Shown here in pieces: positions 1 through 64,000 of a stretch of DNA of 64,000 nucleotides. A program made the translations under genes and the position numbers. The stretch is from positions 1 to 64,000 of the forward strand of contig JADLDB010000060.1 in NCBI GenBank assembly GCA_020846875.1, given 5' to 3'. The stretch comes from Myxococcales bacterium. Its GTDB lineage: Bacteria > Myxococcota > Myxococcia > Myxococcales > Myxococcaceae. The notes under the pieces are model-generated. The model was not told where the DNA came from, did no database searches, and was given only the letters and a program-made list of their open reading frames with translations. Each line of letters begins with the position of its first letter. Position 1 is the first letter of the stretch.

Positions 1-681
1 CTTGGACGCGAGCGCCTCGCCCTCGATGGTGCGCCAGGGCAGGAAACGCTCCTTGTTCGACGAGAGCGTACCGATGCGCGCTTCGAGCCCATCGCTGATG
101 ACGAGCAGCTCGTTGAAGACGAAGAGCTGTGGAAGCTCCTGCTTGTAGGTCTGGAGCTGTTGGAACGCGCTCCAGATGGTGGCGTTCTCGCTCGCGGCGT
201 TCTTCAGCTCGAGGACGGCGATCGGCAGGCCGTTCAGGAACACGACGACGTCGGGGCGTCGGTTGTGGCCGCCCTCGCTGACCGTGAGCTGGTTGACGAC
301 CAGCCAGTCGTTGTTCTCGGGCACGTCGAAGTCGACGACGCGCACCGGGTCGTAGCCGATGGTGCCGCCTTCGCGCAGGTACTCCACGCTGATGCCGTTC
401 ACGAGGTAGTCGTGCAGCTCGTGGTTCGCGTCGACCGGCTGGGGCGACGAGATCCGCGTGAGCTTCCGGAACGCCTCGTCGAGGCCTTCGCTTGAGACGG
501 TGGGGTTCAGCCGCGCGAGCGCGTCGCGCAAGCGGCCATCGAGCACGACGTCGGCGTAGGTCTTTCGCTCCTCAGCGGGTTCGCCGGGGCCGATGGAGGG
601 CCCAAGGGCCACGGCGTAGCCGAGCGCCTCGAACCACGCGAGGGTGGCTTGCTCGACGATGGACTCGGTGAACCCGCTCAC
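1..681 (-). CDS. hsdR: Type I restriction enzyme subunit R (HsdR), N-terminal part, cut by window edge
   Basis: The visible 227 codons are the amino-terminal end of the restriction and translocation subunit of a type I restriction enzyme. HsdR carries the nuclease and the DNA-pumping helicase and joins HsdM/HsdS. The reading frame is open to base 1. It contains the PD-(D/E)XK core of HsdR: RPDVVVFLNGLPIAVLELKN, with the catalytic Asp and the E-x-K pair. The motor domain lies outside the window. The start is a GTG whose last three bases overlap the upstream rhuM stop (GTGA), so translation is probably coupled. It is the last gene of the hsdM-hsdS-DUF1016-38aa-rhuM-hsdR operon. Identification is firm from motif and context; intactness of the rest cannot be judged. 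Confidence 0.93.
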   Translation of the reverse strand, partial: MSGFTESIVEQATLAWFEALGYAVALGPSIGPGEPAEERKTYADVVLDGRLRDALARLNPTVSSEGLDEAFRKLTRISSPQPVDANHELHDYLVNGISVEYLREGGTIGYDPVRVVDFDVPENNDWLVVNQLTVSEGGHNRRPDVVVFLNGLPIAVLELKNAASENATIWSAFQQLQTYKQELPQLFVFNELLVISDGLEARIGTLSSNKERFLPWRTIEGEALASK

Positions 682-1748
682 GGCTTGGTCTCCTTCTTCC
701 CCTTGCGCGGGAGCCTCCTCGGCTTGCTGCCCTCGCCAAGTTGCTTGGCCTCTTCGACGACGCGGTCGAAGTCCGAGACGAACTCGCGGTCTTGGCGCGC
801 GCGGAACACGTCGTACTCGGCCTCGGCCTTCAGCTTCGCCTCGAGCGCCGACACGCGGCCCTTGTCGGTGAGGACGGGGTAGGCCTGCAGCTCCAAGACC
901 TGGTTCAGGAAGGCGGCCCAGTCGCTCATCTTCATCAAGATGCCGCGCCGGGCGCGGTTCTCGGCGAGGTCGAGGTAGGCCGAGACGATCTCCTCCAGCT
1001 CGCGCAGCTCCTCTTCGTTCAGGTAGTTCTTGGCGATCGAGACGTCGCTCTTCATCACCTTGCCGCGCGGCGCGTACTTCCACGTCGTGAGGCCCATGTG
1101 CGGCTTGTCGGCGGCGGCGGTGCCGAGGATGCGCTCGGCAGCGGTCTGCCCGGTGATGGCCCAGTGCAGCTTGTTCTGCACCGACGCGAAGAAGTCGCGC
1201 GTGATGGGCGCGTTCGGGTCGTAGTCGACGGCGGTGGCGTAGATGTCGGTGACCTTCTGGTAGAAGCGCCGCTCGCTCGCGCGGATCTCACGGATCGTCT
1301 CGAGCAGGCCGTCGAAGTAGTCCTTGCCGAAGACCGTGGGGCCTTGCTCCAGGCGCTCCTTGTCGAGCACGTAGCCCTTGGTGATGAGCTCGCGCAGCAC
1401 GCCCGTGGCCCAGATGCGGAACTGCGTCGCCTCGTAGCTGTTCACGCGGTAGCCGACGGCGATGACGGCGTCGAGGTTGTAGAACTCGACCGCTCGCCTC
1501 ACCTCGCGCGAGCCCTCCCGGCGAACCGTTTCCAAATTGGAAACAGTTGCCGCCGCCTCCAACTCCCCGGACTCAAAGATGTTCTTGAGGTGCTTGGCGA
1601 TGGCGGGCACGCCCACGGCGAACAGCTCCGAGAGCGCCTTCTGCGTGAGCCAGACCGTCTCGTCGCGCACGAGCACGCCGACCTTCACGATGCCCTTGGG
1701 CGAGCGGTAGAGCACGAGGTCGCTCGGCGTGATGGCGCCTGTGCTCAT
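678..1748 (-). CDS. rhuM: RhuM-family protein
   Basis: A 356-residue protein of the RhuM family (named after a Salmonella pathogenicity-island gene; molecular role unsettled). Family hallmarks are visible: the VWLTQKALSELFAV segment, HLKNIFESGEL, then EFYNLDAVIAVGYRVNS and ATQFRIWATGVLRELI. Members are very often embedded in type I restriction operons, as here between hsdS and hsdR. The ATG is preceded by a strong ribosome site (GGGAGGT) and overlaps the stop of a 38-aa frame as ATGA; its own stop overlaps the hsdR GTG. The C-terminal tail is Lys-rich (KGKKETKP). It may regulate or modulate the restriction enzyme, but that is inference from gene order; no catalytic residues are recognisable to me. 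Confidence 0.9.
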   Translation of the reverse strand: MSTGAITPSDLVLYRSPKGIVKVGVLVRDETVWLTQKALSELFAVGVPAIAKHLKNIFESGELEAAATVSNLETVRREGSREVRRAVEFYNLDAVIAVGYRVNSYEATQFRIWATGVLRELITKGYVLDKERLEQGPTVFGKDYFDGLLETIREIRASERRFYQKVTDIYATAVDYDPNAPITRDFFASVQNKLHWAITGQTAAERILGTAAADKPHMGLTTWKYAPRGKVMKSDVSIAKNYLNEEELRELEEIVSAYLDLAENRARRGILMKMSDWAAFLNQVLELQAYPVLTDKGRVSALEAKLKAEAEYDVFRARQDREFVSDFDRVVEEAKQLGEGSKPRRLPRKGKKETKP

Positions 1749-1861
1749 GCGGCACCTCCCGAGATTCTCTCAACGTTATTGAGAGAATTGGTCGGGCTCG
1801 CGAGCAGACCATGGTCGCGCTGCACGAGGTAGGACTCCACGAGGAACGTCGCTACGGTCAT
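1745..1861 (-). CDS. 38-aa peptide coupled between DUF1016 nuclease and rhuM
   Basis: A 38-codon frame exactly fills the gap between two operon genes. Its ATG overlaps the DUF1016 stop (ATGA) and its own TGA overlaps the rhuM ATG (ATGA). It begins MTVATFLVESYLVQRDHGLL and ends ERISGGAA. No family is recognised. Double four-base overlap is the same junction style as elsewhere in this operon, which argues that it is translated. It could be a real small subunit or regulator, or a device that carries ribosomes across the gap to rhuM. A perfect 10-bp inverted repeat lies inside its second half. Confidence 0.55.
   Translation of the reverse strand: MTVATFLVESYLVQRDHGLLASPTNSLNNVERISGGAA
1764..1788. 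repeat. Perfect 10-bp inverted repeat upstream of rhuM
   Basis: ATTCTCTCAA and TTGAGAGAAT flank a CGTTA spacer. The arms match perfectly. It lies 16 bases upstream of the rhuM ATG and inside the 38-aa frame, in an AT-rich patch of an otherwise GC-rich operon. It could be an operator for an internal promoter, or an mRNA hairpin affecting rhuM and hsdR translation. No T-run follows it, so a simple terminator is unlikely. Confidence 0.6.
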
Positions 1862-3015
1862 CGCCTCTTCCCCTTCCGCGGGGGTCTCTTCGCGGAGCGG
1901 CGGGGTGTCGGTGCGAGTGGCTTGCTCAGCTCCTCCTCGATGCGCGCGACGCTCGGCAAGCTGGCTTCGAGGTTCCTCGGCAGTGACTGGATGAGCTGAT
2001 ATTCAGCGACTCCGATCGGGCTCTTCGTCGTGCGCAGTGCGTACTCCGCGACGACCGTGTCCTTGGTCTTGCATAGCAAGAGGCCGATCGTCGGCGCATC
2101 GGCCGGCGCTTTCACCTGCGCATCGATCGCGGTAAGATAGAAGCTGAGCTGGCTGATGTACTCGGGCTTGAAGCGCGTCGTCTTCAGCTCGACGACGACA
2201 TAGGCGTGAAGCTTGAGGTGGTAGAAGAGCAGATCGAGGAAGAAGTCGTCCTCGCCAATCTGCATGTGTACCTGCCGGCCCACGTAGGCGAACCCTGCAC
2301 CCAGCTCCAACAGGAAGCGCGTGACGTGCTGCACCAGCGCGGTCTCGATCTCGCGCTCCAGCGCGTCGTCACCGAGCCCGAGGAAGTCGAAGCGGTAAGG
2401 GTCTTTCAGATTCTCGCGCGCGAGGTCCGACTGCGGCTTGGGGAGCGTGTGCTCGAAGTTCGTGACGGCCTTGCCCCGGCGCTCGACGGTGCGGAGATCG
2501 ATGTGGTGCTCGAGCACGGGGCGTGACCAGCCGTGCTCCAGGGTGGCCTGCGCGTACGCGAGCCGCTCGTCGCGGTTCTTCAGGCGGGTAAGGAGCGTGA
2601 CGTTCTGGCCCCAGGGCAGAACGCCAACGGTTCGTTGGCGATCTGCGAAGTCCGGCCACGCCTCGGCAAACGACCGCATGTACTTGAGATTCGAGGGCGA
2701 GAACCCCTTCATGTCGGGGAATGCTGCATGGAGATCGGCCGACGCCTGCGCGATCACGCCGGTGCCCCAGTCCTTGCGGCGTGCGCTCAGATCATGACCG
2801 ATCTTCCAGTAGATCTTGAGCATCTCCTTGTTGACGGCGAGTGCGGCGCGCTGACGTGCCGCGTGGATGCGCACCTTCACGTCGGCGAGCCACTCGGCGT
2901 AGCCGTCAGGGCGCGAGCCAAGGCCGAGGGCCAGATCGCCAACGAACCGTTGGCGAATTCGTGCAAGCCCGTGTTGCGCGACCTTCTTCGTGGGTGGCGC
3001 CTTCTTGCGCGTCAC
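1858..3015 (-). CDS. DUF1016 (YhcG-type) PD-(D/E)XK nuclease-domain protein
   Basis: A 385-residue protein of the YhcG/DUF1016 group. The N-terminal DUF1016 helical domain is seen around residues 35-160 (YWKIGHDLSARRKDWGTGVI, then GFSPSNLKYMRSFAEAWPDF). The C-terminal PD-(D/E)XK domain is around residues 200-350, with DDFFLDLLFYH and YVVVELK giving the Asp and E-x-K. Members commonly sit in type I restriction loci; the substrate is unknown. The start is GTG overlapping the hsdS stop (GTGA), so it is probably coupled to HsdS. A Lys/Arg-rich tail ends the protein. It might act as an auxiliary nuclease or anchor for the restriction enzyme; this is inference. Confidence 0.88.
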   Translation of the reverse strand: MTRKKAPPTKKVAQHGLARIRQRFVGDLALGLGSRPDGYAEWLADVKVRIHAARQRAALAVNKEMLKIYWKIGHDLSARRKDWGTGVIAQASADLHAAFPDMKGFSPSNLKYMRSFAEAWPDFADRQRTVGVLPWGQNVTLLTRLKNRDERLAYAQATLEHGWSRPVLEHHIDLRTVERRGKAVTNFEHTLPKPQSDLARENLKDPYRFDFLGLGDDALEREIETALVQHVTRFLLELGAGFAYVGRQVHMQIGEDDFFLDLLFYHLKLHAYVVVELKTTRFKPEYISQLSFYLTAIDAQVKAPADAPTIGLLLCKTKDTVVAEYALRTTKSPIGVAEYQLIQSLPRNLEASLPSVARIEEELSKPLAPTPRRSAKRPPRKGKRR

Positions 3016-4307
3016 GCGACCTCGGGTGCGGCGCGCTCGGCCGCGTCGACCGGGAGGTCGCCGGAGAGAAGACGCGGCAGGAGCTCGTCACGGAGGCGCG
3101 CGAGCGTCGCGGACTCCTGCCGGGCGGCTTCGGCACGACGGAAACCTTCAACGACTCGATCCTCGAAGGCGTACAACACCGCGTCGGATGGGACGACAAG
3201 CTCAAACCGCGTGAGCTGGTCCCAGCTGGTTCGCGGCATTCGCGTGCCGTCAGAAAGCGCGACAGCATGCTCGATGAACGGATCGCTGGCCGCGACCAGC
3301 GCGACAAACCCGGTGGCGTTCGGCCGCGGCGACAAGACCAAGATATCGGTCGAACAGATGCCAGCACACGGAGCGATAGCGACCTTCTTGAAGTATGGAC
3401 GCAGCTTGCCGAACAGCACTTCGCCCTCGGAGAACTGCGCTTTCAACGATTCGAGGCTATCCGGTGTGCCAGTTTGTTCGAAGAACACGCGACCACGAGC
3501 AAGGTGCTCGAGGCCAACGTAGACGCTGCCAGGCTGCACCTCTTTCGGATGCACGGCGTCCCGTCGATTCGTCGCGACGTGACCAACATGGCCGATAGTC
3601 CACCCCTTCGGGATCAGTCCCAGCTCGGACTCCACGAGCTCGCTCGGGAACAGCTTCGGGGTCTCGGCGTCCATACGGCTGGGCGCCCGGCCCTCGGCCT
3701 TGGCGCGCACGGGGTCGAAGTCGACGAACCACGACTTGAACAGCGCCCGCGCCATCGCCTCGAGCGTCGCGTTCATCTTGCGGTTCAGCTCGATCTTGTC
3801 GTCGAGCGCGCCGAGGATCCTCAGGATGCGCTCTCGCGTTTCCCGGGGCGGCATCGGGATGGGTAGCGTTGTTACGTCACCGAGGTTCAGCGTTGCCTGA
3901 ACCGTCGTGTTGAGCCGTGTCTGGATGTACTCACGCGCGGGCCCAGTCTGGAGGGCGTACTGGACCCATCGCGGCCCTGGCTCATCGAGTACAGGCAGGA
4001 CTGCCACCGCGCGCGCCGTGTTCCACCCTGCGAGCGACGCTGGCACAACAGCCGTCTCACCGACGGTGCCAACCAGGGTGAGGAGGAGTTCGCCGCCGCG
4101 AAGCACAGTGCGACGGTACTTGTCGGCGATCTCGGGGTCGACTCTCAGCGGGTCGACTTGATTGATACGGCCGTGCCGAATGTCAGTAACGCGCACGATC
4201 GGAACACCGTCGTCGACGTGTTGGCCAGGTTGGACGACACCGTACGAGATCCGTCGTGCTTCATCGACCAGAGAGCCTAGGGGCGTGAAGGAGATATCAC
4301 CCCCCAT
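3012..4307 (-). CDS. hsdS: Type I restriction enzyme specificity subunit S (HsdS)
   Basis: HsdS recognises the target DNA sequence for the type I enzyme. The frame shows two target-recognition domains separated by the central conserved helix ([27 protein letters not shown], residues about 165-190 from this start, followed by [15 protein letters not shown]) and ends with a second coiled-coil segment ([13 protein letters not shown]). This two-domain layout is the full-length family form. The frame is open 48 bases further upstream, but the ATG at 4307 gives an 11-base overlap with hsdM and the expected short N-terminus, so I prefer it. The stop overlaps the DUF1016 GTG. No frameshift is seen, so specificity is probably intact. 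Confidence 0.92.
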
Positions 4308-5943
4308 ACCCGAGCCCCCGCAGGTTCTTCCGGATCTCCTTCTCCAGACGCGCACCCTCGGCGAACTGCTCCTCGAGCGTCGCCACGAGGCGCTTCATCT
4401 TCTCGTCGAAGGGCTCGCCGTCGTCCTCGACTTCCTCGGCGCCCACGTAGCGGCCGGGCGTGAGCACGAACTGGTGCGAGGCGATCTCCTCGGTCGAAGC
4501 AGACTTGCAGAAGCCCGCCACGTCCTCGTACTTGCCCGCGCCATCGCCGCGCCAGCGATGGTACGTGCCTGTGATCTTCGCGATGTCGTCGTCTGTGAGC
4601 TCGCGATGCACGCGGTCGGCCATGGTGCCGAGCTTGCGGGCGTCGATGAAGAGCGTCTCCTTCTGGCGGTTGCGCATCTTCTTGCCGCGACCGCCGAGGC
4701 CGCTCTTCTTGTCGCGCGCCAAGAACCACAGGCAGACGGGGATCTGCGTCGAGTAGAACAGTTGTCCCGGCAGCGCGACCATGCAGTCGACGAGGTCTGC
4801 CTCGACGATGGCCTTGCGGAGGTCGCCCTCGCCCGACTGCTGCGACGACATGCTGCCGTTCGCCAGCACGAAGCCCGCGATGCCGGTGGGCGCGAGGTGG
4901 TGGAGGAAGTGCTGCACCCAGGCGAAGTTCGCGTTGCCCGCGGGCGGGACGCCGTACTTCCAGCGCACATCATCTCTCAGGCGCTCCTTGCCCCAGTCGC
5001 TGTCGTTGAACGGCGGGTTCGCCAGGACGTAGTCGGCCTTGAGATCCTTGTGGCCGTCGGCGTGGAAGGTGTCGCCGTGCACGATGTTGGCGTCGATGCC
5101 GCGGATCGCCAGGTTCAGCTTCGCGAGGCGCCAGGTGGTGTGGTTGCTCTCCTGCCCGTAGATGCTGATGTCGCCGACGCGACCGCCGTGCGCCTCGACG
5201 AACTTCTCGCTCGAGATGAACATGCCGCCCGAGCCGCACGCCGGGTCGAACACGCGGCCCTTGTAGGGCGCGAGCATCTCGACGAGCACGCGCACCACGC
5301 CGCGCGGCGTGTAGAACTGGCCGCCGTTCTTGCCCTCGGCGGCGGCGAACTTGGTGAGGAAGTACTCGTAGACGCGGCCGAGCACGTCGCGCGAGCGGTT
5401 TTCCTTGTCGCCGAGGCCGATGGTGCCGACGAGATCGATCAGCTCACCGAGCCGCGTCTTGTCGAGCGCGGGGCGGCCGTAGTCCTTCGGCAGCACGCCC
5501 TTGAGCGTCGGGTTCTGCGCCTCGATCGCGATCATCGCGTCGTCGACGAGCTTGCCGATGGTCGCCTGCTTCGCGCTGCCCTGAAGGTGAGTCCAGCGGG
5601 CGTCCTTCGGCACCCAGAAGATGTTGTCGGCACGGTACTCGTCGGGGTCTTCTGGGTCGGCGCCCGATTTCTTATCGGCTGTGAGCGCGGCGTGCTTCTC
5701 CTCGAACGCGTCCGAGATGTACTTGAGGAAGATGAGCCCGAGGACGACGTGCTTGTACTCCGCCGCGTCCATGTTGTTGCGGAGCTTGTCCGCCATCTGC
5801 CAGAGCTTCTCTTCGAAGCCCACCACGGCATCGGACGTGGGGCCGTTCTTCGTGCTCGCCTTCTTCACGTCGGGCGCCGCCTCGGTCGCCGCAACCTTCG
5901 GCGGTCGCCCGCGCTTCTTGTTGGCCGTGTCACGCGTCGCCAT
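4297..5943 (-). CDS. hsdM: Type I restriction enzyme N6-adenine methylase subunit (HsdM)
   Basis: HsdM methylates adenine in the sequence chosen by HsdS and forms the modification core of the complex. Visible features are the helical N-terminal domain ([20 protein letters not shown]), SAM-binding motif I ([12 protein letters not shown]) and the catalytic NPPF motif ([13 protein letters not shown]). Length (548 residues) is normal. A Lys/Arg-rich leader with KRGRPPK precedes the fold. I chose ATG 5943 over the adjoining GTG because a purine-rich GGGGGATGTG precedes it. It is the first gene of a six-gene minus-strand operon; the promoter should lie in 5944-6179. Confidence 0.95.
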
Positions 5944-6179
5944 CACATCCCCCGTCTCGAAGCCCGCCTGGGCCAGTGTTCGCCACCCGCACGATGTTCG
6001 GAGTCAGACTATCCGACTCGGCATGTCGAACGGACTGAAAACTCTGAAATCACTAGAGAATATTGCCTCTTGGGCGGTGGCACGCGAACGGCGACGTGGA
6101 CCACTCCGCACGGCTCAACCGGTCCAAAACCTGATGGTTTCGATACCACCCACTGCCAACCGCCGGCCCCTGCGGCTTA
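5944..6179. other. Intergenic region upstream of hsdM
   Basis: This 236-base gap must hold the hsdM promoter (minus strand) and the 3' flank of the resolvase. It is less GC-rich than its surroundings around 6040-6070. A short inverted repeat GAGTC-9 bp-GACTC lies at about 6001-6019. I see no gene in it. Confidence 0.5.
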
Positions 6180-6806
6180 CTACCGTGATTTCGAGGCAGG
6201 GTTTTGGCCCAAGGCCGCGTAGGCCCGCTCCAAGGTCTTCCTCGGCACCTTGAGGGCCTGGGCGACCTGACGCCAGGTGCGGCCCTGTTCCCGAAGGCGA
6301 CGCACCGCCTCGATGTTCACCTGACGTCGAGGCCGACCGATGGCCTTGCCTGACCTCGTCTTGCCGGTGGCCTTCACACGAGCGATGCCCGACTTCACGC
6401 GCTCGGTGATGATGGCCCGCTCGAACTCGGCGAGCGCGGCGATCATGTGAATCAGCAGCCTGCCCGTCGGTGTTGTCAGGTCGATGCTCTCGCGCAGGCT
6501 GACGACCGCGCAGCCGCTCGCAGTGAGGTCGTCGAGGAGCAGAAGCAGGTCGCGCAGGGAGCGACCAAGCCGGTCGAGTGCGAAGACCATGACCTGCCGA
6601 ACCACGCCAGCCCTCGCCGCGGCCTTGAGGGCGTCGAGCGCGGGGCGGCTCGCCTTCGCTCCGCTGTGACCGATATCGATGAACTCGCGGGTCCCCAGCC
6701 ACCCCCGAGCTTCAGCGGCCTGGCGGAGGGCGTGGAGCTGCGCCATGCCATCCTGGTCAGCGGTCGATGTTCGAACGTAGAGAGCGGTTTGGACGTGTTG
6801 CGTCAC
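6180..6806 (-). CDS. Serine recombinase, resolvase/invertase type
   Basis: A 208-residue small serine recombinase. The catalytic motif YVRTST gives Ser14 with Arg12. The core contains VFALDRLGRSLRDLL (the conserved L-D-R-L-x-R) and LAEFERAIITERVKSGIARVKATGK leading into the long E helix. The C-terminus is a helix-turn-helix of the resolvase kind (IEAVRRLREQGRTWRQVAQALKV-type, residues about 165-195). Such enzymes resolve cointegrates or invert DNA at short sites. It starts at GTG just after AAGGAGAG. No transposase or obvious res site is visible beside it, so it may be a remnant of a Tn3-like unit or serve the neighbouring element. Confidence 0.9.
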   Translation of the reverse strand: MTQHVQTALYVRTSTADQDGMAQLHALRQAAEARGWLGTREFIDIGHSGAKASRPALDALKAAARAGVVRQVMVFALDRLGRSLRDLLLLLDDLTASGCAVVSLRESIDLTTPTGRLLIHMIAALAEFERAIITERVKSGIARVKATGKTRSGKAIGRPRRQVNIEAVRRLREQGRTWRQVAQALKVPRKTLERAYAALGQNPASKSR

Positions 6807-6986
6807 CTCTCCTTGATGGCTGCCCGCTCGTTGCGTTTCGAAGGGTTCGAAGGGGGATTGACGGCGAACACCGAACCGATCAATTCTGGTTTTGTCAGTC
6901 GATGGGACTGACCGCTCTACGGTTCTGGGGAGATGTAGGCCCCTGAATGGTTTGTTCGAGCGTCATCGAACTAAACCAGCTCCACG

Positions 6987-7003
6987 ACCGGGATGGTCCC
7001 GGT
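6987..7003. repeat. Perfect 7-bp inverted repeat
   Basis: ACCGGGA-TGG-TCCCGGT, a perfect short hairpin 38 bases upstream of the ATG at 7042. No T-run follows. It may be a small operator or an mRNA hairpin in the leader of the downstream gene; function unknown. Confidence 0.4.
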
Positions 7004-7041
7004 GCTGAGGGCTCCGTCACCTCGCACCTGTGGGACCCGCC

Positions 7042-7434
7042 ATGGAAACTCATACCGAAGAGAATCAAGACCTCCAGATTGAAGTCACTGCCCCGCTGTT
7101 CTGGGCTGTTCGTGCGCTCACGCCAGCCACCACCCCCGACGAGATTATTTGGAATGGCCTCGGCTTGCTCGCGTCAACCTGGGCCGAGGGACAGAGCGAC
7201 AACTTCATTGCGCTGCGTGACCAGCAACTTGCTTGTGGTCGCCGGCTGGCGATTGCCATGGTCTTCAGCCCGGACGACCTCAGAGCGAAGATCATGACCC
7301 TGGAAGAGCTTCTTGAGCTGGCCTCCGAAAAGGACGCGCCCCGCGAGCTGATGGTCGATATCCAGCGATTGCTCGCCAAGCACTACGGCGCGGGTCATTC
7401 CCCGGCTCTCGGGTCGGAACTTCCACAAGCGTAG
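7042..7434 (+). CDS. Hypothetical 130-aa protein
   Basis: An acidic, soluble-looking protein of 130 residues that I do not recognise. It begins METHTEENQDLQ and contains WAVRALTPATTPDEIIWNGLGLL and several predicted helices (LEELLELASEKDAPRELM). No signal peptide, membrane helix or metal motif is seen. There is no convincing ribosome site; a GTG 12 bases upstream is an alternative start. It stands alone on the plus strand between minus-strand genes. Codon use resembles that of the surrounding element genes, so I treat it as real but unassigned. Confidence 0.5.
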   Translation: METHTEENQDLQIEVTAPLFWAVRALTPATTPDEIIWNGLGLLASTWAEGQSDNFIALRDQQLACGRRLAIAMVFSPDDLRAKIMTLEELLELASEKDAPRELMVDIQRLLAKHYGAGHSPALGSELPQA

Positions 7435-7564
7435 GTAAGCAAACCTTTCCTGGTCGTCAGCGAGGGCCGGGCGATAGGGGCCGATGCCACCGAAGTGGCC
7501 GCGTAATCAAAGGGCACCCCGGCACGGACGGGACTCCACCGTTGAGCCCCAGCAACAGTGGCGT

Positions 7565-7987
7565 CTACTCGTCATCGTCGAAAAGGTACCTTCCTGTGCG
7601 TTTCGGCTCTGTCGGTTCGGAGTGACCTGACCTGGAAATGGCCCGCGGCGTGGTGATCGTCATCGACGCCGCCCCGTCATCAGGAGGCGCAGGCTTGACG
7701 GCAAGCCGCTCGGCACCTTGGAGCTGACCGAGTGCATCTTCGAGCAGCGCAGCGGCACACCGAAGGGCATCGAGCATCCGCTGACCGGCGGCGCGGATCT
7801 CCTCCGGCGACGCCATTGTCGGAGCGTGCTCGCGCAACCAGAGGCGCAACGTTCTACCTTTGACCCCGTGTTGCGTGGCGTACTCGTTCTGACTGAGGCC
7901 AGACGACCTCCAGCCGACGGCGATGGCTCTGCGATCATCGTCGGTGAACTGCCGCGGTGGTCTTGGACTCAAGATTGCTTCGGTCAT
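7565..7987 (-). CDS. HTH protein, transposase-type (IS66/IS3 orfA-like) DNA-binding domain
   Basis: A 140-residue protein whose first 50 residues form a helix-turn-helix of the transposase orfA kind (RQFTDDDRRAIAVGWR, then QNEYATQHGVKGRTLRLWLR). The rest is helical then acidic and low-complexity (ends RYLFDDDE). No transposase catalytic partner is adjacent, so it is more likely an element-encoded DNA-binding accessory protein than a working insertion sequence. Its ATG overlaps the stop of the preceding gene (ATGA), so it is co-translated with the 288-aa protein at 7984-8850. Confidence 0.6.
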   Translation of the reverse strand: MTEAILSPRPPRQFTDDDRRAIAVGWRSSGLSQNEYATQHGVKGRTLRLWLREHAPTMASPEEIRAAGQRMLDALRCAAALLEDALGQLQGAERLAVKPAPPDDGAASMTITTPRAISRSGHSEPTEPKRTGRYLFDDDE

Positions 7988-8850
7988 GGCGACACCTCCA
8001 ATGCCGTGCTGGTCTTCGTGGCTCCCCTGATCTCGTTGGCGAGTGCCGCTTGAAGCGTGCCCAGGAGGTCAGTGGCGCTCGGGAGGCATGCCGGGTCGGC
8101 AATGCCATCACAGGCGGCGGCGCAGAGGCATACCCAGGTGAAACTGGCCGCAACCAGCACCTCCGGCTCGTTCTGCCGCAGGCGGAACGCCCGCACCACA
8201 TAGGAGCAGGCCGACCTGAAATCCCCTGCCGCAACGGCCACGGCGGCAAGCTTCGAGAGTGCGCTGGCGAGTTCCTTTGCTGGCGTCAGCGGCTGCCCGA
8301 GCACGCGCTCAAGGCCAGCGACAGTCTTCTGCATGCCGACCTTGCTGGCGTTGGCCTCTGGCCCGAGCAGATCCAGGAACACCTGCTGAAGCTCGACGAG
8401 GGGCCGCTTCTCGGTGACGACGATGTCGGTCTCGGGGCCGTTCAAGCCCAGATGGGGTTTGCGTAGCTCGACCTCCAGGCCACGGAGCAGCAGCAGGTTC
8501 GGGACCGTGAAAAGCTCCGCCCGCAGCTCCTCGTCGCCATTCAGGGCCTCCTGGAGCCCGAGAATCAGGACCCCAAAGATGACCCCGCCAATGGATCTCT
8601 CCACCCCGTAGAACAACGCCTCCCGGAGGTGGCCGAGCGCGGACACCCAGCGGCCGTCGGCAGCCGCATCGAGCGTGGCGGCCACCTTGGCGCGGCCAGG
8701 TTCCACGCCGGGAATCTTGCCGTCGCGAAGGGCGATTTCGCGGGCGTCGGGGGTCATGGCGTTGAGCTGGTCGTGTACCGGGGCCAAGACCAGTTCGAAG
8801 CTGTCGTCGATGATCATCGCCAGGGTCGGCGAGGGAAGTGATGTGCTCAT
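7984..8850 (-). CDS. Hypothetical 288-aa protein
   Basis: Not recognised. The 288 residues look soluble and mostly helical. There is a hydrophobic stretch around residues 86-105 (GVERSIGGVIFGVLILGLQE), but it is short and probably buried rather than a membrane helix. The C-terminal third (FRSACSYVVRAFRLRQNEPEVLVAA) resembles a TPR-like helical repeat. It lies 35 bases downstream of the GNAT gene and overlaps the next gene by ATGA, giving a three-gene minus-strand operon. No ribosome site stands out before the ATG. Confidence 0.5.
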   Translation of the reverse strand: MSTSLPSPTLAMIIDDSFELVLAPVHDQLNAMTPDAREIALRDGKIPGVEPGRAKVAATLDAAADGRWVSALGHLREALFYGVERSIGGVIFGVLILGLQEALNGDEELRAELFTVPNLLLLRGLEVELRKPHLGLNGPETDIVVTEKRPLVELQQVFLDLLGPEANASKVGMQKTVAGLERVLGQPLTPAKELASALSKLAAVAVAAGDFRSACSYVVRAFRLRQNEPEVLVAASFTWVCLCAAACDGIADPACLPSATDLLGTLQAALANEIRGATKTSTALEVSP

Positions 8851-8885
8851 GGTGAAAAGATTGCCGTTCTGGAATGCCGACGCGG

Positions 8886-9335
8886 CTACGCCAGGGCCAG
8901 CGTGGCGCGGTCACCCACCACCGCGAAGCCGGCCCTGGCGAGAAGCGCGGTCTGAGCAGCCCTGAGGGGTTCGTCTTCGACGCCGAACAGCCAGACAAGG
9001 GTGTTGAGGCCGGCGAACCAAGCCTCTCGTTGGATCGCCTTCAGAGTGGCCGCGCCCAGGCCCAGGTTGCGATACGGGGTGAAGACCACCAAGTCGTCGA
9101 TGAAGAGCTGGCCGTGAGCGTCGGAGGTCGTTCTGACCAGTCCAACCCGCAGGCTTTGACCACCAGGGGCCTGTATGAAGACCTCGGATGTCCAATGGTC
9201 GCGGGCCGGCAGTAGCACGATGTTGATGTCCTTCCCTGAGCTGAGAAACACGGTCATCAGCTCAGTTCGTTTGCTCGAAGAGGCATGTGCCTGCTCCTCG
9301 ATGGTCTTCAATCTGTAGGCGCCTAAGCTGTGCAT
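8886..9335 (-). CDS. GNAT-family N-acetyltransferase-like protein
   Basis: A 149-residue protein with the GNAT core: a beta strand LFIDDLVVFTPYR followed by the acetyl-CoA loop RNLGLGAATLKAIQREA (R/Q-x-x-G-x-G/A), then a final strand GFAVVGDRATLALA. The family transfers acetyl groups from acetyl-CoA to an amine; the acceptor here is unknown. GNAT domains occur both in antibiotic resistance and in toxin-antitoxin pairs. It heads the operon 9335-7565. The ATG has AAGGAAAG seven bases upstream. Confident as a GNAT fold, not as to substrate. Confidence 0.7.
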   Translation of the reverse strand: MHSLGAYRLKTIEEQAHASSSKRTELMTVFLSSGKDINIVLLPARDHWTSEVFIQAPGGQSLRVGLVRTTSDAHGQLFIDDLVVFTPYRNLGLGAATLKAIQREAWFAGLNTLVWLFGVEDEPLRAAQTALLARAGFAVVGDRATLALA

Positions 9336-9456
9336 TGTCTTTCCTTGAGAGCCTGATGGTCGTTGTTCTTGGTTCAGCTCTCAGGTCAGTAGATTGTCTC
9401 TAACGACAGAGCATCTGCCTATGGGTATGCCGGGCTGACGGTCGAGAAGTTGTTCC

Positions 9457-9558
9457 GCCCCGAAGGGGCTGAATGTCACCGACCCGGAGGGTCAATCGTC
9501 AGCCATCGACGACCGCCTGCGGTCGGCCACCGGCCCATTCATTCAGGCGCTTCGCGCC
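9457..9558. other. Cluster of perfect short hairpins (structured DNA/RNA)
   Basis: Within about 100 bases lie four perfect hairpins: GCCCC-GAA-GGGGC (9457-9469), GACCC-GGA-GGGTC (9481-9493), CGACCGC-CT-GCGGTCG (9510-9525) and GGCGC-TTC-GCGCC (9546-9558). In addition, CTGAATG (9469-9475) is complementary to CATTCAG (9540-9546), which would close an outer stem around the middle two hairpins. The cluster lies in the 379-base gap between a divergent GNAT operon and the gene at 9715, where I see no protein-coding frame. It could be a structured RNA, a recombination or transfer site, or a regulatory leader. Confidence 0.55.
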
Positions 9559-9714
9559 CAACCATGGGCTGGGGTCTGGGCTCTAGGGCTAGGAATATCC
9601 GTGATGAGTTCTGGCGACTCTCAGGCTACGCTATGGCGATATTTTGTCATCGCGTGGCGGTAATCTTTCTGGTGGGCCACCACACGACGCTGGTGCCCCA
9701 CCGGAGGCTAATCA

Positions 9715-10962
9715 ATGCCCGCTACCGACAAACCACCCCGCGACTTCTTTGAACTGCTGGTCGCTACCGGAGTCCCCGACAGCGAGGGCTGGCTGGTACT
9801 GCCGCTGGAGTTCCTCCGCCATGGCCAGGCCGGCCTGACCGACGACGACTTCCTGGCCCTCTGTGAGGGGCTTCGGGGGACCGCGCCGGTCGGCAATGAA
9901 CATGAGTCCGGCCACCACTACCCCGGCAAGCAGGCCAAGCTGATCCGCGACGCCGGCCTGGATGCCGGGAGCGCAACCAGAGTCGTTGGCCGGCTCAAGA
10001 AGCTCGGCCTCGTGAAGAAGGACGGCGGCCGGCTCAGCTTTGCCTCGTTTTGGGCCAAGTACCCCGCTGGAAAGAAGGCGGCCTACATGCGCCTACCGGC
10101 GTGGGTCTTCTACAACTTCCGTCAGCTCGGATGGACCTCGCGGGACTTCCGCCTGCTCACGCTGCTCGGCTCTTACTACGCCCCCGACAACACCGCGCCC
10201 CTACTCAGTGGCACCTTGGTCGGGGACATCCTTGGCATCGATCGCAGCCAGGCCTCGCGGGACCTCCAGGGTCTCGTAGACCGCGCAAGCCTCACGCCCG
10301 GCTTCCCGGTCGGGAGCCGCACCCCCAGGGGCTACGAGTTCTCCGGGCTTTGCCGGTTCCTTGAGATCCGACTGCACGAGCTGGACGGAAGAACGGCGCC
10401 AAGCGCAGGGCCGGTGGGGCCAGCATCGCCAGCGACAGCCCCCGACTTCGGCGACTTCTTCGGGACCGCTGCCACGAGCCAAGAGCAAAATACCGTCACG
10501 GGGGGCTCGACCAAGAGGAAGGGCTCCAGTGCTCAGACCTCCAAGGTGGCGCCTGACGAGGTCCACAAAGCCCTGGCAAAGTTCATCAAGACTGAGAGCC
10601 GTCACATCGCTGAAGGTCAGCAGGATCGGGCCCTAGGAGTCGCGAGGCTCGTCCAGGGCAGCAATCCGATCAGCGCTGCTCAAGAGCTGAGCCTGTACCG
10701 CGATGCCGCCCGCATAGCCAAGGTTGACTGGAACCTGCGGACGCCAGCCATGGCGCTTCGCGAGGCTCTCGTGAAGGCGCTGGGCCTCCACCAGTGGAAG
10801 ATCGAACCCGGAATTGTCGCAGTCATCGCCGACACGGTGTTTGGCCGCCAACCTTCGAAAAAGGAGATTCACGACCTCGCCACGCGCTGTGGCTCTCGCG
10901 ATGAGGTTCGAGCCGCTCTGGCCGCCATGGGGTACAAGCCGGTGCAGAGCCAGCCGTCGTGA
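9715..10962 (+). CDS. Winged-helix DNA-binding protein, possible replication/partition protein
   Basis: A 415-residue protein with two helix-turn-helix-like segments. The first is around residues 80-105 (DAGSATRVVGRLKKLGLVKKDGG) and the second around 165-190 (GTLVGDILGIDRSQASRDLQ), each followed by a wing-like strand. A Ser/Thr/Ala-rich linker separates a C-terminal helical domain. The arrangement recalls element-encoded replication initiators or helper transcription factors, but no family can be named with confidence. The ATG has GGAGG eight bases upstream. The upstream gap contains the hairpin cluster, a plausible target for it (inference). Confidence 0.55.
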   Translation: MPATDKPPRDFFELLVATGVPDSEGWLVLPLEFLRHGQAGLTDDDFLALCEGLRGTAPVGNEHESGHHYPGKQAKLIRDAGLDAGSATRVVGRLKKLGLVKKDGGRLSFASFWAKYPAGKKAAYMRLPAWVFYNFRQLGWTSRDFRLLTLLGSYYAPDNTAPLLSGTLVGDILGIDRSQASRDLQGLVDRASLTPGFPVGSRTPRGYEFSGLCRFLEIRLHELDGRTAPSAGPVGPASPATAPDFGDFFGTAATSQEQNTVTGGSTKRKGSSAQTSKVAPDEVHKALAKFIKTESRHIAEGQQDRALGVARLVQGSNPISAAQELSLYRDAARIAKVDWNLRTPAMALREALVKALGLHQWKIEPGIVAVIADTVFGRQPSKKEIHDLATRCGSRDEVRAALAAMGYKPVQSQPS

Positions 10963-11001
10963 CAGCCGTCATTGCGCTCAGCGGCCAGCTCGGCAGGTGC
11001 T

Positions 11002-11187
11002 TCACCAACTTTGCCGTCGAACTGTGCGCGGCAGCCCGTCGGCGTCCCGAGCCAGAATTCTCACGCCGAAATAGTTCTTGGGTCTGCCTTTCTTGCAGCG
11101 CGGGCAGCGCGGGCGCTGCGGCAGGTCGCGGAACGCCTGGGCGAGGACCGCCGCTTCGGTCTTCCTGTCGGTGGTTGTCATGGTCAC
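11002..11187 (-). CDS. Small zinc-ribbon-like protein, 61 aa
   Basis: A 61-residue minus-strand frame with CPRCKKGRPKNYFGVRI, a C-x2-C knuckle as in half of a zinc ribbon, after a short polar N-terminus (MTMTTTDRKTEAAV). No second Cys pair is present, so either another ligand completes the site or the frame is not genuine. It lies convergent to the gene ending at 10962 and divergent from the sigma-like gene. Weak call: length and composition look protein-like, but evidence is limited to the motif. Confidence 0.35.
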   Translation of the reverse strand: MTMTTTDRKTEAAVLAQAFRDLPQRPRCPRCKKGRPKNYFGVRILARDADGLPRTVRRQSW

Positions 11188-11355
11188 CTAGAGAGGGCGA
11201 CTGACCGCTGATCCTTCGCTCCCCTATGCGGGCGCCCCGACTTCTGAGATGATCTCCGGCGCATCCATGAAGAAGGCGTCGAGACACTCCCGGTCAATGA
11301 CACGCCGCCAACCGGCCATTCAGGCACGGTGGACCGGGAGCTTGATGGAGGCTGT

Positions 11356-12147
11356 ATGTCGTCACCTCGCCCTGGTCTTCGTCCCCTGCTGGATGCGCTC
11401 ATAGCGGGCCACTCACCCGCGCAAGCTGACCTCGATGCGTTGATTGTCCTGGCCCGCCAGGCCGTCGGAGACGAGGCTGATGACGCCGCCGGCAGCTTCC
11501 TAGAGACGACCGTTCGCGCCACCAAGAACGGCAGTGCCGCATCTGCCGAGGCGCTCCTGGACCTGCCCGATGACGAGCTTCGGAAGGTCATCGCTCATCG
11601 CATTCGTCAGCACGCGGTTCAGCAGCGCCCGCTGTGGGGGTTGACCAAGGCGCTGCGCGGGCATGTCGCCGAGGCGCTTGAGCATGGTCTACCGCCGGCA
11701 CCGCTGGCCCCGCCACCCGGTCTGCTGCACGGCGAGCGCCTCAGTTCCTCACTGGTCGCCCGAGCCACGTCTTTCTTCCTCGACGCCGAGCCCGAGCTTG
11801 AGCGCACACCCGCCGCGATCACCAAGCGACTCATCGCCGTGTATCACGTACCACCGGCGCGCGAAGTCGAGGCGGCTGGCTTCGATGACGACCTACGTCG
11901 CCACCGCGACGCACGTGTGCTCGCTGCTGACATCCGCGAAGTGCTGGGGCCCGAGTTCGTGAGCGTCCTCCGCCACCGGCTTGCCGGGCTCGGGTTCGAG
12001 GCCATAGCCGAGCGGGAGGGCATCGCGGTCAGCACCGCGCATGCGCGCCACCAAGCCGCTGTCGAGCGCCTGCGGGCGTTCAATCGCCAAGTTCGCAGCT
12101 CGCACGAGACCGCCCGTGTGGCGCTGCTCTACGCCACTGCCGCCTGA
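11356..12147 (+). CDS. Sigma-70 region 4-like regulator
   Basis: A 263-residue protein whose C-terminus resembles sigma factor region 4, which contacts the -35 element: REVLGPEFVSVLRHRLAGLG, then FEAIAEREGIAVSTAHARHQ and AVERLR. The N-terminal two thirds do not show a clear region 2, so it may be an atypical ECF-like factor or a DNA-binding protein built on the same fold. I chose ATG 11356 because GGAGG lies just upstream; an in-frame GTG at 11329 is possible. The TPR protein at 12200 follows on the same strand after 52 bases. Confidence 0.6.
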   Translation: MSSPRPGLRPLLDALIAGHSPAQADLDALIVLARQAVGDEADDAAGSFLETTVRATKNGSAASAEALLDLPDDELRKVIAHRIRQHAVQQRPLWGLTKALRGHVAEALEHGLPPAPLAPPPGLLHGERLSSSLVARATSFFLDAEPELERTPAAITKRLIAVYHVPPAREVEAAGFDDDLRRHRDARVLAADIREVLGPEFVSVLRHRLAGLGFEAIAEREGIAVSTAHARHQAAVERLRAFNRQVRSSHETARVALLYATAA

Positions 12148-12199
12148 CCCGAAATCATCCGCCGGTGTCGCCATCTCCGTTGAATCCACGGAGACGACA

Positions 12200-12808
12200 A
12201 TGAAGAACCGCACAGATGATCTCTGGCAGCAGCTCCGCCGTATCGAACAGCTTATCGAGAGCCGAGACATCGACGGCGCCCTCAAGCTGCTCGGCCAAGT
12301 CGAGCTTCAGGTCGCCCAGGCCGGCATCGAGAGCCCGCATCTCGCGTGGCTCAGGGCCATCGCCGAGGACAATCGCAGCGACTACGAGGCAGCGCTCACG
12401 TCGATTCAGCGTGCGATTGCCATGGACCCTGTGGCGCCGCCGTTTCGCCACTCGTTCAAGGTCATCGCGGCGCACATCCGGGAGGCGCTCGGCGAGCAAC
12501 AAGGACGCGAACCGCTACCTTCGACGCCAAAGCTTTGGGAGGTCTTGACCCGAGCCGGCGAGGCCGACGACGGCGTTCATCTCGCACTCGCCCGGCACCA
12601 CCTCGCGGGCGGTGTACCCCTGGAGGCCCTGCGAGTGCTGAAGGCCGTGACCACGTTGTCGCCGGGGAACATCGACGCCTGGGGGCTCCTGTTGCGGGTG
12701 GCCATCAAGCTCGACGACGCGGAGGTCATCGCCGAGGCTCGGCTCAAGTCGGCTGTAGTCGGCGCCTCGCCACAGACTTTCCTCGTGACAGAGACAGCCG
12801 ACGCCTGA
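12200..12808 (+). CDS. TPR-like repeat protein
   Basis: A 202-residue helical-repeat protein. Helix pairs such as ALKLLGQVELQVAQAGIESP, AALTSIQRAIAMDPVAP and ALRVLKAVTTLSPGNIDAWG have the TPR pattern with the final Pro. TPR proteins are scaffolds for protein-protein contact. The start ATG has GGAGA five bases before it. It directly follows the sigma-like gene, so a regulator-scaffold pair is plausible. The stop is 9 bases from the convergent stop of the membrane protein at 12818. Confidence 0.65.
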   Translation: MKNRTDDLWQQLRRIEQLIESRDIDGALKLLGQVELQVAQAGIESPHLAWLRAIAEDNRSDYEAALTSIQRAIAMDPVAPPFRHSFKVIAAHIREALGEQQGREPLPSTPKLWEVLTRAGEADDGVHLALARHHLAGGVPLEALRVLKAVTTLSPGNIDAWGLLLRVAIKLDDAEVIAEARLKSAVVGASPQTFLVTETADA

Positions 12809-12817
12809 CCGCTCCGT

Positions 12818-14356
12818 TCACTCGGGCGTCAGCACGAAGCCCACGGCAATCGGAACCGCCTCGTCAGATGCGACGTTAACCTTCAATCGGATGCCCGTCA
12901 GGGCACGACGAGCGCACGCAGCAAGTTCCCCGGCTCCGGTCGTGTTCTCTTCGACCTCGGTCTCCATCAGCCTGCCACCCGAAGTCAGTGTGGCCCGAAC
13001 AACAAGCCGGCCCTTTACACCTGGGCTCTTGTCCAGGCTATCGCTGTAGCACCGGCGTACTCGATCCACTGCCTTCGCCTGAAGCTCCCTCGTGATCGTG
13101 TCGCGACCAACGTCGGCGCTCTCCACTTCAACGGCCCCGAGAGAGACTTTCCCGTGGAGGAGGCCCAAGTGTTCTCCTCCTTTCTCCGGCCCGGAGTCCA
13201 CTGCCTTCCGGCTCGTGCGTTCGGGGTGGTTCGCCGCTTCGTTGGCAACGCTCGCCGTGCCGGCATGAGGCACGAACGGCTCGCCGCTGGTCTCCAGCAG
13301 CGGCTGCCACGGGTAAATCGGGCTCCCATCCGCGCCGATCCGGGTCAGCGATGCCACCGACCAGCAGTCGAAGCCGTCGCCGTTGTCGAGCTTGGCAGCC
13401 GCGACCGCCATGAAGACCTCGAATTTTCCACTGCGCGTCACCCCTGGCCCCCGAGGTCCATCAGATTCAGGGGTCTTCAAGGTCAGGGGGCACTTGGTGT
13501 CACTGAAGGCCTTGAGATCCACCTGACCGAGAAACCTGCCTCGGTCGTAGCCGATGACGACCGTATCGTCGGCAAGCTCCTGCTTGCCTGCCGAAGAATC
13601 GCGGAGCTGAGCGGGCCCACTATTCGACATGAAGTACGTGTACCGGTTGCCCAGCTCGGGCTCGAACCCCAATTCTTTGAACGTCGTCCCGAACCGCTCC
13701 TTCCGCTCGAGCTGTTGCTGTTGGTACAGGCCGAACGATGACAGCACTGACCGAGCTTCGCTGCGCGCCTCTCGCTTTCGTTGGCTCACGGTCGGAGGGT
13801 CTTCCACTGGGTCCCAGAGGGGTGGCTCATTCCCCCAACGAAGGTAGAAGAGGCGCCACTCGCCGTTCTCGCGGACCAAGTCCACTGAGCCGCTCTTCGT
13901 ATCCGCCTGCGCGACCAGCTTCACCGAGACCACAGCTCGTTCGCCATCGATGACGGCCTCGCCGACCTCAGCCTTCGAGAACACGTCGCTGAAGGCCGTC
14001 AGATCGGCGACCACGTTGAGGCCGGCAACAGTCAGCTTCTCCTTGTGGTTGGCCACCGCCGCCATGTACTGCCAGGCGTCCCAGCGGCGTACTTCTACGA
14101 CGGGCAGTTCCAGGACCTTCGCAAGCCGGTCTTTGGAGCGTACGTCGTTGACCTCGTCGTACAGCACGGATTCGAAGCGGCGCTGGGCAACGTTGCTCAT
14201 GAGCCCCCGGAACCGCTCGATGTCGAGAGCGACCAACGCATCCCGAGCCTTGACCACCGCCCCACGCGGGCCGGAGTACGTGGTCTTCCAAATGACGCCG
14301 CCGGCCACTGCCACGACTGCAATGCCGACCCCCAGGAACGCTGCTGTCTTCGTCAT
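12818..14356 (-). CDS. Membrane-anchored protein with pilin-like segment and AgmX/PglI C-terminal domain
   Basis: A 512-residue protein. An N-terminal membrane helix (AAFLGVGIAVVAVAGGVIW) anchors a large domain outside the membrane. The middle (YTYFMSNSGPAQLRDSS, followed by VIGYDRGRFLGQVDLKAFS) resembles the globular part of type IV pilins as found in myxobacteria. The last 110 residues match the AgmX/PglI TonB-like domain (VRRCYSDSLDKSPGVKGRL, with paired Cys and LAACARRALTGIRL). AgmX/PglI proteins take part in gliding in Myxococcus, but such domains occur in many unrelated envelope proteins there. The start could be GTG 14362. It faces the XRE gene across an inverted repeat. Confidence 0.65.
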   Translation of the reverse strand: MTKTAAFLGVGIAVVAVAGGVIWKTTYSGPRGAVVKARDALVALDIERFRGLMSNVAQRRFESVLYDEVNDVRSKDRLAKVLELPVVEVRRWDAWQYMAAVANHKEKLTVAGLNVVADLTAFSDVFSKAEVGEAVIDGERAVVSVKLVAQADTKSGSVDLVRENGEWRLFYLRWGNEPPLWDPVEDPPTVSQRKREARSEARSVLSSFGLYQQQQLERKERFGTTFKELGFEPELGNRYTYFMSNSGPAQLRDSSAGKQELADDTVVIGYDRGRFLGQVDLKAFSDTKCPLTLKTPESDGPRGPGVTRSGKFEVFMAVAAAKLDNGDGFDCWSVASLTRIGADGSPIYPWQPLLETSGEPFVPHAGTASVANEAANHPERTSRKAVDSGPEKGGEHLGLLHGKVSLGAVEVESADVGRDTITRELQAKAVDRVRRCYSDSLDKSPGVKGRLVVRATLTSGGRLMETEVEENTTGAGELAACARRALTGIRLKVNVASDEAVPIAVGFVLTPE

Positions 14357-14379
14357 GGTCACGAACCTTCTCGAACTAT

Positions 14380-14409
14380 CACCTAAGACTCAATTTTAAG
14401 TCTTGGGTG
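14380..14409. promoter_or_regulatory. Inverted repeat between divergent genes, likely operator
   Basis: CACCTAAGACT and AGTCTTGGGTG are near-perfect inverted arms (10 of 11 pairs) around an 8-base AT-rich spacer. The repeat sits between the membrane-protein start (14356) and the XRE gene start (14407), overlapping the first codon. This is where an XRE repressor would bind to control itself and its divergent neighbour. Inference from position and symmetry. Confidence 0.55.
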
Positions 14410-14745
14410 TGGGCCCGAATGTGGGGCCTTGTGGCTCCCATTGGGTCAACTGATTTTCGGAAGGACTTCGGTCGCCGTGCGGCCGAGCTTCGGCGGGCAC
14501 TCCGCCTGACCCAGGCGCAGCTTGCCGAGCAGATGAGGATCTCGCCGAACTATGTCGCTCGAATCGAGGGTGGACTGGAAAACCTGACCCTCGACTCTAT
14601 CGAGCGGCTTGCGGCCAGCCTTGGCGTTCGTGCGTGGAAGCTCTTCTTGAGGCCGCGGACTCGGGCCATTCGTTACGGTCGGCCTCCTCAGAAGAAGTCC
14701 GGTCATGGAGCATCCGCCAAGCGAACCCCGAGAAGCCGTAGCTGA
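14407..14745 (+). CDS. XRE-family helix-turn-helix regulator
   Basis: A 112-residue cro/cI-type DNA-binding protein. The HTH covers residues about 25-75 (RRALRLTQAQLAEQMRISPN, YVARIEGGLENLTLDSIERLAASLGV). The tail is basic. The given start is GTG; ATG 14419 or a GTG near 14431 are possible, and the operator position favours a slightly later start. Its 3' end overlaps the convergent gene 14703-15188 by 43 bases. It probably represses its own promoter and the divergent membrane protein gene through the inverted repeat at 14380. Confidence 0.8.
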   Translation: MWARMWGLVAPIGSTDFRKDFGRRAAELRRALRLTQAQLAEQMRISPNYVARIEGGLENLTLDSIERLAASLGVRAWKLFLRPRTRAIRYGRPPQKKSGHGASAKRTPRSRS

Positions 14746-15188
14746 GCAATCAGCTCGCGGCCATCGGAGCCGACCGTGCCGCCGAAGCGACCGTCCTTGA
14801 GGAAGAACGGCGTGCCCCGAAGGTACGGGGCGATGATGCGCCCTACGGTGGCGAGCCCGCCAAGAGGGCGCCACAGGTGAGTCTGGCATCCGATGCAGGC
14901 GCCCAGAATGCCGCCGACGGTGAGCGCTCCACCGAACGCGAAGCCGTAGCCGTCGTCACCGCACTCGGGGCAGTGACCGACCATCTCCGCGCACGAGTCC
15001 CACAAGATGAACAACGCCCCGATGGGTACCGGCCGGCCGCGCGCCCCGAAGGAGAAGCAACAATGGTCCTGTGGGAGGGCCAGCCAGGGGTCCACGGCGA
15101 GCAGCCGGTCCCGATGCTCCAGCAGGGCGCGAATGATCTGCCCGCGAAGGGTCTCGCGGTGGTCGTCAGTGTTCCAGGGCGCCGTCAT
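14703..15188 (-). CDS. Hypothetical 161-aa protein with Cys pairs
   Basis: Unrecognised. It contains CPECGDDGYGF and, about 25 residues on, CIGCQTHLW. These two C-x2-C pairs suggest a bound zinc or a similar structural metal. The intervening segment (GGALTVGGILGA) is glycine-rich and hydrophobic. The ATG overlaps the stop of the gene upstream (15185) as ATGA, so the two are co-translated. Its stop lies inside the convergent XRE gene. No function is proposed. Confidence 0.55.
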   Translation of the reverse strand: MTAPWNTDDHRETLRGQIIRALLEHRDRLLAVDPWLALPQDHCCFSFGARGRPVPIGALFILWDSCAEMVGHCPECGDDGYGFAFGGALTVGGILGACIGCQTHLWRPLGGLATVGRIIAPYLRGTPFFLKDGRFGGTVGSDGRELIAQLRLLGVRLADAP

Positions 15189-15565
15189 CGGCGCCCCCTG
15201 TGCCCGCGACCTTTGGCGCGCTTCTCTACGAGACTCAATGTTGCCCGAGCGCCCTTGACGATGCGCTCGTGGCTCCAGCGGTGGAGCAGAAGGTCGGGGT
15301 GGTCGTCATCCTCCGGAACAGCGTTGTGCGGCGCCAACAGCGTGAACGGGTCGCGCTCATCGCGAACAACGGCCAGCACTTCTTGGAGACGTGCGACGAC
15401 CATCGACAACCCGGCGATGAGCCCGGCCACGACCCTCGGCACCTGCGCGTCGGTCGCGGCGCCTGAGACTCCCTGGAGGGGGCTTGCCAGTAACCGGACA
15501 CCCTCGACGGCATCCAGAAGCTGCGCCAGCTCGAAGGCAAGACTCACTGCGTTCTTCTGCGGCAC
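15185..15565 (-). CDS. Hypothetical 126-aa protein
   Basis: A helical protein I do not recognise (MPQKNAVSLAFELAQLL, then VVAGLIAGLSMVVARLQEVLAVV). I chose the GTG at 15565 because GGAGG lies five bases upstream; the frame is open for 34 codons more. The C-terminus is very basic (KRAKGRGHRGRR). It heads a two-gene minus-strand unit with 14703-15188 and diverges from the integrase operon, so it may be an element accessory gene. Confidence 0.5.
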   Translation of the reverse strand: MPQKNAVSLAFELAQLLDAVEGVRLLASPLQGVSGAATDAQVPRVVAGLIAGLSMVVARLQEVLAVVRDERDPFTLLAPHNAVPEDDDHPDLLLHRWSHERIVKGARATLSLVEKRAKGRGHRGRR

Positions 15566-15804
15566 GAACACCTCCACGCTTTGAGATGGCCGGCTCGACG
15601 AGCATTTTCGGTTGGGCCTGTGCCCACCTCGAAGGTTCAAATCGACTTGTGGTAGAATCCGATGCAATCACCTTGGTCGGCGATGCTTGACCGGCACGTA
15701 GGGGTTCCCTGTCGGCTTGGACGTCGCCAGCGCGGAGCCCTGCATGGTGATGGGCAATGCGATGGTCAGCGGCGGGGACCCTGGCGGCGCTCTCGGAGCA
15801 ACTC

Positions 15805-15989
15805 GTGCCCCAAAACAACACCTCGCACGCCATCGACCCGGCGCGCACCTCTGGAACCAGCCCTCCAACGGAGGAAGAGGAGCTCAAGGCGCTCCTCGCC
15901 TTACTCGAAGACTTCGCTGCATTCGCAGCGCGGCAATACATGGCCGGACAGCTCGACCGACTCCCCGGTGACGATGACGGAGGTGACGA

Positions 15990-15993
<4 letters not shown>
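15805..15993 (+). CDS. Small acidic protein upstream of integrase, 62 aa
   Basis: A 62-codon frame starting at GTG 15805 (CGGAGCA just upstream) and ending in an ATGA overlap with the integrase start. It is strongly acidic: a PPTEEEELKALLALLEDFAA helix and a GDDDGGDE tail. Large serine recombinases are often paired with a small partner that sets the direction of recombination; position and coupling make it a candidate for that role, but no family match is visible. Confidence 0.5.
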
Positions 15994-17767
<1,774 letters not shown>

Positions 17768-17879
17768 CAGTGACGTTGCTTGCCCGCATCGTTGAGCCTT
17801 GCGTTCTAGCAGCTTCCGTCGAGCGTGAGCACTCCGGCCTTGCCGAACTTGCCGGCGTTGATGAACCTGTGGCCCGAAA

Positions 17880-19022
17880 ATGGCCCGAAAGCCCAAGTCC
17901 CAGCCGAAGACGAAGGCGCAGCCCAAGGCCAAGACGAAGGCCAAGCCCAAGGTGCGGGAGTCAGCCAAGGCCGTTGCCGGCCTCAAGCGGACACCGCCCG
18001 ATGTCAGCTCGGTGGAGGTAGCGGAGGCGCTTCACGACGTGGTGAAGCTGGCCGTCCGAGTCTTCAACGCAAGCCAGCGAGCCACCTCGTTGCTCAATGA
18101 GTCCGACAGGCGCCAACTGGGAGCGTTCGTCGATCTGATTCGAAGGGGGCGGCACCTCATTCCTGCAGCCGGCAAGTCCCGAGCTCAGCTCACGCCGGGC
18201 CAACTCGTCGCCGGAACGCTCCGCCAGGACTTCGATGACCTCTGCTCGTTTGCAGCGAAGGAGCCGCAGACGCCGGAGCGAGACAAGCTCCTCGCCGAAC
18301 ATCTCCACCGGTCGGTCATTGCGGAGTCGGAACTCAATCTGACCGTCGCCGACGTCGAAGCGGCGATTGCTCGACGACAGCTTGCTGCCAAGGAGTTCTA
18401 CAGCTCCGCCGGGGCTGCCCCTGGCACCGACTGGCTGACGGCGGATGAGCGCCGGAGCCCCGTGTTCGCCGCTGGTGAGCTGCTCGCCGACCTTCTGCGC
18501 ACTCACCCCGGCATTGATGCGAGCCCGACCCGGTCGAGCACTACTGAGTACGCAAAGCGAATCGAGGAAGCCGACCAGGCGATTCTTGAACGTTCGGGTT
18601 CACGGGGGGAGACGATTGGGTTCTTGGCCTATGCGCTGGGCGTACCGCTCGTGGACATCCCGTGGTTCGCTCACCAGATCGACCTGCTCGTCCAGGAGTC
18701 CTACGGCACTTCAGGGAGGCTGGGCAGGCGTCCGGGTGGAGCGCTGCGACCGCCTCCCTTGGCATATGGGGCCCTCGCTGATGACTTTCGCCAAGAGGTC
18801 GTTGCTGCAACGTCCGCTCGGCTGGCAGCAGCCGGGATAGAGGCCAGCAGGCCCGAAGCACCGCCCGGCAACGAACACCCATCCGTCCTCGTTGAGAGCT
18901 ACTTGGGCATTCGCAGCAGCTCGGCCGGGAAGCAGGCTGCCTCCGGACGTCGGGCCCCTCCATCGAACCCTTGGAAGGCGAGCTCGGATGACTCGACCAA
19001 CAAGCCCCCCAAGGAGGGATGA
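17880..19022 (+). CDS. Hypothetical 380-aa protein with Lys/Pro-rich leader
   Basis: Unrecognised. The first 30 residues are a Lys-Pro-Ala-rich repeat (KPKSQPKTKAQPKAKTKAKP), like a disordered DNA- or RNA-binding tail. The remainder is mostly helical and soluble (for example QLTPGQLVAGTLRQDFDDLC, LGVPLVDIPWFAHQIDLLVQ). The tail is polar. It starts ATG 17880 with no clear ribosome site, 112 bases beyond the tRNA fragment, so it could be the first gene on the far side of the attachment site. It is convergent with 19032-19667. Confidence 0.5.
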   Translation: MARKPKSQPKTKAQPKAKTKAKPKVRESAKAVAGLKRTPPDVSSVEVAEALHDVVKLAVRVFNASQRATSLLNESDRRQLGAFVDLIRRGRHLIPAAGKSRAQLTPGQLVAGTLRQDFDDLCSFAAKEPQTPERDKLLAEHLHRSVIAESELNLTVADVEAAIARRQLAAKEFYSSAGAAPGTDWLTADERRSPVFAAGELLADLLRTHPGIDASPTRSSTTEYAKRIEEADQAILERSGSRGETIGFLAYALGVPLVDIPWFAHQIDLLVQESYGTSGRLGRRPGGALRPPPLAYGALADDFRQEVVAATSARLAAAGIEASRPEAPPGNEHPSVLVESYLGIRSSSAGKQAASGRRAPPSNPWKASSDDSTNKPPKEG

Positions 19023-19031
19023 CCGGAGCTG

Positions 19032-19667
19032 CTACCCGAGCTTCGTCGCCAGTTCCTTGAGGTCCCGAACGAAGAACTCGCCGGCAGTTGACGCCCTGGT
19101 CGAGGCGTACTCGGCGACGGCCTTCCGCTCCCTCCCCTTCAGCTCCCTCGCCAGCGTCCTCAAGGCGTAGCTCCAGCGCATCGTGCCGTCGGCGACGAAG
19201 GCGTCGATGATGTTCGTGGCGAGGGGCACCACGTCCACCTTCGCCTTGCGGGCGGTGGCGATGCCGACCTCGGTGAGCGAGTCGCAGAACTCGGCGAGCT
19301 CGCACTCGTCGTGGACCCGGTCGAACACCTTGGGAATGCCGACGATGAAGTGCTCGATGACGGCAAGGCCCTCGGCCGGGTTCACCTTGGCCAGCGCCTC
19401 GGCGTCATTGAGGAGCTGGTTGAGCTGGCTCATGTAGCCGGAGAGCGCCTTCCACTCGACGCCTCGGGTGTTCATCGCCCGGTCGAAGGCGTCTCGCAGG
19501 GCCTGGGCCACTGGCTGACGCTGGTGTTCGACATCCCATCGTCCCTGCGGGTCGCTCACCATTCGGGAGAGCGCCAGCTCGACGAGCTGGTCCTTCGACA
19601 TCGACTTGAGTTGGCGGCGGAGCTGTTGGTTGGGGCTGCTCGGCTTCGATGGTCGTCGACGAGGCAT
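19032..19667 (-). CDS. Hypothetical 211-aa protein in zinc-ribbon/nuclease operon
   Basis: A helical protein with a basic N-terminus (MPRRRPSKPSSPNQQLRRQL) and no recognised domain. Segments such as LAVIEHFIVGIPKVFDRVHD and VVPLATNIIDAFVADGTMRW look like a compact helical bundle. It lies 28 bases downstream of the PD-(D/E)XK gene on the same strand, as third gene of the unit 20884-19032. Because of that it may be the partner of the nuclease (antitoxin, immunity or adaptor), but this is inference only. Confidence 0.5.
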   Translation of the reverse strand: MPRRRPSKPSSPNQQLRRQLKSMSKDQLVELALSRMVSDPQGRWDVEHQRQPVAQALRDAFDRAMNTRGVEWKALSGYMSQLNQLLNDAEALAKVNPAEGLAVIEHFIVGIPKVFDRVHDECELAEFCDSLTEVGIATARKAKVDVVPLATNIIDAFVADGTMRWSYALRTLARELKGRERKAVAEYASTRASTAGEFFVRDLKELATKLG

Positions 19668-19695
19668 TCGAATCCCGGAGGCTCAGGCAGATTGC

Positions 19696-20703
19696 TCAGA
19701 GTCTGCCATCCAAGAACCGAGCAACGGCCAAGGTCTGCTCGAAGACCAGGCGGGTCAGTTCCTCCCTGTTGACGCTCACGCTTCGCTCGTACACGAACCA
19801 CCGGCTTTCGTTCCGGCGAAACGTCCCGAGGTCGGGGAGGTCGACCTCCGAGTTCGCCACGAAGGCCCTCCACCAGTTCTTCACGCTCTCGTTCTTCTTG
19901 CCGCCCTCGGAGAGGCGGAACTGGGTGCGAACCGTCACCGGGTACCGGCCGTCGGCCGATGCTGGGACGGTCGGCCTCCCTTCCTCGTCCGCATCGAACA
20001 CAGCGTCGGCCCAGATGGTCACGTTCGTCTTGTTGGTGAGAATCTCCTCCAGGTTGTGGGCTCGCCAGCGTGAGAACCGGACCCGGTCCTTGAGATGCGC
20101 CTGGAGCTTGAGCAGCGCATCATCGAGCGCAGCGACAATCTCGGAGCGATGTTCCCGCTGGAACTTGCCTTGGTCGGCCTCCTGTACCGTGCGCTTCACC
20201 GCTGCCAGGCCCGCCTCCACGAGGACACGCCACGGGTCCGAGGGCTCGATCTCGAATCGGGTCAGTTCGTCCCAAGAGAGATGGAGGGCCTCGTCAGTCG
20301 GATGCGCCACGAACTCCGGAGATTCCCTCAGCCTGGCAACCTCGGAAGCGCCGACCGTTCTCGGAGCGAGGTACACCATCGCCGTCCGCTTGGCCGGTGA
20401 ACGCCCCTTCGCCTCCCGGTAGTACTGAAGGAGCTGACCGGGTGTGAGGGAGCCAGCCTGGACCTTGTTCTCGATGAGGATGGCCAAATCGTCCGAGTCG
20501 AGCACCACGTCGACTCGTTCATGCTCGACGATGACCTTGAACGGGATGCTCCTGCTCTCGGAGGCGCATCTGCTGCCGGCTGCGGTGAGCCTCTCGAAGA
20601 AGTACTGCCGAAAGCCCCCATGGCCGTCGAGCATCATGGCGAGGAACGCCGATGCGACCTCTTCCTTCGCCAGCTTGCCCTCGAAGAAGTACGAGAGGTT
20701 CAT
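19696..20703 (-). CDS. PD-(D/E)XK nuclease superfamily protein
   Basis: A 335-residue protein with a PD-(D/E)XK core near the N-terminus: RVDVVLDSDDLAILIENKVQ gives the Asp and E-x-K pair, followed by GQLLQYYREA, the downstream helix of this fold. This pattern is typical of a PD-(D/E)XK family common in defence islands and mobile elements. The C-terminal two thirds is a long domain of unknown type (FSRWRAHNLEEILTNKTNVT, WWRAFVANSEVDLPDLGTF). It is 19 bases downstream of a 53-aa zinc ribbon and upstream of a 211-aa helical protein, as one operon. Confidence 0.7.
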   Translation of the reverse strand: MNLSYFFEGKLAKEEVASAFLAMMLDGHGGFRQYFFERLTAAGSRCASESRSIPFKVIVEHERVDVVLDSDDLAILIENKVQAGSLTPGQLLQYYREAKGRSPAKRTAMVYLAPRTVGASEVARLRESPEFVAHPTDEALHLSWDELTRFEIEPSDPWRVLVEAGLAAVKRTVQEADQGKFQREHRSEIVAALDDALLKLQAHLKDRVRFSRWRAHNLEEILTNKTNVTIWADAVFDADEEGRPTVPASADGRYPVTVRTQFRLSEGGKKNESVKNWWRAFVANSEVDLPDLGTFRRNESRWFVYERSVSVNREELTRLVFEQTLAVARFLDGRL

Positions 20704-20722
20704 CGGCAGGCCCCGCCCAGGC

Positions 20723-20884
20723 TCACTTCAACGGCTTGACCTTGGGCTTCTTGCAGACCTTGCAGGTGCTGGTCCCATTGCACTTGGTGCAGCAAATCGT
20801 GCCGCAGTTCTCGCACCGCTTCAGAATGGAGCCCGTCTTGCCTCCGCACGACGGGCACGGGTTGGTTGAACCGGTCGACGGCAT
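20723..20884 (-). CDS. 53-aa zinc-ribbon protein
   Basis: A small gene of 53 codons with Cys pairs CPSCGGK, CENCG, CCTKC and CKVCKKPK: four C-x2-C knuckles, enough for two zinc sites. The ribosome site is strong (AAGGAGG, 9 bases before the ATG). The tail is basic. It is the first gene of the operon with the PD-(D/E)XK protein (19-base gap) and could be an adaptor or DNA-contacting subunit. Confidence 0.75.
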   Translation of the reverse strand: MPSTGSTNPCPSCGGKTGSILKRCENCGTICCTKCNGTSTCKVCKKPKVKPLK

Positions 20885-21089
20885 CTTGCAGTCCTCCTTG
20901 CGAGTCTCGGCCTGCTGGCGAAACCGTTCGCTCGGTCGATGATCGTCGACGTGCTCGGGTCACGCAACGAGTTCGGCCTCCTCGTCGAGCAAGCGGCGGC
21001 GTCGCTGCAGTGGGTTCCGACGAGGAGCTGACGAGGGGCTTGCTCAGGGGCAACAGGCAGCGTACCTCTCGGCCCGCAACGGAGGCGTC

Positions 21090-21806
21090 ATGCCCAGAGC
21101 CGAACCCGCCACCTACGTCACGGACCTCACCCACTTCGATGGAGCGCTCGACCCGGGCTCCAACGCCCCGGCTCCGGCGAAGAAGCTCGCCAAGTTCTTC
21201 GACGAGCTTGTGCGTGTCGCCAGCCGGGAGTCCCTCGGGACCATCCGAACCGACGTGCGCTGCTTCAAGAAGCCGGCGAGGCGGGCGTGCTCCGGGAGAA
21301 TCGTCACGACCAGGAGCCGCAGCCGGGAGGACATCACTTGGGAGTGCCCGTCCTGCGGCAACAACGGCATCATCCACCACTGGCGAGGCTCGAAGGCCGA
21401 CCTGAGCCGGTACGCCCGGCCGGAGGTTGAGGTCCAGAAGAAGCGCACCGGCCCCAAGAAGGCGTTCGAAGGCGACTGGCGCATCACCGAGATGGAGCTG
21501 TGGGACCGGGAAGCCATCGAGCTGCTCGGCCCCGGCTACCTCAAGTTCGAAGAGGAGCAGAGCGGCGAGTTCCAGTTCATCGCCGTGCGTGGCTGGCTCG
21601 ACTGCCGCTACGGCGAACGAGACGGCCGGCCGTTGGTCGAGTTCTCCTGGCAGGGCGACGACGAGGGCACCGAGGCGAGCGGCCGAGGCTGGGCGGTGGT
21701 CGACCAGGGCGGGAAGCTGACCGGGCGCATCTTCTTCCACCAGGGCGACGACTCGTCCTTCTCAGCGATGATGGCCAAGAACACGAGGCGGCACAATCTG
21801 AGCTGA
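21090..21806 (+). CDS. Hypothetical 238-aa protein with a zinc knuckle
   Basis: An unrecognised protein with ECPSCGNNGIIHHWRGS in the middle; two Cys followed by two His could bind zinc. Upstream is a basic segment (VRCFKKPARRACSGRIVTTR). The second half is acidic and strand-rich (FIAVRGWLDCRYGERDGRP, GKLTGRIFFHQGDDSSF), a pattern seen in conserved hypothetical proteins. GGAGG lies four bases before the ATG. It is divergent from the zinc-ribbon operon (205-base shared gap) and convergent with the ABC-3C genes. Confidence 0.55.
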   Translation: MPRAEPATYVTDLTHFDGALDPGSNAPAPAKKLAKFFDELVRVASRESLGTIRTDVRCFKKPARRACSGRIVTTRSRSREDITWECPSCGNNGIIHHWRGSKADLSRYARPEVEVQKKRTGPKKAFEGDWRITEMELWDREAIELLGPGYLKFEEEQSGEFQFIAVRGWLDCRYGERDGRPLVEFSWQGDDEGTEASGRGWAVVDQGGKLTGRIFFHQGDDSSFSAMMAKNTRRHNLS

Positions 21807-21850
21807 TCTCAACTGCAACGGGAGAGTGCAGCGTTACCAGTGCGCCGACG

Positions 21851-23716
21851 CTACCTAGACGACCCGGTCTTTGGGAAAAGGCCATAGCGGCCGGCATGCG
21901 ACTTCGAGAAGTGCTCGTACATCATTGACCGCCGGAGTTCTGTCGGTGGCTCTTCGTTTTCCAGAATGATGATCTGCTCCGACTCGGGGGATGCGACGAG
22001 CGTCCTATAGAACGCCTCTTTGACGTCATCCGACACTAGCTCGTCGTCGTCGGTGTGGCCGGCGGCATCGGGTCGACGGAACGTCAACAGCGGCGAATCG
22101 AGGACAACGAACCCTGGATGAGGGAGGTTCTTCTTCCGGCAGTATCGCATCAGCCCGATGACGAACGCCGCATGGGCGATCGCTCGATAGCCCTTGCCAT
22201 GTGAACCTCGTTCCTTCCCTGAGATGACAAGGTCCTGCGCCTTCTCGCTGAACGAAACATCCTCCAAGTCTGGGTACTTGAAGGATGCAAGAAGCGCAGC
22301 GACCTCCTTGCAGAAGTCGTGAGCTTCTCCCGTGGAAACCTCACTGGTCGGGGCGGGCTCGTCGCCAGAAGTCTTCTTGCCCCTCGGCTTCTTCGCTCTG
22401 CCAAGCGCCTGCTGGCGCTGTTGATAGGTGGCCAACTGAGCAAACAGCGCTTTCGCCTGTTCGATGCGTCCCCGAGCCGCAATCAACTCACGGATCTTCT
22501 GATCGACTTCTCCGATGCGTGGAGCGAGCTTGCTCTCAATCTCCTTCGCAATTCGATTGGCGTGGTCTTTTCGGTCAGCGATCAGCTTCGCCAGGTCACT
22601 CTGCTCAGCCTTCAACTGCGTCATCGTCGAACCGAGATCTCGATTGAGGGCTGAGAGCTTGTCGAGTTCCTTCTCACAAGCTTCACGTAGCCCTTCCGGA
22701 GCTGAAGTCTCGGCGGCGTGGGCTTGGTCCGGCGGCTCCGCTCCGCAGAGTGGGCATCTCTTCTTCGGGAGGGCCGAGAAGGCGGCGTCGGCCTCTGCGA
22801 TTGCCGAGAGCCGAGCCATGTCCGATTCGTACTGCTCTCGAAGAAGCTCAAACCTCGTGAGCAACTCCTTGACCACGATGCTCCTCGACTCCGCCTTCTT
22901 CTGAGCATCCCACGCAGTTTTTCGCTCCGCTTCGAGCTTGGCTACCTGGTCTTGGCTAGCTGACACCTGCGACCGAAAGACCGCAATCTCGTCGTCGATG
23001 CGGGCCGTCTCGGCGTCAACATCGAGCGCCGCCAGGCCCAACTCGTCGAGCTTGGCCCTGACCCCCTTTTCGAGCCCATCGAAGACCTCGACCTCTGCCT
23101 CCCGCTTCGCCCTGAGAATCTTCTTCGGGGTCTTTGCGACCAAGGCCGAGGAGTCCACGCCTGACAGGAGCAACTGAAAAAGCGAGCTATCGACCGTCTT
23201 GTCCTTGTGCTGGCCAGAGAGCACGGGCGAGCGCTTCGTGATGATAGTTTCCTCGTCAATGACCGTGAGGCGCACGAGGTCCCGCATGCTGACGCCCCGT
23301 GTCTTCCCGTTGCTGTCCACCTGCAGCCGCTTCCCCGCCAGCCCGATCATTCGAAGAAGAACGACCGACATGGACTTTCCGTCGTCCTCCTTGTGCTGAG
23401 GAGCGAGCGTCTCTTCTCCTCCGTCAGCGCCAGGTCGATGCCAGAATTCGGCTCCACGCAGAGCACGCCCGAATAGGTGCTGCACGTTTGCCGACCGGAG
23501 CGAGAGCACCGCTCGGTCATAGCCGTCGGCCTCTTTGATGCGCCGCAGCTCGGCCGAACTGCCGAGCATGAACCTGATCGTTTCTAAGATGAACGACTTG
23601 CCCGTGTCCGACGCACCGGTGATGACGTTGAGCCCTTGGGAGAGCGACACTGATACGTCCTCTCGACCCTCTCCGCTGTATTGGAGCTTCAGAAGGCGCA
23701 GCGGCGAGTAGCTCAT
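21851..23716 (-). CDS. ABC-three-component system ATPase (DUF3732, SMC/Rad50-like)
   Basis: A 621-residue ABC/SMC-type ATPase. Walker A is GASDTGKS at residues 34-41 after QGLNVIT. A long coiled coil is split by a Rad50-like zinc-hook sequence (KKRCPLCGAEPPD, around residue 320). Walker B and D-loop are FVVLDSPLLTFRR near residue 545. This layout is that of the ABC ATPase in ABC-three-component (ABC-3C) conflict systems. The ATG at 23716 overlaps the upstream gene's stop (ATGA); 16 extra in-frame codons upstream are not needed. It is the last gene of the set 25349-21851, and probably senses an invasion signal by ATP-driven motion and licenses the nuclease effector. Confidence 0.85.
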   Translation of the reverse strand: MSYSPLRLLKLQYSGEGREDVSVSLSQGLNVITGASDTGKSFILETIRFMLGSSAELRRIKEADGYDRAVLSLRSANVQHLFGRALRGAEFWHRPGADGGEETLAPQHKEDDGKSMSVVLLRMIGLAGKRLQVDSNGKTRGVSMRDLVRLTVIDEETIITKRSPVLSGQHKDKTVDSSLFQLLLSGVDSSALVAKTPKKILRAKREAEVEVFDGLEKGVRAKLDELGLAALDVDAETARIDDEIAVFRSQVSASQDQVAKLEAERKTAWDAQKKAESRSIVVKELLTRFELLREQYESDMARLSAIAEADAAFSALPKKRCPLCGAEPPDQAHAAETSAPEGLREACEKELDKLSALNRDLGSTMTQLKAEQSDLAKLIADRKDHANRIAKEIESKLAPRIGEVDQKIRELIAARGRIEQAKALFAQLATYQQRQQALGRAKKPRGKKTSGDEPAPTSEVSTGEAHDFCKEVAALLASFKYPDLEDVSFSEKAQDLVISGKERGSHGKGYRAIAHAAFVIGLMRYCRKKNLPHPGFVVLDSPLLTFRRPDAAGHTDDDELVSDDVKEAFYRTLVASPESEQIIILENEEPPTELRRSMMYEHFSKSHAGRYGLFPKTGSSR

Positions 23717-24219
23717 AGCGGCAGCTCCCTCACGAGCGACTCCATCTCGAATTCGCCGCCCCACTCGCCCAGGTGGTCGGTCAGAAAGCCTTCTAGGGCC
23801 TTCTCGGTCTCACCGCCGAAACGCTTCGCTACCCACCCCGCACGGGAGCGAAGGTCGACGAAGTAGGCGGCGGATAGGGATTCACTGAACGGTGCCGCCT
23901 CTTCTGTCGCCATGTAGCGAAGGCCATCGGCTGCCGGGAGACGGTCGACCAGGCCTCGACCAACAAGCAGTTGGAGGCCTTGCTCCACCAGAGCCCGACG
24001 AACGACGTACTCGCCTGAGCGGTGGGGGGTTGCTGGATGAAGACTCGGCGGCCCGCCCGTCACATCTCCTGAGTGAACCATCAGGTAGTCGAATGCGAGC
24101 ATCTGTTGGAGCGAGAACGCCGACGGGTGTGCCGCCACCAAGAACTGAAGCGACCTGACGGCACTTTCCAGCGGTGTAGAGAAGACACGTGCCCGTGGGG
24201 CGAGCTCGAGCTCACTCAT
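23713..24219 (-). CDS. ABC-3C system middle component
   Basis: A 168-residue helical protein between the effector and the ATPase. It has the features of ABC-3C middle components, winged-helix-like adaptors: LQQMLAFDYLMVHSGDVTGG, then LHPATPHRSGEYVVRRALVE and GLQLLVGRGLVDRL. ABC-3C middle components link the ATPase to the effector. It overlaps both neighbours by ATGA, showing the three genes act as one unit. I use ATG 24219, which forms the overlap; a GTG 12 bases earlier is possible. Confidence 0.8.
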   Translation of the reverse strand: MSELELAPRARVFSTPLESAVRSLQFLVAAHPSAFSLQQMLAFDYLMVHSGDVTGGPPSLHPATPHRSGEYVVRRALVEQGLQLLVGRGLVDRLPAADGLRYMATEEAAPFSESLSAAYFVDLRSRAGWVAKRFGGETEKALEGFLTDHLGEWGGEFEMESLVRELPL

Positions 24220-25349
24220 GTCGTCACCCACGAAAGACGAGAGTCGTTCACGAGTTGATGGCAGATGCCGCAGCGGTCATCGATCTCCCAGACCGTGACC
24301 AGCGGGTGACTCGTGATGCCGACTACGGTCGCCTGTTGGAGGACAGCCCTGGCTCGGTCGAGGCCGGTCAGATGAGTAGCCTCTGCTGTATTGATCACTC
24401 CCTTGAACATCTCGTCCTGGAGTTTTTCGAACATCCCCGGAGGCAGCGTGTCCCGAGAGAACGCTCGAAGGGCTTCGGCGCTGTACAACTGCACTCGGCA
24501 CCTGGCGAAGTGATCCTTGAGCAACTTGTCGGGGATGGCATCGGGCGAAGAGATCACAGCCTTGAGATGGTCGCCATACGCCAAAAGAAGCTGCTCGACG
24601 TAGCGCACCTCAATGGCGCCCAACGTGGGCGGGGGAGCCGGGACTGGAGGCCGTGGGGGCAGACCACCGCCGAACCTCACGGCAAAATGAGGCGACTTCT
24701 CGTGTCGAGCGAGTAGCGCTTTGGGCTGGAGGCGCTTCACGATGCTGAAGTCGAACGCCTCCACGTACTTCTTCAAGGCACCAGTGAGAGCGATGGTGCC
24801 CTTCCCGATCTTCGCCTCAACGTCCTCCGCCCAGCGCTGGACCAACTCCGCTCGAAGTTTTTCGGGCTGGTCGATGAGGTTCGACAGGGTCGTTCCGACC
24901 CCCTGCGGGGCGACGAAGTAGTAGTGGCGGGGGACCGTGTACCGTCCGGCGTGCGTGTAGTGGCACAGCTTCCCCAGCTCCAACCAGGCATCACCTGGGT
25001 ATAGAGCGTGGTCGTAGCGCTTGCACTGGTAGTTGTCCCATTCCCCGGGCGTTGTCGGGTTCTTCACGTAGGCCACGACGTCACGGCCCTCGTCGCCTGA
25101 GCCTCCCAGCCGAACAACGTCGTCGTAGTCACCCTTGAGGCTGCCAGCCCACTCCTCGATGAAGTCCTCCCACTCATCGGGCGAATAGAGGCGGATACGT
25201 TGCTCGGGCGAGATCGGTGGACCCGTCTGCACCGACTGAGCGGTGACAGCCGTGCTGACCGGAGCGACCTTGAGCGCACGAAGCGTCGCAGTCGACGGGG
25301 CCTGCTTCTTCTTCCCTCCCTTGGCTGCGCCCACCTCGGTATCGTACAA
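24216..25349 (-). CDS. ABC-3C effector with Mrr-like restriction endonuclease domain
   Basis: A 377-residue protein. Residues about 55-165 form a restriction-endonuclease-like domain: DEWEDFIEEWAGSL, then GSGDEGRDVVAYV (the catalytic Asp region) and WDNYQCKRYDHAL (Q-x-K). The second half is a helical domain of the ABC-3C C-terminal type (VRYVEQLLLAYGDHLKAVIS). A Pro-rich linker (PPRPPVPAPPPT) joins them. The start is TTG at 25349 and may lie slightly downstream (GTG at codon 6). It probably cuts DNA of invading phage or plasmids, or of the host, when released by the ATPase. Its 5' flank of 139 bases should hold the promoter. Confidence 0.8.
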   Translation of the reverse strand: MYDTEVGAAKGGKKKQAPSTATLRALKVAPVSTAVTAQSVQTGPPISPEQRIRLYSPDEWEDFIEEWAGSLKGDYDDVVRLGGSGDEGRDVVAYVKNPTTPGEWDNYQCKRYDHALYPGDAWLELGKLCHYTHAGRYTVPRHYYFVAPQGVGTTLSNLIDQPEKLRAELVQRWAEDVEAKIGKGTIALTGALKKYVEAFDFSIVKRLQPKALLARHEKSPHFAVRFGGGLPPRPPVPAPPPTLGAIEVRYVEQLLLAYGDHLKAVISSPDAIPDKLLKDHFARCRVQLYSAEALRAFSRDTLPPGMFEKLQDEMFKGVINTAEATHLTGLDRARAVLQQATVVGITSHPLVTVWEIDDRCGICHQLVNDSRLSWVTT

Positions 25350-25488
25350 GAACGAAGCGGACTCCGGAATCGGAGGGAGCAGCTACCGGAGCCGCAAGGA
25401 CGGAGGCGCTCTCCTCGCTTTCGAGCGTCAGGGACCTCTTCCGCCGGCAACCGAAACGCTGGCCGCTGACCCGCACCAGCCGGATTCC

Positions 25489-27474
25489 CTACAGTCGGCC
25501 GTACAGGTTGTCCAATGCGTTCACTAGCAGACTGTTCTTGGAGATGATTCGAATGGTCGAGCCCGTGCTTCGCTCAATCAGCTTGTAGTTGTCCGCCTCG
25601 ACTCGGAGGTCCAAGTCAAGCCGGTTCTCGATAAGGCCACGCAACATGCGTGCGCAAGACTCGACTGATCGAACCACGAGGATTCCGTTGAGCACGCCAG
25701 TGCTGAGGATTACCTGGAGCGCTAAGGGATGGATAGCTTTGAAAAGGGTCGCTCGCTGCTCAAAACGGACTGTCAGAGCTACGAGGATCTGCTGAACGTC
25801 GACTCGAACGTCGGGCGTTGGTTCAGCGTTTCCGCCTGCTGAAACCTGTCGAACCCACTTGGTGAAGGCATCTCGTCGCTTCGTCTCGTCCTTCCCTCGG
25901 ATGCGGTCAGACTCATCCGGGAGCCCAAAATCTGCCCAGTGACGAACCACCAAATCCGAAAAGGCCTTGTCCGACAAGGCACGCAACTCAGTCGTCAGGA
26001 CCTCTGCATAAAGGGCTTCATGATCAAGGGTGTCGTCGAGTTCACGCTCAACCTCCGGAAGACGAGCCAGGAGAATCTCTCGCAGTCGCTGGTCGTCCTG
26101 CTGATGCAAGCTTTCCGAATCCAGTCGACCGTCTGGGAACGTCAATTTCGGCACGTAGACGATGACCGGCTTCCCCTGCCCAAGGGCAACGGAGGCCTCA
26201 GAGTCCTTCCCGAAGCTGTCCGACTTCTGCGCCATGTAGACGGCGCAGTAGGCCCTGCGGAGCATCAACGCCTCGACGAGTCCCTTGGCTGCACGATCCT
26301 CGATCCATGACTGCGTTGGATTGAAGTATCGGAGACGAAGCGGGGCCACAGCTTCATGAAGAAACAGCTCATTCACGAACCTGTTCACTGAGACGAAGTC
26401 TGCATCCGTTCGCATCGACGTCGCCACATAGACGTCCATGAAGTCGGCGCTCACGTAGTTTGCCAGGTTTCGGAGGGCCTCGGATTGGGTCGCCTCCATG
26501 GCGCCCTCGTCCTGTTCATCTCTGAGAATCCGGGCCGCCTCGGCCTCAAGCTCGGCTGGGTTCGGCGTGAACAGCGGCGAGATGGGTGTGTGCTTGAGGC
26601 GAGACTCAAGTTCACGCATCAAGGAGTCGATCTTTCGCCGACGCTTCTCCGGCAGCTTCTCGACTGCTCCGCTGCCTTCTGCACGAATGCCTGCAGCCAA
26701 TTCTCTGAGGTACCTCGCCAAGACGTCTCGTTTGGTACGCTGTTTTCTGTAGTTGGCGACCGAGATGTACCCCAGGTAGGGCAGCTTCTCCTCGGCGATC
26801 TTGGCGATTGGGCCCGCCAAACCGTCAGGGGCGTCCCAGACGGTACGCTCTCCGTACTCCACAACGGAGCGGGTGCGGAGCGGAGCGAGGAGCTCATCGA
26901 GCTCTGCGGCCGGTACCTGCAATCGGCGGTAGGCCTCACCGAAGGTACTGAAGAGCCGAATTGCGTCCCGTTGGTAGTCTCTGACCGCCCGCTCGAAAGC
27001 TGGCCTCGACTGGAAGGCCCCGGCTGTGAAGTAGCGGTCGAAGAAGGCCCGCTCCATCCGGGGAATGCCGTAGTAGACAAGCGTGCTGTTGAGGCAGTCG
27101 AAAGCCTGATGGACGGTGAGCCGACCAGAGAAGAGTTCGACAATCGCATTCTCGACAGCTTCGGCTGCTTGGACATTTGCGGCCCGAAGTGTGATGGGCC
27201 GTCCGACGAGCTCGCCGAGGGCTTCTTCGAATTCAAGTCGTTGTGAGATCGACTTCGTTGCGAACGGCTGCCAAAGCGCCTCTGGCACCTTGAGAATCTC
27301 GGCGATCTGCCTAAGTGCATCTGGCGCTGGGAGGCGTCGCCCCTGCTCCAGAAGTGCCACCGCAGTCCGTGAGACCGCTTCGCCGCAGCGGTCCGCAAGG
27401 GCCTCCTGTGTGAGCGAGTCCTTCTCCCGGAACGCCTTGAACACGCTTCCAAGCGTCTCGACGGCTGAGCTCAT
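25489..27474 (-). CDS. XRE-HTH protein with nucleoside deoxyribosyltransferase/TIR-like domain
   Basis: A 661-residue protein. The N-terminus is an XRE helix-turn-helix (residues 8-65, FREKDSLTQEALADRCGEAV and RLPAPDALRQIAEILKV). Around residues 345-465 is a Rossmann-like domain resembling nucleoside 2-deoxyribosyltransferases/TIR-like NADases: ADFMDVYVATSMRTDADFV, RYFNPTQSWIEDRAAKGLVE and KDSEASVALGQGKPVIVYVP, with an acidic pair before the G-K-P-V strand. It is the last of four genes (ATGA overlap with the DUF499 stop). It could be a regulator of the operon, a nucleotide-cleaving effector, or both. I know of no named role for it in Hma-type systems. Confidence 0.6.
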   Translation of the reverse strand: MSSAVETLGSVFKAFREKDSLTQEALADRCGEAVSRTAVALLEQGRRLPAPDALRQIAEILKVPEALWQPFATKSISQRLEFEEALGELVGRPITLRAANVQAAEAVENAIVELFSGRLTVHQAFDCLNSTLVYYGIPRMERAFFDRYFTAGAFQSRPAFERAVRDYQRDAIRLFSTFGEAYRRLQVPAAELDELLAPLRTRSVVEYGERTVWDAPDGLAGPIAKIAEEKLPYLGYISVANYRKQRTKRDVLARYLRELAAGIRAEGSGAVEKLPEKRRRKIDSLMRELESRLKHTPISPLFTPNPAELEAEAARILRDEQDEGAMEATQSEALRNLANYVSADFMDVYVATSMRTDADFVSVNRFVNELFLHEAVAPLRLRYFNPTQSWIEDRAAKGLVEALMLRRAYCAVYMAQKSDSFGKDSEASVALGQGKPVIVYVPKLTFPDGRLDSESLHQQDDQRLREILLARLPEVERELDDTLDHEALYAEVLTTELRALSDKAFSDLVVRHWADFGLPDESDRIRGKDETKRRDAFTKWVRQVSAGGNAEPTPDVRVDVQQILVALTVRFEQRATLFKAIHPLALQVILSTGVLNGILVVRSVESCARMLRGLIENRLDLDLRVEADNYKLIERSTGSTIRIISKNSLLVNALDNLYGRL

Positions 27475-30400
27475 TCGGACTCCGTCTCAAACGAGGCTGC
27501 GGTGAACTTTAGGGTGTTGGCGTTCTCGGTGACTCGGCGAAGGAGGTCTTCCTTCACGCCGCCTTCGACGTGGACCCGAATCTCAAGGGTCACCTCGGTC
27601 TTCGCTCCGGGAATCGTCGACAGGTGCTGGATGACCTCCTCGGCGACTCGGCCAGCGTCTCGACCGATGCGCATCGGGTCGAGCTTCACGCTGCCGATGA
27701 AGAGGTTGGGCGGTGGCTTGGCCGCCGGAGTTGCAGAACCTGGGGCCTTCCCCGGCGATGCTGAGCCCGGCTTCGAGACGGCCTGACTGCCGAGCGCCGG
27801 TGTTCCAGGAGCCCCAGCAGCCTTCTCAATCTCCTGCTGGCGCTTGGCGACTGCCGGCTTCACGACCAGCGTCGCCTTCTCGATGACCGGAGCCGTTCCA
27901 GCTCCGAACTTCAGGCCCACGTAGCGCTTCTTGGTGTCGTCCCAGTTCGCAGCGATGGCGAACGTCTCGTCGACGAGGATGTTGCTTGCTCCGTCGATGA
28001 CGGCTCGGTGCAGCGCCTCTCGGTTCTTGAGCCTCGGCAGGTACAGGTACCGGGTGAACCACTCGGCGAGCTGCCCCACCGACACGTGGTCCTTGTCGGT
28101 CCAGAGGTAGCGGTCGAGCTCCATGCGGAGCCGCACGCCGCCCATCTCGGGCATGAGCAGCTCCTCGCTCTTCAGTTTGGCCCCAGTCCGCTTTGCCAGG
28201 CCGTCGTTGCCGCTGACCTTGAGCTCCTCCCAGCGCACCTCGGCAGTGGCGTTGGGCTGGGTCGGCACCAGGACATGAATCCACGAGGCGCCGATTCGAA
28301 GGTCGACCGTGTGGTTCATCTCGTCGGTCTTCGTCTTGGCCTGGTTCTCCTGGAACTTGTCGAGGTTGAGGCGCTCTCGCTCGTCGTAGATGGACTTCCA
28401 CGCCAGGTACTGAGCCGAGGCGTCGGTGAGCGCTTCGAGTTCCTTCTTGTCGGGTGCCAAGAAGACGAGGCTGTTGCGCTCCAGCCGAGGACCGTTCCCC
28501 TTGCTGGCGAGGAACTCCTTGGCTGCGGACAGACCCGGACTGTCCGTTTGTCCCTTTCGGTGGACGTGCTTGGGCGACAGGATGACGAGCCGGGCTTCGG
28601 GCTCATCGGGAATGTCTGATGACGTCTCGGGGCAGGAGTGGACGGCCGAGAAGAACTCGCCCCTCTGCTTCTGCTCAAGCAGCAGCCGCCGGCCGATTTC
28701 GGCGAAGAGCGTCTCGGGCTCCTTGCTGAGCGCACTCGCCCGGTCGTCGGCCATGCGATTCAGGTTCGCCTTGGTCGACAGCCAGTAGCGGTTGCCGTCC
28801 TGGTGGATGAACTTCGCCTTGTCGCTCACCCGCCGCAGGGCATCGCCGAACACCGCCGCCGTCTCACCAGGCTGCACGCAGCCGAGGCGCACCTTCCGGT
28901 CATCGATGCCGGGGTTCTTGTTGTTCGCTCCGGGCGCCGTCCCCAGGTACAGCGTGCGAGTCACACGCCGACAGGCAGAGACTCGGCCGAGGTTTGGCGT
29001 GCTCCGGTCAATCTCCATCGGCAGCGAGTTCTCGCCGTCGACGTCCTGGGAAATGATCGGCTCCCAGACGTCGGGCAGATAGCGAGTGAGCTCCGACTTC
29101 ACTTGGCCGTCGTCCATCGGGATGAAGGCCGGGAGAATCATCAGGCTGCTGTCGCCGCTCTCCCAGAGGCGGTGAATCACCTTCGCCAGGAGGCGCAGCA
29201 CGCCACGGGTGCGCTGGAACTTGTCGAGCGTGGACCAGTCGTCATAGAGCCGGCGAAAGAGCTCAGGGTGAATCGGGTAGGCCGCTTCGAGTTCCCGCTT
29301 GTAGGCCTCTTCGCCGCAGCCATTTGGGAAGTCGTTGGGCGCCTCCCGGTACATCTTGGCGAACGAGGAGACGACTGCGTCTCGGTGAGCGAAGGCGTCC
29401 TTGTCGGTGAGCGGCTGGAAGAGCCGCCGTCGGACAATCTCAAAGCCCTCATCGCTGCTCGCAGGCCGCCAGGCCTTCGACTTGCGCTGCAGGACGTCCT
29501 TCAGCGTGTCGAGGGCCGCCTGGCCGTTGTCGCCGCCAATCTCGATCTTCGAAGCCGGAATCGAGGCGACAACCAGCGTCTTGTCGACAGCGTGAGCAGC
29601 CTCGGTGAGCGCCTGGGCAAAGGTCGTCTGCGCCTCGAAGTCACCTGAGGGCAGGTCCCGCTTGCCGACGACCTGTCGGGCGTAGGCGACCCACTCATCC
29701 ACGAGCACGAGGCAGGGGCTGAACTTCTTGAAGAGCTGACCGAGCAGTGCCGCACCGGGGCTCACGCCCTTGGTGTCGGAGTCGGCGACGAGGGCGTAGC
29801 CCTCCTTGCCGCCGAGCTGCCACGCCATCTCGCCCCACATCGTGTGGACCTTGGTGCCGTCGGGCTTCTTCTGCACCTGAGCAGGCGACAGGTCCGTACC
29901 GACGAGGACGGCCACCTTCGCCTTCGGCAGCGAAGTGACTCCCGCTTCCTTCATCAGCGGCTCGATGCCGGCGAGCTTCCCGGCTGGCGTGCCTCCGAAG
30001 AGGTGGAAGAGCGCCAACATCGAGTGCGTCTTGCCGCCGCCGAAGTTCGTCTGGAGCTCGACGATGGGGTCGCCGCCCTTGCCCGTCATCCGATGAAGAG
30101 CGCCCTCCAAAAGGTCCTTGAGTCCGGCGGTGATGAAGGTCCGCCGGAAGAACTCGGCGGCGTCTCGGTACTCGTCGCTCCCCTCGCCACGGTGAACCTG
30201 CGCCAGGTCGGCAGCGAACTCCGCCTGCATGTAGCGGCCAGAGGCGACGTCGGGGTGCGGCGTGACGACGTCTCGCCAGGGCTTCAGCCCGGCCTTGGGC
30301 ATGCCCTCCAGAGTGAGCTGGTAGCGGGTCTTGTTCCGAGCCTGCTCGGAGAAGATGACTCGCTGGAGGTCGACACGGAGCTTCGAGACCTCTTCGGCCT

Positions 30401-30773
30401 GCTCGGCGGCGCTGACGGCGTCGAGCAGCCGCTTCATCGTGTCGAGGGCCCGGTCGGTGTCATCGTTCGAGAAGGGCTCCTCGTGCGCCCAGCGGTTGCG
30501 GACCTCTCGGAGCTCGCCCACATAGGCACGTTCGACGTGCCCCAGCACGTGGCTGAAGACCTCCTGCCAACTGTCGCCGATGGCCTTGAGGAGCGCCTGG
30601 CTGTCCCAGGGGACCGTTCCGCCCTTGCCCTTCTTGAGCTTGAGCCGATCGGCAACCTGCTCGACCCAGTAGGCGCCCAGACGAGCCTTGAACTCCCGCT
30701 CGGCGAACGGCGACAGCCCGGCACGGAGTTGCTCCAGTCCCTTGTCGATTCGCTCTCTGTTGCTGAGCGCCAT
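27471..30773 (-). CDS. DUF499 ATPase with N-terminal Swt1-like HEPN domain (Hma-type system)
   Basis: An 1100-residue ATPase of the DUF499 family. Residues 1-130 form a Swt1-like HEPN domain with R-x4-H (R92 to H97 in EVRNRWAHEEPF), a pattern of RNA-cutting HEPN domains. The P-loop is NFGGGKTHSMLALF around residue 245; Walker B is CLVLVDEWVAYARQ. The C-terminus contains a Pro/Ala linker and a final DNA-binding-like domain (VTLEIRVHVEGGVKEDLLRR). DUF499 proteins travel with DUF1156 methylases and SNF2 helicases in Hma-like defence clusters. It starts in a one-base overlap (TGATG) with the methylase and ends in ATGA with the next gene. Confidence 0.85.
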   Translation of the reverse strand: MALSNRERIDKGLEQLRAGLSPFAEREFKARLGAYWVEQVADRLKLKKGKGGTVPWDSQALLKAIGDSWQEVFSHVLGHVERAYVGELREVRNRWAHEEPFSNDDTDRALDTMKRLLDAVSAAEQAEEVSKLRVDLQRVIFSEQARNKTRYQLTLEGMPKAGLKPWRDVVTPHPDVASGRYMQAEFAADLAQVHRGEGSDEYRDAAEFFRRTFITAGLKDLLEGALHRMTGKGGDPIVELQTNFGGGKTHSMLALFHLFGGTPAGKLAGIEPLMKEAGVTSLPKAKVAVLVGTDLSPAQVQKKPDGTKVHTMWGEMAWQLGGKEGYALVADSDTKGVSPGAALLGQLFKKFSPCLVLVDEWVAYARQVVGKRDLPSGDFEAQTTFAQALTEAAHAVDKTLVVASIPASKIEIGGDNGQAALDTLKDVLQRKSKAWRPASSDEGFEIVRRRLFQPLTDKDAFAHRDAVVSSFAKMYREAPNDFPNGCGEEAYKRELEAAYPIHPELFRRLYDDWSTLDKFQRTRGVLRLLAKVIHRLWESGDSSLMILPAFIPMDDGQVKSELTRYLPDVWEPIISQDVDGENSLPMEIDRSTPNLGRVSACRRVTRTLYLGTAPGANNKNPGIDDRKVRLGCVQPGETAAVFGDALRRVSDKAKFIHQDGNRYWLSTKANLNRMADDRASALSKEPETLFAEIGRRLLLEQKQRGEFFSAVHSCPETSSDIPDEPEARLVILSPKHVHRKGQTDSPGLSAAKEFLASKGNGPRLERNSLVFLAPDKKELEALTDASAQYLAWKSIYDERERLNLDKFQENQAKTKTDEMNHTVDLRIGASWIHVLVPTQPNATAEVRWEELKVSGNDGLAKRTGAKLKSEELLMPEMGGVRLRMELDRYLWTDKDHVSVGQLAEWFTRYLYLPRLKNREALHRAVIDGASNILVDETFAIAANWDDTKKRYVGLKFGAGTAPVIEKATLVVKPAVAKRQQEIEKAAGAPGTPALGSQAVSKPGSASPGKAPGSATPAAKPPPNLFIGSVKLDPMRIGRDAGRVAEEVIQHLSTIPGAKTEVTLEIRVHVEGGVKEDLLRRVTENANTLKFTAASFETESE

Positions 30774-33700
30774 CAGACGACCCCTCTCTTCGACTTGGCT
30801 CGACGAGGCTTGGGCGGCGCAGCATCTGCCAGCGTGAGGTCGAGCTGACCCGTTTGTCTGATCTCAACCACCGAACTCGACGCTGCCAAGCGCTCAAGCT
30901 CTGGCCAGGCGGTCACAAGCCCGTTGAAAGCCCTCGCATCCTCGACCCATCCCCTCCGTTCGCAAACGCTGAAGAGTCGGTACGCCAGCTCCCGGGAACG
31001 CTGGGCCATTTGGCCAAGTCGGGCTACCAGGACCGAGGCGTCGGTCTCTCCACCGACCTCAAGCCGGCGAAGAAGATGGAGGGCCGATTCCCACAGAGTC
31101 AGGTCATCGTCGGTCTGGGGATCCCAGGTCGAGGAAAGCTCGCTCGGCTTGAGGAGCCGAAACTTCCCAGCGGACGAGTGTCCGACCCCCGCCGAAACGA
31201 CCCGAGCCACAGAGACATTCTTGGCGGTAGCCAGAGTCTCAGCAACTCCGTACTTCTCTGTATTCCATCCATACGACTCAAACCACGTGAGGGCGAATCG
31301 GGTAACGGCGTCGGCCTCACCCTCTTCTTTGCTCAGGTACTCATCGAGCACTTCGTTGATCAGCTGAAGCGCCGACCGGACCGTCATGCTCGAACCATCG
31401 GCCTCAAGGACCTTGCTGTGCTGCGAGAAGATCGCCATGCCCGGACCAATGGCCGCCTGAGCAACGTCGACGGGCGCAATGTGTCGTTGCTGAAGGGCCC
31501 GGAGAGCGCTCGGCAGCTCCGCCCGCAGCAGCCTCCGGAATTCTGCCCTAGTGGTGATGCCTGCATCCTCTGGCCGGCGCCTGCACGCCAGAACGATGCT
31601 GGACGCAAGAGCGTTAGCATCCGCAGCATTCTGCCGGTTGTCACCCTCGGTCCTCAGCGGCCAGGTGCCAGTGATCTTGAAGCCACCACGCACCACGCCT
31701 TCGAGAAACTTCTCCCACCCAGTCGATGCAGCTCCGCCGTCCTCCTCGGTCTCGGCCTGCTTGAATGCGTAGTAGATCGTTGCTGGGTAGTCGGACGGGC
31801 AGCTATTCGCCAGATTGGAGATCGCCTGCGTCACTCCGTCCTCGAAGAACTGCTCCGCCGCTTGCCTGTCCCCGTGTCGGGCTGCGTTTGCGATGAGCTC
31901 GCTGGCCTTGGGAACAAGCACGGTTCCCAGTTCGGCAGGAAAGACGTCCTTCAGCGTCCGGCGTAGCCACACATAGAAGAAATCAGACAGTTCGGCGTAG
32001 CTGATGTTGTCGTAATACGGCGGGTCCGTGGAGGAAATGACCGGCTGGGCAAAGCGCAGCGAGCGAGCGTCGGCTTGGCTGATGCTTGCGCCAACTGTGG
32101 GGACCACCGGGATTGCGGGGCCTTCAAGGCAATTGGCGACGACGTGTACCGCCTCCTCCCAACCGGAACTTGAGTCCCCGAAGGGATTGCCTTCTGCGAA
32201 ATCCCAAGTCATGGCGAAAGCCTGACGGGGGAGCGACGAGCGCATCGCATTGTCCTTCGGACGCCAAGTCGCCAAGGTTGAGCCGTAGTCGACCGTTCGT
32301 GACAGCGCCGCTGCCAGGTACACAGAGACTGCCTCTGCATACGCCTGCGCTCCGACCCCACCGCTGGGCAGGCGGGCATGATCGTCGGGCATGCCAGCTC
32401 GCACAGCGTCCGTGCGGATCTTCTCACGGACTGCTGTGATCGAATCCGAAAGCGTTGTGAGCGCCAGGATCTGCCGGCCGAGAAAGAGGTCGCCCCAGCG
32501 TTGCAGTCCGTATGCCGAGCACACGCCTCCCGTGATCATCGCCCTTGATGGCACCGAGCCGCTCAAGAAGCTCTCCCGGGCATCTCCCACCAACTCCCGG
32601 GCATCGGCCTCGGCCTGCATCGACTCGGCGACCGAATCAGCGGGCAAGTAGACCCTGCCAGGCCCGACAACTGAGCTCGCCACGACCGCAATCAGGCGCT
32701 TGCCGAGACGCCCATTCTTGCCTTCCTGTCGAATGTACTCTCGCTCGATGGGCGCCTTGCTCATGAGGCAGTAGAAGTCCTGTGCCTTGCCCGCCCTTGT
32801 TCCGGTGTTGACCAGCGAAGGATCTGGCGGAGCTCCAAAGTGCAGTGACAACTCCCACGTGCGGCTGCCCTCATTCACCTCTGGTCTGAGCCAGACCTCC
32901 TTGCCGCTCTTGGTGCTCAGCCAAAACGTCGACAGCAGGGGGACGTGGACTCCACCCATCGCCGGATTGGGACTCGCTACCGTGCGAGCCCAGAGCCATG
33001 CGGCGACTCTGAGCGCCTTGCCCTCTTGGCGTTTGAGGCTCGGGTGCAAAGACGCCAACTCTGGCGTCACCACGATGTCGGGAAAGTACTTCCCGATCTG
33101 GCGCCGAGTTTCTTCGAGCACCCAAGAGCCGTAGTTCCGAACATCGCAGGCGAGTCCTTGGCTTCCAGTCCAGGGCCGCAGGGCCCGCTCCTCAGGATTG
33201 AGGCTGACAGGAGCAGTCCGAGCAAACCGAGCCGGCAAACCGACTAGCGCTTGATTGATAACGAATGCGATCGGATTCAGGTCGCTCGCCAGAACTCGAA
33301 GGCCGAGTCGCTGCGCTTCAAGGGGTATGGTGCCACCACCAGCAAACGGGTCGGTGAGCGGTGGCAGTTGAGTGGCGAGGTACTCGTTCACAGCATCCGG
33401 CGTAGACGTCGTGAGAACCGCTTGCGCCTGCTGTGTGTTCGCTCTCCGAGCGTGGCTAAGGGCCACCTCGGCCCGTACTCTGGTGATGACTTCAGGGTCG
33501 TTTCCGTGCTCCCACGAGATGTAGCGGGCTAGCAGGTCAAAGAGCCTCTGACGTTCTGCTTCCTGTGACTCTGGAGTACTGAACCTCGAATCACCCACAG
33601 GGTCGTCAACCAATTGGGCGAAGAGAACAGCCCGTGCAGCGGCAACTGGTCGCTGCGCCCACCAACCGTGAATTTGTGTGGGATATCCCTTGGGTGCCTT

Positions 33701-33778
33701 CCGCTTGCGCTTTGCTCCCTCGGCATTGATCGCATCAAGCGGTAGTGCGACTTCGATGAGCTTGGCGTGCTCATTCAT
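30773..33778 (-). CDS. DUF1156 adenine-specific DNA methylase (Hma-type system)
   Basis: A 1001-residue methyltransferase. The family signature is at the N-terminus (IEVALPLDAINAEGAKRKRK, then QIHGWWAQRPVAAARAVLFA). SAM motif I is DPFAGGGTIPLEAQRLGL at residues 143-160. Catalytic motif IV is STDPPYYDNISYAEL near residue 585. It probably methylates adenine in DNA to mark self. It overlaps the helicase stop (ATGA) and the DUF499 start (TGATG). Base composition is a little less GC-extreme than the helicase, hinting at a patchwork origin. It lacks a specificity subunit in this window, so targeting must come from partners. Confidence 0.87.
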   Translation of the reverse strand: MNEHAKLIEVALPLDAINAEGAKRKRKAPKGYPTQIHGWWAQRPVAAARAVLFAQLVDDPVGDSRFSTPESQEAERQRLFDLLARYISWEHGNDPEVITRVRAEVALSHARRANTQQAQAVLTTSTPDAVNEYLATQLPPLTDPFAGGGTIPLEAQRLGLRVLASDLNPIAFVINQALVGLPARFARTAPVSLNPEERALRPWTGSQGLACDVRNYGSWVLEETRRQIGKYFPDIVVTPELASLHPSLKRQEGKALRVAAWLWARTVASPNPAMGGVHVPLLSTFWLSTKSGKEVWLRPEVNEGSRTWELSLHFGAPPDPSLVNTGTRAGKAQDFYCLMSKAPIEREYIRQEGKNGRLGKRLIAVVASSVVGPGRVYLPADSVAESMQAEADARELVGDARESFLSGSVPSRAMITGGVCSAYGLQRWGDLFLGRQILALTTLSDSITAVREKIRTDAVRAGMPDDHARLPSGGVGAQAYAEAVSVYLAAALSRTVDYGSTLATWRPKDNAMRSSLPRQAFAMTWDFAEGNPFGDSSSGWEEAVHVVANCLEGPAIPVVPTVGASISQADARSLRFAQPVISSTDPPYYDNISYAELSDFFYVWLRRTLKDVFPAELGTVLVPKASELIANAARHGDRQAAEQFFEDGVTQAISNLANSCPSDYPATIYYAFKQAETEEDGGAASTGWEKFLEGVVRGGFKITGTWPLRTEGDNRQNAADANALASSIVLACRRRPEDAGITTRAEFRRLLRAELPSALRALQQRHIAPVDVAQAAIGPGMAIFSQHSKVLEADGSSMTVRSALQLINEVLDEYLSKEEGEADAVTRFALTWFESYGWNTEKYGVAETLATAKNVSVARVVSAGVGHSSAGKFRLLKPSELSSTWDPQTDDDLTLWESALHLLRRLEVGGETDASVLVARLGQMAQRSRELAYRLFSVCERRGWVEDARAFNGLVTAWPELERLAASSSVVEIRQTGQLDLTLADAAPPKPRRAKSKRGVV

Positions 33779-36700
33779 CGAGGAACGCCTCCGCTCTTCA
33801 CCACGGCATCGAGTTGAAACGTCGAGTGAGTCTGGGCGAAGCCGGGCTGACCCCAGTCGAAGTCGGTCACGTAGGTGGGCTCCTGAGCTGCGCCGTCTTT
33901 GATGAGCACGACGGCCAGCCTGAATCGGTCGGGCACGTTCAGCGCCCGAAGAATCTCGTTCTTCGTGAGGCTCACTGTGTCGGCGCCGTCCGTGCGGCCC
34001 TTCACCTCGATGAAGTAGAGGTCGCCGGTCTTCGGGTCCTTGGACTCGACGTCGTAGCCGAGCTTCTGAGCGCCCACGTCCCTGGGCTGCCGGCCGAGCT
34101 TCGTCTCGGCGGCGAGCACTGCTTCGACAGCCAGCCGCTCGACGACTGTGCGTTGCTCCGGGTCTGCAGTCAGCGACCAGTCGCTCTGCGCCTCGGGGAC
34201 CAACTGCTTCAGCAGTCCAAAGGGAACCACGAGAGCGCCTCCGACCACCTTGGGCGGCTGCGGCGAGATGCTGCGCTCGTCCTGGAGCGAACGTTGACGT
34301 GACTGAAGTCGGTCTGAGAGTCGGTTCGCCCGGTCCTCGGCCTGATGAGACGAGAGCCGGGTCTGCTTGCCGGCGGCTTCCTGCGCTCGCAGGTCCTGCG
34401 CACGCCGGTCCCAGTGGTTGATTTCCTTCAGCAGTCGGACCTTCACCTGCTCCTCGACCTTGTCGATGAGCGGCAGCCGGTGCCGGCGGACTTCGTCGAC
34501 GTGCTTGGGGACGAGTTCACGCAGGGCGAAGCCCATCACCTTGTGCTCCCAGTCCTCCTTGAGCCAGCTCGCCTCCAAGACCGACTTGAGCGCTGGGAGT
34601 TCCGTCTCGGTGGCCCCTCGGTAGTCCAGGTAGGGCGCCATGCCGGCGTCCCCGTAGGCGCCATCGGCGGCTACTTCGACGAACTGGAGGCGTTGCGAGA
34701 CGACCTGGAACTGGCCGTTCTTCAGCTTGCGCCCGTCCTGGACTGCATGCTCCAGGTAGAAGAGCAGCCGAGGCGTCGTGCCGAGGTCGTGCTCGTCGAT
34801 GAGCACTGCCCCCTTCTTCAACAGGCCCCGGTGCTGCTCCAGAACGAGGTCGATGGTCGTGTCGAGGAGCGGGTTCCCTGGGCACACGAGCATCGCCCTC
34901 GGCTGGTCGTCGATGTACTGCTTGTCGAAGCAGACCCGCTCGTACTGGCGCAGCACTGGGGCGCCGGTGCCGATGAGCCGGTCTCGATCACGCAGCGCCT
35001 GCGGCACATGGCTCACCTGCCAGCGGCCCGGCTCTCGTCGATGCGCCTTGCCGCCCAGCCGTTCGAACGCCGCTGAGAAGAAGCTCTGGATGAAGTGCGG
35101 CTGGAGGCGCTTCGCCCTGGAGCGCTCCATCTCGGCTCGAATCGCATCAATGTGCGAGAGGTCCATCGTGTCTTGGACCAGCGCTCGGCGCTGAATCAAC
35201 TCTTCGAGGTGCTTCCGGTCTACGGCGTTCGCCACCTGACGCCGGATGCTCGCCTTCCGCTCGGGATCGTCTCCGTAGAGAATCGCCTCCACGAGCAGCT
35301 CCCGGAGCGGGCGCTCCTCGAACAGCAACCCGAGAACGTCGAACACCTTCCCGCCGAGTGCCTTTCGCTCGTCTTCGAGCTTGTCGAGGAGCTGCACGTA
35401 GACGTCGGCCTCTCGGGTGTCCTTCGCCACGAGGTTCCAGAGGTGGCAGACCTCCTTCTGGCCAATGCGGTGGATGCGGCCGAAGCGCTGCTCCAGGCGG
35501 TTCGGGTTCCACGGCAAGTCGTAGTTCACCATCAGGTGCGACCGCTGAAGGTTCACACCCTCGCCGGCTGCGTCGTTCGCCAGGAGAACGAGCACGTTGG
35601 GCTCGTTCATGAACGAGTGGACCACCGTGCGCCGCTCTTCACGGGCAACCCCACCGTGAATCTCGACGACAGCGTCGGGCTTTCCGAGCCGAGAGCGGAT
35701 TCGGTCGGCGAGGTACGTCAGCGTGTCTCGGAACTCGGTGAAGATGACGAGCTTCCGCCGGTTGCCGTGCTCGTCGACCATCAGCGGGTCATCGAGGATG
35801 GACTTGAGCTGAGCCCACTTGGCGTCCTGGCCGGAGTGCCGCACGGCCTTCGCCAGCGTCTCCAGTTCCTTCAGCCGGGCGATTTCGGTTTCGAGTTCGG
35901 CGATGGTCTGAGCCGCCGTGGCGTTGTCGACGAGTTGCTGCTCGACTTCCTCACGCTCCTCCTGCGGCGCTTCCTCGTCGAGTTCGTCCCATTCTTCCTC
36001 GGAGACGTTCGGCCCCGTCGACTTCAGGTCCTGGGCAGCCTTCCCGCCACGAAGCTGAATCTTCTCGTCACGGATGCGGCTTTCGAGCCGCTCACGGCGG
36101 CGTTCAATCGAGCGGAGAATCGACTCCGGCGAGGAGGCGAGGCGACGCTGCAGCGTCATCAAGGCGAAGCCGACGTTGATGCGGCGCTGCTGCTCCTTGT
36201 CAGCGAAGCGCTCGGCTCGGTTCATCTCCGAGCGCACGTAGTCGGTGACCTCGGCGTACAGCGACTCCTCTTCCTTCGAGAGCTGGTACGTGACGGTGTG
36301 GGAACGCCGCTCGGGGAAGAGCTTGCGGCCGTCGAAGGTGTAGAGGTCCTCCTTGATGAGCCGGCGCATCAGGTCGGACGGGTCAGCGGAGTGGACCCCT
36401 TCCCTGAAGCGGCCTTCGAAGCGGTCACCATCGAGCAGCGCCATGAAGAGCTGAAAGTCGTCTTCCTTCCCGCTGTGCGGCGTCGCCGTCATCAGAAGCA
36501 GGTTCCGGCAGCGCTCGCCGAGCGTCTGGCCCAGGCGATAGCGCTTGGTGAACTTCACTTCGCCGCCCAGGTAGTGGGCGCTCATGCGGTGGGCCTCGTC
36601 GCAGACGATGAGGTCCCACTCGGGGGCGTTCTTGAGCCGTTCCTGCACGTCCTCGTTACGTGAGAGCTGGTCCAGCCGGGCGATGAGCAGGTTCTTCTGC

Positions 36701-37344
36701 TCGAACGGGTTCGCCGTCCGGGTCGCCTCAATCATGTCCCGAGTCAGCAGCTCGAAGTCGAGGTCGAACTTCTCGTGGAGCTCGTCCTGCCACTGCTCGG
36801 TGAGGCTGCCCGGCGAGATGATGAGGCAGCGCTGAAGGTCGCCACGGATGATGAGCTCCTTGATGAGGAGCCCGGCCATGATGGTCTTGCCGGCGCCGGG
36901 GTCGTCGGCGAGCAGGAACCGCATCGGCTGCCGGGGCAGCATCTCCTCGTAGACGGCGCTGATTTGGTGCGGCAGCGGGTCGATGGAGGAGGTCGTGATG
37001 GCGACATAGGGGTCGAACAGCCAGGCGAGACGAATGCGGTAGGCCTCGGAGACGAGCCGGAGCAGGTTGCCGTCGGCGTCGAACGACCACGGGCGGGTCT
37101 TCTCTTCGAGCTGGAGGCGGGCTTCGTCGTCCCGGTAGAGAATCGCCTGGTGTGCGGCGCCGGCCTCGTCGAGGTAGAGGACCTGAATGCACTGGTCGCC
37201 GTGCCAGTCGACGCTCTTGATGGTGGCGATGCCGTGGGGGGCGAGCCCCTTCAGCCGAGCGCCAGCTTGGACGTCTTCAAGGCGAGCCACGGTCGGCCTC
37301 CGGGTTCCGAGCCGCCGAATGGGCGACGGCTGAGGGCTCGTCAC
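33775..37344 (-). CDS. SNF2/DEAD-type helicase with C-terminal DUF3883 domain (Hma-type system)
   Basis: An 1189-residue superfamily 2 helicase. Walker A is DDPGAGKT at 147-154, DEAH at 249-252, motif III LLMTATPHSG, motif V AGEGVNLQRSH and motif VI FGRIHRIGQ. A long coiled coil (EEDELDEEAPQEEREEVEQQ type) interrupts the core. The C-terminal DUF3883 domain contains GYDVESKDPKTGDLYFIEVK, a PD-(D/E)XK-like E-V-K, which suggests a nuclease or DNA-binding module. It is the first gene of the operon and would drive DNA translocation or unwinding in an Hma- or DISARM-like mechanism. The start is taken at the first Met; the next in-frame start is further inside. Confidence 0.87.
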   Translation of the reverse strand: MTSPQPSPIRRLGTRRPTVARLEDVQAGARLKGLAPHGIATIKSVDWHGDQCIQVLYLDEAGAAHQAILYRDDEARLQLEEKTRPWSFDADGNLLRLVSEAYRIRLAWLFDPYVAITTSSIDPLPHQISAVYEEMLPRQPMRFLLADDPGAGKTIMAGLLIKELIIRGDLQRCLIISPGSLTEQWQDELHEKFDLDFELLTRDMIEATRTANPFEQKNLLIARLDQLSRNEDVQERLKNAPEWDLIVCDEAHRMSAHYLGGEVKFTKRYRLGQTLGERCRNLLLMTATPHSGKEDDFQLFMALLDGDRFEGRFREGVHSADPSDLMRRLIKEDLYTFDGRKLFPERRSHTVTYQLSKEEESLYAEVTDYVRSEMNRAERFADKEQQRRINVGFALMTLQRRLASSPESILRSIERRRERLESRIRDEKIQLRGGKAAQDLKSTGPNVSEEEWDELDEEAPQEEREEVEQQLVDNATAAQTIAELETEIARLKELETLAKAVRHSGQDAKWAQLKSILDDPLMVDEHGNRRKLVIFTEFRDTLTYLADRIRSRLGKPDAVVEIHGGVAREERRTVVHSFMNEPNVLVLLANDAAGEGVNLQRSHLMVNYDLPWNPNRLEQRFGRIHRIGQKEVCHLWNLVAKDTREADVYVQLLDKLEDERKALGGKVFDVLGLLFEERPLRELLVEAILYGDDPERKASIRRQVANAVDRKHLEELIQRRALVQDTMDLSHIDAIRAEMERSRAKRLQPHFIQSFFSAAFERLGGKAHRREPGRWQVSHVPQALRDRDRLIGTGAPVLRQYERVCFDKQYIDDQPRAMLVCPGNPLLDTTIDLVLEQHRGLLKKGAVLIDEHDLGTTPRLLFYLEHAVQDGRKLKNGQFQVVSQRLQFVEVAADGAYGDAGMAPYLDYRGATETELPALKSVLEASWLKEDWEHKVMGFALRELVPKHVDEVRRHRLPLIDKVEEQVKVRLLKEINHWDRRAQDLRAQEAAGKQTRLSSHQAEDRANRLSDRLQSRQRSLQDERSISPQPPKVVGGALVVPFGLLKQLVPEAQSDWSLTADPEQRTVVERLAVEAVLAAETKLGRQPRDVGAQKLGYDVESKDPKTGDLYFIEVKGRTDGADTVSLTKNEILRALNVPDRFRLAVVLIKDGAAQEPTYVTDFDWGQPGFAQTHSTFQLDAVVKSGGVPR

Positions 37345-37486
37345 TGAGCCCAGCTCGCACTTCGCTGACCGAGATCGACTGCATCCTCACCCCTCAGGCA
37401 CGTTCTATCTCGTATGGTCGACGTGCTCGACGAAGATCTACGATCGACAGGGGTTTGCGGGGCCCAACGGCCCCAGGAGGGGCACC
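37345..37486. promoter_or_regulatory. Divergent promoter region of the helicase operon and the 37487 gene
   Basis: This 142-base gap serves both directions. It holds GTCGACGTGCTCG at 37417-37429, which also occurs at 20945-20957 upstream of the zinc-ribbon operon, and a short palindrome GATCGTAGATC on the minus strand (37435-37445). No -35/-10 pair is clear in this high-GC DNA. Confidence 0.4.
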
Positions 37487-38221
37487 GTGGCATCCAAGGC
37501 CAACCGCATTTGGGCACCCTCGGACAGCAAGGCCCAAGAGGCATTCTGCCGTCACCAGATGATTGCCGAGATCTACTGCCACGCCGCCCGAACCAAGCGG
37601 CACATTGAGGTCCTGTCTCACGACATCGATGTGAACGGAGTCGATCTCACCCTCGTTCACGACGGGACGGTGGTTCCGCTCCAGCTCAAGAGCCGAATCG
37701 ACAAGTCCACCACGAAACGGTGGGACGTGAGGCGCCGAATCATCTTCCCGGCGACGTTCTCGGTGGCTCACAGGGGGCTGTTCGACTCCGGCGAGCCCAC
37801 GAACGAGGGGCTTGGCGGCGCTCTGCTGGTCCAGGACACGGTGGAGATGGCGACCGAGCCGTTCGTTCGACTGTGGTACCGGGTCGGGCGCCTCGACCTC
37901 ATTCGGCTTCGCAGCGAGAAACGCTTCAACAAGTTCATCAAAGCATCCGAGGCCTGCCCTGACTCCCTGACACTGTGGGAATCCAGCCTCACGCCACCAT
38001 TGACCATCGGCGAAGTGCTCTGGTTGCTCCTGGACATCGACTCACTCTCTCCGTTGGTTTCCGACTGCTCCGCCCCATGGTTGGTGATCGGAAACCTGCG
38101 AGAGGATTCGACTTCGTTCGAGGCCGGTCGACAGGAGTACTTGGCGTTCGAGAAAGCAGCCAAAGCCAGATTCAAGACGGTGAGCCAAGCATCCAGCTCC
38201 CCCACGGCCGCCCAGAAATAG
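37487..38221 (+). CDS. PD-(D/E)XK-like protein, 244 aa
   Basis: The N-terminal half has a PD-(D/E)XK arrangement: IDVNGVDLTLVHDGTVVPLQ followed by LKSRIDKS gives Asp, then Q-x-K. It resembles small restriction-like proteins that read DNA or protein ends. The rest is unknown (LIRLRSEKRFNKFIKASEAC, WLLLDIDSLSPLVSDCSAPW). It starts at GTG after AGGAGG. It stands divergent from the Hma-type helicase, so it may be a further defence gene or an orphan effector. No partner gene is adjacent on the same strand within 100 bases. Confidence 0.6.
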   Translation: MASKANRIWAPSDSKAQEAFCRHQMIAEIYCHAARTKRHIEVLSHDIDVNGVDLTLVHDGTVVPLQLKSRIDKSTTKRWDVRRRIIFPATFSVAHRGLFDSGEPTNEGLGGALLVQDTVEMATEPFVRLWYRVGRLDLIRLRSEKRFNKFIKASEACPDSLTLWESSLTPPLTIGEVLWLLLDIDSLSPLVSDCSAPWLVIGNLREDSTSFEAGRQEYLAFEKAAKARFKTVSQASSSPTAAQK

Positions 38222-38334
38222 GCGCCGGCCTCTCGGGATAAGAGCGTGGCAGGGCAACTTGCCGGCGCTCGACCATTCCCGGTCGGCGTCTTCTGGTCGC
38301 TGGGCGCAGCTTGCCCCGACCGAGGGCACGGCCC

Positions 38335-39210
38335 ATGTCGTTCAACATCCTGAAGTCCGCCCTCCCCACGAAGGGCGACCACCTCGGCGACGTCATCTGG
38401 TGGCAGCTCGCCGACGCCGAAGTCAGCCGCACCCGGCTCGAAACGCTGTGGCTGGGGGCCGGGCTGGACAAGTCGCTCCTCCCCGAGGCGCCCACCGCCG
38501 AGAAGGCGTTGAAGACCGCCATTCGGGAGACCCAGGTCGGCCACCTGGAGCACCTGCTTCGCCTCGGCAAGGAGGACTCCAACGAGGTCGTCTTCGCCGT
38601 CGTCCATGAGGCCCACGAGGCAGATGGGTCGCTCAGCTACACGCAGGAGGCCCGCATCAAGCTGGACCGGCTCCACGAGCAGCTCATCGTCGACAACCCG
38701 AGCCACGAGCTCGTGTCCGCTGTCCGGGTGGCCTTCGAGCGCTTGCGCCTCAACCACACCAGCGACGATGTTCGGCGCAGTGTCGTGCGGAGCCTGCGCT
38801 CGTTCTCGGCGGTGGCCCTCCGGGAGTCCGGCGGCATTTACTGGGTGCCTCGGACCTACTCGCCGAAGCTGCGCCAGTTGCAGCAGGCCATCGAGACCAT
38901 CGGCAGCTCGAAGGTGTACCTGCTCCCGATTCACGACAGCTCCGATGCCAGCCGCACGCTGGGAGAAGTCGCCCAGGCGTCCGTCGTCCAGGAGCTCGAC
39001 GCCCTGAAGTTCGAGGTCGAGGGCTTCCTGCAGAGTCCCCCTGACCGGCCGTCGACCCTCGTGCGCCGGCTGGAGGCGTTCGAGTCGCTGAAGACGAAGG
39101 CCGCCCTCTACCGGGACATCCTGCGTGTTCAGGTCGCCGACCTCGATGAGCAGCTCGCCCGGCTGACGGGATCCGTCGAGCAGCTCCTCGACACCAAGTT
39201 CGCTGCGTAG
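38335..39210 (+). CDS. DUF6744-family protein of MoxR-VWA operon
   Basis: A 291-residue protein of the DUF6744 type, which is found next to MoxR ATPase and VWA genes. It begins MSFNILKSALPTKGDHLGDV and has conserved GGIYWVPRTYSPKL and KVYLLPIHDSSDASRTLGEV. The last 60 residues form a coiled coil (VADLDEQLARLTGSVEQLL). Its job is unknown. The ATG is preceded by GAGGG and it leads the operon with MoxR and VWA genes, so it is probably the client or effector that the MoxR-VWA machine remodels (inference). Confidence 0.7.
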   Translation: MSFNILKSALPTKGDHLGDVIWWQLADAEVSRTRLETLWLGAGLDKSLLPEAPTAEKALKTAIRETQVGHLEHLLRLGKEDSNEVVFAVVHEAHEADGSLSYTQEARIKLDRLHEQLIVDNPSHELVSAVRVAFERLRLNHTSDDVRRSVVRSLRSFSAVALRESGGIYWVPRTYSPKLRQLQQAIETIGSSKVYLLPIHDSSDASRTLGEVAQASVVQELDALKFEVEGFLQSPPDRPSTLVRRLEAFESLKTKAALYRDILRVQVADLDEQLARLTGSVEQLLDTKFAA

Positions 39211-39247
39211 TCGGCGTCGCTTCCTCTGCATCGCCCCAACCGGTCGC

Positions 39248-39271
39248 TGTCCGGTTGTCCGCTTGTCCGGT
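39248..39271 (+). repeat. Three tandem 8-bp repeats upstream of MoxR gene
   Basis: TGTCCGGT-TGTCCGCT-TGTCCGGT, three units of TGTCCGNT at an exact 8-base period. They lie 23 bases before the MoxR ATG. The same octamers occur at 55309-55332 in another intergenic region, so they are likely sites for one DNA-binding protein. Confidence 0.55.
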
Positions 39272-39293
39272 TCACCCCCTTCCCGGAGTTCCC

Positions 39294-40436
39294 ATGAACA
39301 AGACCCTTCAGAAGCTCAGGACCGAGCTGCACTCCCTCTTCCCCGAGCGGCGGCTCGTCATCGACGGCGCTCTCTGCGCAGTGCTGGCTCGGGAGCACGT
39401 GCTGCTCCTCGGGCCTCCCGGCACCGCCAAGAGCGCCCTGGTCCGGGCCATCGCCCAGGCCCTCGACGCCAGCTACTTCGAGCGGCTGCTTACGAAGTTC
39501 AGCACGCCCGAGGAGCTGTTCGGCCCCATCTCGCTCCAGGCGCTGGAGCAGGACCAGTTCATCCGAGTCACCACGGGCATGCTGCCCGAGGCCCAGTTGG
39601 CCTTCGTCGATGAGGTCTTCAAGGCCAACAGCGCCATCCTCAACTCGATGCTCACCCTCATCAACGAGCGCACCTTCAGCAACGGTGGCTCGCCGGTGCC
39701 GGTGCCGCTCATCTCGCTGTTCGGCGCCAGCAACGAGCTGCCGGAGAGCCGGGAGCTGGAGGCGTTGTTCGACCGGTTCCTCCTGCGCTTCGAGGTGAAC
39801 TACCTCCTCCGCCCGGGGAACCTGCGGGCAGTCCTCTCGGCGCCGGAGCCAGTCGCCAAGGTGTCCCTGCCGCTCCAGGAGCTGCAGGCGGCGCAGGCCG
39901 AGGTCGACTCGGTGAAGGTGACGGACGACACCGTCGATGCGCTCATCTCGATTCGAGAGGGGCTGAAGACGGAGGGCATCGTCGCCTCGGACCGGCGCTG
40001 GAAGAAGTCGCTTCGGGTTGTTCAGGCGGCGGCCTACCTCGGGGGCGAGTCCGAGACGTCGCCTGAGGACCTCGCCATCCTGACGGACTCCCTGTGGCGG
40101 GAGCCCAAGGAGCGCCCGAAGGTGGCCCGCACGGTGGGGAAGCTGGCCGACCCCATCAGCTCCCAGGCCATCGAGATTCTCGATGCGGCCCGAGAGACGG
40201 CGGGCAAGGTGCAGGCGCTCAAGACGAGCGACAGGAAGGCGTACCTGGCCCAGGCTGCCCAGGCCCTCGAAGAGTTCCGGGCGCAGCAGGCGAAGCTGGG
40301 CGAGCTGGGGAAGTCCGCCGGCAAGCGGGCCCAGGCGTCCATCAGCGATGCCATCGCCGAGGTGAACGGGCTCCATGCGGAGCTCGCTCGCTCGGTGTCC
40401 ACCGGCCTCGGGCTGGGCATGAGGGCGCTGCGGTGA
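39294..40436 (+). CDS. MoxR-family AAA+ ATPase
   Basis: A 380-residue AAA+ ATPase of the MoxR/RavA type. Walker A is GPPGTAKS at residues 40-47, Walker B AFVDEVFK, with sensor SLFGASNELPESRELEALFD and FDRFLLRFEVNYLL. The C-terminal helical part (QAAQALEEFRAQQAKLGELG) is a coiled coil. MoxR ATPases act as chaperones with VWA partners. The ATG has GGAG five bases upstream, and the stop overlaps the VWA GTG (GTGA). It lies in the DUF6744-MoxR-VWA operon. I take the start at 39294 rather than the open 13-codon extension. Confidence 0.85.
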   Translation: MNKTLQKLRTELHSLFPERRLVIDGALCAVLAREHVLLLGPPGTAKSALVRAIAQALDASYFERLLTKFSTPEELFGPISLQALEQDQFIRVTTGMLPEAQLAFVDEVFKANSAILNSMLTLINERTFSNGGSPVPVPLISLFGASNELPESRELEALFDRFLLRFEVNYLLRPGNLRAVLSAPEPVAKVSLPLQELQAAQAEVDSVKVTDDTVDALISIREGLKTEGIVASDRRWKKSLRVVQAAAYLGGESETSPEDLAILTDSLWREPKERPKVARTVGKLADPISSQAIEILDAARETAGKVQALKTSDRKAYLAQAAQALEEFRAQQAKLGELGKSAGKRAQASISDAIAEVNGLHAELARSVSTGLGLGMRALR

Positions 40437-41704
40437 AGCGGCTCATCTACGACGTGCCTCGCTGGCACTGCTTCCTGCACCGGGAGGCTCGGGGACTCGA
40501 TGCGGCGCAGCCGTGGGACTCGCCCGGGCTGAAGCTGGCCGACGAGCTGTTCGACCGGCTCTACGCCGGGGAGCCCGAGGGCGGTGAGGTCGAAGGCCAG
40601 GTCGACCTCCACCAGCGGTGGGCGCAGGAGTTCCACCGCAACATCGAGCAGCTCCCGTCGTTCCAGCGGTTGGCGACCGAGTGTCAGAACGACGCCATCG
40701 CCGCTGCCTCTGCGGTCGAGGCCCTGACGAAGGCGCTCAAGCCGACTCCTCCCGAGCCGAACTCCGCTCCCTCGACTGCGCCTCGGCGAGGGCTGGCCAC
40801 TGCGTGCCAGCGGGCTTCCAAGGCTGTCGAGGAGGTGCGGGAGGCGCTTGAGGGCCTGGGCGAGGTGGCCTTCGGCAGGGCGGCAGGGTTCGGCAGCGAG
40901 GGGGCTCGCCCCTCGGAGGGGAGCCGCTCTCGGCCCCTCGCCACTCGGCTGAAGAGTGACAACCGGCTGCTCCGAATCGCTCTCTTGGCCGGGCGGTTCA
41001 AGCGCATCGCTGCCGCCAAACAGCGCCAGAAGGTGAAGCACGGCGCCGAGGAAATCACCGACGTCGAACTCGGAGGTGCGCTGGCTCGGCTCCTCCCCGT
41101 CGAGCTGGCCAAGCTGCGTCGGCCGAGGTTCCGGCTGGCGTTGCTCAGGGACCTCGTCGAGCGCCGGGCCATGCAGTACCAGCTCTCCGGCGCTGAGACG
41201 CTGGGTAAGGGCCCCCTCGTCGTCTGTCTGGACAAGAGCGGCTCGATGGACGGACCTCCCGACATCTGGGCGACGGCGGTGGCGCTCGCTCTCCTGGACA
41301 TCGCCAAGCGGCAACGGCGTCCGTTTGCGCTGCTCGGCTTCGACGGGGGCGTGAAGTTCGAGGCCCTCGTGCAGCCCCATGAGCCGCTCCCCGAGGAGGG
41401 GCTCTTCGTGTCGTGCAGCGGGGGGACGAGCATCGCCAACGTGCTCTCCACCGGGCTGTCGCTGATTCGCCGCCACCCTGGGGCGCTGAAGAAGGCTGAC
41501 GTGGTGCTCATCACCGACGGGGAGAGCGACACGGCTCCAGCGGCCGAGCTCCGGGCGGTGGCCAGCGAGCTGGGCGTCACGGTGCTGGGGTTCGGCATCG
41601 GCGCCGATGCTCGGGCGCTGGAGCCCTGGTGCGACGAGGTCCAGACGGTCACCAACTTGTCGGCCATGGATGACGCCACCGCCGAGAAGCTGTTCACGGT
41701 TTGA
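40433..41704 (+). CDS. VWA-domain protein, partner of MoxR
   Basis: A 423-residue protein with a von Willebrand A domain in its C-terminal half. The MIDAS motif is DKSGSM at residues 267-272, followed by VSCSGGTSIANVLSTGL (the Thr of the second MIDAS loop) and DVVLITDGESDTAPAAEL. The N-terminal half is helical (SFQRLATECQNDAIAAASAV). It resembles ViaA of the RavA-ViaA pair. GTG 40433 overlaps the MoxR stop, so MoxR and VWA are co-translated. It binds a metal at MIDAS and probably presents a target to the ATPase. Confidence 0.85.
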   Translation: MKRLIYDVPRWHCFLHREARGLDAAQPWDSPGLKLADELFDRLYAGEPEGGEVEGQVDLHQRWAQEFHRNIEQLPSFQRLATECQNDAIAAASAVEALTKALKPTPPEPNSAPSTAPRRGLATACQRASKAVEEVREALEGLGEVAFGRAAGFGSEGARPSEGSRSRPLATRLKSDNRLLRIALLAGRFKRIAAAKQRQKVKHGAEEITDVELGGALARLLPVELAKLRRPRFRLALLRDLVERRAMQYQLSGAETLGKGPLVVCLDKSGSMDGPPDIWATAVALALLDIAKRQRRPFALLGFDGGVKFEALVQPHEPLPEEGLFVSCSGGTSIANVLSTGLSLIRRHPGALKKADVVLITDGESDTAPAAELRAVASELGVTVLGFGIGADARALEPWCDEVQTVTNLSAMDDATAEKLFTV

Positions 41705-41779
41705 GGAGGAGTGCTTCGACTCCGCTCATCTCCTTGGACGTGAAGAACTTCGGAGGCCTCCGGGCAAGGAGGTGATGGC

Positions 41780-41896
41780 GTGTGGAAGACGGTCGTGTGG
41801 TTCGCCCGGCACCCTGTGACGCAGAAGGTCCTGGTCGCCGTGGCGATGGCGCTCCTGAGTGAGCTGCAGAAGGCGCCCAGGAGACCCAAGCGGTAG
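41780..41896 (+). CDS. 38-aa hydrophobic/basic peptide after VWA gene
   Basis: A GTG-started frame of 38 codons with a near-ideal ribosome site, AAGGAGGTGAT, six bases upstream. It reads VWKTVVWFARHP, then TQKVLVAVAMALLSELQKAP and a basic tail (RRPKR). One amphipathic or membrane-associated helix is likely. It is followed by a hairpin at 41906 that looks like a terminator, so it closes the MoxR-VWA operon. It may be an effector peptide or a membrane-acting toxin; not recognised. Confidence 0.6.
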   Translation: MWKTVVWFARHPVTQKVLVAVAMALLSELQKAPRRPKR

Positions 41897-41905
41897 TCGA
41901 AGAGG

Positions 41906-41933
41906 AGTGCCCGGTGCTTCTTGGCCGGGCACT
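41906..41933 (+). terminator. Hairpin terminator after the MoxR-VWA operon
   Basis: AGTGCCCGG and CCGGGCACT form a perfect 9-bp stem with a 10-base loop, followed by TCGTTT. It lies between convergent genes (41780-41896 plus, 41964-42536 minus) and may terminate both. The T-run is weak. Confidence 0.6.
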
Positions 41934-41963
41934 TCGTTTACGTCTCGAAGCTCCGCTGCGGAA

Positions 41964-42536
41964 TCAGGTCCGCTCGAACTTGATGCGAACACCGGCTGGC
42001 TTCGGGCGGCTCACCGGGTCGTCGATCACGACACGACCATTGGTCAGTCGGAGAGTGCCTCCGAGCTGGTAGCCGCTCTCCACCGACGCCTTCGGGGTGA
42101 ACTCGGCGCAGTCCGCAGGAACCGCCACGGAGTACCGATGCCCGACGAATCCTTCCCGGTGCCCATTGAGGCCGAAGTGGATCTCGAGCGACCACGGCTC
42201 GGTGGCCTTCGTCTGGGTGGCGAAGGCGACGACCTCATTGGAGATGTCCTCCAAGTGGCCGGCCTCGGTCTTGAGGAAGACCCCCTGGACCCTGACCATG
42301 GAGGCGAGCCACTGGACCGGCACTTCAAGCTGCATGCGCTCGTTGGCCGCCGAACCCTCTTCAATGTCGAGCCGAAGAACACGCTCCCCGTTGGCTCCAA
42401 GGTTGCCTCGGTCTTCGACCACCTGAGCGACCAGCCCCTTGCCTGCCCAGAGGATGCCGACCTTGTTCCCCACACGCACCTTGGCCGGAGCCTTTCCGGC
42501 AGGCGAGGGACGGGGCTTGGTGACGGGCGACGACAT
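41964..42536 (-). CDS. Hypothetical 190-aa protein paired with HEPN gene
   Basis: Unrecognised. The N-terminus has a small beta-rich stretch (RVGNKVGILWAGKGLVAQVV) of SH3/KOW-like appearance, as in RNA- or ribosome-binding domains; the remainder (EPWSLEIHFGLNGHREGFVG) is also beta-rich. The start is ATG 42536. It is directly downstream (12-base gap) of the HEPN gene on the same strand, so the two form an operon. In this position it may neutralise or guide the HEPN RNase (inference). Confidence 0.5.
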   Translation of the reverse strand: MSSPVTKPRPSPAGKAPAKVRVGNKVGILWAGKGLVAQVVEDRGNLGANGERVLRLDIEEGSAANERMQLEVPVQWLASMVRVQGVFLKTEAGHLEDISNEVVAFATQTKATEPWSLEIHFGLNGHREGFVGHRYSVAVPADCAEFTPKASVESGYQLGGTLRLTNGRVVIDDPVSRPKPAGVRIKFERT

Positions 42537-42548
42537 GATCAAAGGGTA

Positions 42549-43148
42549 CTACCAGGGTCGGGTCCCAACAACCCGACCGATGTGGGCCGCCAGCACTTCG
42601 TCGAGCCCCTTGGCCAACTCGTTGAGAATCCTACGCCACCGTCGCACCCAGGCGAGGTTCGGCTTCGTGTTCTCCAGCATCCCCAGTTCGTCAGGCGTAA
42701 AGACGAAGTCCTGGTGGCCGATGGCATTGCGCCACGTGACGAGCTGGTCGAGGCGTTTCTTGCGGGCTTCGTTGAGGGCGTTGAGCTGCTTGAGTTCGTC
42801 GAAGACCTTCACAATGCCGAGCCGCTTGTAATCGCTGGTGATGTTCGGGCTGTTGGCATTGCCGCTGTCGAGCTTTCTTCCCTGCGTCATGATCGAGAGG
42901 AAGACTTGGCGGACGTCCTGATTCCCGATTGTGTTCATCAAGTGGTTCGTGGCCTCCGTATGGAGGTCCCGGCAGAACTTCTGGAACTGGGCGGCTAGCG
43001 CAACGAGGTAGGCATGGTTCAGCTGCTCGGTCAGGTACCGACGACCCCGGCCAGTCCGGCGCCCGCTCACGGCGCCGTGTGCGTTCTCCAGCTCGTCGAG
43101 CTTGTGGGCCGAGTCGTTCTGCCAGTGGGTGAGCGCCGTCGATGGCAT
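42549..43148 (-). CDS. HEPN-domain protein (putative RNase)
   Basis: A 199-residue helical protein with the HEPN RNase signature R-x4-H: R140 to H145 in LVTWRNAIGHQDFVF. Preceding helices (LVALAAQFQKFCRDLHTEAT) fit the HEPN bundle. HEPN proteins cut RNA in toxin-antitoxin, CRISPR and abortive infection systems. It is followed by the 190-aa protein as an operon. No nucleotidyltransferase (MNT) partner, the common HEPN antitoxin, is present here, so pairing with 41964-42536 would be unusual. Confidence 0.6.
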   Translation of the reverse strand: MPSTALTHWQNDSAHKLDELENAHGAVSGRRTGRGRRYLTEQLNHAYLVALAAQFQKFCRDLHTEATNHLMNTIGNQDVRQVFLSIMTQGRKLDSGNANSPNITSDYKRLGIVKVFDELKQLNALNEARKKRLDQLVTWRNAIGHQDFVFTPDELGMLENTKPNLAWVRRWRRILNELAKGLDEVLAAHIGRVVGTRPW

Positions 43149-43487
43149 GGTTGCCTGGGGGCGGGAGGCCCGCCGTTCCTACTGCTCTTCGCCGCATGTC
43201 ACGAGCATCAACTGCACGGCCCTCGGCCGCTCGACTCGGCCGCCGGGCGGAAGCGCTTCGAACCAGCCCAGAAGAAGACCTGGGACCAGAGAAGAAGCGA
43301 CTGGAGTGAGAACCTCGTTCTTCTCCTTCAGCGTCTCGACGTTGAAGAAGAACAAGTAGAGGGAGGGGAAGAACGGGACGACGCCCGAGCCGCCCACGGC
43401 GAAGGGCGGAGGCCTATCACCACTGCGTGGCGTGGCGTGCACATTTAAACCTCGCAACCAGTGGTAATTCCTCAGGATGGGCCTCAG
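43149..43487. other. Intergenic region upstream of HEPN operon
   Basis: This roughly 340-base stretch has no convincing gene. A 92-codon minus-strand frame (43179-43457) is open but has no ribosome site and no family features, so I leave it out. An AT-richer patch (ACATTTAAAC) lies at 43441-43450, next to the iteron-like repeats. The HEPN promoter should be here. Confidence 0.4.
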
Positions 43488-43545
43488 ACCAGGGGAAAGC
43501 GTTCCCCGTACCAGGGGAAAGCGATGCGGGAACCAGGGGAAAGCG
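43488..43545. repeat. Three direct repeats at exactly 22-bp spacing (iteron-like)
   Basis: ACCAGGGGAAAGCG occurs identically at 43488, 43510 and 43532, a 22-base period (two helical turns). It lies 9 bases beyond the stop codon of 43554-45077, next to a short AT-rich stretch (43441-43475). Direct repeats at two-turn spacing are the hallmark of iterons bound by plasmid Rep proteins, or of operator arrays. The first copy continues into GGGGAA-AGCG-TTCCCC, a small inverted repeat. Confidence 0.65.
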
Positions 43546-43553
43546 TTCTCCGG

Positions 43554-45077
43554 CTACTTCTTCTTGCCCTTCAGCCTCGACCTGAAGCTGCGCTTCAGCG
43601 CCTGGCGCCCCCGGTTCTGGTGCTTGCCGGCCTGGCTGACCAGGGCATGCGCTGCGCCCACCAGAGTTCCCAACCGGAAGGCATGAGCCGGGTCGTCGCC
43701 ATCTCGCCAGAGGAAAGCCCCGTCAGGTCCCTCGATGCTCACCCACCGGTTGATGACGTACTCCATCAGGTCCAGCGGCACCCCTACCTTCTTGAACATC
43801 GCCTCCCAGGCGGCATTGGAGATGATGGCGTAGCCCTTGGTGGCCACGAGCTCGGCCTGGTTGCGGAACTCCTCCAGTAGCAGGAGCTGCAGAGCCGCCT
43901 GGGCACCGTGCGTGCCTGTGTGCCCCACGAGCGGCGGCAACTCCATGGGGACTGGCACCAGCTTCTTGGCCTCCCGCTGGCGCAGCGACTTGCCCATCAG
44001 GGCGACGTAGGCGGGCAGGAGAGGGTCATCGACCTCGATGGTCAGCTTTGCCGGTTTCCCCCGAGCGGCAGGTGTGAGCGACCACGAGAGCAAGCTCCGA
44101 CCCTTGCCGTCAGGACGCCACAGCTCCAGCGCCTGGAACAGGTCGAGCAGCTTCCTCAGGATGCCGCTCACCTTCGCCCCTTTGGCGCCGAGCTCGGTCG
44201 CCAACGCATCGAGCCCGCCCGAGAGCTCCACCTTTCGCTCGCCGGTTGGTGCGACCTTCGCCAGGAGCCATCGGAGTAACCGGTGGGCGTGAATGCTCTC
44301 CGCCAACCCGAGGGAATCGACCAGGACCTGGCGCTGCTTCTCGGTCGTGGTCGGCCCGAAGTTGAACTGGGCGACCAACTTGCCGGCGGTGAAGACGAAG
44401 GCCCCCTTCTCGGAGCGCCGCACCTTGCGACTCGGGTCCCAGAAGGCAGCGACGATGGTCTGCAGAACGCCACTGGCGATGGCCGGCACCTTCTCTTGGA
44501 GTTCGACCTCGGCTCCCCCGACGGGCACGTCCGACTGGTCCTTCGCCGACTCGGCTGCGAGCTTCGCCTCGGCAGCGGCCAGCGCTGGTTCGTCGTGCCG
44601 CAGCACGTTCCACACCAACTCGCCGAGAGCGGCCGAGCTGGAACCCGGTCCGTGCTCTTTCCATCGGCCGAACAGCGCCTGCCGGGAATGCAGCCTGGGA
44701 CTTTCCTTGTACGAAGCCCAGGCCTGCCGGGCCCTCTCGCCGAGGACCACCGCCACCTTCTTGCCCTCGTCGCCGAACTCAGCAACGAGGTACTCGGCGA
44801 ACACCGCATCAAAGCCCAGCACGCCGTTCTCTTCACGGGCGAGGCGGTCTCTGGCGCTTTCCAGGTGCTCGACGAGGTGCTCAACCCGCTGGGCAAACTC
44901 GTCCCGGAGAACAGCGGCGTGCGCCGGGCTCACCTGGCCGACTCGGAGCTGCTCCGTCTTGGCGATGAGGTCCACCGCCCAGTGGGTCAGCTCGTACTTC
45001 GACTGACTCCGGTTGCGCAGGGCCGAGAGCACGAGCTCCAGCTCGACGAGATGCTCGTCCTGTAGACCCTGCGCCAA
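43554..45077 (-). CDS. Unrecognised 507-aa protein, possible replication initiator
   Basis: A long helical protein. Residues about 285-360 look like a winged helix (LDALATELGAKGAKVSGILR, then KLLDLFQALELWRPDGKGR and SLLSWSLTP). The C-terminus is basic (SRLKGKKK). The start is TTG 45077, seven bases after GAGGAGG. Its stop is beside three iteron-like repeats. Taken together, a Rep-type initiator or a large DNA-binding regulator is possible, but no catalytic motif or known Rep family is visible, so this is a hypothesis. Confidence 0.45.
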   Translation of the reverse strand: MAQGLQDEHLVELELVLSALRNRSQSKYELTHWAVDLIAKTEQLRVGQVSPAHAAVLRDEFAQRVEHLVEHLESARDRLAREENGVLGFDAVFAEYLVAEFGDEGKKVAVVLGERARQAWASYKESPRLHSRQALFGRWKEHGPGSSSAALGELVWNVLRHDEPALAAAEAKLAAESAKDQSDVPVGGAEVELQEKVPAIASGVLQTIVAAFWDPSRKVRRSEKGAFVFTAGKLVAQFNFGPTTTEKQRQVLVDSLGLAESIHAHRLLRWLLAKVAPTGERKVELSGGLDALATELGAKGAKVSGILRKLLDLFQALELWRPDGKGRSLLSWSLTPAARGKPAKLTIEVDDPLLPAYVALMGKSLRQREAKKLVPVPMELPPLVGHTGTHGAQAALQLLLLEEFRNQAELVATKGYAIISNAAWEAMFKKVGVPLDLMEYVINRWVSIEGPDGAFLWRDGDDPAHAFRLGTLVGAAHALVSQAGKHQNRGRQALKRSFRSRLKGKKK

Positions 45078-45244
45078 TGTACCGCCTCCTCGTGTGCCAG
45101 AGCGGCACGGCGGCTCCTCGGGAGAAGAAGAAGGCGGGGCAGTCGGCCCGAGGAGACCGACGTTCGGGGTCGACGTTCCCTAGCCCCAAGCGCACTTGTA
45201 CCCGGCGGTCCAGCCAACCGCCAATGACGCCCGGCGTCAGGTGA

Positions 45245-45262
45245 GTGAAAGATTGCTTTCAC
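45245..45262. promoter_or_regulatory. Operator-like palindrome 1 upstream of annealing-protein operon
   Basis: GTGAAAGATTGCTTTCAC, 7-bp perfect arms (GTGAAAG/CTTTCAC) with a 4-base spacer. It shares GTGAAA...TTTCAC and total length (18) with a second copy at 45322. Between divergent genes 45077 and 45446. Confidence 0.6.
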
Positions 45263-45321
45263 CCTGCGGGCCGAAGTTCCGGAAAGACCCGTAGCACGAG
45301 CACTTTCGAGGGGTGTTCAGG

Positions 45322-45339
45322 GTGAAAGGCAGTTTTCAC
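45322..45339. promoter_or_regulatory. Operator-like palindrome 2 upstream of annealing-protein operon
   Basis: GTGAAAGGCAGTTTTCAC: the arms extend to GGGTGAAA/TTTCACCC. It is 77 bases from palindrome 1 (first base to first base) and has the same 18-base frame. Two sites between divergent promoters suggest a repressor dimer pair that may loop DNA. The controlling regulator is unknown. Confidence 0.6.
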
Positions 45340-45374
45340 CCACCCAGCGGCATAAGGCTCATGGCAGCCAAGGT

Positions 45375-45419
45375 CCGAAGCCCTCACGTTCATGTCGAGC
45401 GTGGGGGCTTCGGCTTTTC
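45375..45419 (+). terminator. Strong hairpin with T-run in the leader of the annealing-protein operon
   Basis: CCGAAGCCCTCACG pairs with CGTGGGGGCTTCGG (13 of 14 pairs, 11-base loop), followed by CTTTTC. It lies 27 bases before the ATG at 45446, inside the leader. It fits either an end-terminator for an upstream transcript or an attenuator that keeps the operon off until antiterminated. Confidence 0.6.
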
Positions 45420-45445
45420 AGGGCTTCGTGCCCGAGGAGCAGTCC

Positions 45446-46219
45446 ATGAACGAGAACGACAGGAAGAAGCTCTACGCCGCACTCGCAGCCCCGTTCCCCG
45501 AGGAGGCCATCGAGCGCACCGATGGGCGGCAGACCGGCAAGGGCTACAGCACCACCGGCATCAAGTACCAGTACGTGGTGAACCGGCTGAACGAGGTCCT
45601 CGGCTTCGGCGCCTTCCGGGCGCACCGGACCATCACCGTGAAGGAGATCAAGCGGACGAACGGACGCCCGGCCTTCGAGGCCATCTGCGACCTGACGCTG
45701 GAGCTCGGCCAGTGGGTCGACGGGAAGTTCCTGGTGTTCGCCGAGGCGCTCGCCGACGGTGGCCACGTCGCCAGCAGCGAAGCGGACGCCAGGAAGGGGT
45801 GCTTCACCAACGCCTTCAAGAAGGCGGCGGCCTTCTTCGGGTGCGGCAAGCAGGCCTACGAGGGCACGCTCGACGACGACAACCTGCCCACCGACGAGGA
45901 GCCCCAGCGAGCTCCGGCGCCGCAGGTCGAGGCCACTCCGCCCGGCTACAACCGGTCGCCTCCGGCCGGCTTCACGCCTCCGGCGCAGCAGCAGCAGAAC
46001 CGCAACCGGCTGAGCTCGAAGCAGCTCTCGGCCATCTGGTCCATCGCCAGGAAGCTGGGCCACGAGCAGGGCACGTTCCGCTCGAAGGTGAAGGCCGAGT
46101 TCGGGAAGGCGCTGGAGTTCCTCTCGAAGGAGGAGGCCTCCATGCTCATCTCCCGGCTCAACGGGCACCTCAACGGCAACGGGGACGGGCACCACGAGGC
46201 CGAGAGCCAGGTGGCGTGA
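45446..46219 (+). CDS. Rad52-type single-strand annealing protein
   Basis: A 257-residue recombination protein of the Rad52/22 single-strand annealing group. Diagnostic sequence is near the N-terminus: PFPEEAIERTDGRQTGKGYS, then TTGIKYQYVVNRLNEVLG, and RKGCFTNAFKKAAAFFGCGK in the middle. The Gln/Pro-rich linker and a short C-terminal helical domain follow, as in mobile-element homologues. The ATG has GAGGAG seven bases upstream. It overlaps the nuclease gene by TGATG. Together they would resect and anneal element DNA, as in phage recombination systems. Confidence 0.85.
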   Translation: MNENDRKKLYAALAAPFPEEAIERTDGRQTGKGYSTTGIKYQYVVNRLNEVLGFGAFRAHRTITVKEIKRTNGRPAFEAICDLTLELGQWVDGKFLVFAEALADGGHVASSEADARKGCFTNAFKKAAAFFGCGKQAYEGTLDDDNLPTDEEPQRAPAPQVEATPPGYNRSPPAGFTPPAQQQQNRNRLSSKQLSAIWSIARKLGHEQGTFRSKVKAEFGKALEFLSKEEASMLISRLNGHLNGNGDGHHEAESQVA

Positions 46220-47034
46220 TGTCCCGGCCACCGATGAACACCGAGAGCCTCTGCGTCTCGGTGAGTCAGCTGAAGACGTTCATGGGCTGCCCCCGGAAGT
46301 ACGAGTACCGCTACGTCCGGGGGCTCCCGCCCGAATTCCAGCCGGTCAACCTGGCCTTCGGCACGACGTTCCACTCGACGGCGGCGTTCATGTTCTCGAC
46401 GCTGAAGTTGGCCGGGGCACTTCCTCCGCTGGAGGAGCTGCAGCAGTCCTTCTTCGAGTCCTGGAAGGCAGCAGCCTCGGGGCCACTCCCCCTGCAGCCC
46501 GACGAGGAGGGCGACGTCGTCTGGGATGAGCACCTGGCGCTCGGGTTCAAGATGCTCATCGAGTTCCGGGAGCACTTCTCGGGGCTCGAGCCCGGCTGCG
46601 TGAAGGGCATCGAGCAGCCGTTCACCGTGGACCTGCATGACCCGGTCACCGGCGAGCTGCTCGACGAGAAGCTCACCGGCGTCATCGACGCCGTGCTGGT
46701 GGACGATGGCCGGCCGACCATCACCGAGCTGAAGACCGCCTCGAAGAAGTACGGGCCCGACCAGCTCTGCTTCGACATCCAGCCGACGGCGTACTCGTTC
46801 GCTGGCGAGCAGCTCGGGCTCGAAGGGGCTGCGCTCCAGTACGTCATCGTCACCAAGACGAGGAAGCCCGCCGTGCAGGTCGAGCACCTGCGCCGAGACG
46901 AGAAGGACGTCCACGACCTGCTCCACACCGTCGTCGGCGTGCTGAAGGCCATCGACGCCGGGGTGAGCTACCCCGTGCGCAATTGGCAGTGCCGTGGGTG
47001 CCCATTCAAGAGCGCCTGCGCTGCAGCGAAATAG
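46219..47034 (+). CDS. PD-(D/E)XK nuclease, Cas4/RecB-like with Cys cluster
   Basis: A 271-residue exonuclease-like protein. It has SVSQLKTFMGCPRKYEYRYV at the N-terminus, the nuclease core GVIDAVLVDDGRPTITELKT (Asp then E-x-K), and C-terminal WQCRGCPFKSAC. One early Cys and three late Cys are the Fe-S pattern of Cas4/AddB nucleases. It is the partner of the annealing protein (one-base overlap). It probably generates single-stranded ends for annealing. Cas4 itself is less likely because no CRISPR genes are present. Confidence 0.85.
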   Translation: MSRPPMNTESLCVSVSQLKTFMGCPRKYEYRYVRGLPPEFQPVNLAFGTTFHSTAAFMFSTLKLAGALPPLEELQQSFFESWKAAASGPLPLQPDEEGDVVWDEHLALGFKMLIEFREHFSGLEPGCVKGIEQPFTVDLHDPVTGELLDEKLTGVIDAVLVDDGRPTITELKTASKKYGPDQLCFDIQPTAYSFAGEQLGLEGAALQYVIVTKTRKPAVQVEHLRRDEKDVHDLLHTVVGVLKAIDAGVSYPVRNWQCRGCPFKSACAAAK

Positions 47035-47096
47035 CACCCGGCGGCCAGCAACTCAGGCCGCCCCTTTCCCACCAACCAACAACCCGAGGAGGGCGC

Positions 47097-47441
47097 ATGA
47101 GGCGCTCGCAACCGAAGTCTCGGTCTCGCCGGTCCATGTCCCGGTTCGACGCCCTGGAGCTGCACGCCTGCGTCGAGCTGCAGGGCGAAGACGGCGAGAA
47201 GTTCATCGAGCAAGACGACGAGTCGAGGACCCCGACGATGTTTTCGGTGTACGGGCACCTCAAGACGGGCGGCATCCAGTGCCTGGAGGACTTCGAGACG
47301 CACGAGGCTGCGCTCACCTGGATGAACCAGGAGGCGACCCGCTGCAGGTTCGAGCTCGGCTTCGAGGACTTCTGGGAGCACGGCCCGAAGGAGCAGACGC
47401 CCTCCTCGGCGCCAACACCAAGCTCAAGGAGGTCACGATGA
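47097..47441 (+). CDS. Hypothetical 114-aa protein
   Basis: Not recognised. A basic N-terminus (MRRSQPKSRSRRSMSRFDAL) precedes a compact acidic segment (ELQGEDGEKFIEQDDESRTP) and FEDFWEHGPKEQT. No motif is visible. GAGGAGGG stands just before the ATG. It is the first of four tightly coupled small genes (47097-48290) following the annealing/nuclease pair, so it may be a DNA-metabolism accessory. Confidence 0.5.
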   Translation: MRRSQPKSRSRRSMSRFDALELHACVELQGEDGEKFIEQDDESRTPTMFSVYGHLKTGGIQCLEDFETHEAALTWMNQEATRCRFELGFEDFWEHGPKEQTPSSAPTPSSRRSR

Positions 47442-47698
47442 AGAAGGCCAAGAAGGCCGAGCTGCACGTGTTCGTCGTGCTCGCCGTCGAGACGACCGAG
47501 GGCGGCAGGGACAAGGCCATGTTCCGCTGGTGCAAGCGGTGCGGACTGGTCGAGGTGACGTCTACTCCACACTGGGGCGCCCAGCCCCTGTTCCTCGTTC
47601 CTGGCGACCTGGAGTTCCTGCAAGGCGGCAGTCGCTGGGGCCGCCAGTCGCCACCAGTTTGCCGTTTGGGCTCTCTCCCGAAGGGGCTGCCGTCATGA
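47438..47698 (+). CDS. Hypothetical 86-aa protein
   Basis: An unrecognised small protein starting at ATG 47438, with AAGGAGG eight bases upstream and an ATGA overlap with the preceding gene. It contains ELHVFVVLAVETTEGG and WCKRCGLVEVTS, a single C-x2-C that could take part in zinc binding. The tail is basic. It overlaps the next gene by ATGA. Confidence 0.5.
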   Translation: MKKAKKAELHVFVVLAVETTEGGRDKAMFRWCKRCGLVEVTSTPHWGAQPLFLVPGDLEFLQGGSRWGRQSPPVCRLGSLPKGLPS

Positions 47699-48033
47699 GG
47701 CCGAAGAACGTCAGCCTCGTCGACGAGCTCGCCTCCCTCGGGCATGTCATCGAGTCAGCGGAGATGTTGGCCGAGATGCTGGCCGACGGCGCTCTCCCGG
47801 ACGTCGATGCTCAGTCCAGGGCGCCGAAGATGCTCGCCGCTGTCCTGGGCATGGCGAAGGGTCGAATCGAGCTTCTTCGCCAGGTGGTCTTGCATCAGGC
47901 CGACCCGAAGCTGCTGGTGGGCCGGAACAACTACCGCCTGGGTCCGGTCCAGCGGCACGAAGACCCGGACATCATCCTCGGACCCCACGCCCGAGTTCGT
48001 AGGCGGAGCGCCCAAAGGAGAAGGTCGAGATGA
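47695..48033 (+). CDS. Hypothetical 112-aa protein
   Basis: A helical protein (SLVDELASLGHVIESAEMLA, MLAAVLGMAKGRIELLRQVV) with an Arg-rich tail (RVRRRSAQRRRSR). No family recognised. It sits third in the coupled set, with four-base overlaps on both sides, so its reading frame is well supported by structure. Confidence 0.5.
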   Translation: MRPKNVSLVDELASLGHVIESAEMLAEMLADGALPDVDAQSRAPKMLAAVLGMAKGRIELLRQVVLHQADPKLLVGRNNYRLGPVQRHEDPDIILGPHARVRRRSAQRRRSR

Positions 48034-48290
48034 ACGACGACCAGGCTCGCATTCTCGATGCTCTGGCCGCCTGCCTCGACGAGCGTCCGCACATGGCCAA
48101 TGCGGTGAAGGCACTCTTCCTGGGGCAGATGTCCCTCGCAGAAGTGCTGGCCCGGCTCAGCGAGTTCGAACTTGAGCCAGGCCTCCCGGTCCATCTCTTC
48201 GGGCTGATTGCCGCCGCCAAGAGGGCCATGTCCACCGGGGACGACTCGGCCTTCTGGCGTCGAGCTTGGCATCGTCTCGGGCTGGTGTAG
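48030..48290 (+). CDS. Hypothetical 86-aa protein
   Basis: A small helical protein (MNDDQARILDALAACLDERP, VLARLSEFELEPGLPVHLFG) at the end of the coupled set. The start is in an ATGA overlap. It ends seven bases from the convergent XRE gene. Function unknown. Confidence 0.5.
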   Translation: MNDDQARILDALAACLDERPHMANAVKALFLGQMSLAEVLARLSEFELEPGLPVHLFGLIAAAKRAMSTGDDSAFWRRAWHRLGLV

Positions 48291-48297
48291 CCCCCGC

Positions 48298-48591
48298 TCA
48301 ACGGGGCCGACGAGTTCCCGTCTTGGCCTTGGTGCTCGGCCTACCGGGGCGGCGCACAGCTGGTCGGGCAGGCTTGAAGAGCGCTCCTGGATCACACCCG
48401 AGCACGTTGGACAGCCGCACCAGGGTGCTGACGGAGACGTCCTTCCGGGCCTGCTCGATAAACCTGAAGAACCTGATGTCGAACCCGGCCCGCTCGGAGA
48501 GCTGCTCCTGAGTGAGCCCGAGCCGTTCCCTGCGTCGTCGCACGTTGGCGGCGATGAAGTCGAGGAAGGGCTGTTCCGGCGGGCCGGCCAT
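48298..48591 (-). CDS. XRE-family helix-turn-helix regulator
   Basis: A cro/cI-type DNA-binding protein of 97 residues. The HTH is NVRRRRERLGLTQEQLSERA followed by FRFIEQARKDVSVSTLVRLS. The tail is basic (RRPGRPSTKAKTGTRRPR). I use ATG 48591; an upstream start at 48642 would add 17 residues. It diverges from the lipoprotein gene at 48680 and may repress both. It could also regulate the operators at 45245 and 45322, but no link is shown. Confidence 0.75.
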   Translation of the reverse strand: MAGPPEQPFLDFIAANVRRRRERLGLTQEQLSERAGFDIRFFRFIEQARKDVSVSTLVRLSNVLGCDPGALFKPARPAVRRPGRPSTKAKTGTRRPR

Positions 48592-48679
48592 TCGGCCATC
48601 GGTACCGCCGCAGTGGGGCCACAAACAGGTGGCGCTCGCCACCAGAACTGTAAATCATCCGAACCGAAGGAGGGTCGTC

Positions 48680-50689
48680 ATGGTGAGAGCCGTTGCGATC
48701 ATGGGGGTACTTCTGCTCGTGGGCGTGGTGAGTGGCTGCAAGCCCACCAACAAGGACGTCGCCAAAGCCGAGGCAGCGAAGGACGTGGCGGAGCTCGTTC
48801 GGCTCCTGCATCACGAGGAGCGAAGCGTCCATGCTCCGGCCTTGGCCTCCCTCGTGCGACTCGGGGGGCCTGAGGCCACCAGAGAACTCGCCCAGGCGAT
48901 GCAGGGAGCCTCGGATCCCCAGGTCATCGACGCTGCCCTTGGCGAGTGGCCAGCTCATGCCTGGGTGCTTGACGTCGTCTGGGGCGAAATCACCAAGGCG
49001 TCGACCGACCCCCAGGCCGCTGAGCGCATCCTCAAGGTGTTGGCCGCAAAGGACCCAGCCGCTCTCGGCACCTTCGTTTCGGGTCACATCGACACGTTGA
49101 AGCAGAACCTCAGGGATGAACCTGCTCGGCGTAGCGCACTCCTGGCGCTCACAGACGACCCGCTGGTTCCGGTTGAGGCGGCCACGATACTGGCTGGTGA
49201 GCGCTTCATCGCCGCCGGCGCCGCCTTGAAGGGGAAGCCCCTCACCGAGGTCCTCCAGCAACTCGACGCTGCGGTGGCGATCCAGGGCCGCCTGACAAAG
49301 TCGGCGGGAGTGACCGGAGACCACGCTTGCATTGTGGCTTCTGCGCTGACGGCCCTCCTCCCGGCCGTTGCTGATGCCACGGAGCGCACTGAAGTAGACG
49401 CTCGCCTCGGAGCAATAGGGAGCGCCGTCTGCGACCGAGACCGAGAGAGGGTAGGCACCGCAGTTCTTGATGCGCTCAAATCGCTCCGGCTCGGCTACGA
49501 GCCAGGTCGGAAGGTCGAGGTCACCCCGGCGAAGTACTGCTGCATCTACTTCGGCGAGTGCGACAGCGTGCTCCGGACGCCCGAGCAATGCGCTCAATCG
49601 AATGACCCGAACGGCAGATGGGCGCAGGTGAAGCCGGCCGAGTACGCCCCTGACCCAGCGTTTGGGCCGAAGGAGGATGCGGACCAACTCCTCCGTGCGG
49701 CAGACCTTCTTGTCCTGCTCGGGCACGTCACTCGGCGCAATGTTCACGAGGACCTCGCCAAGTCGCTGAGCGCCCAAGCGGACCTCCAACGGAGCGGCAG
49801 CAAGACAGTCACCGACCTGGGGCAACTCCGGCAGGCCGTCGACGACCTCAAGAAGGAGCGCAGCCGCTACCTCTATTTGAAGGGCTACATCGTGGCGGAC
49901 GTTGGGGACAATACCTACGAGATGGCGACCGTCTCAGCGGTGCCGAGCTGCATGTCGTTCTCGTGCCCGACGCCGCCCAACCTGCGGGTTGGCAAGCACT
50001 CCATTCTCAAGACCACGGAAACGTCCTTCACCACGAAGGGGCTCTTCTCACTGTGGGCCGAGAAGAGCGGGGAGCAGGACATCAAGACGAAGGACGGGTT
50101 CACCGAAACGTGGGCCGTGTTCACCGAGGTCGACAAGTCGGTGCCTAAAGGCATCGAGTCAGACATCGAGGCCAAGCAGAAGGAGCTGTCGACCCTCACC
50201 AAGAACTCGGCGGCGACAATCAAGAAGATGGAGACCGACCGCCGCCAACTCGGCCTCGCCGTTGATGCCGTCGATGCTTCTGTTCTGGGAACGGCCCAGG
50301 GCGGCTCGGTACCCACTCCCCAAGAGTCGCCACGAAGGAATGCTGGGCGAGCGGGCTCTGGCGGACGGGTAGACCTCGGAGAACCGACCGTCATGGGCTC
50401 CCTCGACAAGGAGGTGGTCCAGAAGGTTGTTCTCGCCAACCGTGAGAGAGTGACGGCCTGCTACGACGCAGAACTCAGCAGAGCGCCAGGGCTCAGCGGC
50501 CAGGCCTCGGCGAAGTTCGTGATCGGCGCCGACGGCAGCGTGACCCAGGCTCAGGCCACGAAGTCGACCTTGGCGAACGAGACACTGGAGAACTGCCTTG
50601 CTCTCCAAGTGCGTGGCTGGACCTTCCCGAAGCCGAAGAATGGCGGCGTGGTCGTGGTGAGCTTCCCCTTCGTCTTCAGGTCACCCTGA
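48680..50689 (+). CDS. Lipoprotein with HEAT-like repeats and AgmX/PglI C-terminal domain
   Basis: A 669-residue secreted lipoprotein. The signal peptide ends in a lipobox (VRAVAIMGVLLLVGVVSGC), with Cys20 the likely lipid anchor. Residues 30-160 contain HEAT/ARM-like pairs (HAPALASLVRLGGPEATREL). A coiled coil (IEAKQKELSTLTKNSAATIK) precedes the AgmX/PglI TonB-like end (VVQKVVLANRERVTACYDAE, ASAKFVIGADGSVTQAQAT), as in Myxococcota envelope proteins. GAAGGAGGG precedes the ATG. It is chromosomal in style and unusual as cargo of a mobile element. Confidence 0.75.
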   Translation: MVRAVAIMGVLLLVGVVSGCKPTNKDVAKAEAAKDVAELVRLLHHEERSVHAPALASLVRLGGPEATRELAQAMQGASDPQVIDAALGEWPAHAWVLDVVWGEITKASTDPQAAERILKVLAAKDPAALGTFVSGHIDTLKQNLRDEPARRSALLALTDDPLVPVEAATILAGERFIAAGAALKGKPLTEVLQQLDAAVAIQGRLTKSAGVTGDHACIVASALTALLPAVADATERTEVDARLGAIGSAVCDRDRERVGTAVLDALKSLRLGYEPGRKVEVTPAKYCCIYFGECDSVLRTPEQCAQSNDPNGRWAQVKPAEYAPDPAFGPKEDADQLLRAADLLVLLGHVTRRNVHEDLAKSLSAQADLQRSGSKTVTDLGQLRQAVDDLKKERSRYLYLKGYIVADVGDNTYEMATVSAVPSCMSFSCPTPPNLRVGKHSILKTTETSFTTKGLFSLWAEKSGEQDIKTKDGFTETWAVFTEVDKSVPKGIESDIEAKQKELSTLTKNSAATIKKMETDRRQLGLAVDAVDASVLGTAQGGSVPTPQESPRRNAGRAGSGGRVDLGEPTVMGSLDKEVVQKVVLANRERVTACYDAELSRAPGLSGQASAKFVIGADGSVTQAQATKSTLANETLENCLALQVRGWTFPKPKNGGVVVVSFPFVFRSP

Positions 50690-50816
50690 ACGCCTGCGCC
50701 GAGAAAAGGTGCCGGGGGAAGGACCAGCAGGCATTCCAGGAGTGCCACGCTGGTTGCGCCCAGGAGCGCAGCGACAAGTACCAAACCTGCTACGCCAGGT
50801 ACGTTCTCGGCTGGTA
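50686..50816 (+). other. Cys-rich open frame after the lipoprotein, no ATG/GTG start
   Basis: In a different frame, just across the lipoprotein stop, an open stretch begins CTG AAC GCC TGC. It encodes LNACAEKRCRGKDQQAFQEC, then HAGCAQERSDKYQTCYARYV and a stop. Five Cys in regular spacing look protein-like, yet no start codon is present. It may be a decayed gene, a CTG-started peptide or a -1 frameshift product of the lipoprotein. Confidence 0.25.
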
Positions 50817-50843
50817 GCTCGGTCAAGTGCCCGGTTCGCTCCA

Positions 50844-50871
50844 GTACCCCGCCGCAAGCGCGGCGGGGTAC
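50844..50871. terminator. Perfect 12-bp stem hairpin between convergent genes
   Basis: GTACCCCGCCGC-AAGC-GCGGCGGGGTAC: a 12-bp stem with no mismatch and a 4-base loop, between the plus-strand lipoprotein and the minus-strand 50890 gene. No T-run is present, but its place suggests a two-way transcription stop. Confidence 0.6.
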
Positions 50872-50889
50872 CAGCGTCCAGGTGGGCGT

Positions 50890-51276
50890 TCAGTTGGGGC
50901 CCATCGCACGTTCTCTGTCGGTCGACCCCGGCTCCAGGGAGATGCCATGCCCAGGTGTGAGGTTCAGGAGCAGGGTGCCCTCGTGAACGAACAGGAAGAT
51001 TCGAGCCAGGCTGAGATCAGAACGCTTGTCGAGCCAGCGGCGAGTGACCGAGTCGTGCTTGGCCATGACGGCCCTGATCCGCTTGGTCATGGGGAAGACC
51101 GGCCTGTCTGGACGCCAACCGTCGGCACGCAGGCCTTCCTTTAGCTCCGAGTCCTCGACCTCCCACACGACGACGGCGATCCCGCCGGCTTCGGCGATAC
51201 GACCGATGGCTTCGGCGTTCGGCTTGATGCCCTCTTCGAAGATGCGCTGCATGAGGAACTGAGCGGGCGTCAGCAT
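50890..51276 (-). CDS. Hypothetical 128-aa protein
   Basis: An unrecognised soluble protein (MLTPAQFLMQRIFEEGIKPN, then AEAGGIAVVVWEVEDSELKE, and VMAKHDSVTRRWLDKRSDLS). I use ATG 51276, in a 7-base overlap with the upstream gene. It is the last gene of a three-gene minus-strand unit (52165-50890). No motif visible. Confidence 0.45.
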   Translation of the reverse strand: MLTPAQFLMQRIFEEGIKPNAEAIGRIAEAGGIAVVVWEVEDSELKEGLRADGWRPDRPVFPMTKRIRAVMAKHDSVTRRWLDKRSDLSLARIFLFVHEGTLLLNLTPGHGISLEPGSTDRERAMGPN

Positions 51277-51614
51277 GACCGCCTCCGTGCAGCCGAACCG
51301 CCTCTGGGCGTCCCTCTGGCCCTGCGTTGCCGCTTGGCGACGAACACGCCGTCCGTGTCGAGGTCGAACCTGCTCTCGGGCCTCGGGTCGACTTCGTCCA
51401 GCTTGGGGTCGACCTCGAAGATGCGCACCAAGGCAGTCGGGTGGTCCTTCAGGAGCTTCTTCCGGGCGGCGAGCGCCTGCTTCCGGGTGTTGGCGACACC
51501 GAAGATGAGGCCGGACCAGGAACGCTGGCCCTTCGGCAGGTACTCGACGATGGCCGAGTCGTACCACTCACGGCCGTCGGCATCGTTCACGAAGAGTTCG
51601 TAGTAGGGGTTCAC
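51270..51614 (-). CDS. Hypothetical 114-aa protein
   Basis: Starts at GTG 51614, overlapping the stop of 51611-52165 (GTGA). It reads NPYYELFVNDADGREWYDSA, then AIVEYLPKGQRSWSGLIFGV, followed by a Lys/Arg-rich second half (FVAKRQRRARGTPRGG). The small strand-rich fold might be a DNA- or protein-binding accessory. No family recognised. Confidence 0.45.
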   Translation of the reverse strand: MNPYYELFVNDADGREWYDSAIVEYLPKGQRSWSGLIFGVANTRKQALAARKKLLKDHPTALVRIFEVDPKLDEVDPRPESRFDLDTDGVFVAKRQRRARGTPRGGSAARRRSC

Positions 51615-52165
51615 GGGAACACCTCCGAGCAAAGAGCGCAGGCGCAGTGTCGGCCGTGCAGGTCGGGCTTGCGCAGGAAGCGCTTGGCGAAGGCGCTGGC
51701 CTCGTTTGCCGAGAGAATGACCCCGGCGTACCTCACGGCCCGCAGGCTCTCCTTCGCCGGCTCGATGAGTCTGGCACGTTCGTCGACGAGCCAACTGTGG
51801 TTGTGCCACCGGATGTGCGGCGAGTAGGCCCAGCCCGTTGCGATTCGAACTCCCTTCCGCCGGTTCAACCAGTACGAGAGGGCTGCGCTCTGGTGGCACT
51901 GCTTCGGGACCTGGACGTAGCGAAGAGAACTCGACTCGGCCATCAAGGCGCCACGCTGGACGAACTCCTGGACCCACAAGGCCGGGTCCTCGAAGCCGAG
52001 GTCGAAGACCAACTCGGTCTCCGACAACGCCTCTCCGGTGAGCGACCGCAACTTCGCCAAGACCTGTTCAAAGCCGTCCGAGGTGGCTCCGGGCGTCTCC
52101 AGGTTCGGCAGCATGGGGTGATCCACTGACTGACCAACCGTGTTCTGGGTGAGCGGCTTGTTCAT
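51611..52165 (-). CDS. Conserved-type hypothetical protein, 184 aa
   Basis: A protein with a central conserved-looking block (VRIATGWAYSPHIRWHNHSW, then LVDERARLIEPAKESLRAVR and YAGVILS). This block resembles a widespread family of unknown function in phages and mobile elements. The ATG follows GGAGAACGCC. First of three coupled minus-strand genes. C-terminal Cys (CACALC) may bind metal. Confidence 0.5.
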   Translation of the reverse strand: MNKPLTQNTVGQSVDHPMLPNLETPGATSDGFEQVLAKLRSLTGEALSETELVFDLGFEDPALWVQEFVQRGALMAESSSLRYVQVPKQCHQSAALSYWLNRRKGVRIATGWAYSPHIRWHNHSWLVDERARLIEPAKESLRAVRYAGVILSANEASAFAKRFLRKPDLHGRHCACALCSEVFP

Positions 52166-52380
52166 GTGGCGTTCTCCTTGAGTGGGTGCTGCAGGAGCAA
52201 TTGAACGGCAGGCCGCCTCACACCCTCGACGTCAGGTTTCCCGGTCAAAGTTGAGGTGCAGTCCGCCTGCGTAACCGCCCGGTCTGCCTGGACTTCTGCG
52301 TCGTGGTCGGTGAGGTCGAGAACTTGAGGCCCGCCCGGCGTGGCGGACGATTGGTCCTCTCGTTCCAGACCGAGGACCAA

Positions 52381-53145
52381 ATGGGCAGAAAGCCGGCGAG
52401 GCCAGACCGCCTCACGCAAGACGACGTGCGGACGACGCTCATCACCATCTTGGCGGTAGCTCGGCAGTGGTCGAGCGAGATCGAGAACAGGGCCTTCGGG
52501 CTGGCGACCCATGAAGCCTACGACTTCGATCGTGCCTTCCTGGCGAAGCTCGTCACTCTCGCTCGGCATCACGAGGAGGTTCGACCGCTCACCTACTCCA
52601 AGACGACCAAGCCTGTCCCCACCACGAAGAAGCACCTGCAAGCCCTTCGGCTCAGGCGGGAGGTTGCAGCCGTCATCAAGGCCGCCCGCACTGGGGATTT
52701 GCCCTCCGACGTCGCTGTCGGCCGCATAGTCGGTCTGGTGGGCGACCAGCATGTGCGGCACGTTCGTCAATGGGCCGAAGCGACGATGACCTTCAACCGT
52801 GAGGGAAAGCGGAACACGCCCACCAAGGACGCAGAGGAACTGCTCCAGCGACTCGACGTCGGCGCCGCCAGCTCCGGCCGCATCACGCAGACCATCGAGG
52901 CGGAGCGCAGGGCTCGAAGGGCCGAACTCGAAACGCAGCGTTCACGGTCGGTCCTCCTTCCCTACGTGTTCTCCCTCTTCGACATACGGAAGGAGCTGCA
53001 CGATCCACTGACGAAGGCCGCACTGAGCCTCGCTTCAGAGACCGACAGGGAGCAGGAGGAGAAGGCCGTGCAGGGGAACCTGAATCTGGAAGGCCGTGCC
53101 AAGGGCGTCATGGGGCGAATTGGAAAGTTCTTCAAGGGCGTGTAG
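52381..53145 (+). CDS. Hypothetical 254-aa protein, helical
   Basis: Not recognised. A polar, mostly helical protein (GRKPARPDRLTQDDVRTTLI, then WSSEIENRAFGLATHEAYDF and TIEAERRARRAELETQRSRS). I favour ATG 52381 with GAGG five bases upstream over the open 26-codon extension from GTG 52303. It ends 31 bases from the convergent MCM-like gene. It may be an element accessory protein. The 215-base gap 52166-52380 shows no further gene. Confidence 0.5.
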   Translation: MGRKPARPDRLTQDDVRTTLITILAVARQWSSEIENRAFGLATHEAYDFDRAFLAKLVTLARHHEEVRPLTYSKTTKPVPTTKKHLQALRLRREVAAVIKAARTGDLPSDVAVGRIVGLVGDQHVRHVRQWAEATMTFNREGKRNTPTKDAEELLQRLDVGAASSGRITQTIEAERRARRAELETQRSRSVLLPYVFSLFDIRKELHDPLTKAALSLASETDREQEEKAVQGNLNLEGRAKGVMGRIGKFFKGV

Positions 53146-53176
53146 GTCGCTTGCTGCTGCGTCGACGAGGCGGCGG

Positions 53177-55081
53177 TCACGCTCCACCGTCCCCGTCCGG
53201 GGCCGCCGGCCCGGGAATCAGGTACTGGCCCTTGCCGGTTCTCACGCCGCCGGCTTGCTGGAGGTGGCGACGAGCGGTGCGTTCGCAGATGACCTCGCCG
53301 GTCTGCTCCTTGTAGGCGTTCACCACGTCGGCGGTGTGGACTTCTCGGCCAGCGAGTCCGGCAAACCATGCGGCCCGCTGCTGCGGCGACGAGGTGCCGG
53401 TCGCCGAACTCGGGTAGCTCGTGCCCCGAATCTTGAGGAACTCCAACTTGCGATTGATGAAGGTGGTCGCCACGTCGATGTCGGAGGGCTGGGCCTCGTC
53501 GCTGTCCCGCCCTCGTGCCGATGCGGCGACGAAGCGAGCGAACGAGATGGCCATCCTGGCAGGGATGTCCGAGGCCTCGGGCATCGTGGCGAAGTCGGCC
53601 GCATTCTTCGTGTAGATGTCGTCGTGAACGGCGGCCATCACTTCACGAACTTGGGTGAGCGACACGTCGGGGTTGCGGTCACGCAGCAGCGCAACCAGCA
53701 GCCGAAGCTCTCGGACCCACGGCTGGTGGTCGAGATCTCCGGCACCACCTCGCATCGTGGCGTAGAGCCGGCGTGAAACGGACCAACTCCGGTGAACGTT
53801 CTCCGGAATCTCGACGATGCCATCGATGCGGCTGATGACCGGCCTGTTCTGCAACAAGCTCGCCTCGTGGCCCGAACCGACCGGTCCCCTGGTGACTTGA
53901 GCGCTGCGATTCAGGTCGATGAGGAGCGAGGTCGGTGTATCCCTTCGGAGGCCGCCGGCCACGCTGTCCCTGACGGTGCCGTCCTCCATGAGTTCCTGGA
54001 GCATCGGCGCCAACTTGCGGAAGGCAGCTCCCTCCCAGCCGTGAACGTCCTGCAGAATGGCGACACCGTGCGCCGCCTGGGGGAGTAGACCGGGCTGTGA
54101 GACCCAGCCGCCTTCAGTGGAACGAGAAGCCCCCACCAACCCTGCGGCACTGAACTTCGTCGCCGACAACTCGACGCACGTGACATTGAGTGCGTGGGCG
54201 ACCAGCCCGACGAGCTTCTTGCCTTGGCCGGGCGGGCCAACCACGAGACCATGAAGCCGACCTGGTGCGTGATCAACACGACCGCCTGAGAGCGCCTGCA
54301 GCACGGCGAAGTGAATCAGGTCTCGCAGCTCGGCGAACTCGTCCAACCCGACGATGTTGAGCTGCTTCACGACCTGCTCGAAGAGATGCCGGGCCGGCGC
54401 CACGCCTTCGCCCTGCAGCTTCTTGAGCAGGACCTCGGTCTTCGACCGCTCTTCGGCGGTCGCCCCGAGCAGGTCGAGCATCGAGTTGGTGGGCCGGGCC
54501 CCTGCGATGCTGACGAAGAAGCCTCGGGGGCCGACTGCCAGGCTGCGCTGTGGGGTTCTGGAATCCAGCTTGAGCGGCAGGTCGACGGGAACGCAGAGGA
54601 ACTCGATGCTCGATGCCATGCGGCGCAAGTCGTGAATGAGCTGGATGTCTGCGCCCAGAAGGTCGAGGGACCACACTGAGTCGCCGTCTCGGTCGATGAG
54701 ACGAACGCTCGTGGCTTCGACCCTCCGGAACTCGCCGGGAACATCGGGCAGGCGAAGAACCTGGGGCTCGTGAACCTCGATGACCGAGCCAGCGACCCGA
54801 AACGGGCGGAGCACGCTTTGGGCCTTCTTGAGCCCCCGGATTCGAGCTGGCGTGGCTGTTTCCCACGAGACGGGAGTCGGCAGACCGTTCTCGATGGGAA
54901 CAGCGAGATTGACGAGCTTTTCGATGTCTTCGTCCTCGGCGTGTGGCCCCAAGGCCTTGCGGAGGAAGGCGTAGACCGACCGGTGAAGGGTCCGCTCGAC
55001 GGTCTGCGGCAGCAGCTCAGCGCCGCCGTCGTGCTTGAGCTGCTCGGCCGCTGGAACGGGAACCTCTGCGTCGCTGGGCAT
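53177..55081 (-). CDS. MCM-like AAA+ protein with divergent Walker motifs
   Basis: A 634-residue AAA+ ATPase. The centre matches MCM helicases: VVGPPGQGKKLVGLVAHALN (P-loop), LSATKFSAAGLVGASRSTEG, GVAILQDVHGWEGAAFRKLA and VISRIDGIVEIPE (the S-R-F-D arginine-finger site). The C-terminus is a winged helix (YKEQTGEVICERTARRHLQQ). Two positions are odd: Thr/Ser after the P-loop Lys is replaced by Lys (GKK), and Walker B has Q-D instead of D-E, so ATPase may be altered. The start at 55081 has GGAG six bases upstream. Bacterial MCMs occur in mobile elements, where they act as replicative helicases. Confidence 0.65.
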   Translation of the reverse strand: MPSDAEVPVPAAEQLKHDGGAELLPQTVERTLHRSVYAFLRKALGPHAEDEDIEKLVNLAVPIENGLPTPVSWETATPARIRGLKKAQSVLRPFRVAGSVIEVHEPQVLRLPDVPGEFRRVEATSVRLIDRDGDSVWSLDLLGADIQLIHDLRRMASSIEFLCVPVDLPLKLDSRTPQRSLAVGPRGFFVSIAGARPTNSMLDLLGATAEERSKTEVLLKKLQGEGVAPARHLFEQVVKQLNIVGLDEFAELRDLIHFAVLQALSGGRVDHAPGRLHGLVVGPPGQGKKLVGLVAHALNVTCVELSATKFSAAGLVGASRSTEGGWVSQPGLLPQAAHGVAILQDVHGWEGAAFRKLAPMLQELMEDGTVRDSVAGGLRRDTPTSLLIDLNRSAQVTRGPVGSGHEASLLQNRPVISRIDGIVEIPENVHRSWSVSRRLYATMRGGAGDLDHQPWVRELRLLVALLRDRNPDVSLTQVREVMAAVHDDIYTKNAADFATMPEASDIPARMAISFARFVAASARGRDSDEAQPSDIDVATTFINRKLEFLKIRGTSYPSSATGTSSPQQRAAWFAGLAGREVHTADVVNAYKEQTGEVICERTARRHLQQAGGVRTGKGQYLIPGPAAPDGDGGA

Positions 55082-55300
55082 GTGCGTCTCCATGTTGGGG
55101 TTGAGACGCAAACTTCCCAGCGGGAGGGCGACCTCCTCGACACCAACTCTGCGGCGCAAAGTTGAGGCGAGGTCTGGAGGGCTCATTGGCCAGAAGCCGC
55201 CTGACGTCCCAGTCATGCTCGGTTGCGGCGCTGACGCCCGCTGCGCGGGCGTAGCGCTGGAGGCGGTCAGCTTCGGCCGGTGGGTGGTCAACCGGCATGG

Positions 55301-55332
55301 CGGACACGTGTCCGCTTGTCCGGTTGTCCGCT
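55301..55332. repeat. Palindrome plus three tandem 8-bp repeats
   Basis: CGGACACGTGTCCG at 55301-55314 is a perfect 14-bp palindrome. It runs into TGTCCGCT-TGTCCGGT-TGTCCGCT (55309-55332), an exact 8-base period, and a degenerate fourth unit (TGGCCGGG). The octamers match those at 39248-39271. Located in the 512-base divergent gap between the MCM-like gene (55081) and the PcfJ-like gene (55594). Confidence 0.6.
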
Positions 55333-55593
55333 TGGCCGGGAGGCCCCTCCCAAATTCCCGCAAGAAAAAAACGGAGCCGGGGGTCGTCGGGCTGAAATCG
55401 ACGAGGCCGGGGAGGGGGTCAACCTGCAGCTTCGTCGGGGCGCCAGGGGGGCCTCGTGTGAGCCCGAGGCTCAGTTGCCACAGAGGACCCTCCCCCTTCA
55501 GTAACCCGGTCTTTCTTAGGCCTACCGATTGGCGAGGCAGGCGAGCGGGAACCGCTCCAGTTTCTGGAGCACCGATTCGCAAGAACTTGCTGC
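55333..55593. other. Intergenic region before the PcfJ-like gene
   Basis: The whole gap is 55082-55593. Apart from the octamers it holds a purine tract (GCAAGAAAAAAACGG) at 55361-55375 and a long G-run region (GGGGAGGGGG) near 55410. I see no convincing coding frame. It should carry promoters for both flanking genes. Confidence 0.4.
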
Positions 55594-57168
55594 GTGAAGA
55601 ACACAGGGGCCCTTCCGGGCGAGAAGGTGGAGGTCGTCGAGCTCGGACTGCCGGGGTTTTCGGTCTTCTCCTTCCGAGCCGCCGCCGGGGTTCGGGTCAA
55701 GCTGATCGCCGAGGACGAACACGCTGTGCTCTGGGTCCGAGTGCGGAGCCCCTGCTGGGCATCGTTCACCTCGACGACGGTAGTTGATGACGACGACTAC
55801 GACCGAGCGTTCTGGAACCTCCGAGCACCACCGGCTGCCCAGTGGCTCTCAGAGGGCCGGCTGGAGCGGAAGCGTGACCGACGCCTTCCTCGTGGCGGCT
55901 CATTCTGGACGCCGGGATTCGACGAGAACGGCGTGTTCACTCTTGCTTGGCGCTGGCTCAGGGGGCGGCTGGACCTCTGCTGCGACTTCCCGTTTGACGG
56001 TCGGCGTCTCACGGCCGAGCGCCTCGCCGCCCATGCTCTCCGACGTGCCGGAAAGTTCGCCGTGCAGGCGTGCCCGCTACCCGAGCGTCAGCTCGCACTG
56101 CGGTTTGCCTCCGATCTGCGAACCGACGTGCTCCACCACGTGCTCGGGGACCGAACAGGTCGAATCGGCCAGCTCGTCGACGTGGAGCCCGGTGTCTTCC
56201 TGTTCGCCCACGGCTTGCTGTCGATGCCGCCTCATGAACTCAACGCCGAACACGGCAGCCGGCTGCTTGCCGCCGTGGTCAACGGAGTGCGGCTCAATCG
56301 AGCGCTCGACGATGCCATCGACGGATGGGCCAGCGGCGCAGGGCGTCGGGCAGTGTCTCTCCCCGTCGACCACCCGTGCCGTCCTGCGTGGGCGAGACTC
56401 GCACGTGCATCGAGCCGTGAACGGGCCCGCCTATTTCAAGAGCAGCGCTTGCTGATTCGGAGGGCTCGTTGGGGCGTCCACCCGATGTTCGTGTGGTTCC
56501 CTGCGCCGCTTGCCTTCGCTCCCGAGGACATTCCCAGCAGGCTCACGAAGAACGCCCTGTGGTTCGAGAACATGATCGGCGGTGGACCGGTCTTCGAGGA
56601 GACCGAGTACGACCTGCCGGAGGCCTGCTCCTTCTCGGCGTTCCTCTCGAAGAACGCCCTGCAGCTTGAGTCGGTAGGCGTCGGCAAGCGCCAGATGTGG
56701 AGCTACGCCAAGAACGCCCGATGGTACCCGTCCAGGTCGACCTCGCTTCGTCGGTTCGCCCGAGAAGTCGCAGAATGGTGGAACACCGAGGTCGAACCAC
56801 TCGGAGGCGATGTTCTTGAAGAGCCCGAACTCCAGCCTGACACGCCGCTTCCGCAGATTGCCGGCGCCTGGGTGCGACCAGACTGCTCCGTCCTTCCTCT
56901 CAAAACCGTCGCTGACATCGTGAAGGAGGGACACCAAATGCGGCACTGCCTCGCCACCAGGGTCTGGGATGCGCACCGAGGGGACGCCTTCTTCTTCTCG
57001 GCAGTCGTCGGTGGTGAACGCCTCACAGTGGAGGTCGGGCCAGGAGGCAACTTTCAGCTGGCGGGAATAGCTGGTGTCCGGAATCGCCCACCGACCGAAC
57101 GAGCTCGTGCAGCTATCGCCGACTGGGTTGGCGAGTTGAGCACCGGATCAGCGGCAAGGCTTCGGTGA
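55594..57168 (+). CDS. PcfJ-like protein
   Basis: A 524-residue protein ending in a PcfJ-like domain: VADIVKEGHQMRHCLATRVW (the conserved H-x-M-x-H-C), then FFFSAVVGGERLTVEVGPGG and FQLAGIAGVRNRPPT. PcfJ belongs to conjugative plasmids; the exact job is unknown. The N-terminal 350 residues are unrecognised and strand-rich. The start is GTG 55594. It diverges from the MCM-like gene, consistent with replication or transfer genes of a plasmid-like element. Confidence 0.75.
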   Translation: MKNTGALPGEKVEVVELGLPGFSVFSFRAAAGVRVKLIAEDEHAVLWVRVRSPCWASFTSTTVVDDDDYDRAFWNLRAPPAAQWLSEGRLERKRDRRLPRGGSFWTPGFDENGVFTLAWRWLRGRLDLCCDFPFDGRRLTAERLAAHALRRAGKFAVQACPLPERQLALRFASDLRTDVLHHVLGDRTGRIGQLVDVEPGVFLFAHGLLSMPPHELNAEHGSRLLAAVVNGVRLNRALDDAIDGWASGAGRRAVSLPVDHPCRPAWARLARASSRERARLFQEQRLLIRRARWGVHPMFVWFPAPLAFAPEDIPSRLTKNALWFENMIGGGPVFEETEYDLPEACSFSAFLSKNALQLESVGVGKRQMWSYAKNARWYPSRSTSLRRFAREVAEWWNTEVEPLGGDVLEEPELQPDTPLPQIAGAWVRPDCSVLPLKTVADIVKEGHQMRHCLATRVWDAHRGDAFFFSAVVGGERLTVEVGPGGNFQLAGIAGVRNRPPTERARAAIADWVGELSTGSAARLR

Positions 57169-57201
57169 GTCGGTGACGCCCCTTGCAGCAGGCTACATCG
57201 C

Positions 57202-57393
57202 CTACTTCGGAACGTTGACGGTGACCTTCTTCTTGCAGCGTGTGCAGGTCAGCGTTCGAGTGCTTCCTCTCTGAAGGCTGAGGACACCGCCACCACCCAG
57301 GGAGCCACCGCAACTGCACTGCATCGTTCCCTGCACAAGCTGCTTACTCAGTTCCTTGAGAAGCTTGAAAACGCCGAACGTTGATTCTCCCAT
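57202..57393 (-). CDS. 63-aa zinc-ribbon-like protein
   Basis: A small protein with MQCSCGGSLGGGGVLSLQRG and TLTCTRCKKKVTVNVPK: Cys pairs C-x-C and C-x2-C of a ribbon. The ATG at 57393 follows GAGGAGGAACA. It is the third gene of the minus-strand operon with the WYL regulator and the nuclease (56-base gap to the nuclease gene), so it may be its cofactor or a DNA reader. Confidence 0.6.
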   Translation of the reverse strand: MGESTFGVFKLLKELSKQLVQGTMQCSCGGSLGGGGVLSLQRGSTRTLTCTRCKKKVTVNVPK

Positions 57394-57449
57394 TGTTCCT
57401 CCTCGTTGGATGACCGGTCTGCTCAAGATCCTGGATTGGTCTATCGACC

Positions 57450-58070
57450 TCAGCGTCGACGACCGTGTCGCTGAACCGAATCGGCCCAGTGAGCATCAAA
57501 GAAGAGTGCTGTCCATGTTCCGTACCTCACGGGGCGGCGAGCACGGGGCACAAGTCGGCCGCATACCTCGTCGATCCTGCGGACCACCAAATCGGCCGTC
57601 GTCTTCGACTGGACGAAGGCGAGCACACCAATCTCATCAGGTCTCACGCCTTCTGCGAGTGTCGACAGGTACCAGAAGTCGTTCGCTGCAGAACTTGCCT
57701 GTTTCATGGCGTTGCCGTTCGCAAAGACCACCTTGAGCTCCACCAGGTGATACCGGTCCACCGACTTCGTTGCCGGTGCCTCCTTGAGCGCCGACATCCA
57801 GAAGTCGACCAGCTTGGACTTCTTGTCTTGCCCGACCACCTTTGAGAGCGCCTCACGGCTCTCCAAGCCGATTCGGTCTCCAGCGAAGCCATCGGGGAAG
57901 AACCGGCGCACGCATGCAGCGGCCAACTCCCACTTCAGCCATCCCTCGAAGCTGTTTCTCCCGGTCTCGATCGTTCCGAACTGCTCGGAGTCCTCCAGAT
58001 CGCCAAGGAATGGCTTGATGACGTCGGCCCACAGCCGCCAGCGCTCCGGTTGAATCGCTCGGGTTCTCAT
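57450..58070 (-). CDS. PD-(D/E)XK-like protein in WYL operon, 206 aa
   Basis: Begins MRTRAIQPERWRLWADVIKP. The E-x-K motif is in RYHLVELKVVFANGNAMKQA, preceded by an acidic helix (LEDSEQFGTIETGRN). This could be a PD-(D/E)XK-like nuclease or a structural relative; the upstream Asp of the motif is not obvious. ATG 58070 overlaps the WYL stop (ATGA). Being coupled to a WYL regulator, as in phage-responsive defence loci, suggests an effector role (inference). Confidence 0.55.
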   Translation of the reverse strand: MRTRAIQPERWRLWADVIKPFLGDLEDSEQFGTIETGRNSFEGWLKWELAAACVRRFFPDGFAGDRIGLESREALSKVVGQDKKSKLVDFWMSALKEAPATKSVDRYHLVELKVVFANGNAMKQASSAANDFWYLSTLAEGVRPDEIGVLAFVQSKTTADLVVRRIDEVCGRLVPRARRPVRYGTWTALFFDAHWADSVQRHGRRR

Positions 58071-59008
58071 CTCGATCTTCCTCCTCGTACTGGGCTCGCT
58101 TGGAGAATCCCCCTTGCCCGCCGGACAACCTCGGTTGCCCAACTCTCGGGCCGGAGGATTTGGCCACGGTCACCCCAGGACATCACCCAGCCGACGAACT
58201 CGTGCATCCCGCTGAGGCGAGCTCGAAACACGAGCCAGCCGTCGGTGTCGACCGAGAGCTTCTGCGTGGTGTGCCAGGTCTTTTCGACGATGAATGGGGC
58301 GATGTCCGGGTGAAACCGAACCTCGACCTTCTCGGGCTTGCCGTCGAACACGCCGAACCCCGTGCGGGTCATCTTCCGCCGGGAGAATCTCTCGTCGAGC
58401 AGCCTCGCACTCGAAATCAGGTGGGCAGCGAAGGTGAGGGGCTGCCCTTCGGGTGCCGACCTCCCCCGGAGATACGTGAGCCCGTCGACGAGCATGAAGG
58501 TGTACGGCTCGACGACGTGTCGCTTGGCCGCCTTGGCGCCCCGACGCCTGTAGACGATTTCGCAGCGTCGGTTCGAGAGAATCCCTTCGAGAAGGACGTC
58601 ATAGACCGAGTCCGCCGGTGCGGGTCGGCCGCTGGTGGCCCTGGTCTCGAACACGGGGCGGTTCGACGGTCCCAGTTGCGATTCGAGCTTGGCGAGCGCC
58701 GCCTCGAAGTTCCGGAACATCGGCGAGCGCCGGTATGGCCGGAGGGCCTGACTAGCTGCGCCAAGGGCGTCGACATCTCGGCGTGTCAGGTTCACCGGAA
58801 CTGGCACCCCATCCCGAATGGCGAAAGCGAATACTTGGCCGTGCTGCTCCTCAACGATGGGCACACCGGCCAAAGAGAGCTGGTCGATGTCTCGCTGCAC
58901 TGTGTTCTTCGAGACGCCAAGCTGGTCGGCAAGGACCCTGAGTCCGATGCCGTCTCGGTGGCTGCGAAGCACCTGCCACAGAGCGAGCTGCCGCTTCGTC
59001 TTGAGCAC
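58067..59008 (-). CDS. WYL-domain transcription regulator
   Basis: A 313-residue regulator. N-terminal winged helix (residues 5-55: LWQVLRSHRDGIGLRVLADQ, LGVSKNTVQRDIDQLSLAGV) followed by a WYL-type ligand domain (IVYRRRGAKAAKRHVVEPYT and MLVDGLTYLRGRS) and its C-terminal WCX extension (VRFHPDIAPFIVEKTWHTTQ). WYL proteins sense nucleic acid signals and repress defence genes. It is directly coupled to the nuclease (ATGA). The promoter and operator should be in 59009-59100, shared with the divergent gene. Confidence 0.88.
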   Translation of the reverse strand: MLKTKRQLALWQVLRSHRDGIGLRVLADQLGVSKNTVQRDIDQLSLAGVPIVEEQHGQVFAFAIRDGVPVPVNLTRRDVDALGAASQALRPYRRSPMFRNFEAALAKLESQLGPSNRPVFETRATSGRPAPADSVYDVLLEGILSNRRCEIVYRRRGAKAAKRHVVEPYTFMLVDGLTYLRGRSAPEGQPLTFAAHLISSARLLDERFSRRKMTRTGFGVFDGKPEKVEVRFHPDIAPFIVEKTWHTTQKLSVDTDGWLVFRARLSGMHEFVGWVMSWGDRGQILRPESWATEVVRRARGILQASPVRGGRSR

Positions 59009-59100
59009 CTGGTCATCCTATTCCTCGGAGGCGAGCCTGGCGCTGACGTTCTCCGAAGACCGCTCCAGAACCTGAAGTGGTGCCGGCGCAGTCTGTCGGG

Positions 59101-59754
59101 ATGCAACTGACTCGGCGAGAAACCCTGTTGGGGTCGTTGGCGTTGCTGCCGCAAGAGACACTGACGAGCACGCCGCACGATGAGTGGTACCTCGATGTCG
59201 TCTCTGGCCGTCGCCGCATCGCCTGCCATCTTCGGGGCCGGGGCCGAGCAACGCTGCGCCTCATCACCGGAATCGGCGCCCGCCACCTGGGGCCGCTGGA
59301 CCACACCAGCGACGACCACCTCCTGATTCTCGACGCCTCAGAGCACCAAATGGAGGTCGCTATGCCGGAGCGAACCTTCTTCGTCTGGCCGGACGACGAC
59401 TGCAGGCACCTCGTGACGGCCTGGACCCTTCCGTTTCTCGGCATTGGGGGATTCCTCGGTTTCTATGGTGCCGACATCGAGGAGGCCTGCCGAAGCAACG
59501 CCTACTTCTTCGACCTTCCCCTGGGCGCTACACGTCTCCCCTCAGCCGTCGCTCGGTCTCGCACCACCGCCGTCTACGCCGTCTTCTTCGGGGAAGTCCC
59601 GTCGCTGCAGTCGATGAACGACGCCCTCTCTCGACTCACAGGGGCCGTTCGTCCTCATGCCGACGTTGTGGCTGCCTCAGCCATCGTCGAGCACCACAGC
59701 CCACGTCTGCTTCTCACGGTCTTCAACGACGACTTCGGCCCCGCTCGTTCGTAG
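59101..59754 (+). CDS. Hypothetical 217-aa protein
   Basis: Unrecognised. A strand-rich protein (MQLTRRETLLGSLALLPQET, HLVTAWTLPFLGIGGFLGFY). The first 25 residues weakly resemble a Tat/Sec-like start but lack a good hydrophobic core. It stands divergent from the WYL gene, so it may be co-regulated by it. The ATG at 59101 has no clear ribosome site; an in-frame GTG or ATG upstream is possible. Confidence 0.4.
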   Translation: MQLTRRETLLGSLALLPQETLTSTPHDEWYLDVVSGRRRIACHLRGRGRATLRLITGIGARHLGPLDHTSDDHLLILDASEHQMEVAMPERTFFVWPDDDCRHLVTAWTLPFLGIGGFLGFYGADIEEACRSNAYFFDLPLGATRLPSAVARSRTTAVYAVFFGEVPSLQSMNDALSRLTGAVRPHADVVAASAIVEHHSPRLLLTVFNDDFGPARS

Positions 59755-59841
59755 TGGCCGCACCCTCCGTTCGAACGATTCGGCTTCACCGCTCGGCATA
59801 AGCCTTCGTGAGGCACTTCCGTCTCACGTCACGGAGGCACC

Positions 59842-60291
59842 ATGGCCGACTACTACACGCAGTTCAGCGAGGCGCTGTACCTGGAGTCCGCCGAGCAGCG
59901 GCAGTGGGTCGAGAAGAAGCTGACCGAGCTCCGGAACGGCTACGTTGAGACCGGCGACGAGGAGCAGTTCCCCGGCAACTTCGAGTGGGCGCTGCACCAA
60001 GAACACGACTCGGGGCGCTGGTACGTCTGGTTCCACGAGGAAGAGTCCGGCACGCCCGAGCACGTCGCCGACTTCGTGCAGGCGTTCTTGAAGCGCTGGC
60101 GGCCGAAGGGGACGTTCTCGCTCACGTGGGCGTCCATCTGCTCGAAGCCCAGGCTGAGCTCGTTCTCCGGCGGCGGTGTCTTCGTCACGGCGACCAAGCA
60201 GACGTGGGTGGTGCCCGAGGACGTCATCAGCGAACTGACCCAGAAACACGAGGTTGATTCGAGCCAGGACCGGAAATCGAAGGGGCTGTAG
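59842..60291 (+). CDS. Hypothetical 149-aa protein
   Basis: An acidic soluble protein (MADYYTQFSEALYLESAEQR, then FEWALHQEHDSGRWYVWFHE). It looks like the small conserved hypothetical proteins found on plasmids and phages. GGAGG lies six bases before the ATG. It is followed on the same strand by the 60304 gene after 12 bases, so co-transcription is likely. Confidence 0.5.
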   Translation: MADYYTQFSEALYLESAEQRQWVEKKLTELRNGYVETGDEEQFPGNFEWALHQEHDSGRWYVWFHEEESGTPEHVADFVQAFLKRWRPKGTFSLTWASICSKPRLSSFSGGGVFVTATKQTWVVPEDVISELTQKHEVDSSQDRKSKGL

Positions 60292-60303
60292 TCTGCACTC
60301 ACC

Positions 60304-61080
60304 ATGATGAAGCACCGCTACGGCAGCCCTTCGGAGACGGAGGACTTCGGTCGCATGGTCTCCTCAATGCCCGATTCAGAGTTCCAGAAGCACGATCGGT
60401 CGACGATTCCGCTCCTGTGCTTCTGGAAGGATGAGGCCAACCGCAAGTGGCTCTTGAGCGGCATGGGTCTGGGCAAGCCCAACGATTCGACTGCAACGTT
60501 CGAGTACGCCGTCGAGTCGGGTTGCTCCGAATGCGGCGGCAAGGGGAAGTCGTCCTTCACCGACTTGATGCTGGTCTCCAATCGATTCGCAGTGGCCATC
60601 GAGGCCAAGTACCTGGAGCGCCCCTATCAGCGGGCGGGGGAGTGGCTGGCGGGCGGGAAGAACGCTGAGAATCGAAAACGAGTTCTCCGCCACTGGCTGC
60701 ACGTGATTCGCAACCGAACCGAGCATGCGGTCCAACTTGAAGCGGTCGACGCCCTCGTCTACCAGATGGTTCATCGAACGGCGTCCGCCTGCTCCGTGGC
60801 TGCGCCTCGACATGATGTCGTTCACCTGGTGCTCGGCGAGGTTCACAACTACCGGGACCTGATCACCAACCTCGCCAGCGTCCTCGACCCCAACAGCCGG
60901 ATTCGATTCTGGCTCGCCTCAGCGGGAGCCTCGCCCGGACCAGCCATGCGTCCCGTGGAGGAAGCGCTCGTCGATGAGCAGGACCCCTGCGAAAGAGCGG
61001 CCACTCTTCGGGAGGCCGTCGTGGCGGCCCCTCCGCTCTATTCATTCCGCCTCGGCACAGTCGAAGAACTGGGCAGGTAG
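60304..61080 (+). CDS. PD-(D/E)XK-like protein, 258 aa
   Basis: Near residue 95, SFTDLMLVSNRFAVAIEAKY gives Asp and E-A-K, the PD-(D/E)XK pattern, in a context (CSECGGKGKSS) with a C-x2-C. The downstream helices (WLHVIRNRTEHAVQLEAVDA) fit this fold. The role may be a restriction- or repair-like nuclease. It follows 59842 on the same strand. Confidence 0.6.
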   Translation: MMKHRYGSPSETEDFGRMVSSMPDSEFQKHDRSTIPLLCFWKDEANRKWLLSGMGLGKPNDSTATFEYAVESGCSECGGKGKSSFTDLMLVSNRFAVAIEAKYLERPYQRAGEWLAGGKNAENRKRVLRHWLHVIRNRTEHAVQLEAVDALVYQMVHRTASACSVAAPRHDVVHLVLGEVHNYRDLITNLASVLDPNSRIRFWLASAGASPGPAMRPVEEALVDEQDPCERAATLREAVVAAPPLYSFRLGTVEELGR

Positions 61081-61115
61081 CACAGGGCTGGCGCCGGGAG
61101 CCTCCCACGGAGACG

Positions 61116-61925
61116 CTACCGGACGACCTTCAACTCGACCTGCGGAACGGGCTGCAAACCGCTTCCAAACGACTTGGGCGCTTGGCGGCGCATCTGTTCG
61201 AACAGGGCAAGCTCCCTTTCGATGGAGCGCTCCAGGCTCACTCGGTAGCGGTCCAGTGTCCTCGTGGTGGCGATGTTCAACTTCACCGCCGCCGAGAGCT
61301 TCGTGGCGAGGAACCGCACCTCCTTCTGGAGAGTTCGCCGCTGGCTCCTGAGTTCCTGCTGAACCACCCGGCCGGTCACCTCGACCTGTTGCACGGCCCC
61401 CGGCAGGTCCTCGTCGACGTCGGTTCCGGGGACGGTGATGAACTCCATGCGTTCGAGCGCCTGGGCGAAGTCGGTGACGACGCCGAAGGGGAGCGACCTC
61501 TTCGAGTCGACCGCCGAGAGCATCTCACCCACCTGCCGCAGGGGCAGAAAGAGCTGCTGAGCGACAACGACCTGAGTTGTCTTCGCCGCAGGCAGCACCT
61601 GCAGCATGGCGTCGATGGCCGTGAGGCAGCGCTCGACGAGTGCGAGGTGCTTGCTCTCGCTGCTCTCGGCCAGCAGCTTCGCCTGAGCCTCGGCGAGCAG
61701 GTGATGCTCATGGCGGTCGGCCCGCTGGAGCTTGAAGCGAAGGTCGGCCACTCGGTGGACCACGTTGACCTCCGCTTGCGTTCGAGGCTGGAGCTCGTCG
61801 AGGAACGCCTGGAGATTCGCCTTGTACGCTGAGAGCGACTCGCCCTTGAGGAGAGTTGCTCGGCCAGAACGAAGCCCGAGCCCCACTGCGTTCGTGTTGC
61901 CGACCTTTCGAGAGGGGTTCTGCAT
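61116..61925 (-). CDS. Hypothetical 269-aa protein, helical
   Basis: Unrecognised. A long helical protein (VVHRVADLRFKLQRADRHEH, then LLAEAQAKLLAESSESKHLA and FLATKLSAAVKLNIATTRTL), suggesting coiled coils and a structural or adaptor role. GGAGA lies eight bases before the ATG. It follows the HNH gene on the same strand after 43 bases. Function not proposed. Confidence 0.45.
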   Translation of the reverse strand: MQNPSRKVGNTNAVGLGLRSGRATLLKGESLSAYKANLQAFLDELQPRTQAEVNVVHRVADLRFKLQRADRHEHHLLAEAQAKLLAESSESKHLALVERCLTAIDAMLQVLPAAKTTQVVVAQQLFLPLRQVGEMLSAVDSKRSLPFGVVTDFAQALERMEFITVPGTDVDEDLPGAVQQVEVTGRVVQQELRSQRRTLQKEVRFLATKLSAAVKLNIATTRTLDRYRVSLERSIERELALFEQMRRQAPKSFGSGLQPVPQVELKVVR

Positions 61926-61968
61926 GTTGGAATTCTCCGTGCGTTGGTGGGCGAGTGGGAAGCGACGT

Positions 61969-63021
61969 TCAATCCCGGAGCCGTTTTCGGCCGACGACGG
62001 GAAGCCGCTGGTGGCGGGCCCAGCGCTCCCGAGCCACCGAGACCGGGACCCGGCGCCAGAACTCGTTGATGAACTCGACGGGCGTCTGGAGTTCGTGGGC
62101 GACCACCTGGACGAGGTTCTCGGCGTGCCAGTGCTTGATGGCGGCCAGCACGACAGCCCCTTCGCCAGGAGTGCATTGGAGCCGAGGCATTCGAAGCCCC
62201 AGCCTTCGGGTGTCCGGGGTCGTCCAGTCGGAGCGAGTGCTGGCCCTCGGGATGGGAGCGCCGCTGTCGAGGTGCTTGAGCTCCTGGAACAGCCCGTGGA
62301 ACCGGGCAGCGAGCTGCTTCTCGACGTCGACCAGTCGTTCCTCGAACGAGGGCGCCTTCACCGTGGGAGCTGGCGGCGAGTACGCAGCCTTGAGGTCGTC
62401 CCTGTTCACCACCTGCGCCGGCTGGTGGGGACGGTAGAGACCGCCGGACTCGAAGCGCTTCCTGTAGCCGTGCCTCTGCCGCTTCTCGTTGTGGAGCGCC
62501 GTGTGATGCGAGCGGGTCAGCTTCGTGAGGTTCTTGATGCGGTTGTCGAACCGGTGAACCTCGTGGTGAACGACTTCGTCGGCGCCGACTGGACGGTCGG
62601 GGTGGAAGAGGTGCCAGGTGAAGTCGTGGACGAAACCCACCTTCGAGAACGCCCTCGGGCACCCGCACATCGAGCGCAGCACCTGGTGGACGGCGCACTT
62701 CAGAAGCTCGTGGCCGAAGGCTGCATACTGGGAGCGCTCGTCGATGAAGATGACGAACCCTTTAGCTTCCAGCTCCGCCACCACCTCCTTCATCACCTTC
62801 ACCTCGGCGCCGCCGAAGAAGAACGACTTGTAGTTCTGCTCGGACATGAACGACCTCATGGGGAACGACAGGTTCCGCTGCACGGGGAACTGGTCGAGGT
62901 CGAAACCCGAAGAGACGCAGTCCCTCTCGGATTTCACATAGACGTCGACCAGTTCCCCGACTTCTTGGGGATGGACTTCCTTCAGGGGCGCCGACACTGC
63001 CGAGCTGCTGCAACCGGCCAA
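61969..63021 (-). CDS. HNH endonuclease-like protein
   Basis: A 350-residue protein with an HNH motif around residues 150-185: DEVVHHEVHRFDNRIKNLTK, followed by LTRSHHTALHN, giving the His, Asn and His ligands. Two more Cys (SMCGCPRAF) precede it. HNH enzymes nick or cut DNA and occur in restriction systems and phages. The frame starts at TTG 63021; a GTG at codon 10 is a possible start. It precedes the 61925 gene on the same strand. Confidence 0.7.
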   Translation of the reverse strand: MAGCSSSAVSAPLKEVHPQEVGELVDVYVKSERDCVSSGFDLDQFPVQRNLSFPMRSFMSEQNYKSFFFGGAEVKVMKEVVAELEAKGFVIFIDERSQYAAFGHELLKCAVHQVLRSMCGCPRAFSKVGFVHDFTWHLFHPDRPVGADEVVHHEVHRFDNRIKNLTKLTRSHHTALHNEKRQRHGYRKRFESGGLYRPHQPAQVVNRDDLKAAYSPPAPTVKAPSFEERLVDVEKQLAARFHGLFQELKHLDSGAPIPRASTRSDWTTPDTRRLGLRMPRLQCTPGEGAVVLAAIKHWHAENLVQVVAHELQTPVEFINEFWRRVPVSVARERWARHQRLPVVGRKRLRD

Positions 63022-63298
63022 GGAGTCGAAGCTGCACGCCGACTGAAGGCTGCTGCTCCTGCCATGCGGTGTGGTTCACCCACTGGGAACGCCCGCAGGA
63101 GCCCGCTCAAGCTGAGCGGCTATGACCTGGGTCCCCGAGGGGATGGCGCCAGCCCCGAGGGGCAAGCTGGTGGGCTCCGAAGAGCTGCTCTTGGTTCTGC
63201 CCGACGAGGCCATCCGCCAATGGGAGGCTTCACCGCCTCGTCGGTCCTGCGTCACGGCTTCCCGGTCATCCGCCAAGGAGAGGCATCACCACCGGGCA
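63022..63298. other. Intergenic region between HNH and methylase genes
   Basis: No firm gene. A 27-base near-repeat (22 of 27 identical) occurs at 63211-63237 and 63267-63293, starting CATCCGCCAA; it may be a duplicated operator. A 45-codon frame on the minus strand (63076-63213) starts within the first copy but has no ribosome site. Confidence 0.35.
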
Positions 63299-63940
63299 CT
63301 ACGGAGTCGGCTTCTTCGACTTCTTCTGGGTGTTCTTCTTCGGCTGCCTGAGCTTCTCGGGCTTCCAGATGAGAGGAGCGAGCGTCGGACCGTTTCCCTG
63401 GTAGCCCCCCTCCCAGATGAAGACGCCGTAGTCGCTGTTGTCGTTGCTGTTCTTGATGAACGGAGGGCGCTGAGCGAGTGGGAACCACGCCAGCAGGTTC
63501 CTTCGTGACCAAAGCCGCTTCGCCCGCTCCAAGCCTGCAAGGATCCGAATGTTGAGCAGGAACGCCAGATGACTTCCGACCGGGAGGACATCGAGCGTGG
63601 ACAAGATGAACTCCTTCGCAAGGCTGAAGGGCGGATTGCCGATGATGAGCGACTGGTCCATGAAGCCGCCCTCGACTTGGAGGTAGTGGAAGTAGTCCTC
63701 GTGAAAGAAGCCGTGGGCGCCGGCCTGCAAGCAGGGCTGCTTCGCTGCCGCCTGAGTGTCGATTGCCGTGATGATGGCTGTGGGGAAGTACAACCTCGAC
63801 GACTTCACGAACGGAGCCATCAGACCAGCGCTCGGCTCGTAGACGAAGCGCTTCGGCGGAATGACCTCGGCCACTCTCTTCGTGATGGCGAGGGCGCAGT
63901 CGAGGGGGGTTGGGTAGTAGTCGTGCTCTTGCCTCGCCAC
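63299..63940 (-). CDS. N6-adenine methyltransferase-like protein
   Basis: A 213-residue methyltransferase of the phage DNA adenine type. SAM motif I is FVYEPSAGLMAPFV and the catalytic motif is IIGNPPFSLAKEFIL; the N-terminus has HDYYPTPLDCALAITKRVAE. It starts at GTG 63940, near the window edge. Small adenine methylases protect mobile element DNA from host restriction. It may be linked to the HNH nuclease downstream as a restriction-modification pair, but the 277-base gap makes that uncertain. Confidence 0.75.
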   Translation of the reverse strand: MARQEHDYYPTPLDCALAITKRVAEVIPPKRFVYEPSAGLMAPFVKSSRLYFPTAIITAIDTQAAAKQPCLQAGAHGFFHEDYFHYLQVEGGFMDQSLIIGNPPFSLAKEFILSTLDVLPVGSHLAFLLNIRILAGLERAKRLWSRRNLLAWFPLAQRPPFIKNSNDNSDYGVFIWEGGYQGNGPTLAPLIWKPEKLRQPKKNTQKKSKKPTP

Positions 63941-64000
63941 GGGGTTGGTCCTTCCCGACTACTTGTTCGAGGTCGTCGGCGTGCTCGAAAGCACCATCAC

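Follow-up and report, generated by a model that had tools for sequence, protein, structure and literature searches.

Three identical 14-bp repeats lie at the end of a Rep-like gene in a Myxococcales genome, within a stretch of 64,000 nucleotides that we analysed at its full length (hereafter, the window) and that belongs to the 112-kb contig C60. Do they mark the replication origin of a plasmid-like element, with the neighbouring gene product as its initiator, or do they serve as an operator for a downstream operon that carries a HEPN gene? Both possibilities had been put forward in a sequence-only reading of the locus.

The repeats themselves were found exactly where that reading had placed them. 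The 14-mer ACCAGGGGAAAGCG occurs three times with a period of 22 bp and gaps of 8 bp (Table 1), and allowing for up to one mismatch revealed no further copy in the 64-kb window. The 7.06-Mb genome as a whole contains one extra exact copy, which stands alone on a different contig, and no second array. Scoring arrays by the number of identical columns across three copies (periods 17–26, maximum 12), we obtained 12/12 for the repeat site, while 7 was the best score among 200 dinucleotide shuffles of these 390 bp, none of which attained 12. Within the 112-kb contig it is the sole 12/12 site, followed by one period-24 repeat with 10/12. A CRISPR array, with repeats of about 23–50 bp and spacers of about 20–70 bp, was ruled out by the geometry of 14-bp repeats and 8-bp gaps.

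Table 1. Coordinates of features at the repeat locus and in the surrounding element (window numbering unless marked as contig).
Feature	Position	Strand	Remarks
Iteron copy 3	43488–43501	-	Most distant from the rep stop codon; reads CGCTTTCCCCTGGT on the rep strand
Iteron copy 2	43510–43523	-	Exact 14-mer
Iteron copy 1	43532–43545	-	Begins 9 bp past the rep stop codon
Putative Rep-like initiator, 507 aa	43554–45077	-	N-terminal part helical; tandem winged helix predicted at residues 195–480; basic tail at the C-terminus
AT-rich 30 bp, candidate DNA-unwinding element	43440–43469		60% AT; weak, only some homologous loci unusual in AT
RTTAC motif (here ATTAC in GAATTACCACTGG)	43464–43468	-	Conserved at 5/6 loci, 18–31 bp past the iterons
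YAGTG motif (here CAGTG in CACGCAGTGGTGATAGG)	43421–43425	-	Conserved at 5/6 loci, about 61–65 bp past the iterons (86 in G069)
Operator-like palindromes GTGAAAGATTGCTTTCAC (45245–45262) and GTGAAAGGCAGTTTTCAC (45322–45339)	45245–45339		Between the divergent rep and rad52; sole two in the 112-kb contig
MCM-like AAA+ ORF, possible replicative helicase	53177–55582	-	Start uncertain; same element
attL, 46 bp identical to the tRNA-Met 3' end	17722–17767		Partner attR at contig 67590–67635, just beyond the window

Next to the repeats ends an open reading frame for a protein of 507 amino acids, which has a TTG start with GAGGAGG 8 bases ahead of it. We consider the frame real because it is conserved: a homologue of almost equal length and 44% identity is encoded in another genus (genome G126). 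The gene had been described as unassigned, and so it stayed: the protein belongs to no Pfam, NCBIfam or PHROGs family, and neither Pfam and NCBIfam (E up to 0.1) nor PHROGs (E up to 0.01) linked it to a replication family, Rep_3 (PF01051) included. Plasmid, phage and IMG/VR collections yielded no relatives, and the family profile matched no PDB entry by sequence. Among 195 Myxococcota genomes, five homologues were detected in four further genera (G126, G069, G193a, G193b and G042). While the G126 protein shares 44% identity with the window protein over the alignment, the values for G069, both G193 copies and G042 are 25–27%. With the window copy included, the family has six members from five genera, two of which come from one genome (G193).

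All six family loci carry tandem repeats. Three to five copies of 21–22 bp start at the stop codon of the rep-like gene or overlap it, and period, copy number and position are maintained across the family while the repeat sequence is lineage-specific. The arrays consist of three copies of GGAACGCTTTCCCCGA with period 22 in G126, four copies of the CGCTGTCCCCGTT type in G069, three copies of GGTCCGGCTAAC with period 22 in G193a and five copies with period 21 in G193b; in G042, three copies of ATCCAAACTGCCAAC with period 22 lie within the end of the coding sequence. When gene ends on the same contigs were ranked by the three-copy score, five family genes took ranks 1–5 of 204 (G042, at a contig end, was left out of this ranking and scored 12/12 separately). 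The closest pair, the window and G126, has the iteron core CGCTTTCCCC in common, which is consistent with co-evolution of initiator and site as judged from the sequences. That is, every relative with the protein has repeats of the same period in the same place, as the origin reading predicts, and we regard that reading as well supported for this very reason. The sequence-only reading had itself proposed looking for the repeats in relatives as a check, and the outcome is in its favour.

We also predicted the structure of the protein. Modelling of the whole protein was poor (pTM 0.35), a problem that was solved by folding the C-terminal 313 residues (195–507) alone, with AlphaFold2 and the six-sequence alignment (pLDDT 86.7, pTM 0.85); the earlier whole-length model had pointed to the same structural class despite its lower quality. 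With the 195–507 model as query, Foldseek listed RctB domains 2–3, RepE54–DNA and Rep–iteron/DUE complexes at the top (E 0.004–0.03, probability 0.9–1.0, with no match at E below 0.001), the numerous RepE entries being one protein that was crystallised repeatedly. VIA-align gave Z scores of 7–8.4 for initiators overall, with 7.9 for R6K pi and RctB and up to 8.4 for RepE, where about 186 residues were aligned across both winged-helix domains. The winged-helix look noted before is therefore backed by structure prediction, and the 507-aa protein is predicted to resemble tandem winged-helix initiators such as RepE, pi and RctB.

Beyond the iterons, the AT-rich patch noted previously is present, with 60% AT over 30 bp compared to 33% for the contig, but it is only modest, as about 2% of comparable stretches reach that level. 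AT content at this position stands out at three loci (window, G193a, G042), but not in G126 and G069. A DnaA box (TTATCCACA, up to one mismatch) was absent from the 3 kb that we searched around rep and its iterons in the window. Five of the six family loci share a second cis element in this region, composed of the RTTAC and YAGTG motifs (Table 1), and a related 14-mer, GGAACGGTAGTGTA, is present at three other family loci. These are its three occurrences in the 195 Myxococcota genomes; the reversed control was found twice, each time elsewhere. Viral contigs did not contain the pattern of the conserved element. On the other side of the gene, rad52 and PD-(D/E)XK genes are divergent from rep, and the two palindromes in between are, we infer, candidate repressor sites. 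A protein with HTH_3/HTH_31 domains (48298–48642) is a candidate for the corresponding repressor.

Which kind of replicon would use such an origin? The rep gene and its iterons are enclosed by a tyrosine integrase gene and flanking att repeats. The integrase (PF00589, contig 66315–67460) and an Xis-like HTH_17 protein (contig 64886–65257) are encoded near tRNA-Met (contig 67590–67664), and the enclosed element spans 49.9 kb with 64.4% GC, compared to 69.8% for the chromosome on the right. The rep gene of G126 likewise lies about 8 kb from an integrase gene, here beside tRNA-Asn. We also considered a circular plasmid contig, but neither C60 nor any other contig has overlapping ends, and the assembly therefore gives no hint of a free circle. 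The element further contains a defence cluster (21851–37344, minus strand) that was recognised with PADLOC profiles as Lamassu (LmuA/LmuB, 21851–25349) and Hma (HmaA/B/C, 27471–37344). Adjoining the defence genes, DUF6744, MoxR-type AAA and VWA genes follow each other in a ternary-system-like series (38311–41704, plus strand). Between the Xis-like and integrase genes, outside the window, a spore photoproduct lyase-like radical SAM protein is encoded (contig 65220–66281, minus strand). At the other end, a large serine recombinase gene (15990–17741, plus strand) terminates within the attL repeat. The DNA to its left, which includes a type I modification gene (4297–5946), is equally low in GC and suggests a second island beside the first.

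Genes for replication enzymes accompany three of the homologues. In G042 and G193a, the homologue is immediately preceded by genes with Prim-Pol (PF09250) and AAA_25-type helicase domains, and in G069 the preceding gene is AAA_25 helicase-like. Such a set is expected of a self-sufficient replicon. Homologues of these sister primase and helicase genes were not found in the window element. It encodes an MCM-like AAA+ protein, which matched a PHROGs DNA helicase (6e-11) and MCM chains in the PDB (E 0.002) and for which the 195 Myxococcota genomes hold no homologue. This protein may play a role at the window origin. Its C-terminus is helix-turn-helix-like, in a protein of a bacterial integrative element. 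An MCM-like helicase is known from SCCmec, where it is named Cch (PMC7581432).

Taken together, the repeats are very probably iterons bound by the 507-aa protein, which would initiate the replication of an integrative, mobile element some 50 kb long; the plasmid-like origin first suspected from the sequence, with this protein as its initiator, is supported by the repeats in all relatives and the predicted fold of iteron initiators. After excision of the element by the tyrosine integrase at its tRNA-Met end, the initiator would use its two winged-helix domains to bind the three iterons, which are in phase. The initiator would then melt the adjacent AT-rich stretch and recruit or load a helicase, as in replicons of the RepE/pi type, and the circular form would replicate like a plasmid.

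Three other explanations have to be weighed against this one. The HEPN gene, read along its own strand, is preceded by the repeats, which could be an operator for the downstream genes for a 92-aa protein and HEPN. HEPN homologues in three other genomes (G077, G070 and G043) lack short-period repeats nearby, however, and no HEPN match was obtained in the genomes that carry Rep and repeats. The repeats thus accompany the rep-like gene rather than HEPN, which leaves the operator reading unsupported and, in our view, highly unlikely. The 92-aa ORF, located between the HEPN gene and the putative origin, belongs to no family; a stretch that its region shares with G126 looks, from the sequence, more like non-coding DNA, because the reading frames fail to stay aligned. 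As another possibility, the protein might be a winged-helix transcription factor, with the repeats as common regulatory sites that have no part in replication. It is true that CRP/FNR and CtsR, regulators with a single winged helix, reach Z scores of 7.6–8.8 against the first such domain of the model, but they do so over about 70 residues, whereas both domains together (about 280 model residues) were matched by replication initiators only. The Prim-Pol and AAA_25 genes beside the homologues also contradict this explanation, which seems very improbable to us.

Somewhat less remote, though still improbable, is the view that the Rep-like protein does bind the repeats but thereby controls only copy number or its own synthesis, the true origin being elsewhere in the element, or that the locus is a decayed plasmid remnant. 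Control roles are common among iterons, the window element lacks the primase and helicase genes of its sisters and the AT-rich zone is modest. Yet autoregulation would have to act on a rep promoter about 1.5 kb away, at the opposite end of the gene, the rep frame and the iterons are both undamaged, and conservation extends to the second cis element next to the iterons. The iteron origin remains our preferred reading, and it can be extended. Myxococcota integrative elements may harbour a DnaA-independent replicon family that has not been described before, in which a new winged-helix initiator acts on gene-end iterons, RTTAC...YAGTG serves as loading site for helicase or primase and most members use Prim-Pol and a RecA-like helicase, with the MCM-like protein of the window instead. 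In this full form we regard the proposal as speculative and rather doubtful; if it were true, the loading of an MCM-type helicase in a bacterium would fall to an iteron initiator.

Comparison with known systems reveals both likenesses and differences. RepE of F, pi of R6K, RepA of pPS10 (Rep_3-like) and RctB of Vibrio chromosome 2 are alike to the window protein in the predicted tandem winged-helix fold (residues 195–480), and their systems in binding-site arrays with a period of about two helical turns. Different from these, the window protein is without a Pfam match and has about 190 further residues at its N-terminus, which form a helical part; its iterons follow directly on the gene, with no DnaA box detected beside them. 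The IncW plasmid R388 also has repeats of 22-bp period downstream of repA in its RepA/oriV region, but they begin about 100 bp past the repA stop codon (9 bp in the window), and R388 is a plasmid while the window holds an integrated element. In a single-comparison profile alignment, R388 RepA was collinear with a weak, not significant score (E 0.15). IncQ plasmids (RSF1010) are RepA-RepB-RepC replicons, in which the initiator comes with its own primase and helicase genes. This can be likened to the initiator, Prim-Pol and RecA-like AAA_25 helicase of G042 and G193a, although gene order and origin position differ and the window element has no such primase and helicase set.

Integrative elements with an iteron origin and initiator of their own, as proposed here for the window, are known. 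In the integrative element SGI1, oriV lies downstream of repA (PMC7826253), SaPI and SCCmec carry rep-ori and cch-ori modules, with the SaPI origin downstream of rep (PMC7581432), and PLE has a repA-ori module (PMC8263062). The initiators of these elements belong to other families (IncN2/N3 RepA, the SaPI Rep helicase and RepA_N), and the hosts are Gammaproteobacteria or Firmicutes, not Myxococcota as here. In addition, SaPI Rep and SCCmec Cch are helicases themselves, while the 507-aa protein is without an ATPase domain. The kind of system is already known, and the putative initiator family within it is new. In the libraries searched and in the open-access literature, we found no description of this family, of its iterons at gene ends in Myxococcota or of the second cis element.

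Plasmids of Myxococcota are almost unknown, with two plasmid-bearing organisms counted in a 2024 paper (PMC11705834). A family of intact iteron–Rep modules, carried by elements that are integrated at tRNA genes and rich in defence genes, would be evidence that plasmid-type replication exists in this phylum in integrated form, and it would provide a new initiator family that none of the profile libraries tested recognises. The origin may be of use for myxobacterial shuttle vectors. Finally, iterons that keep place and period while they differ in sequence would make the family a natural set for studying the co-evolution of initiators and their sites.
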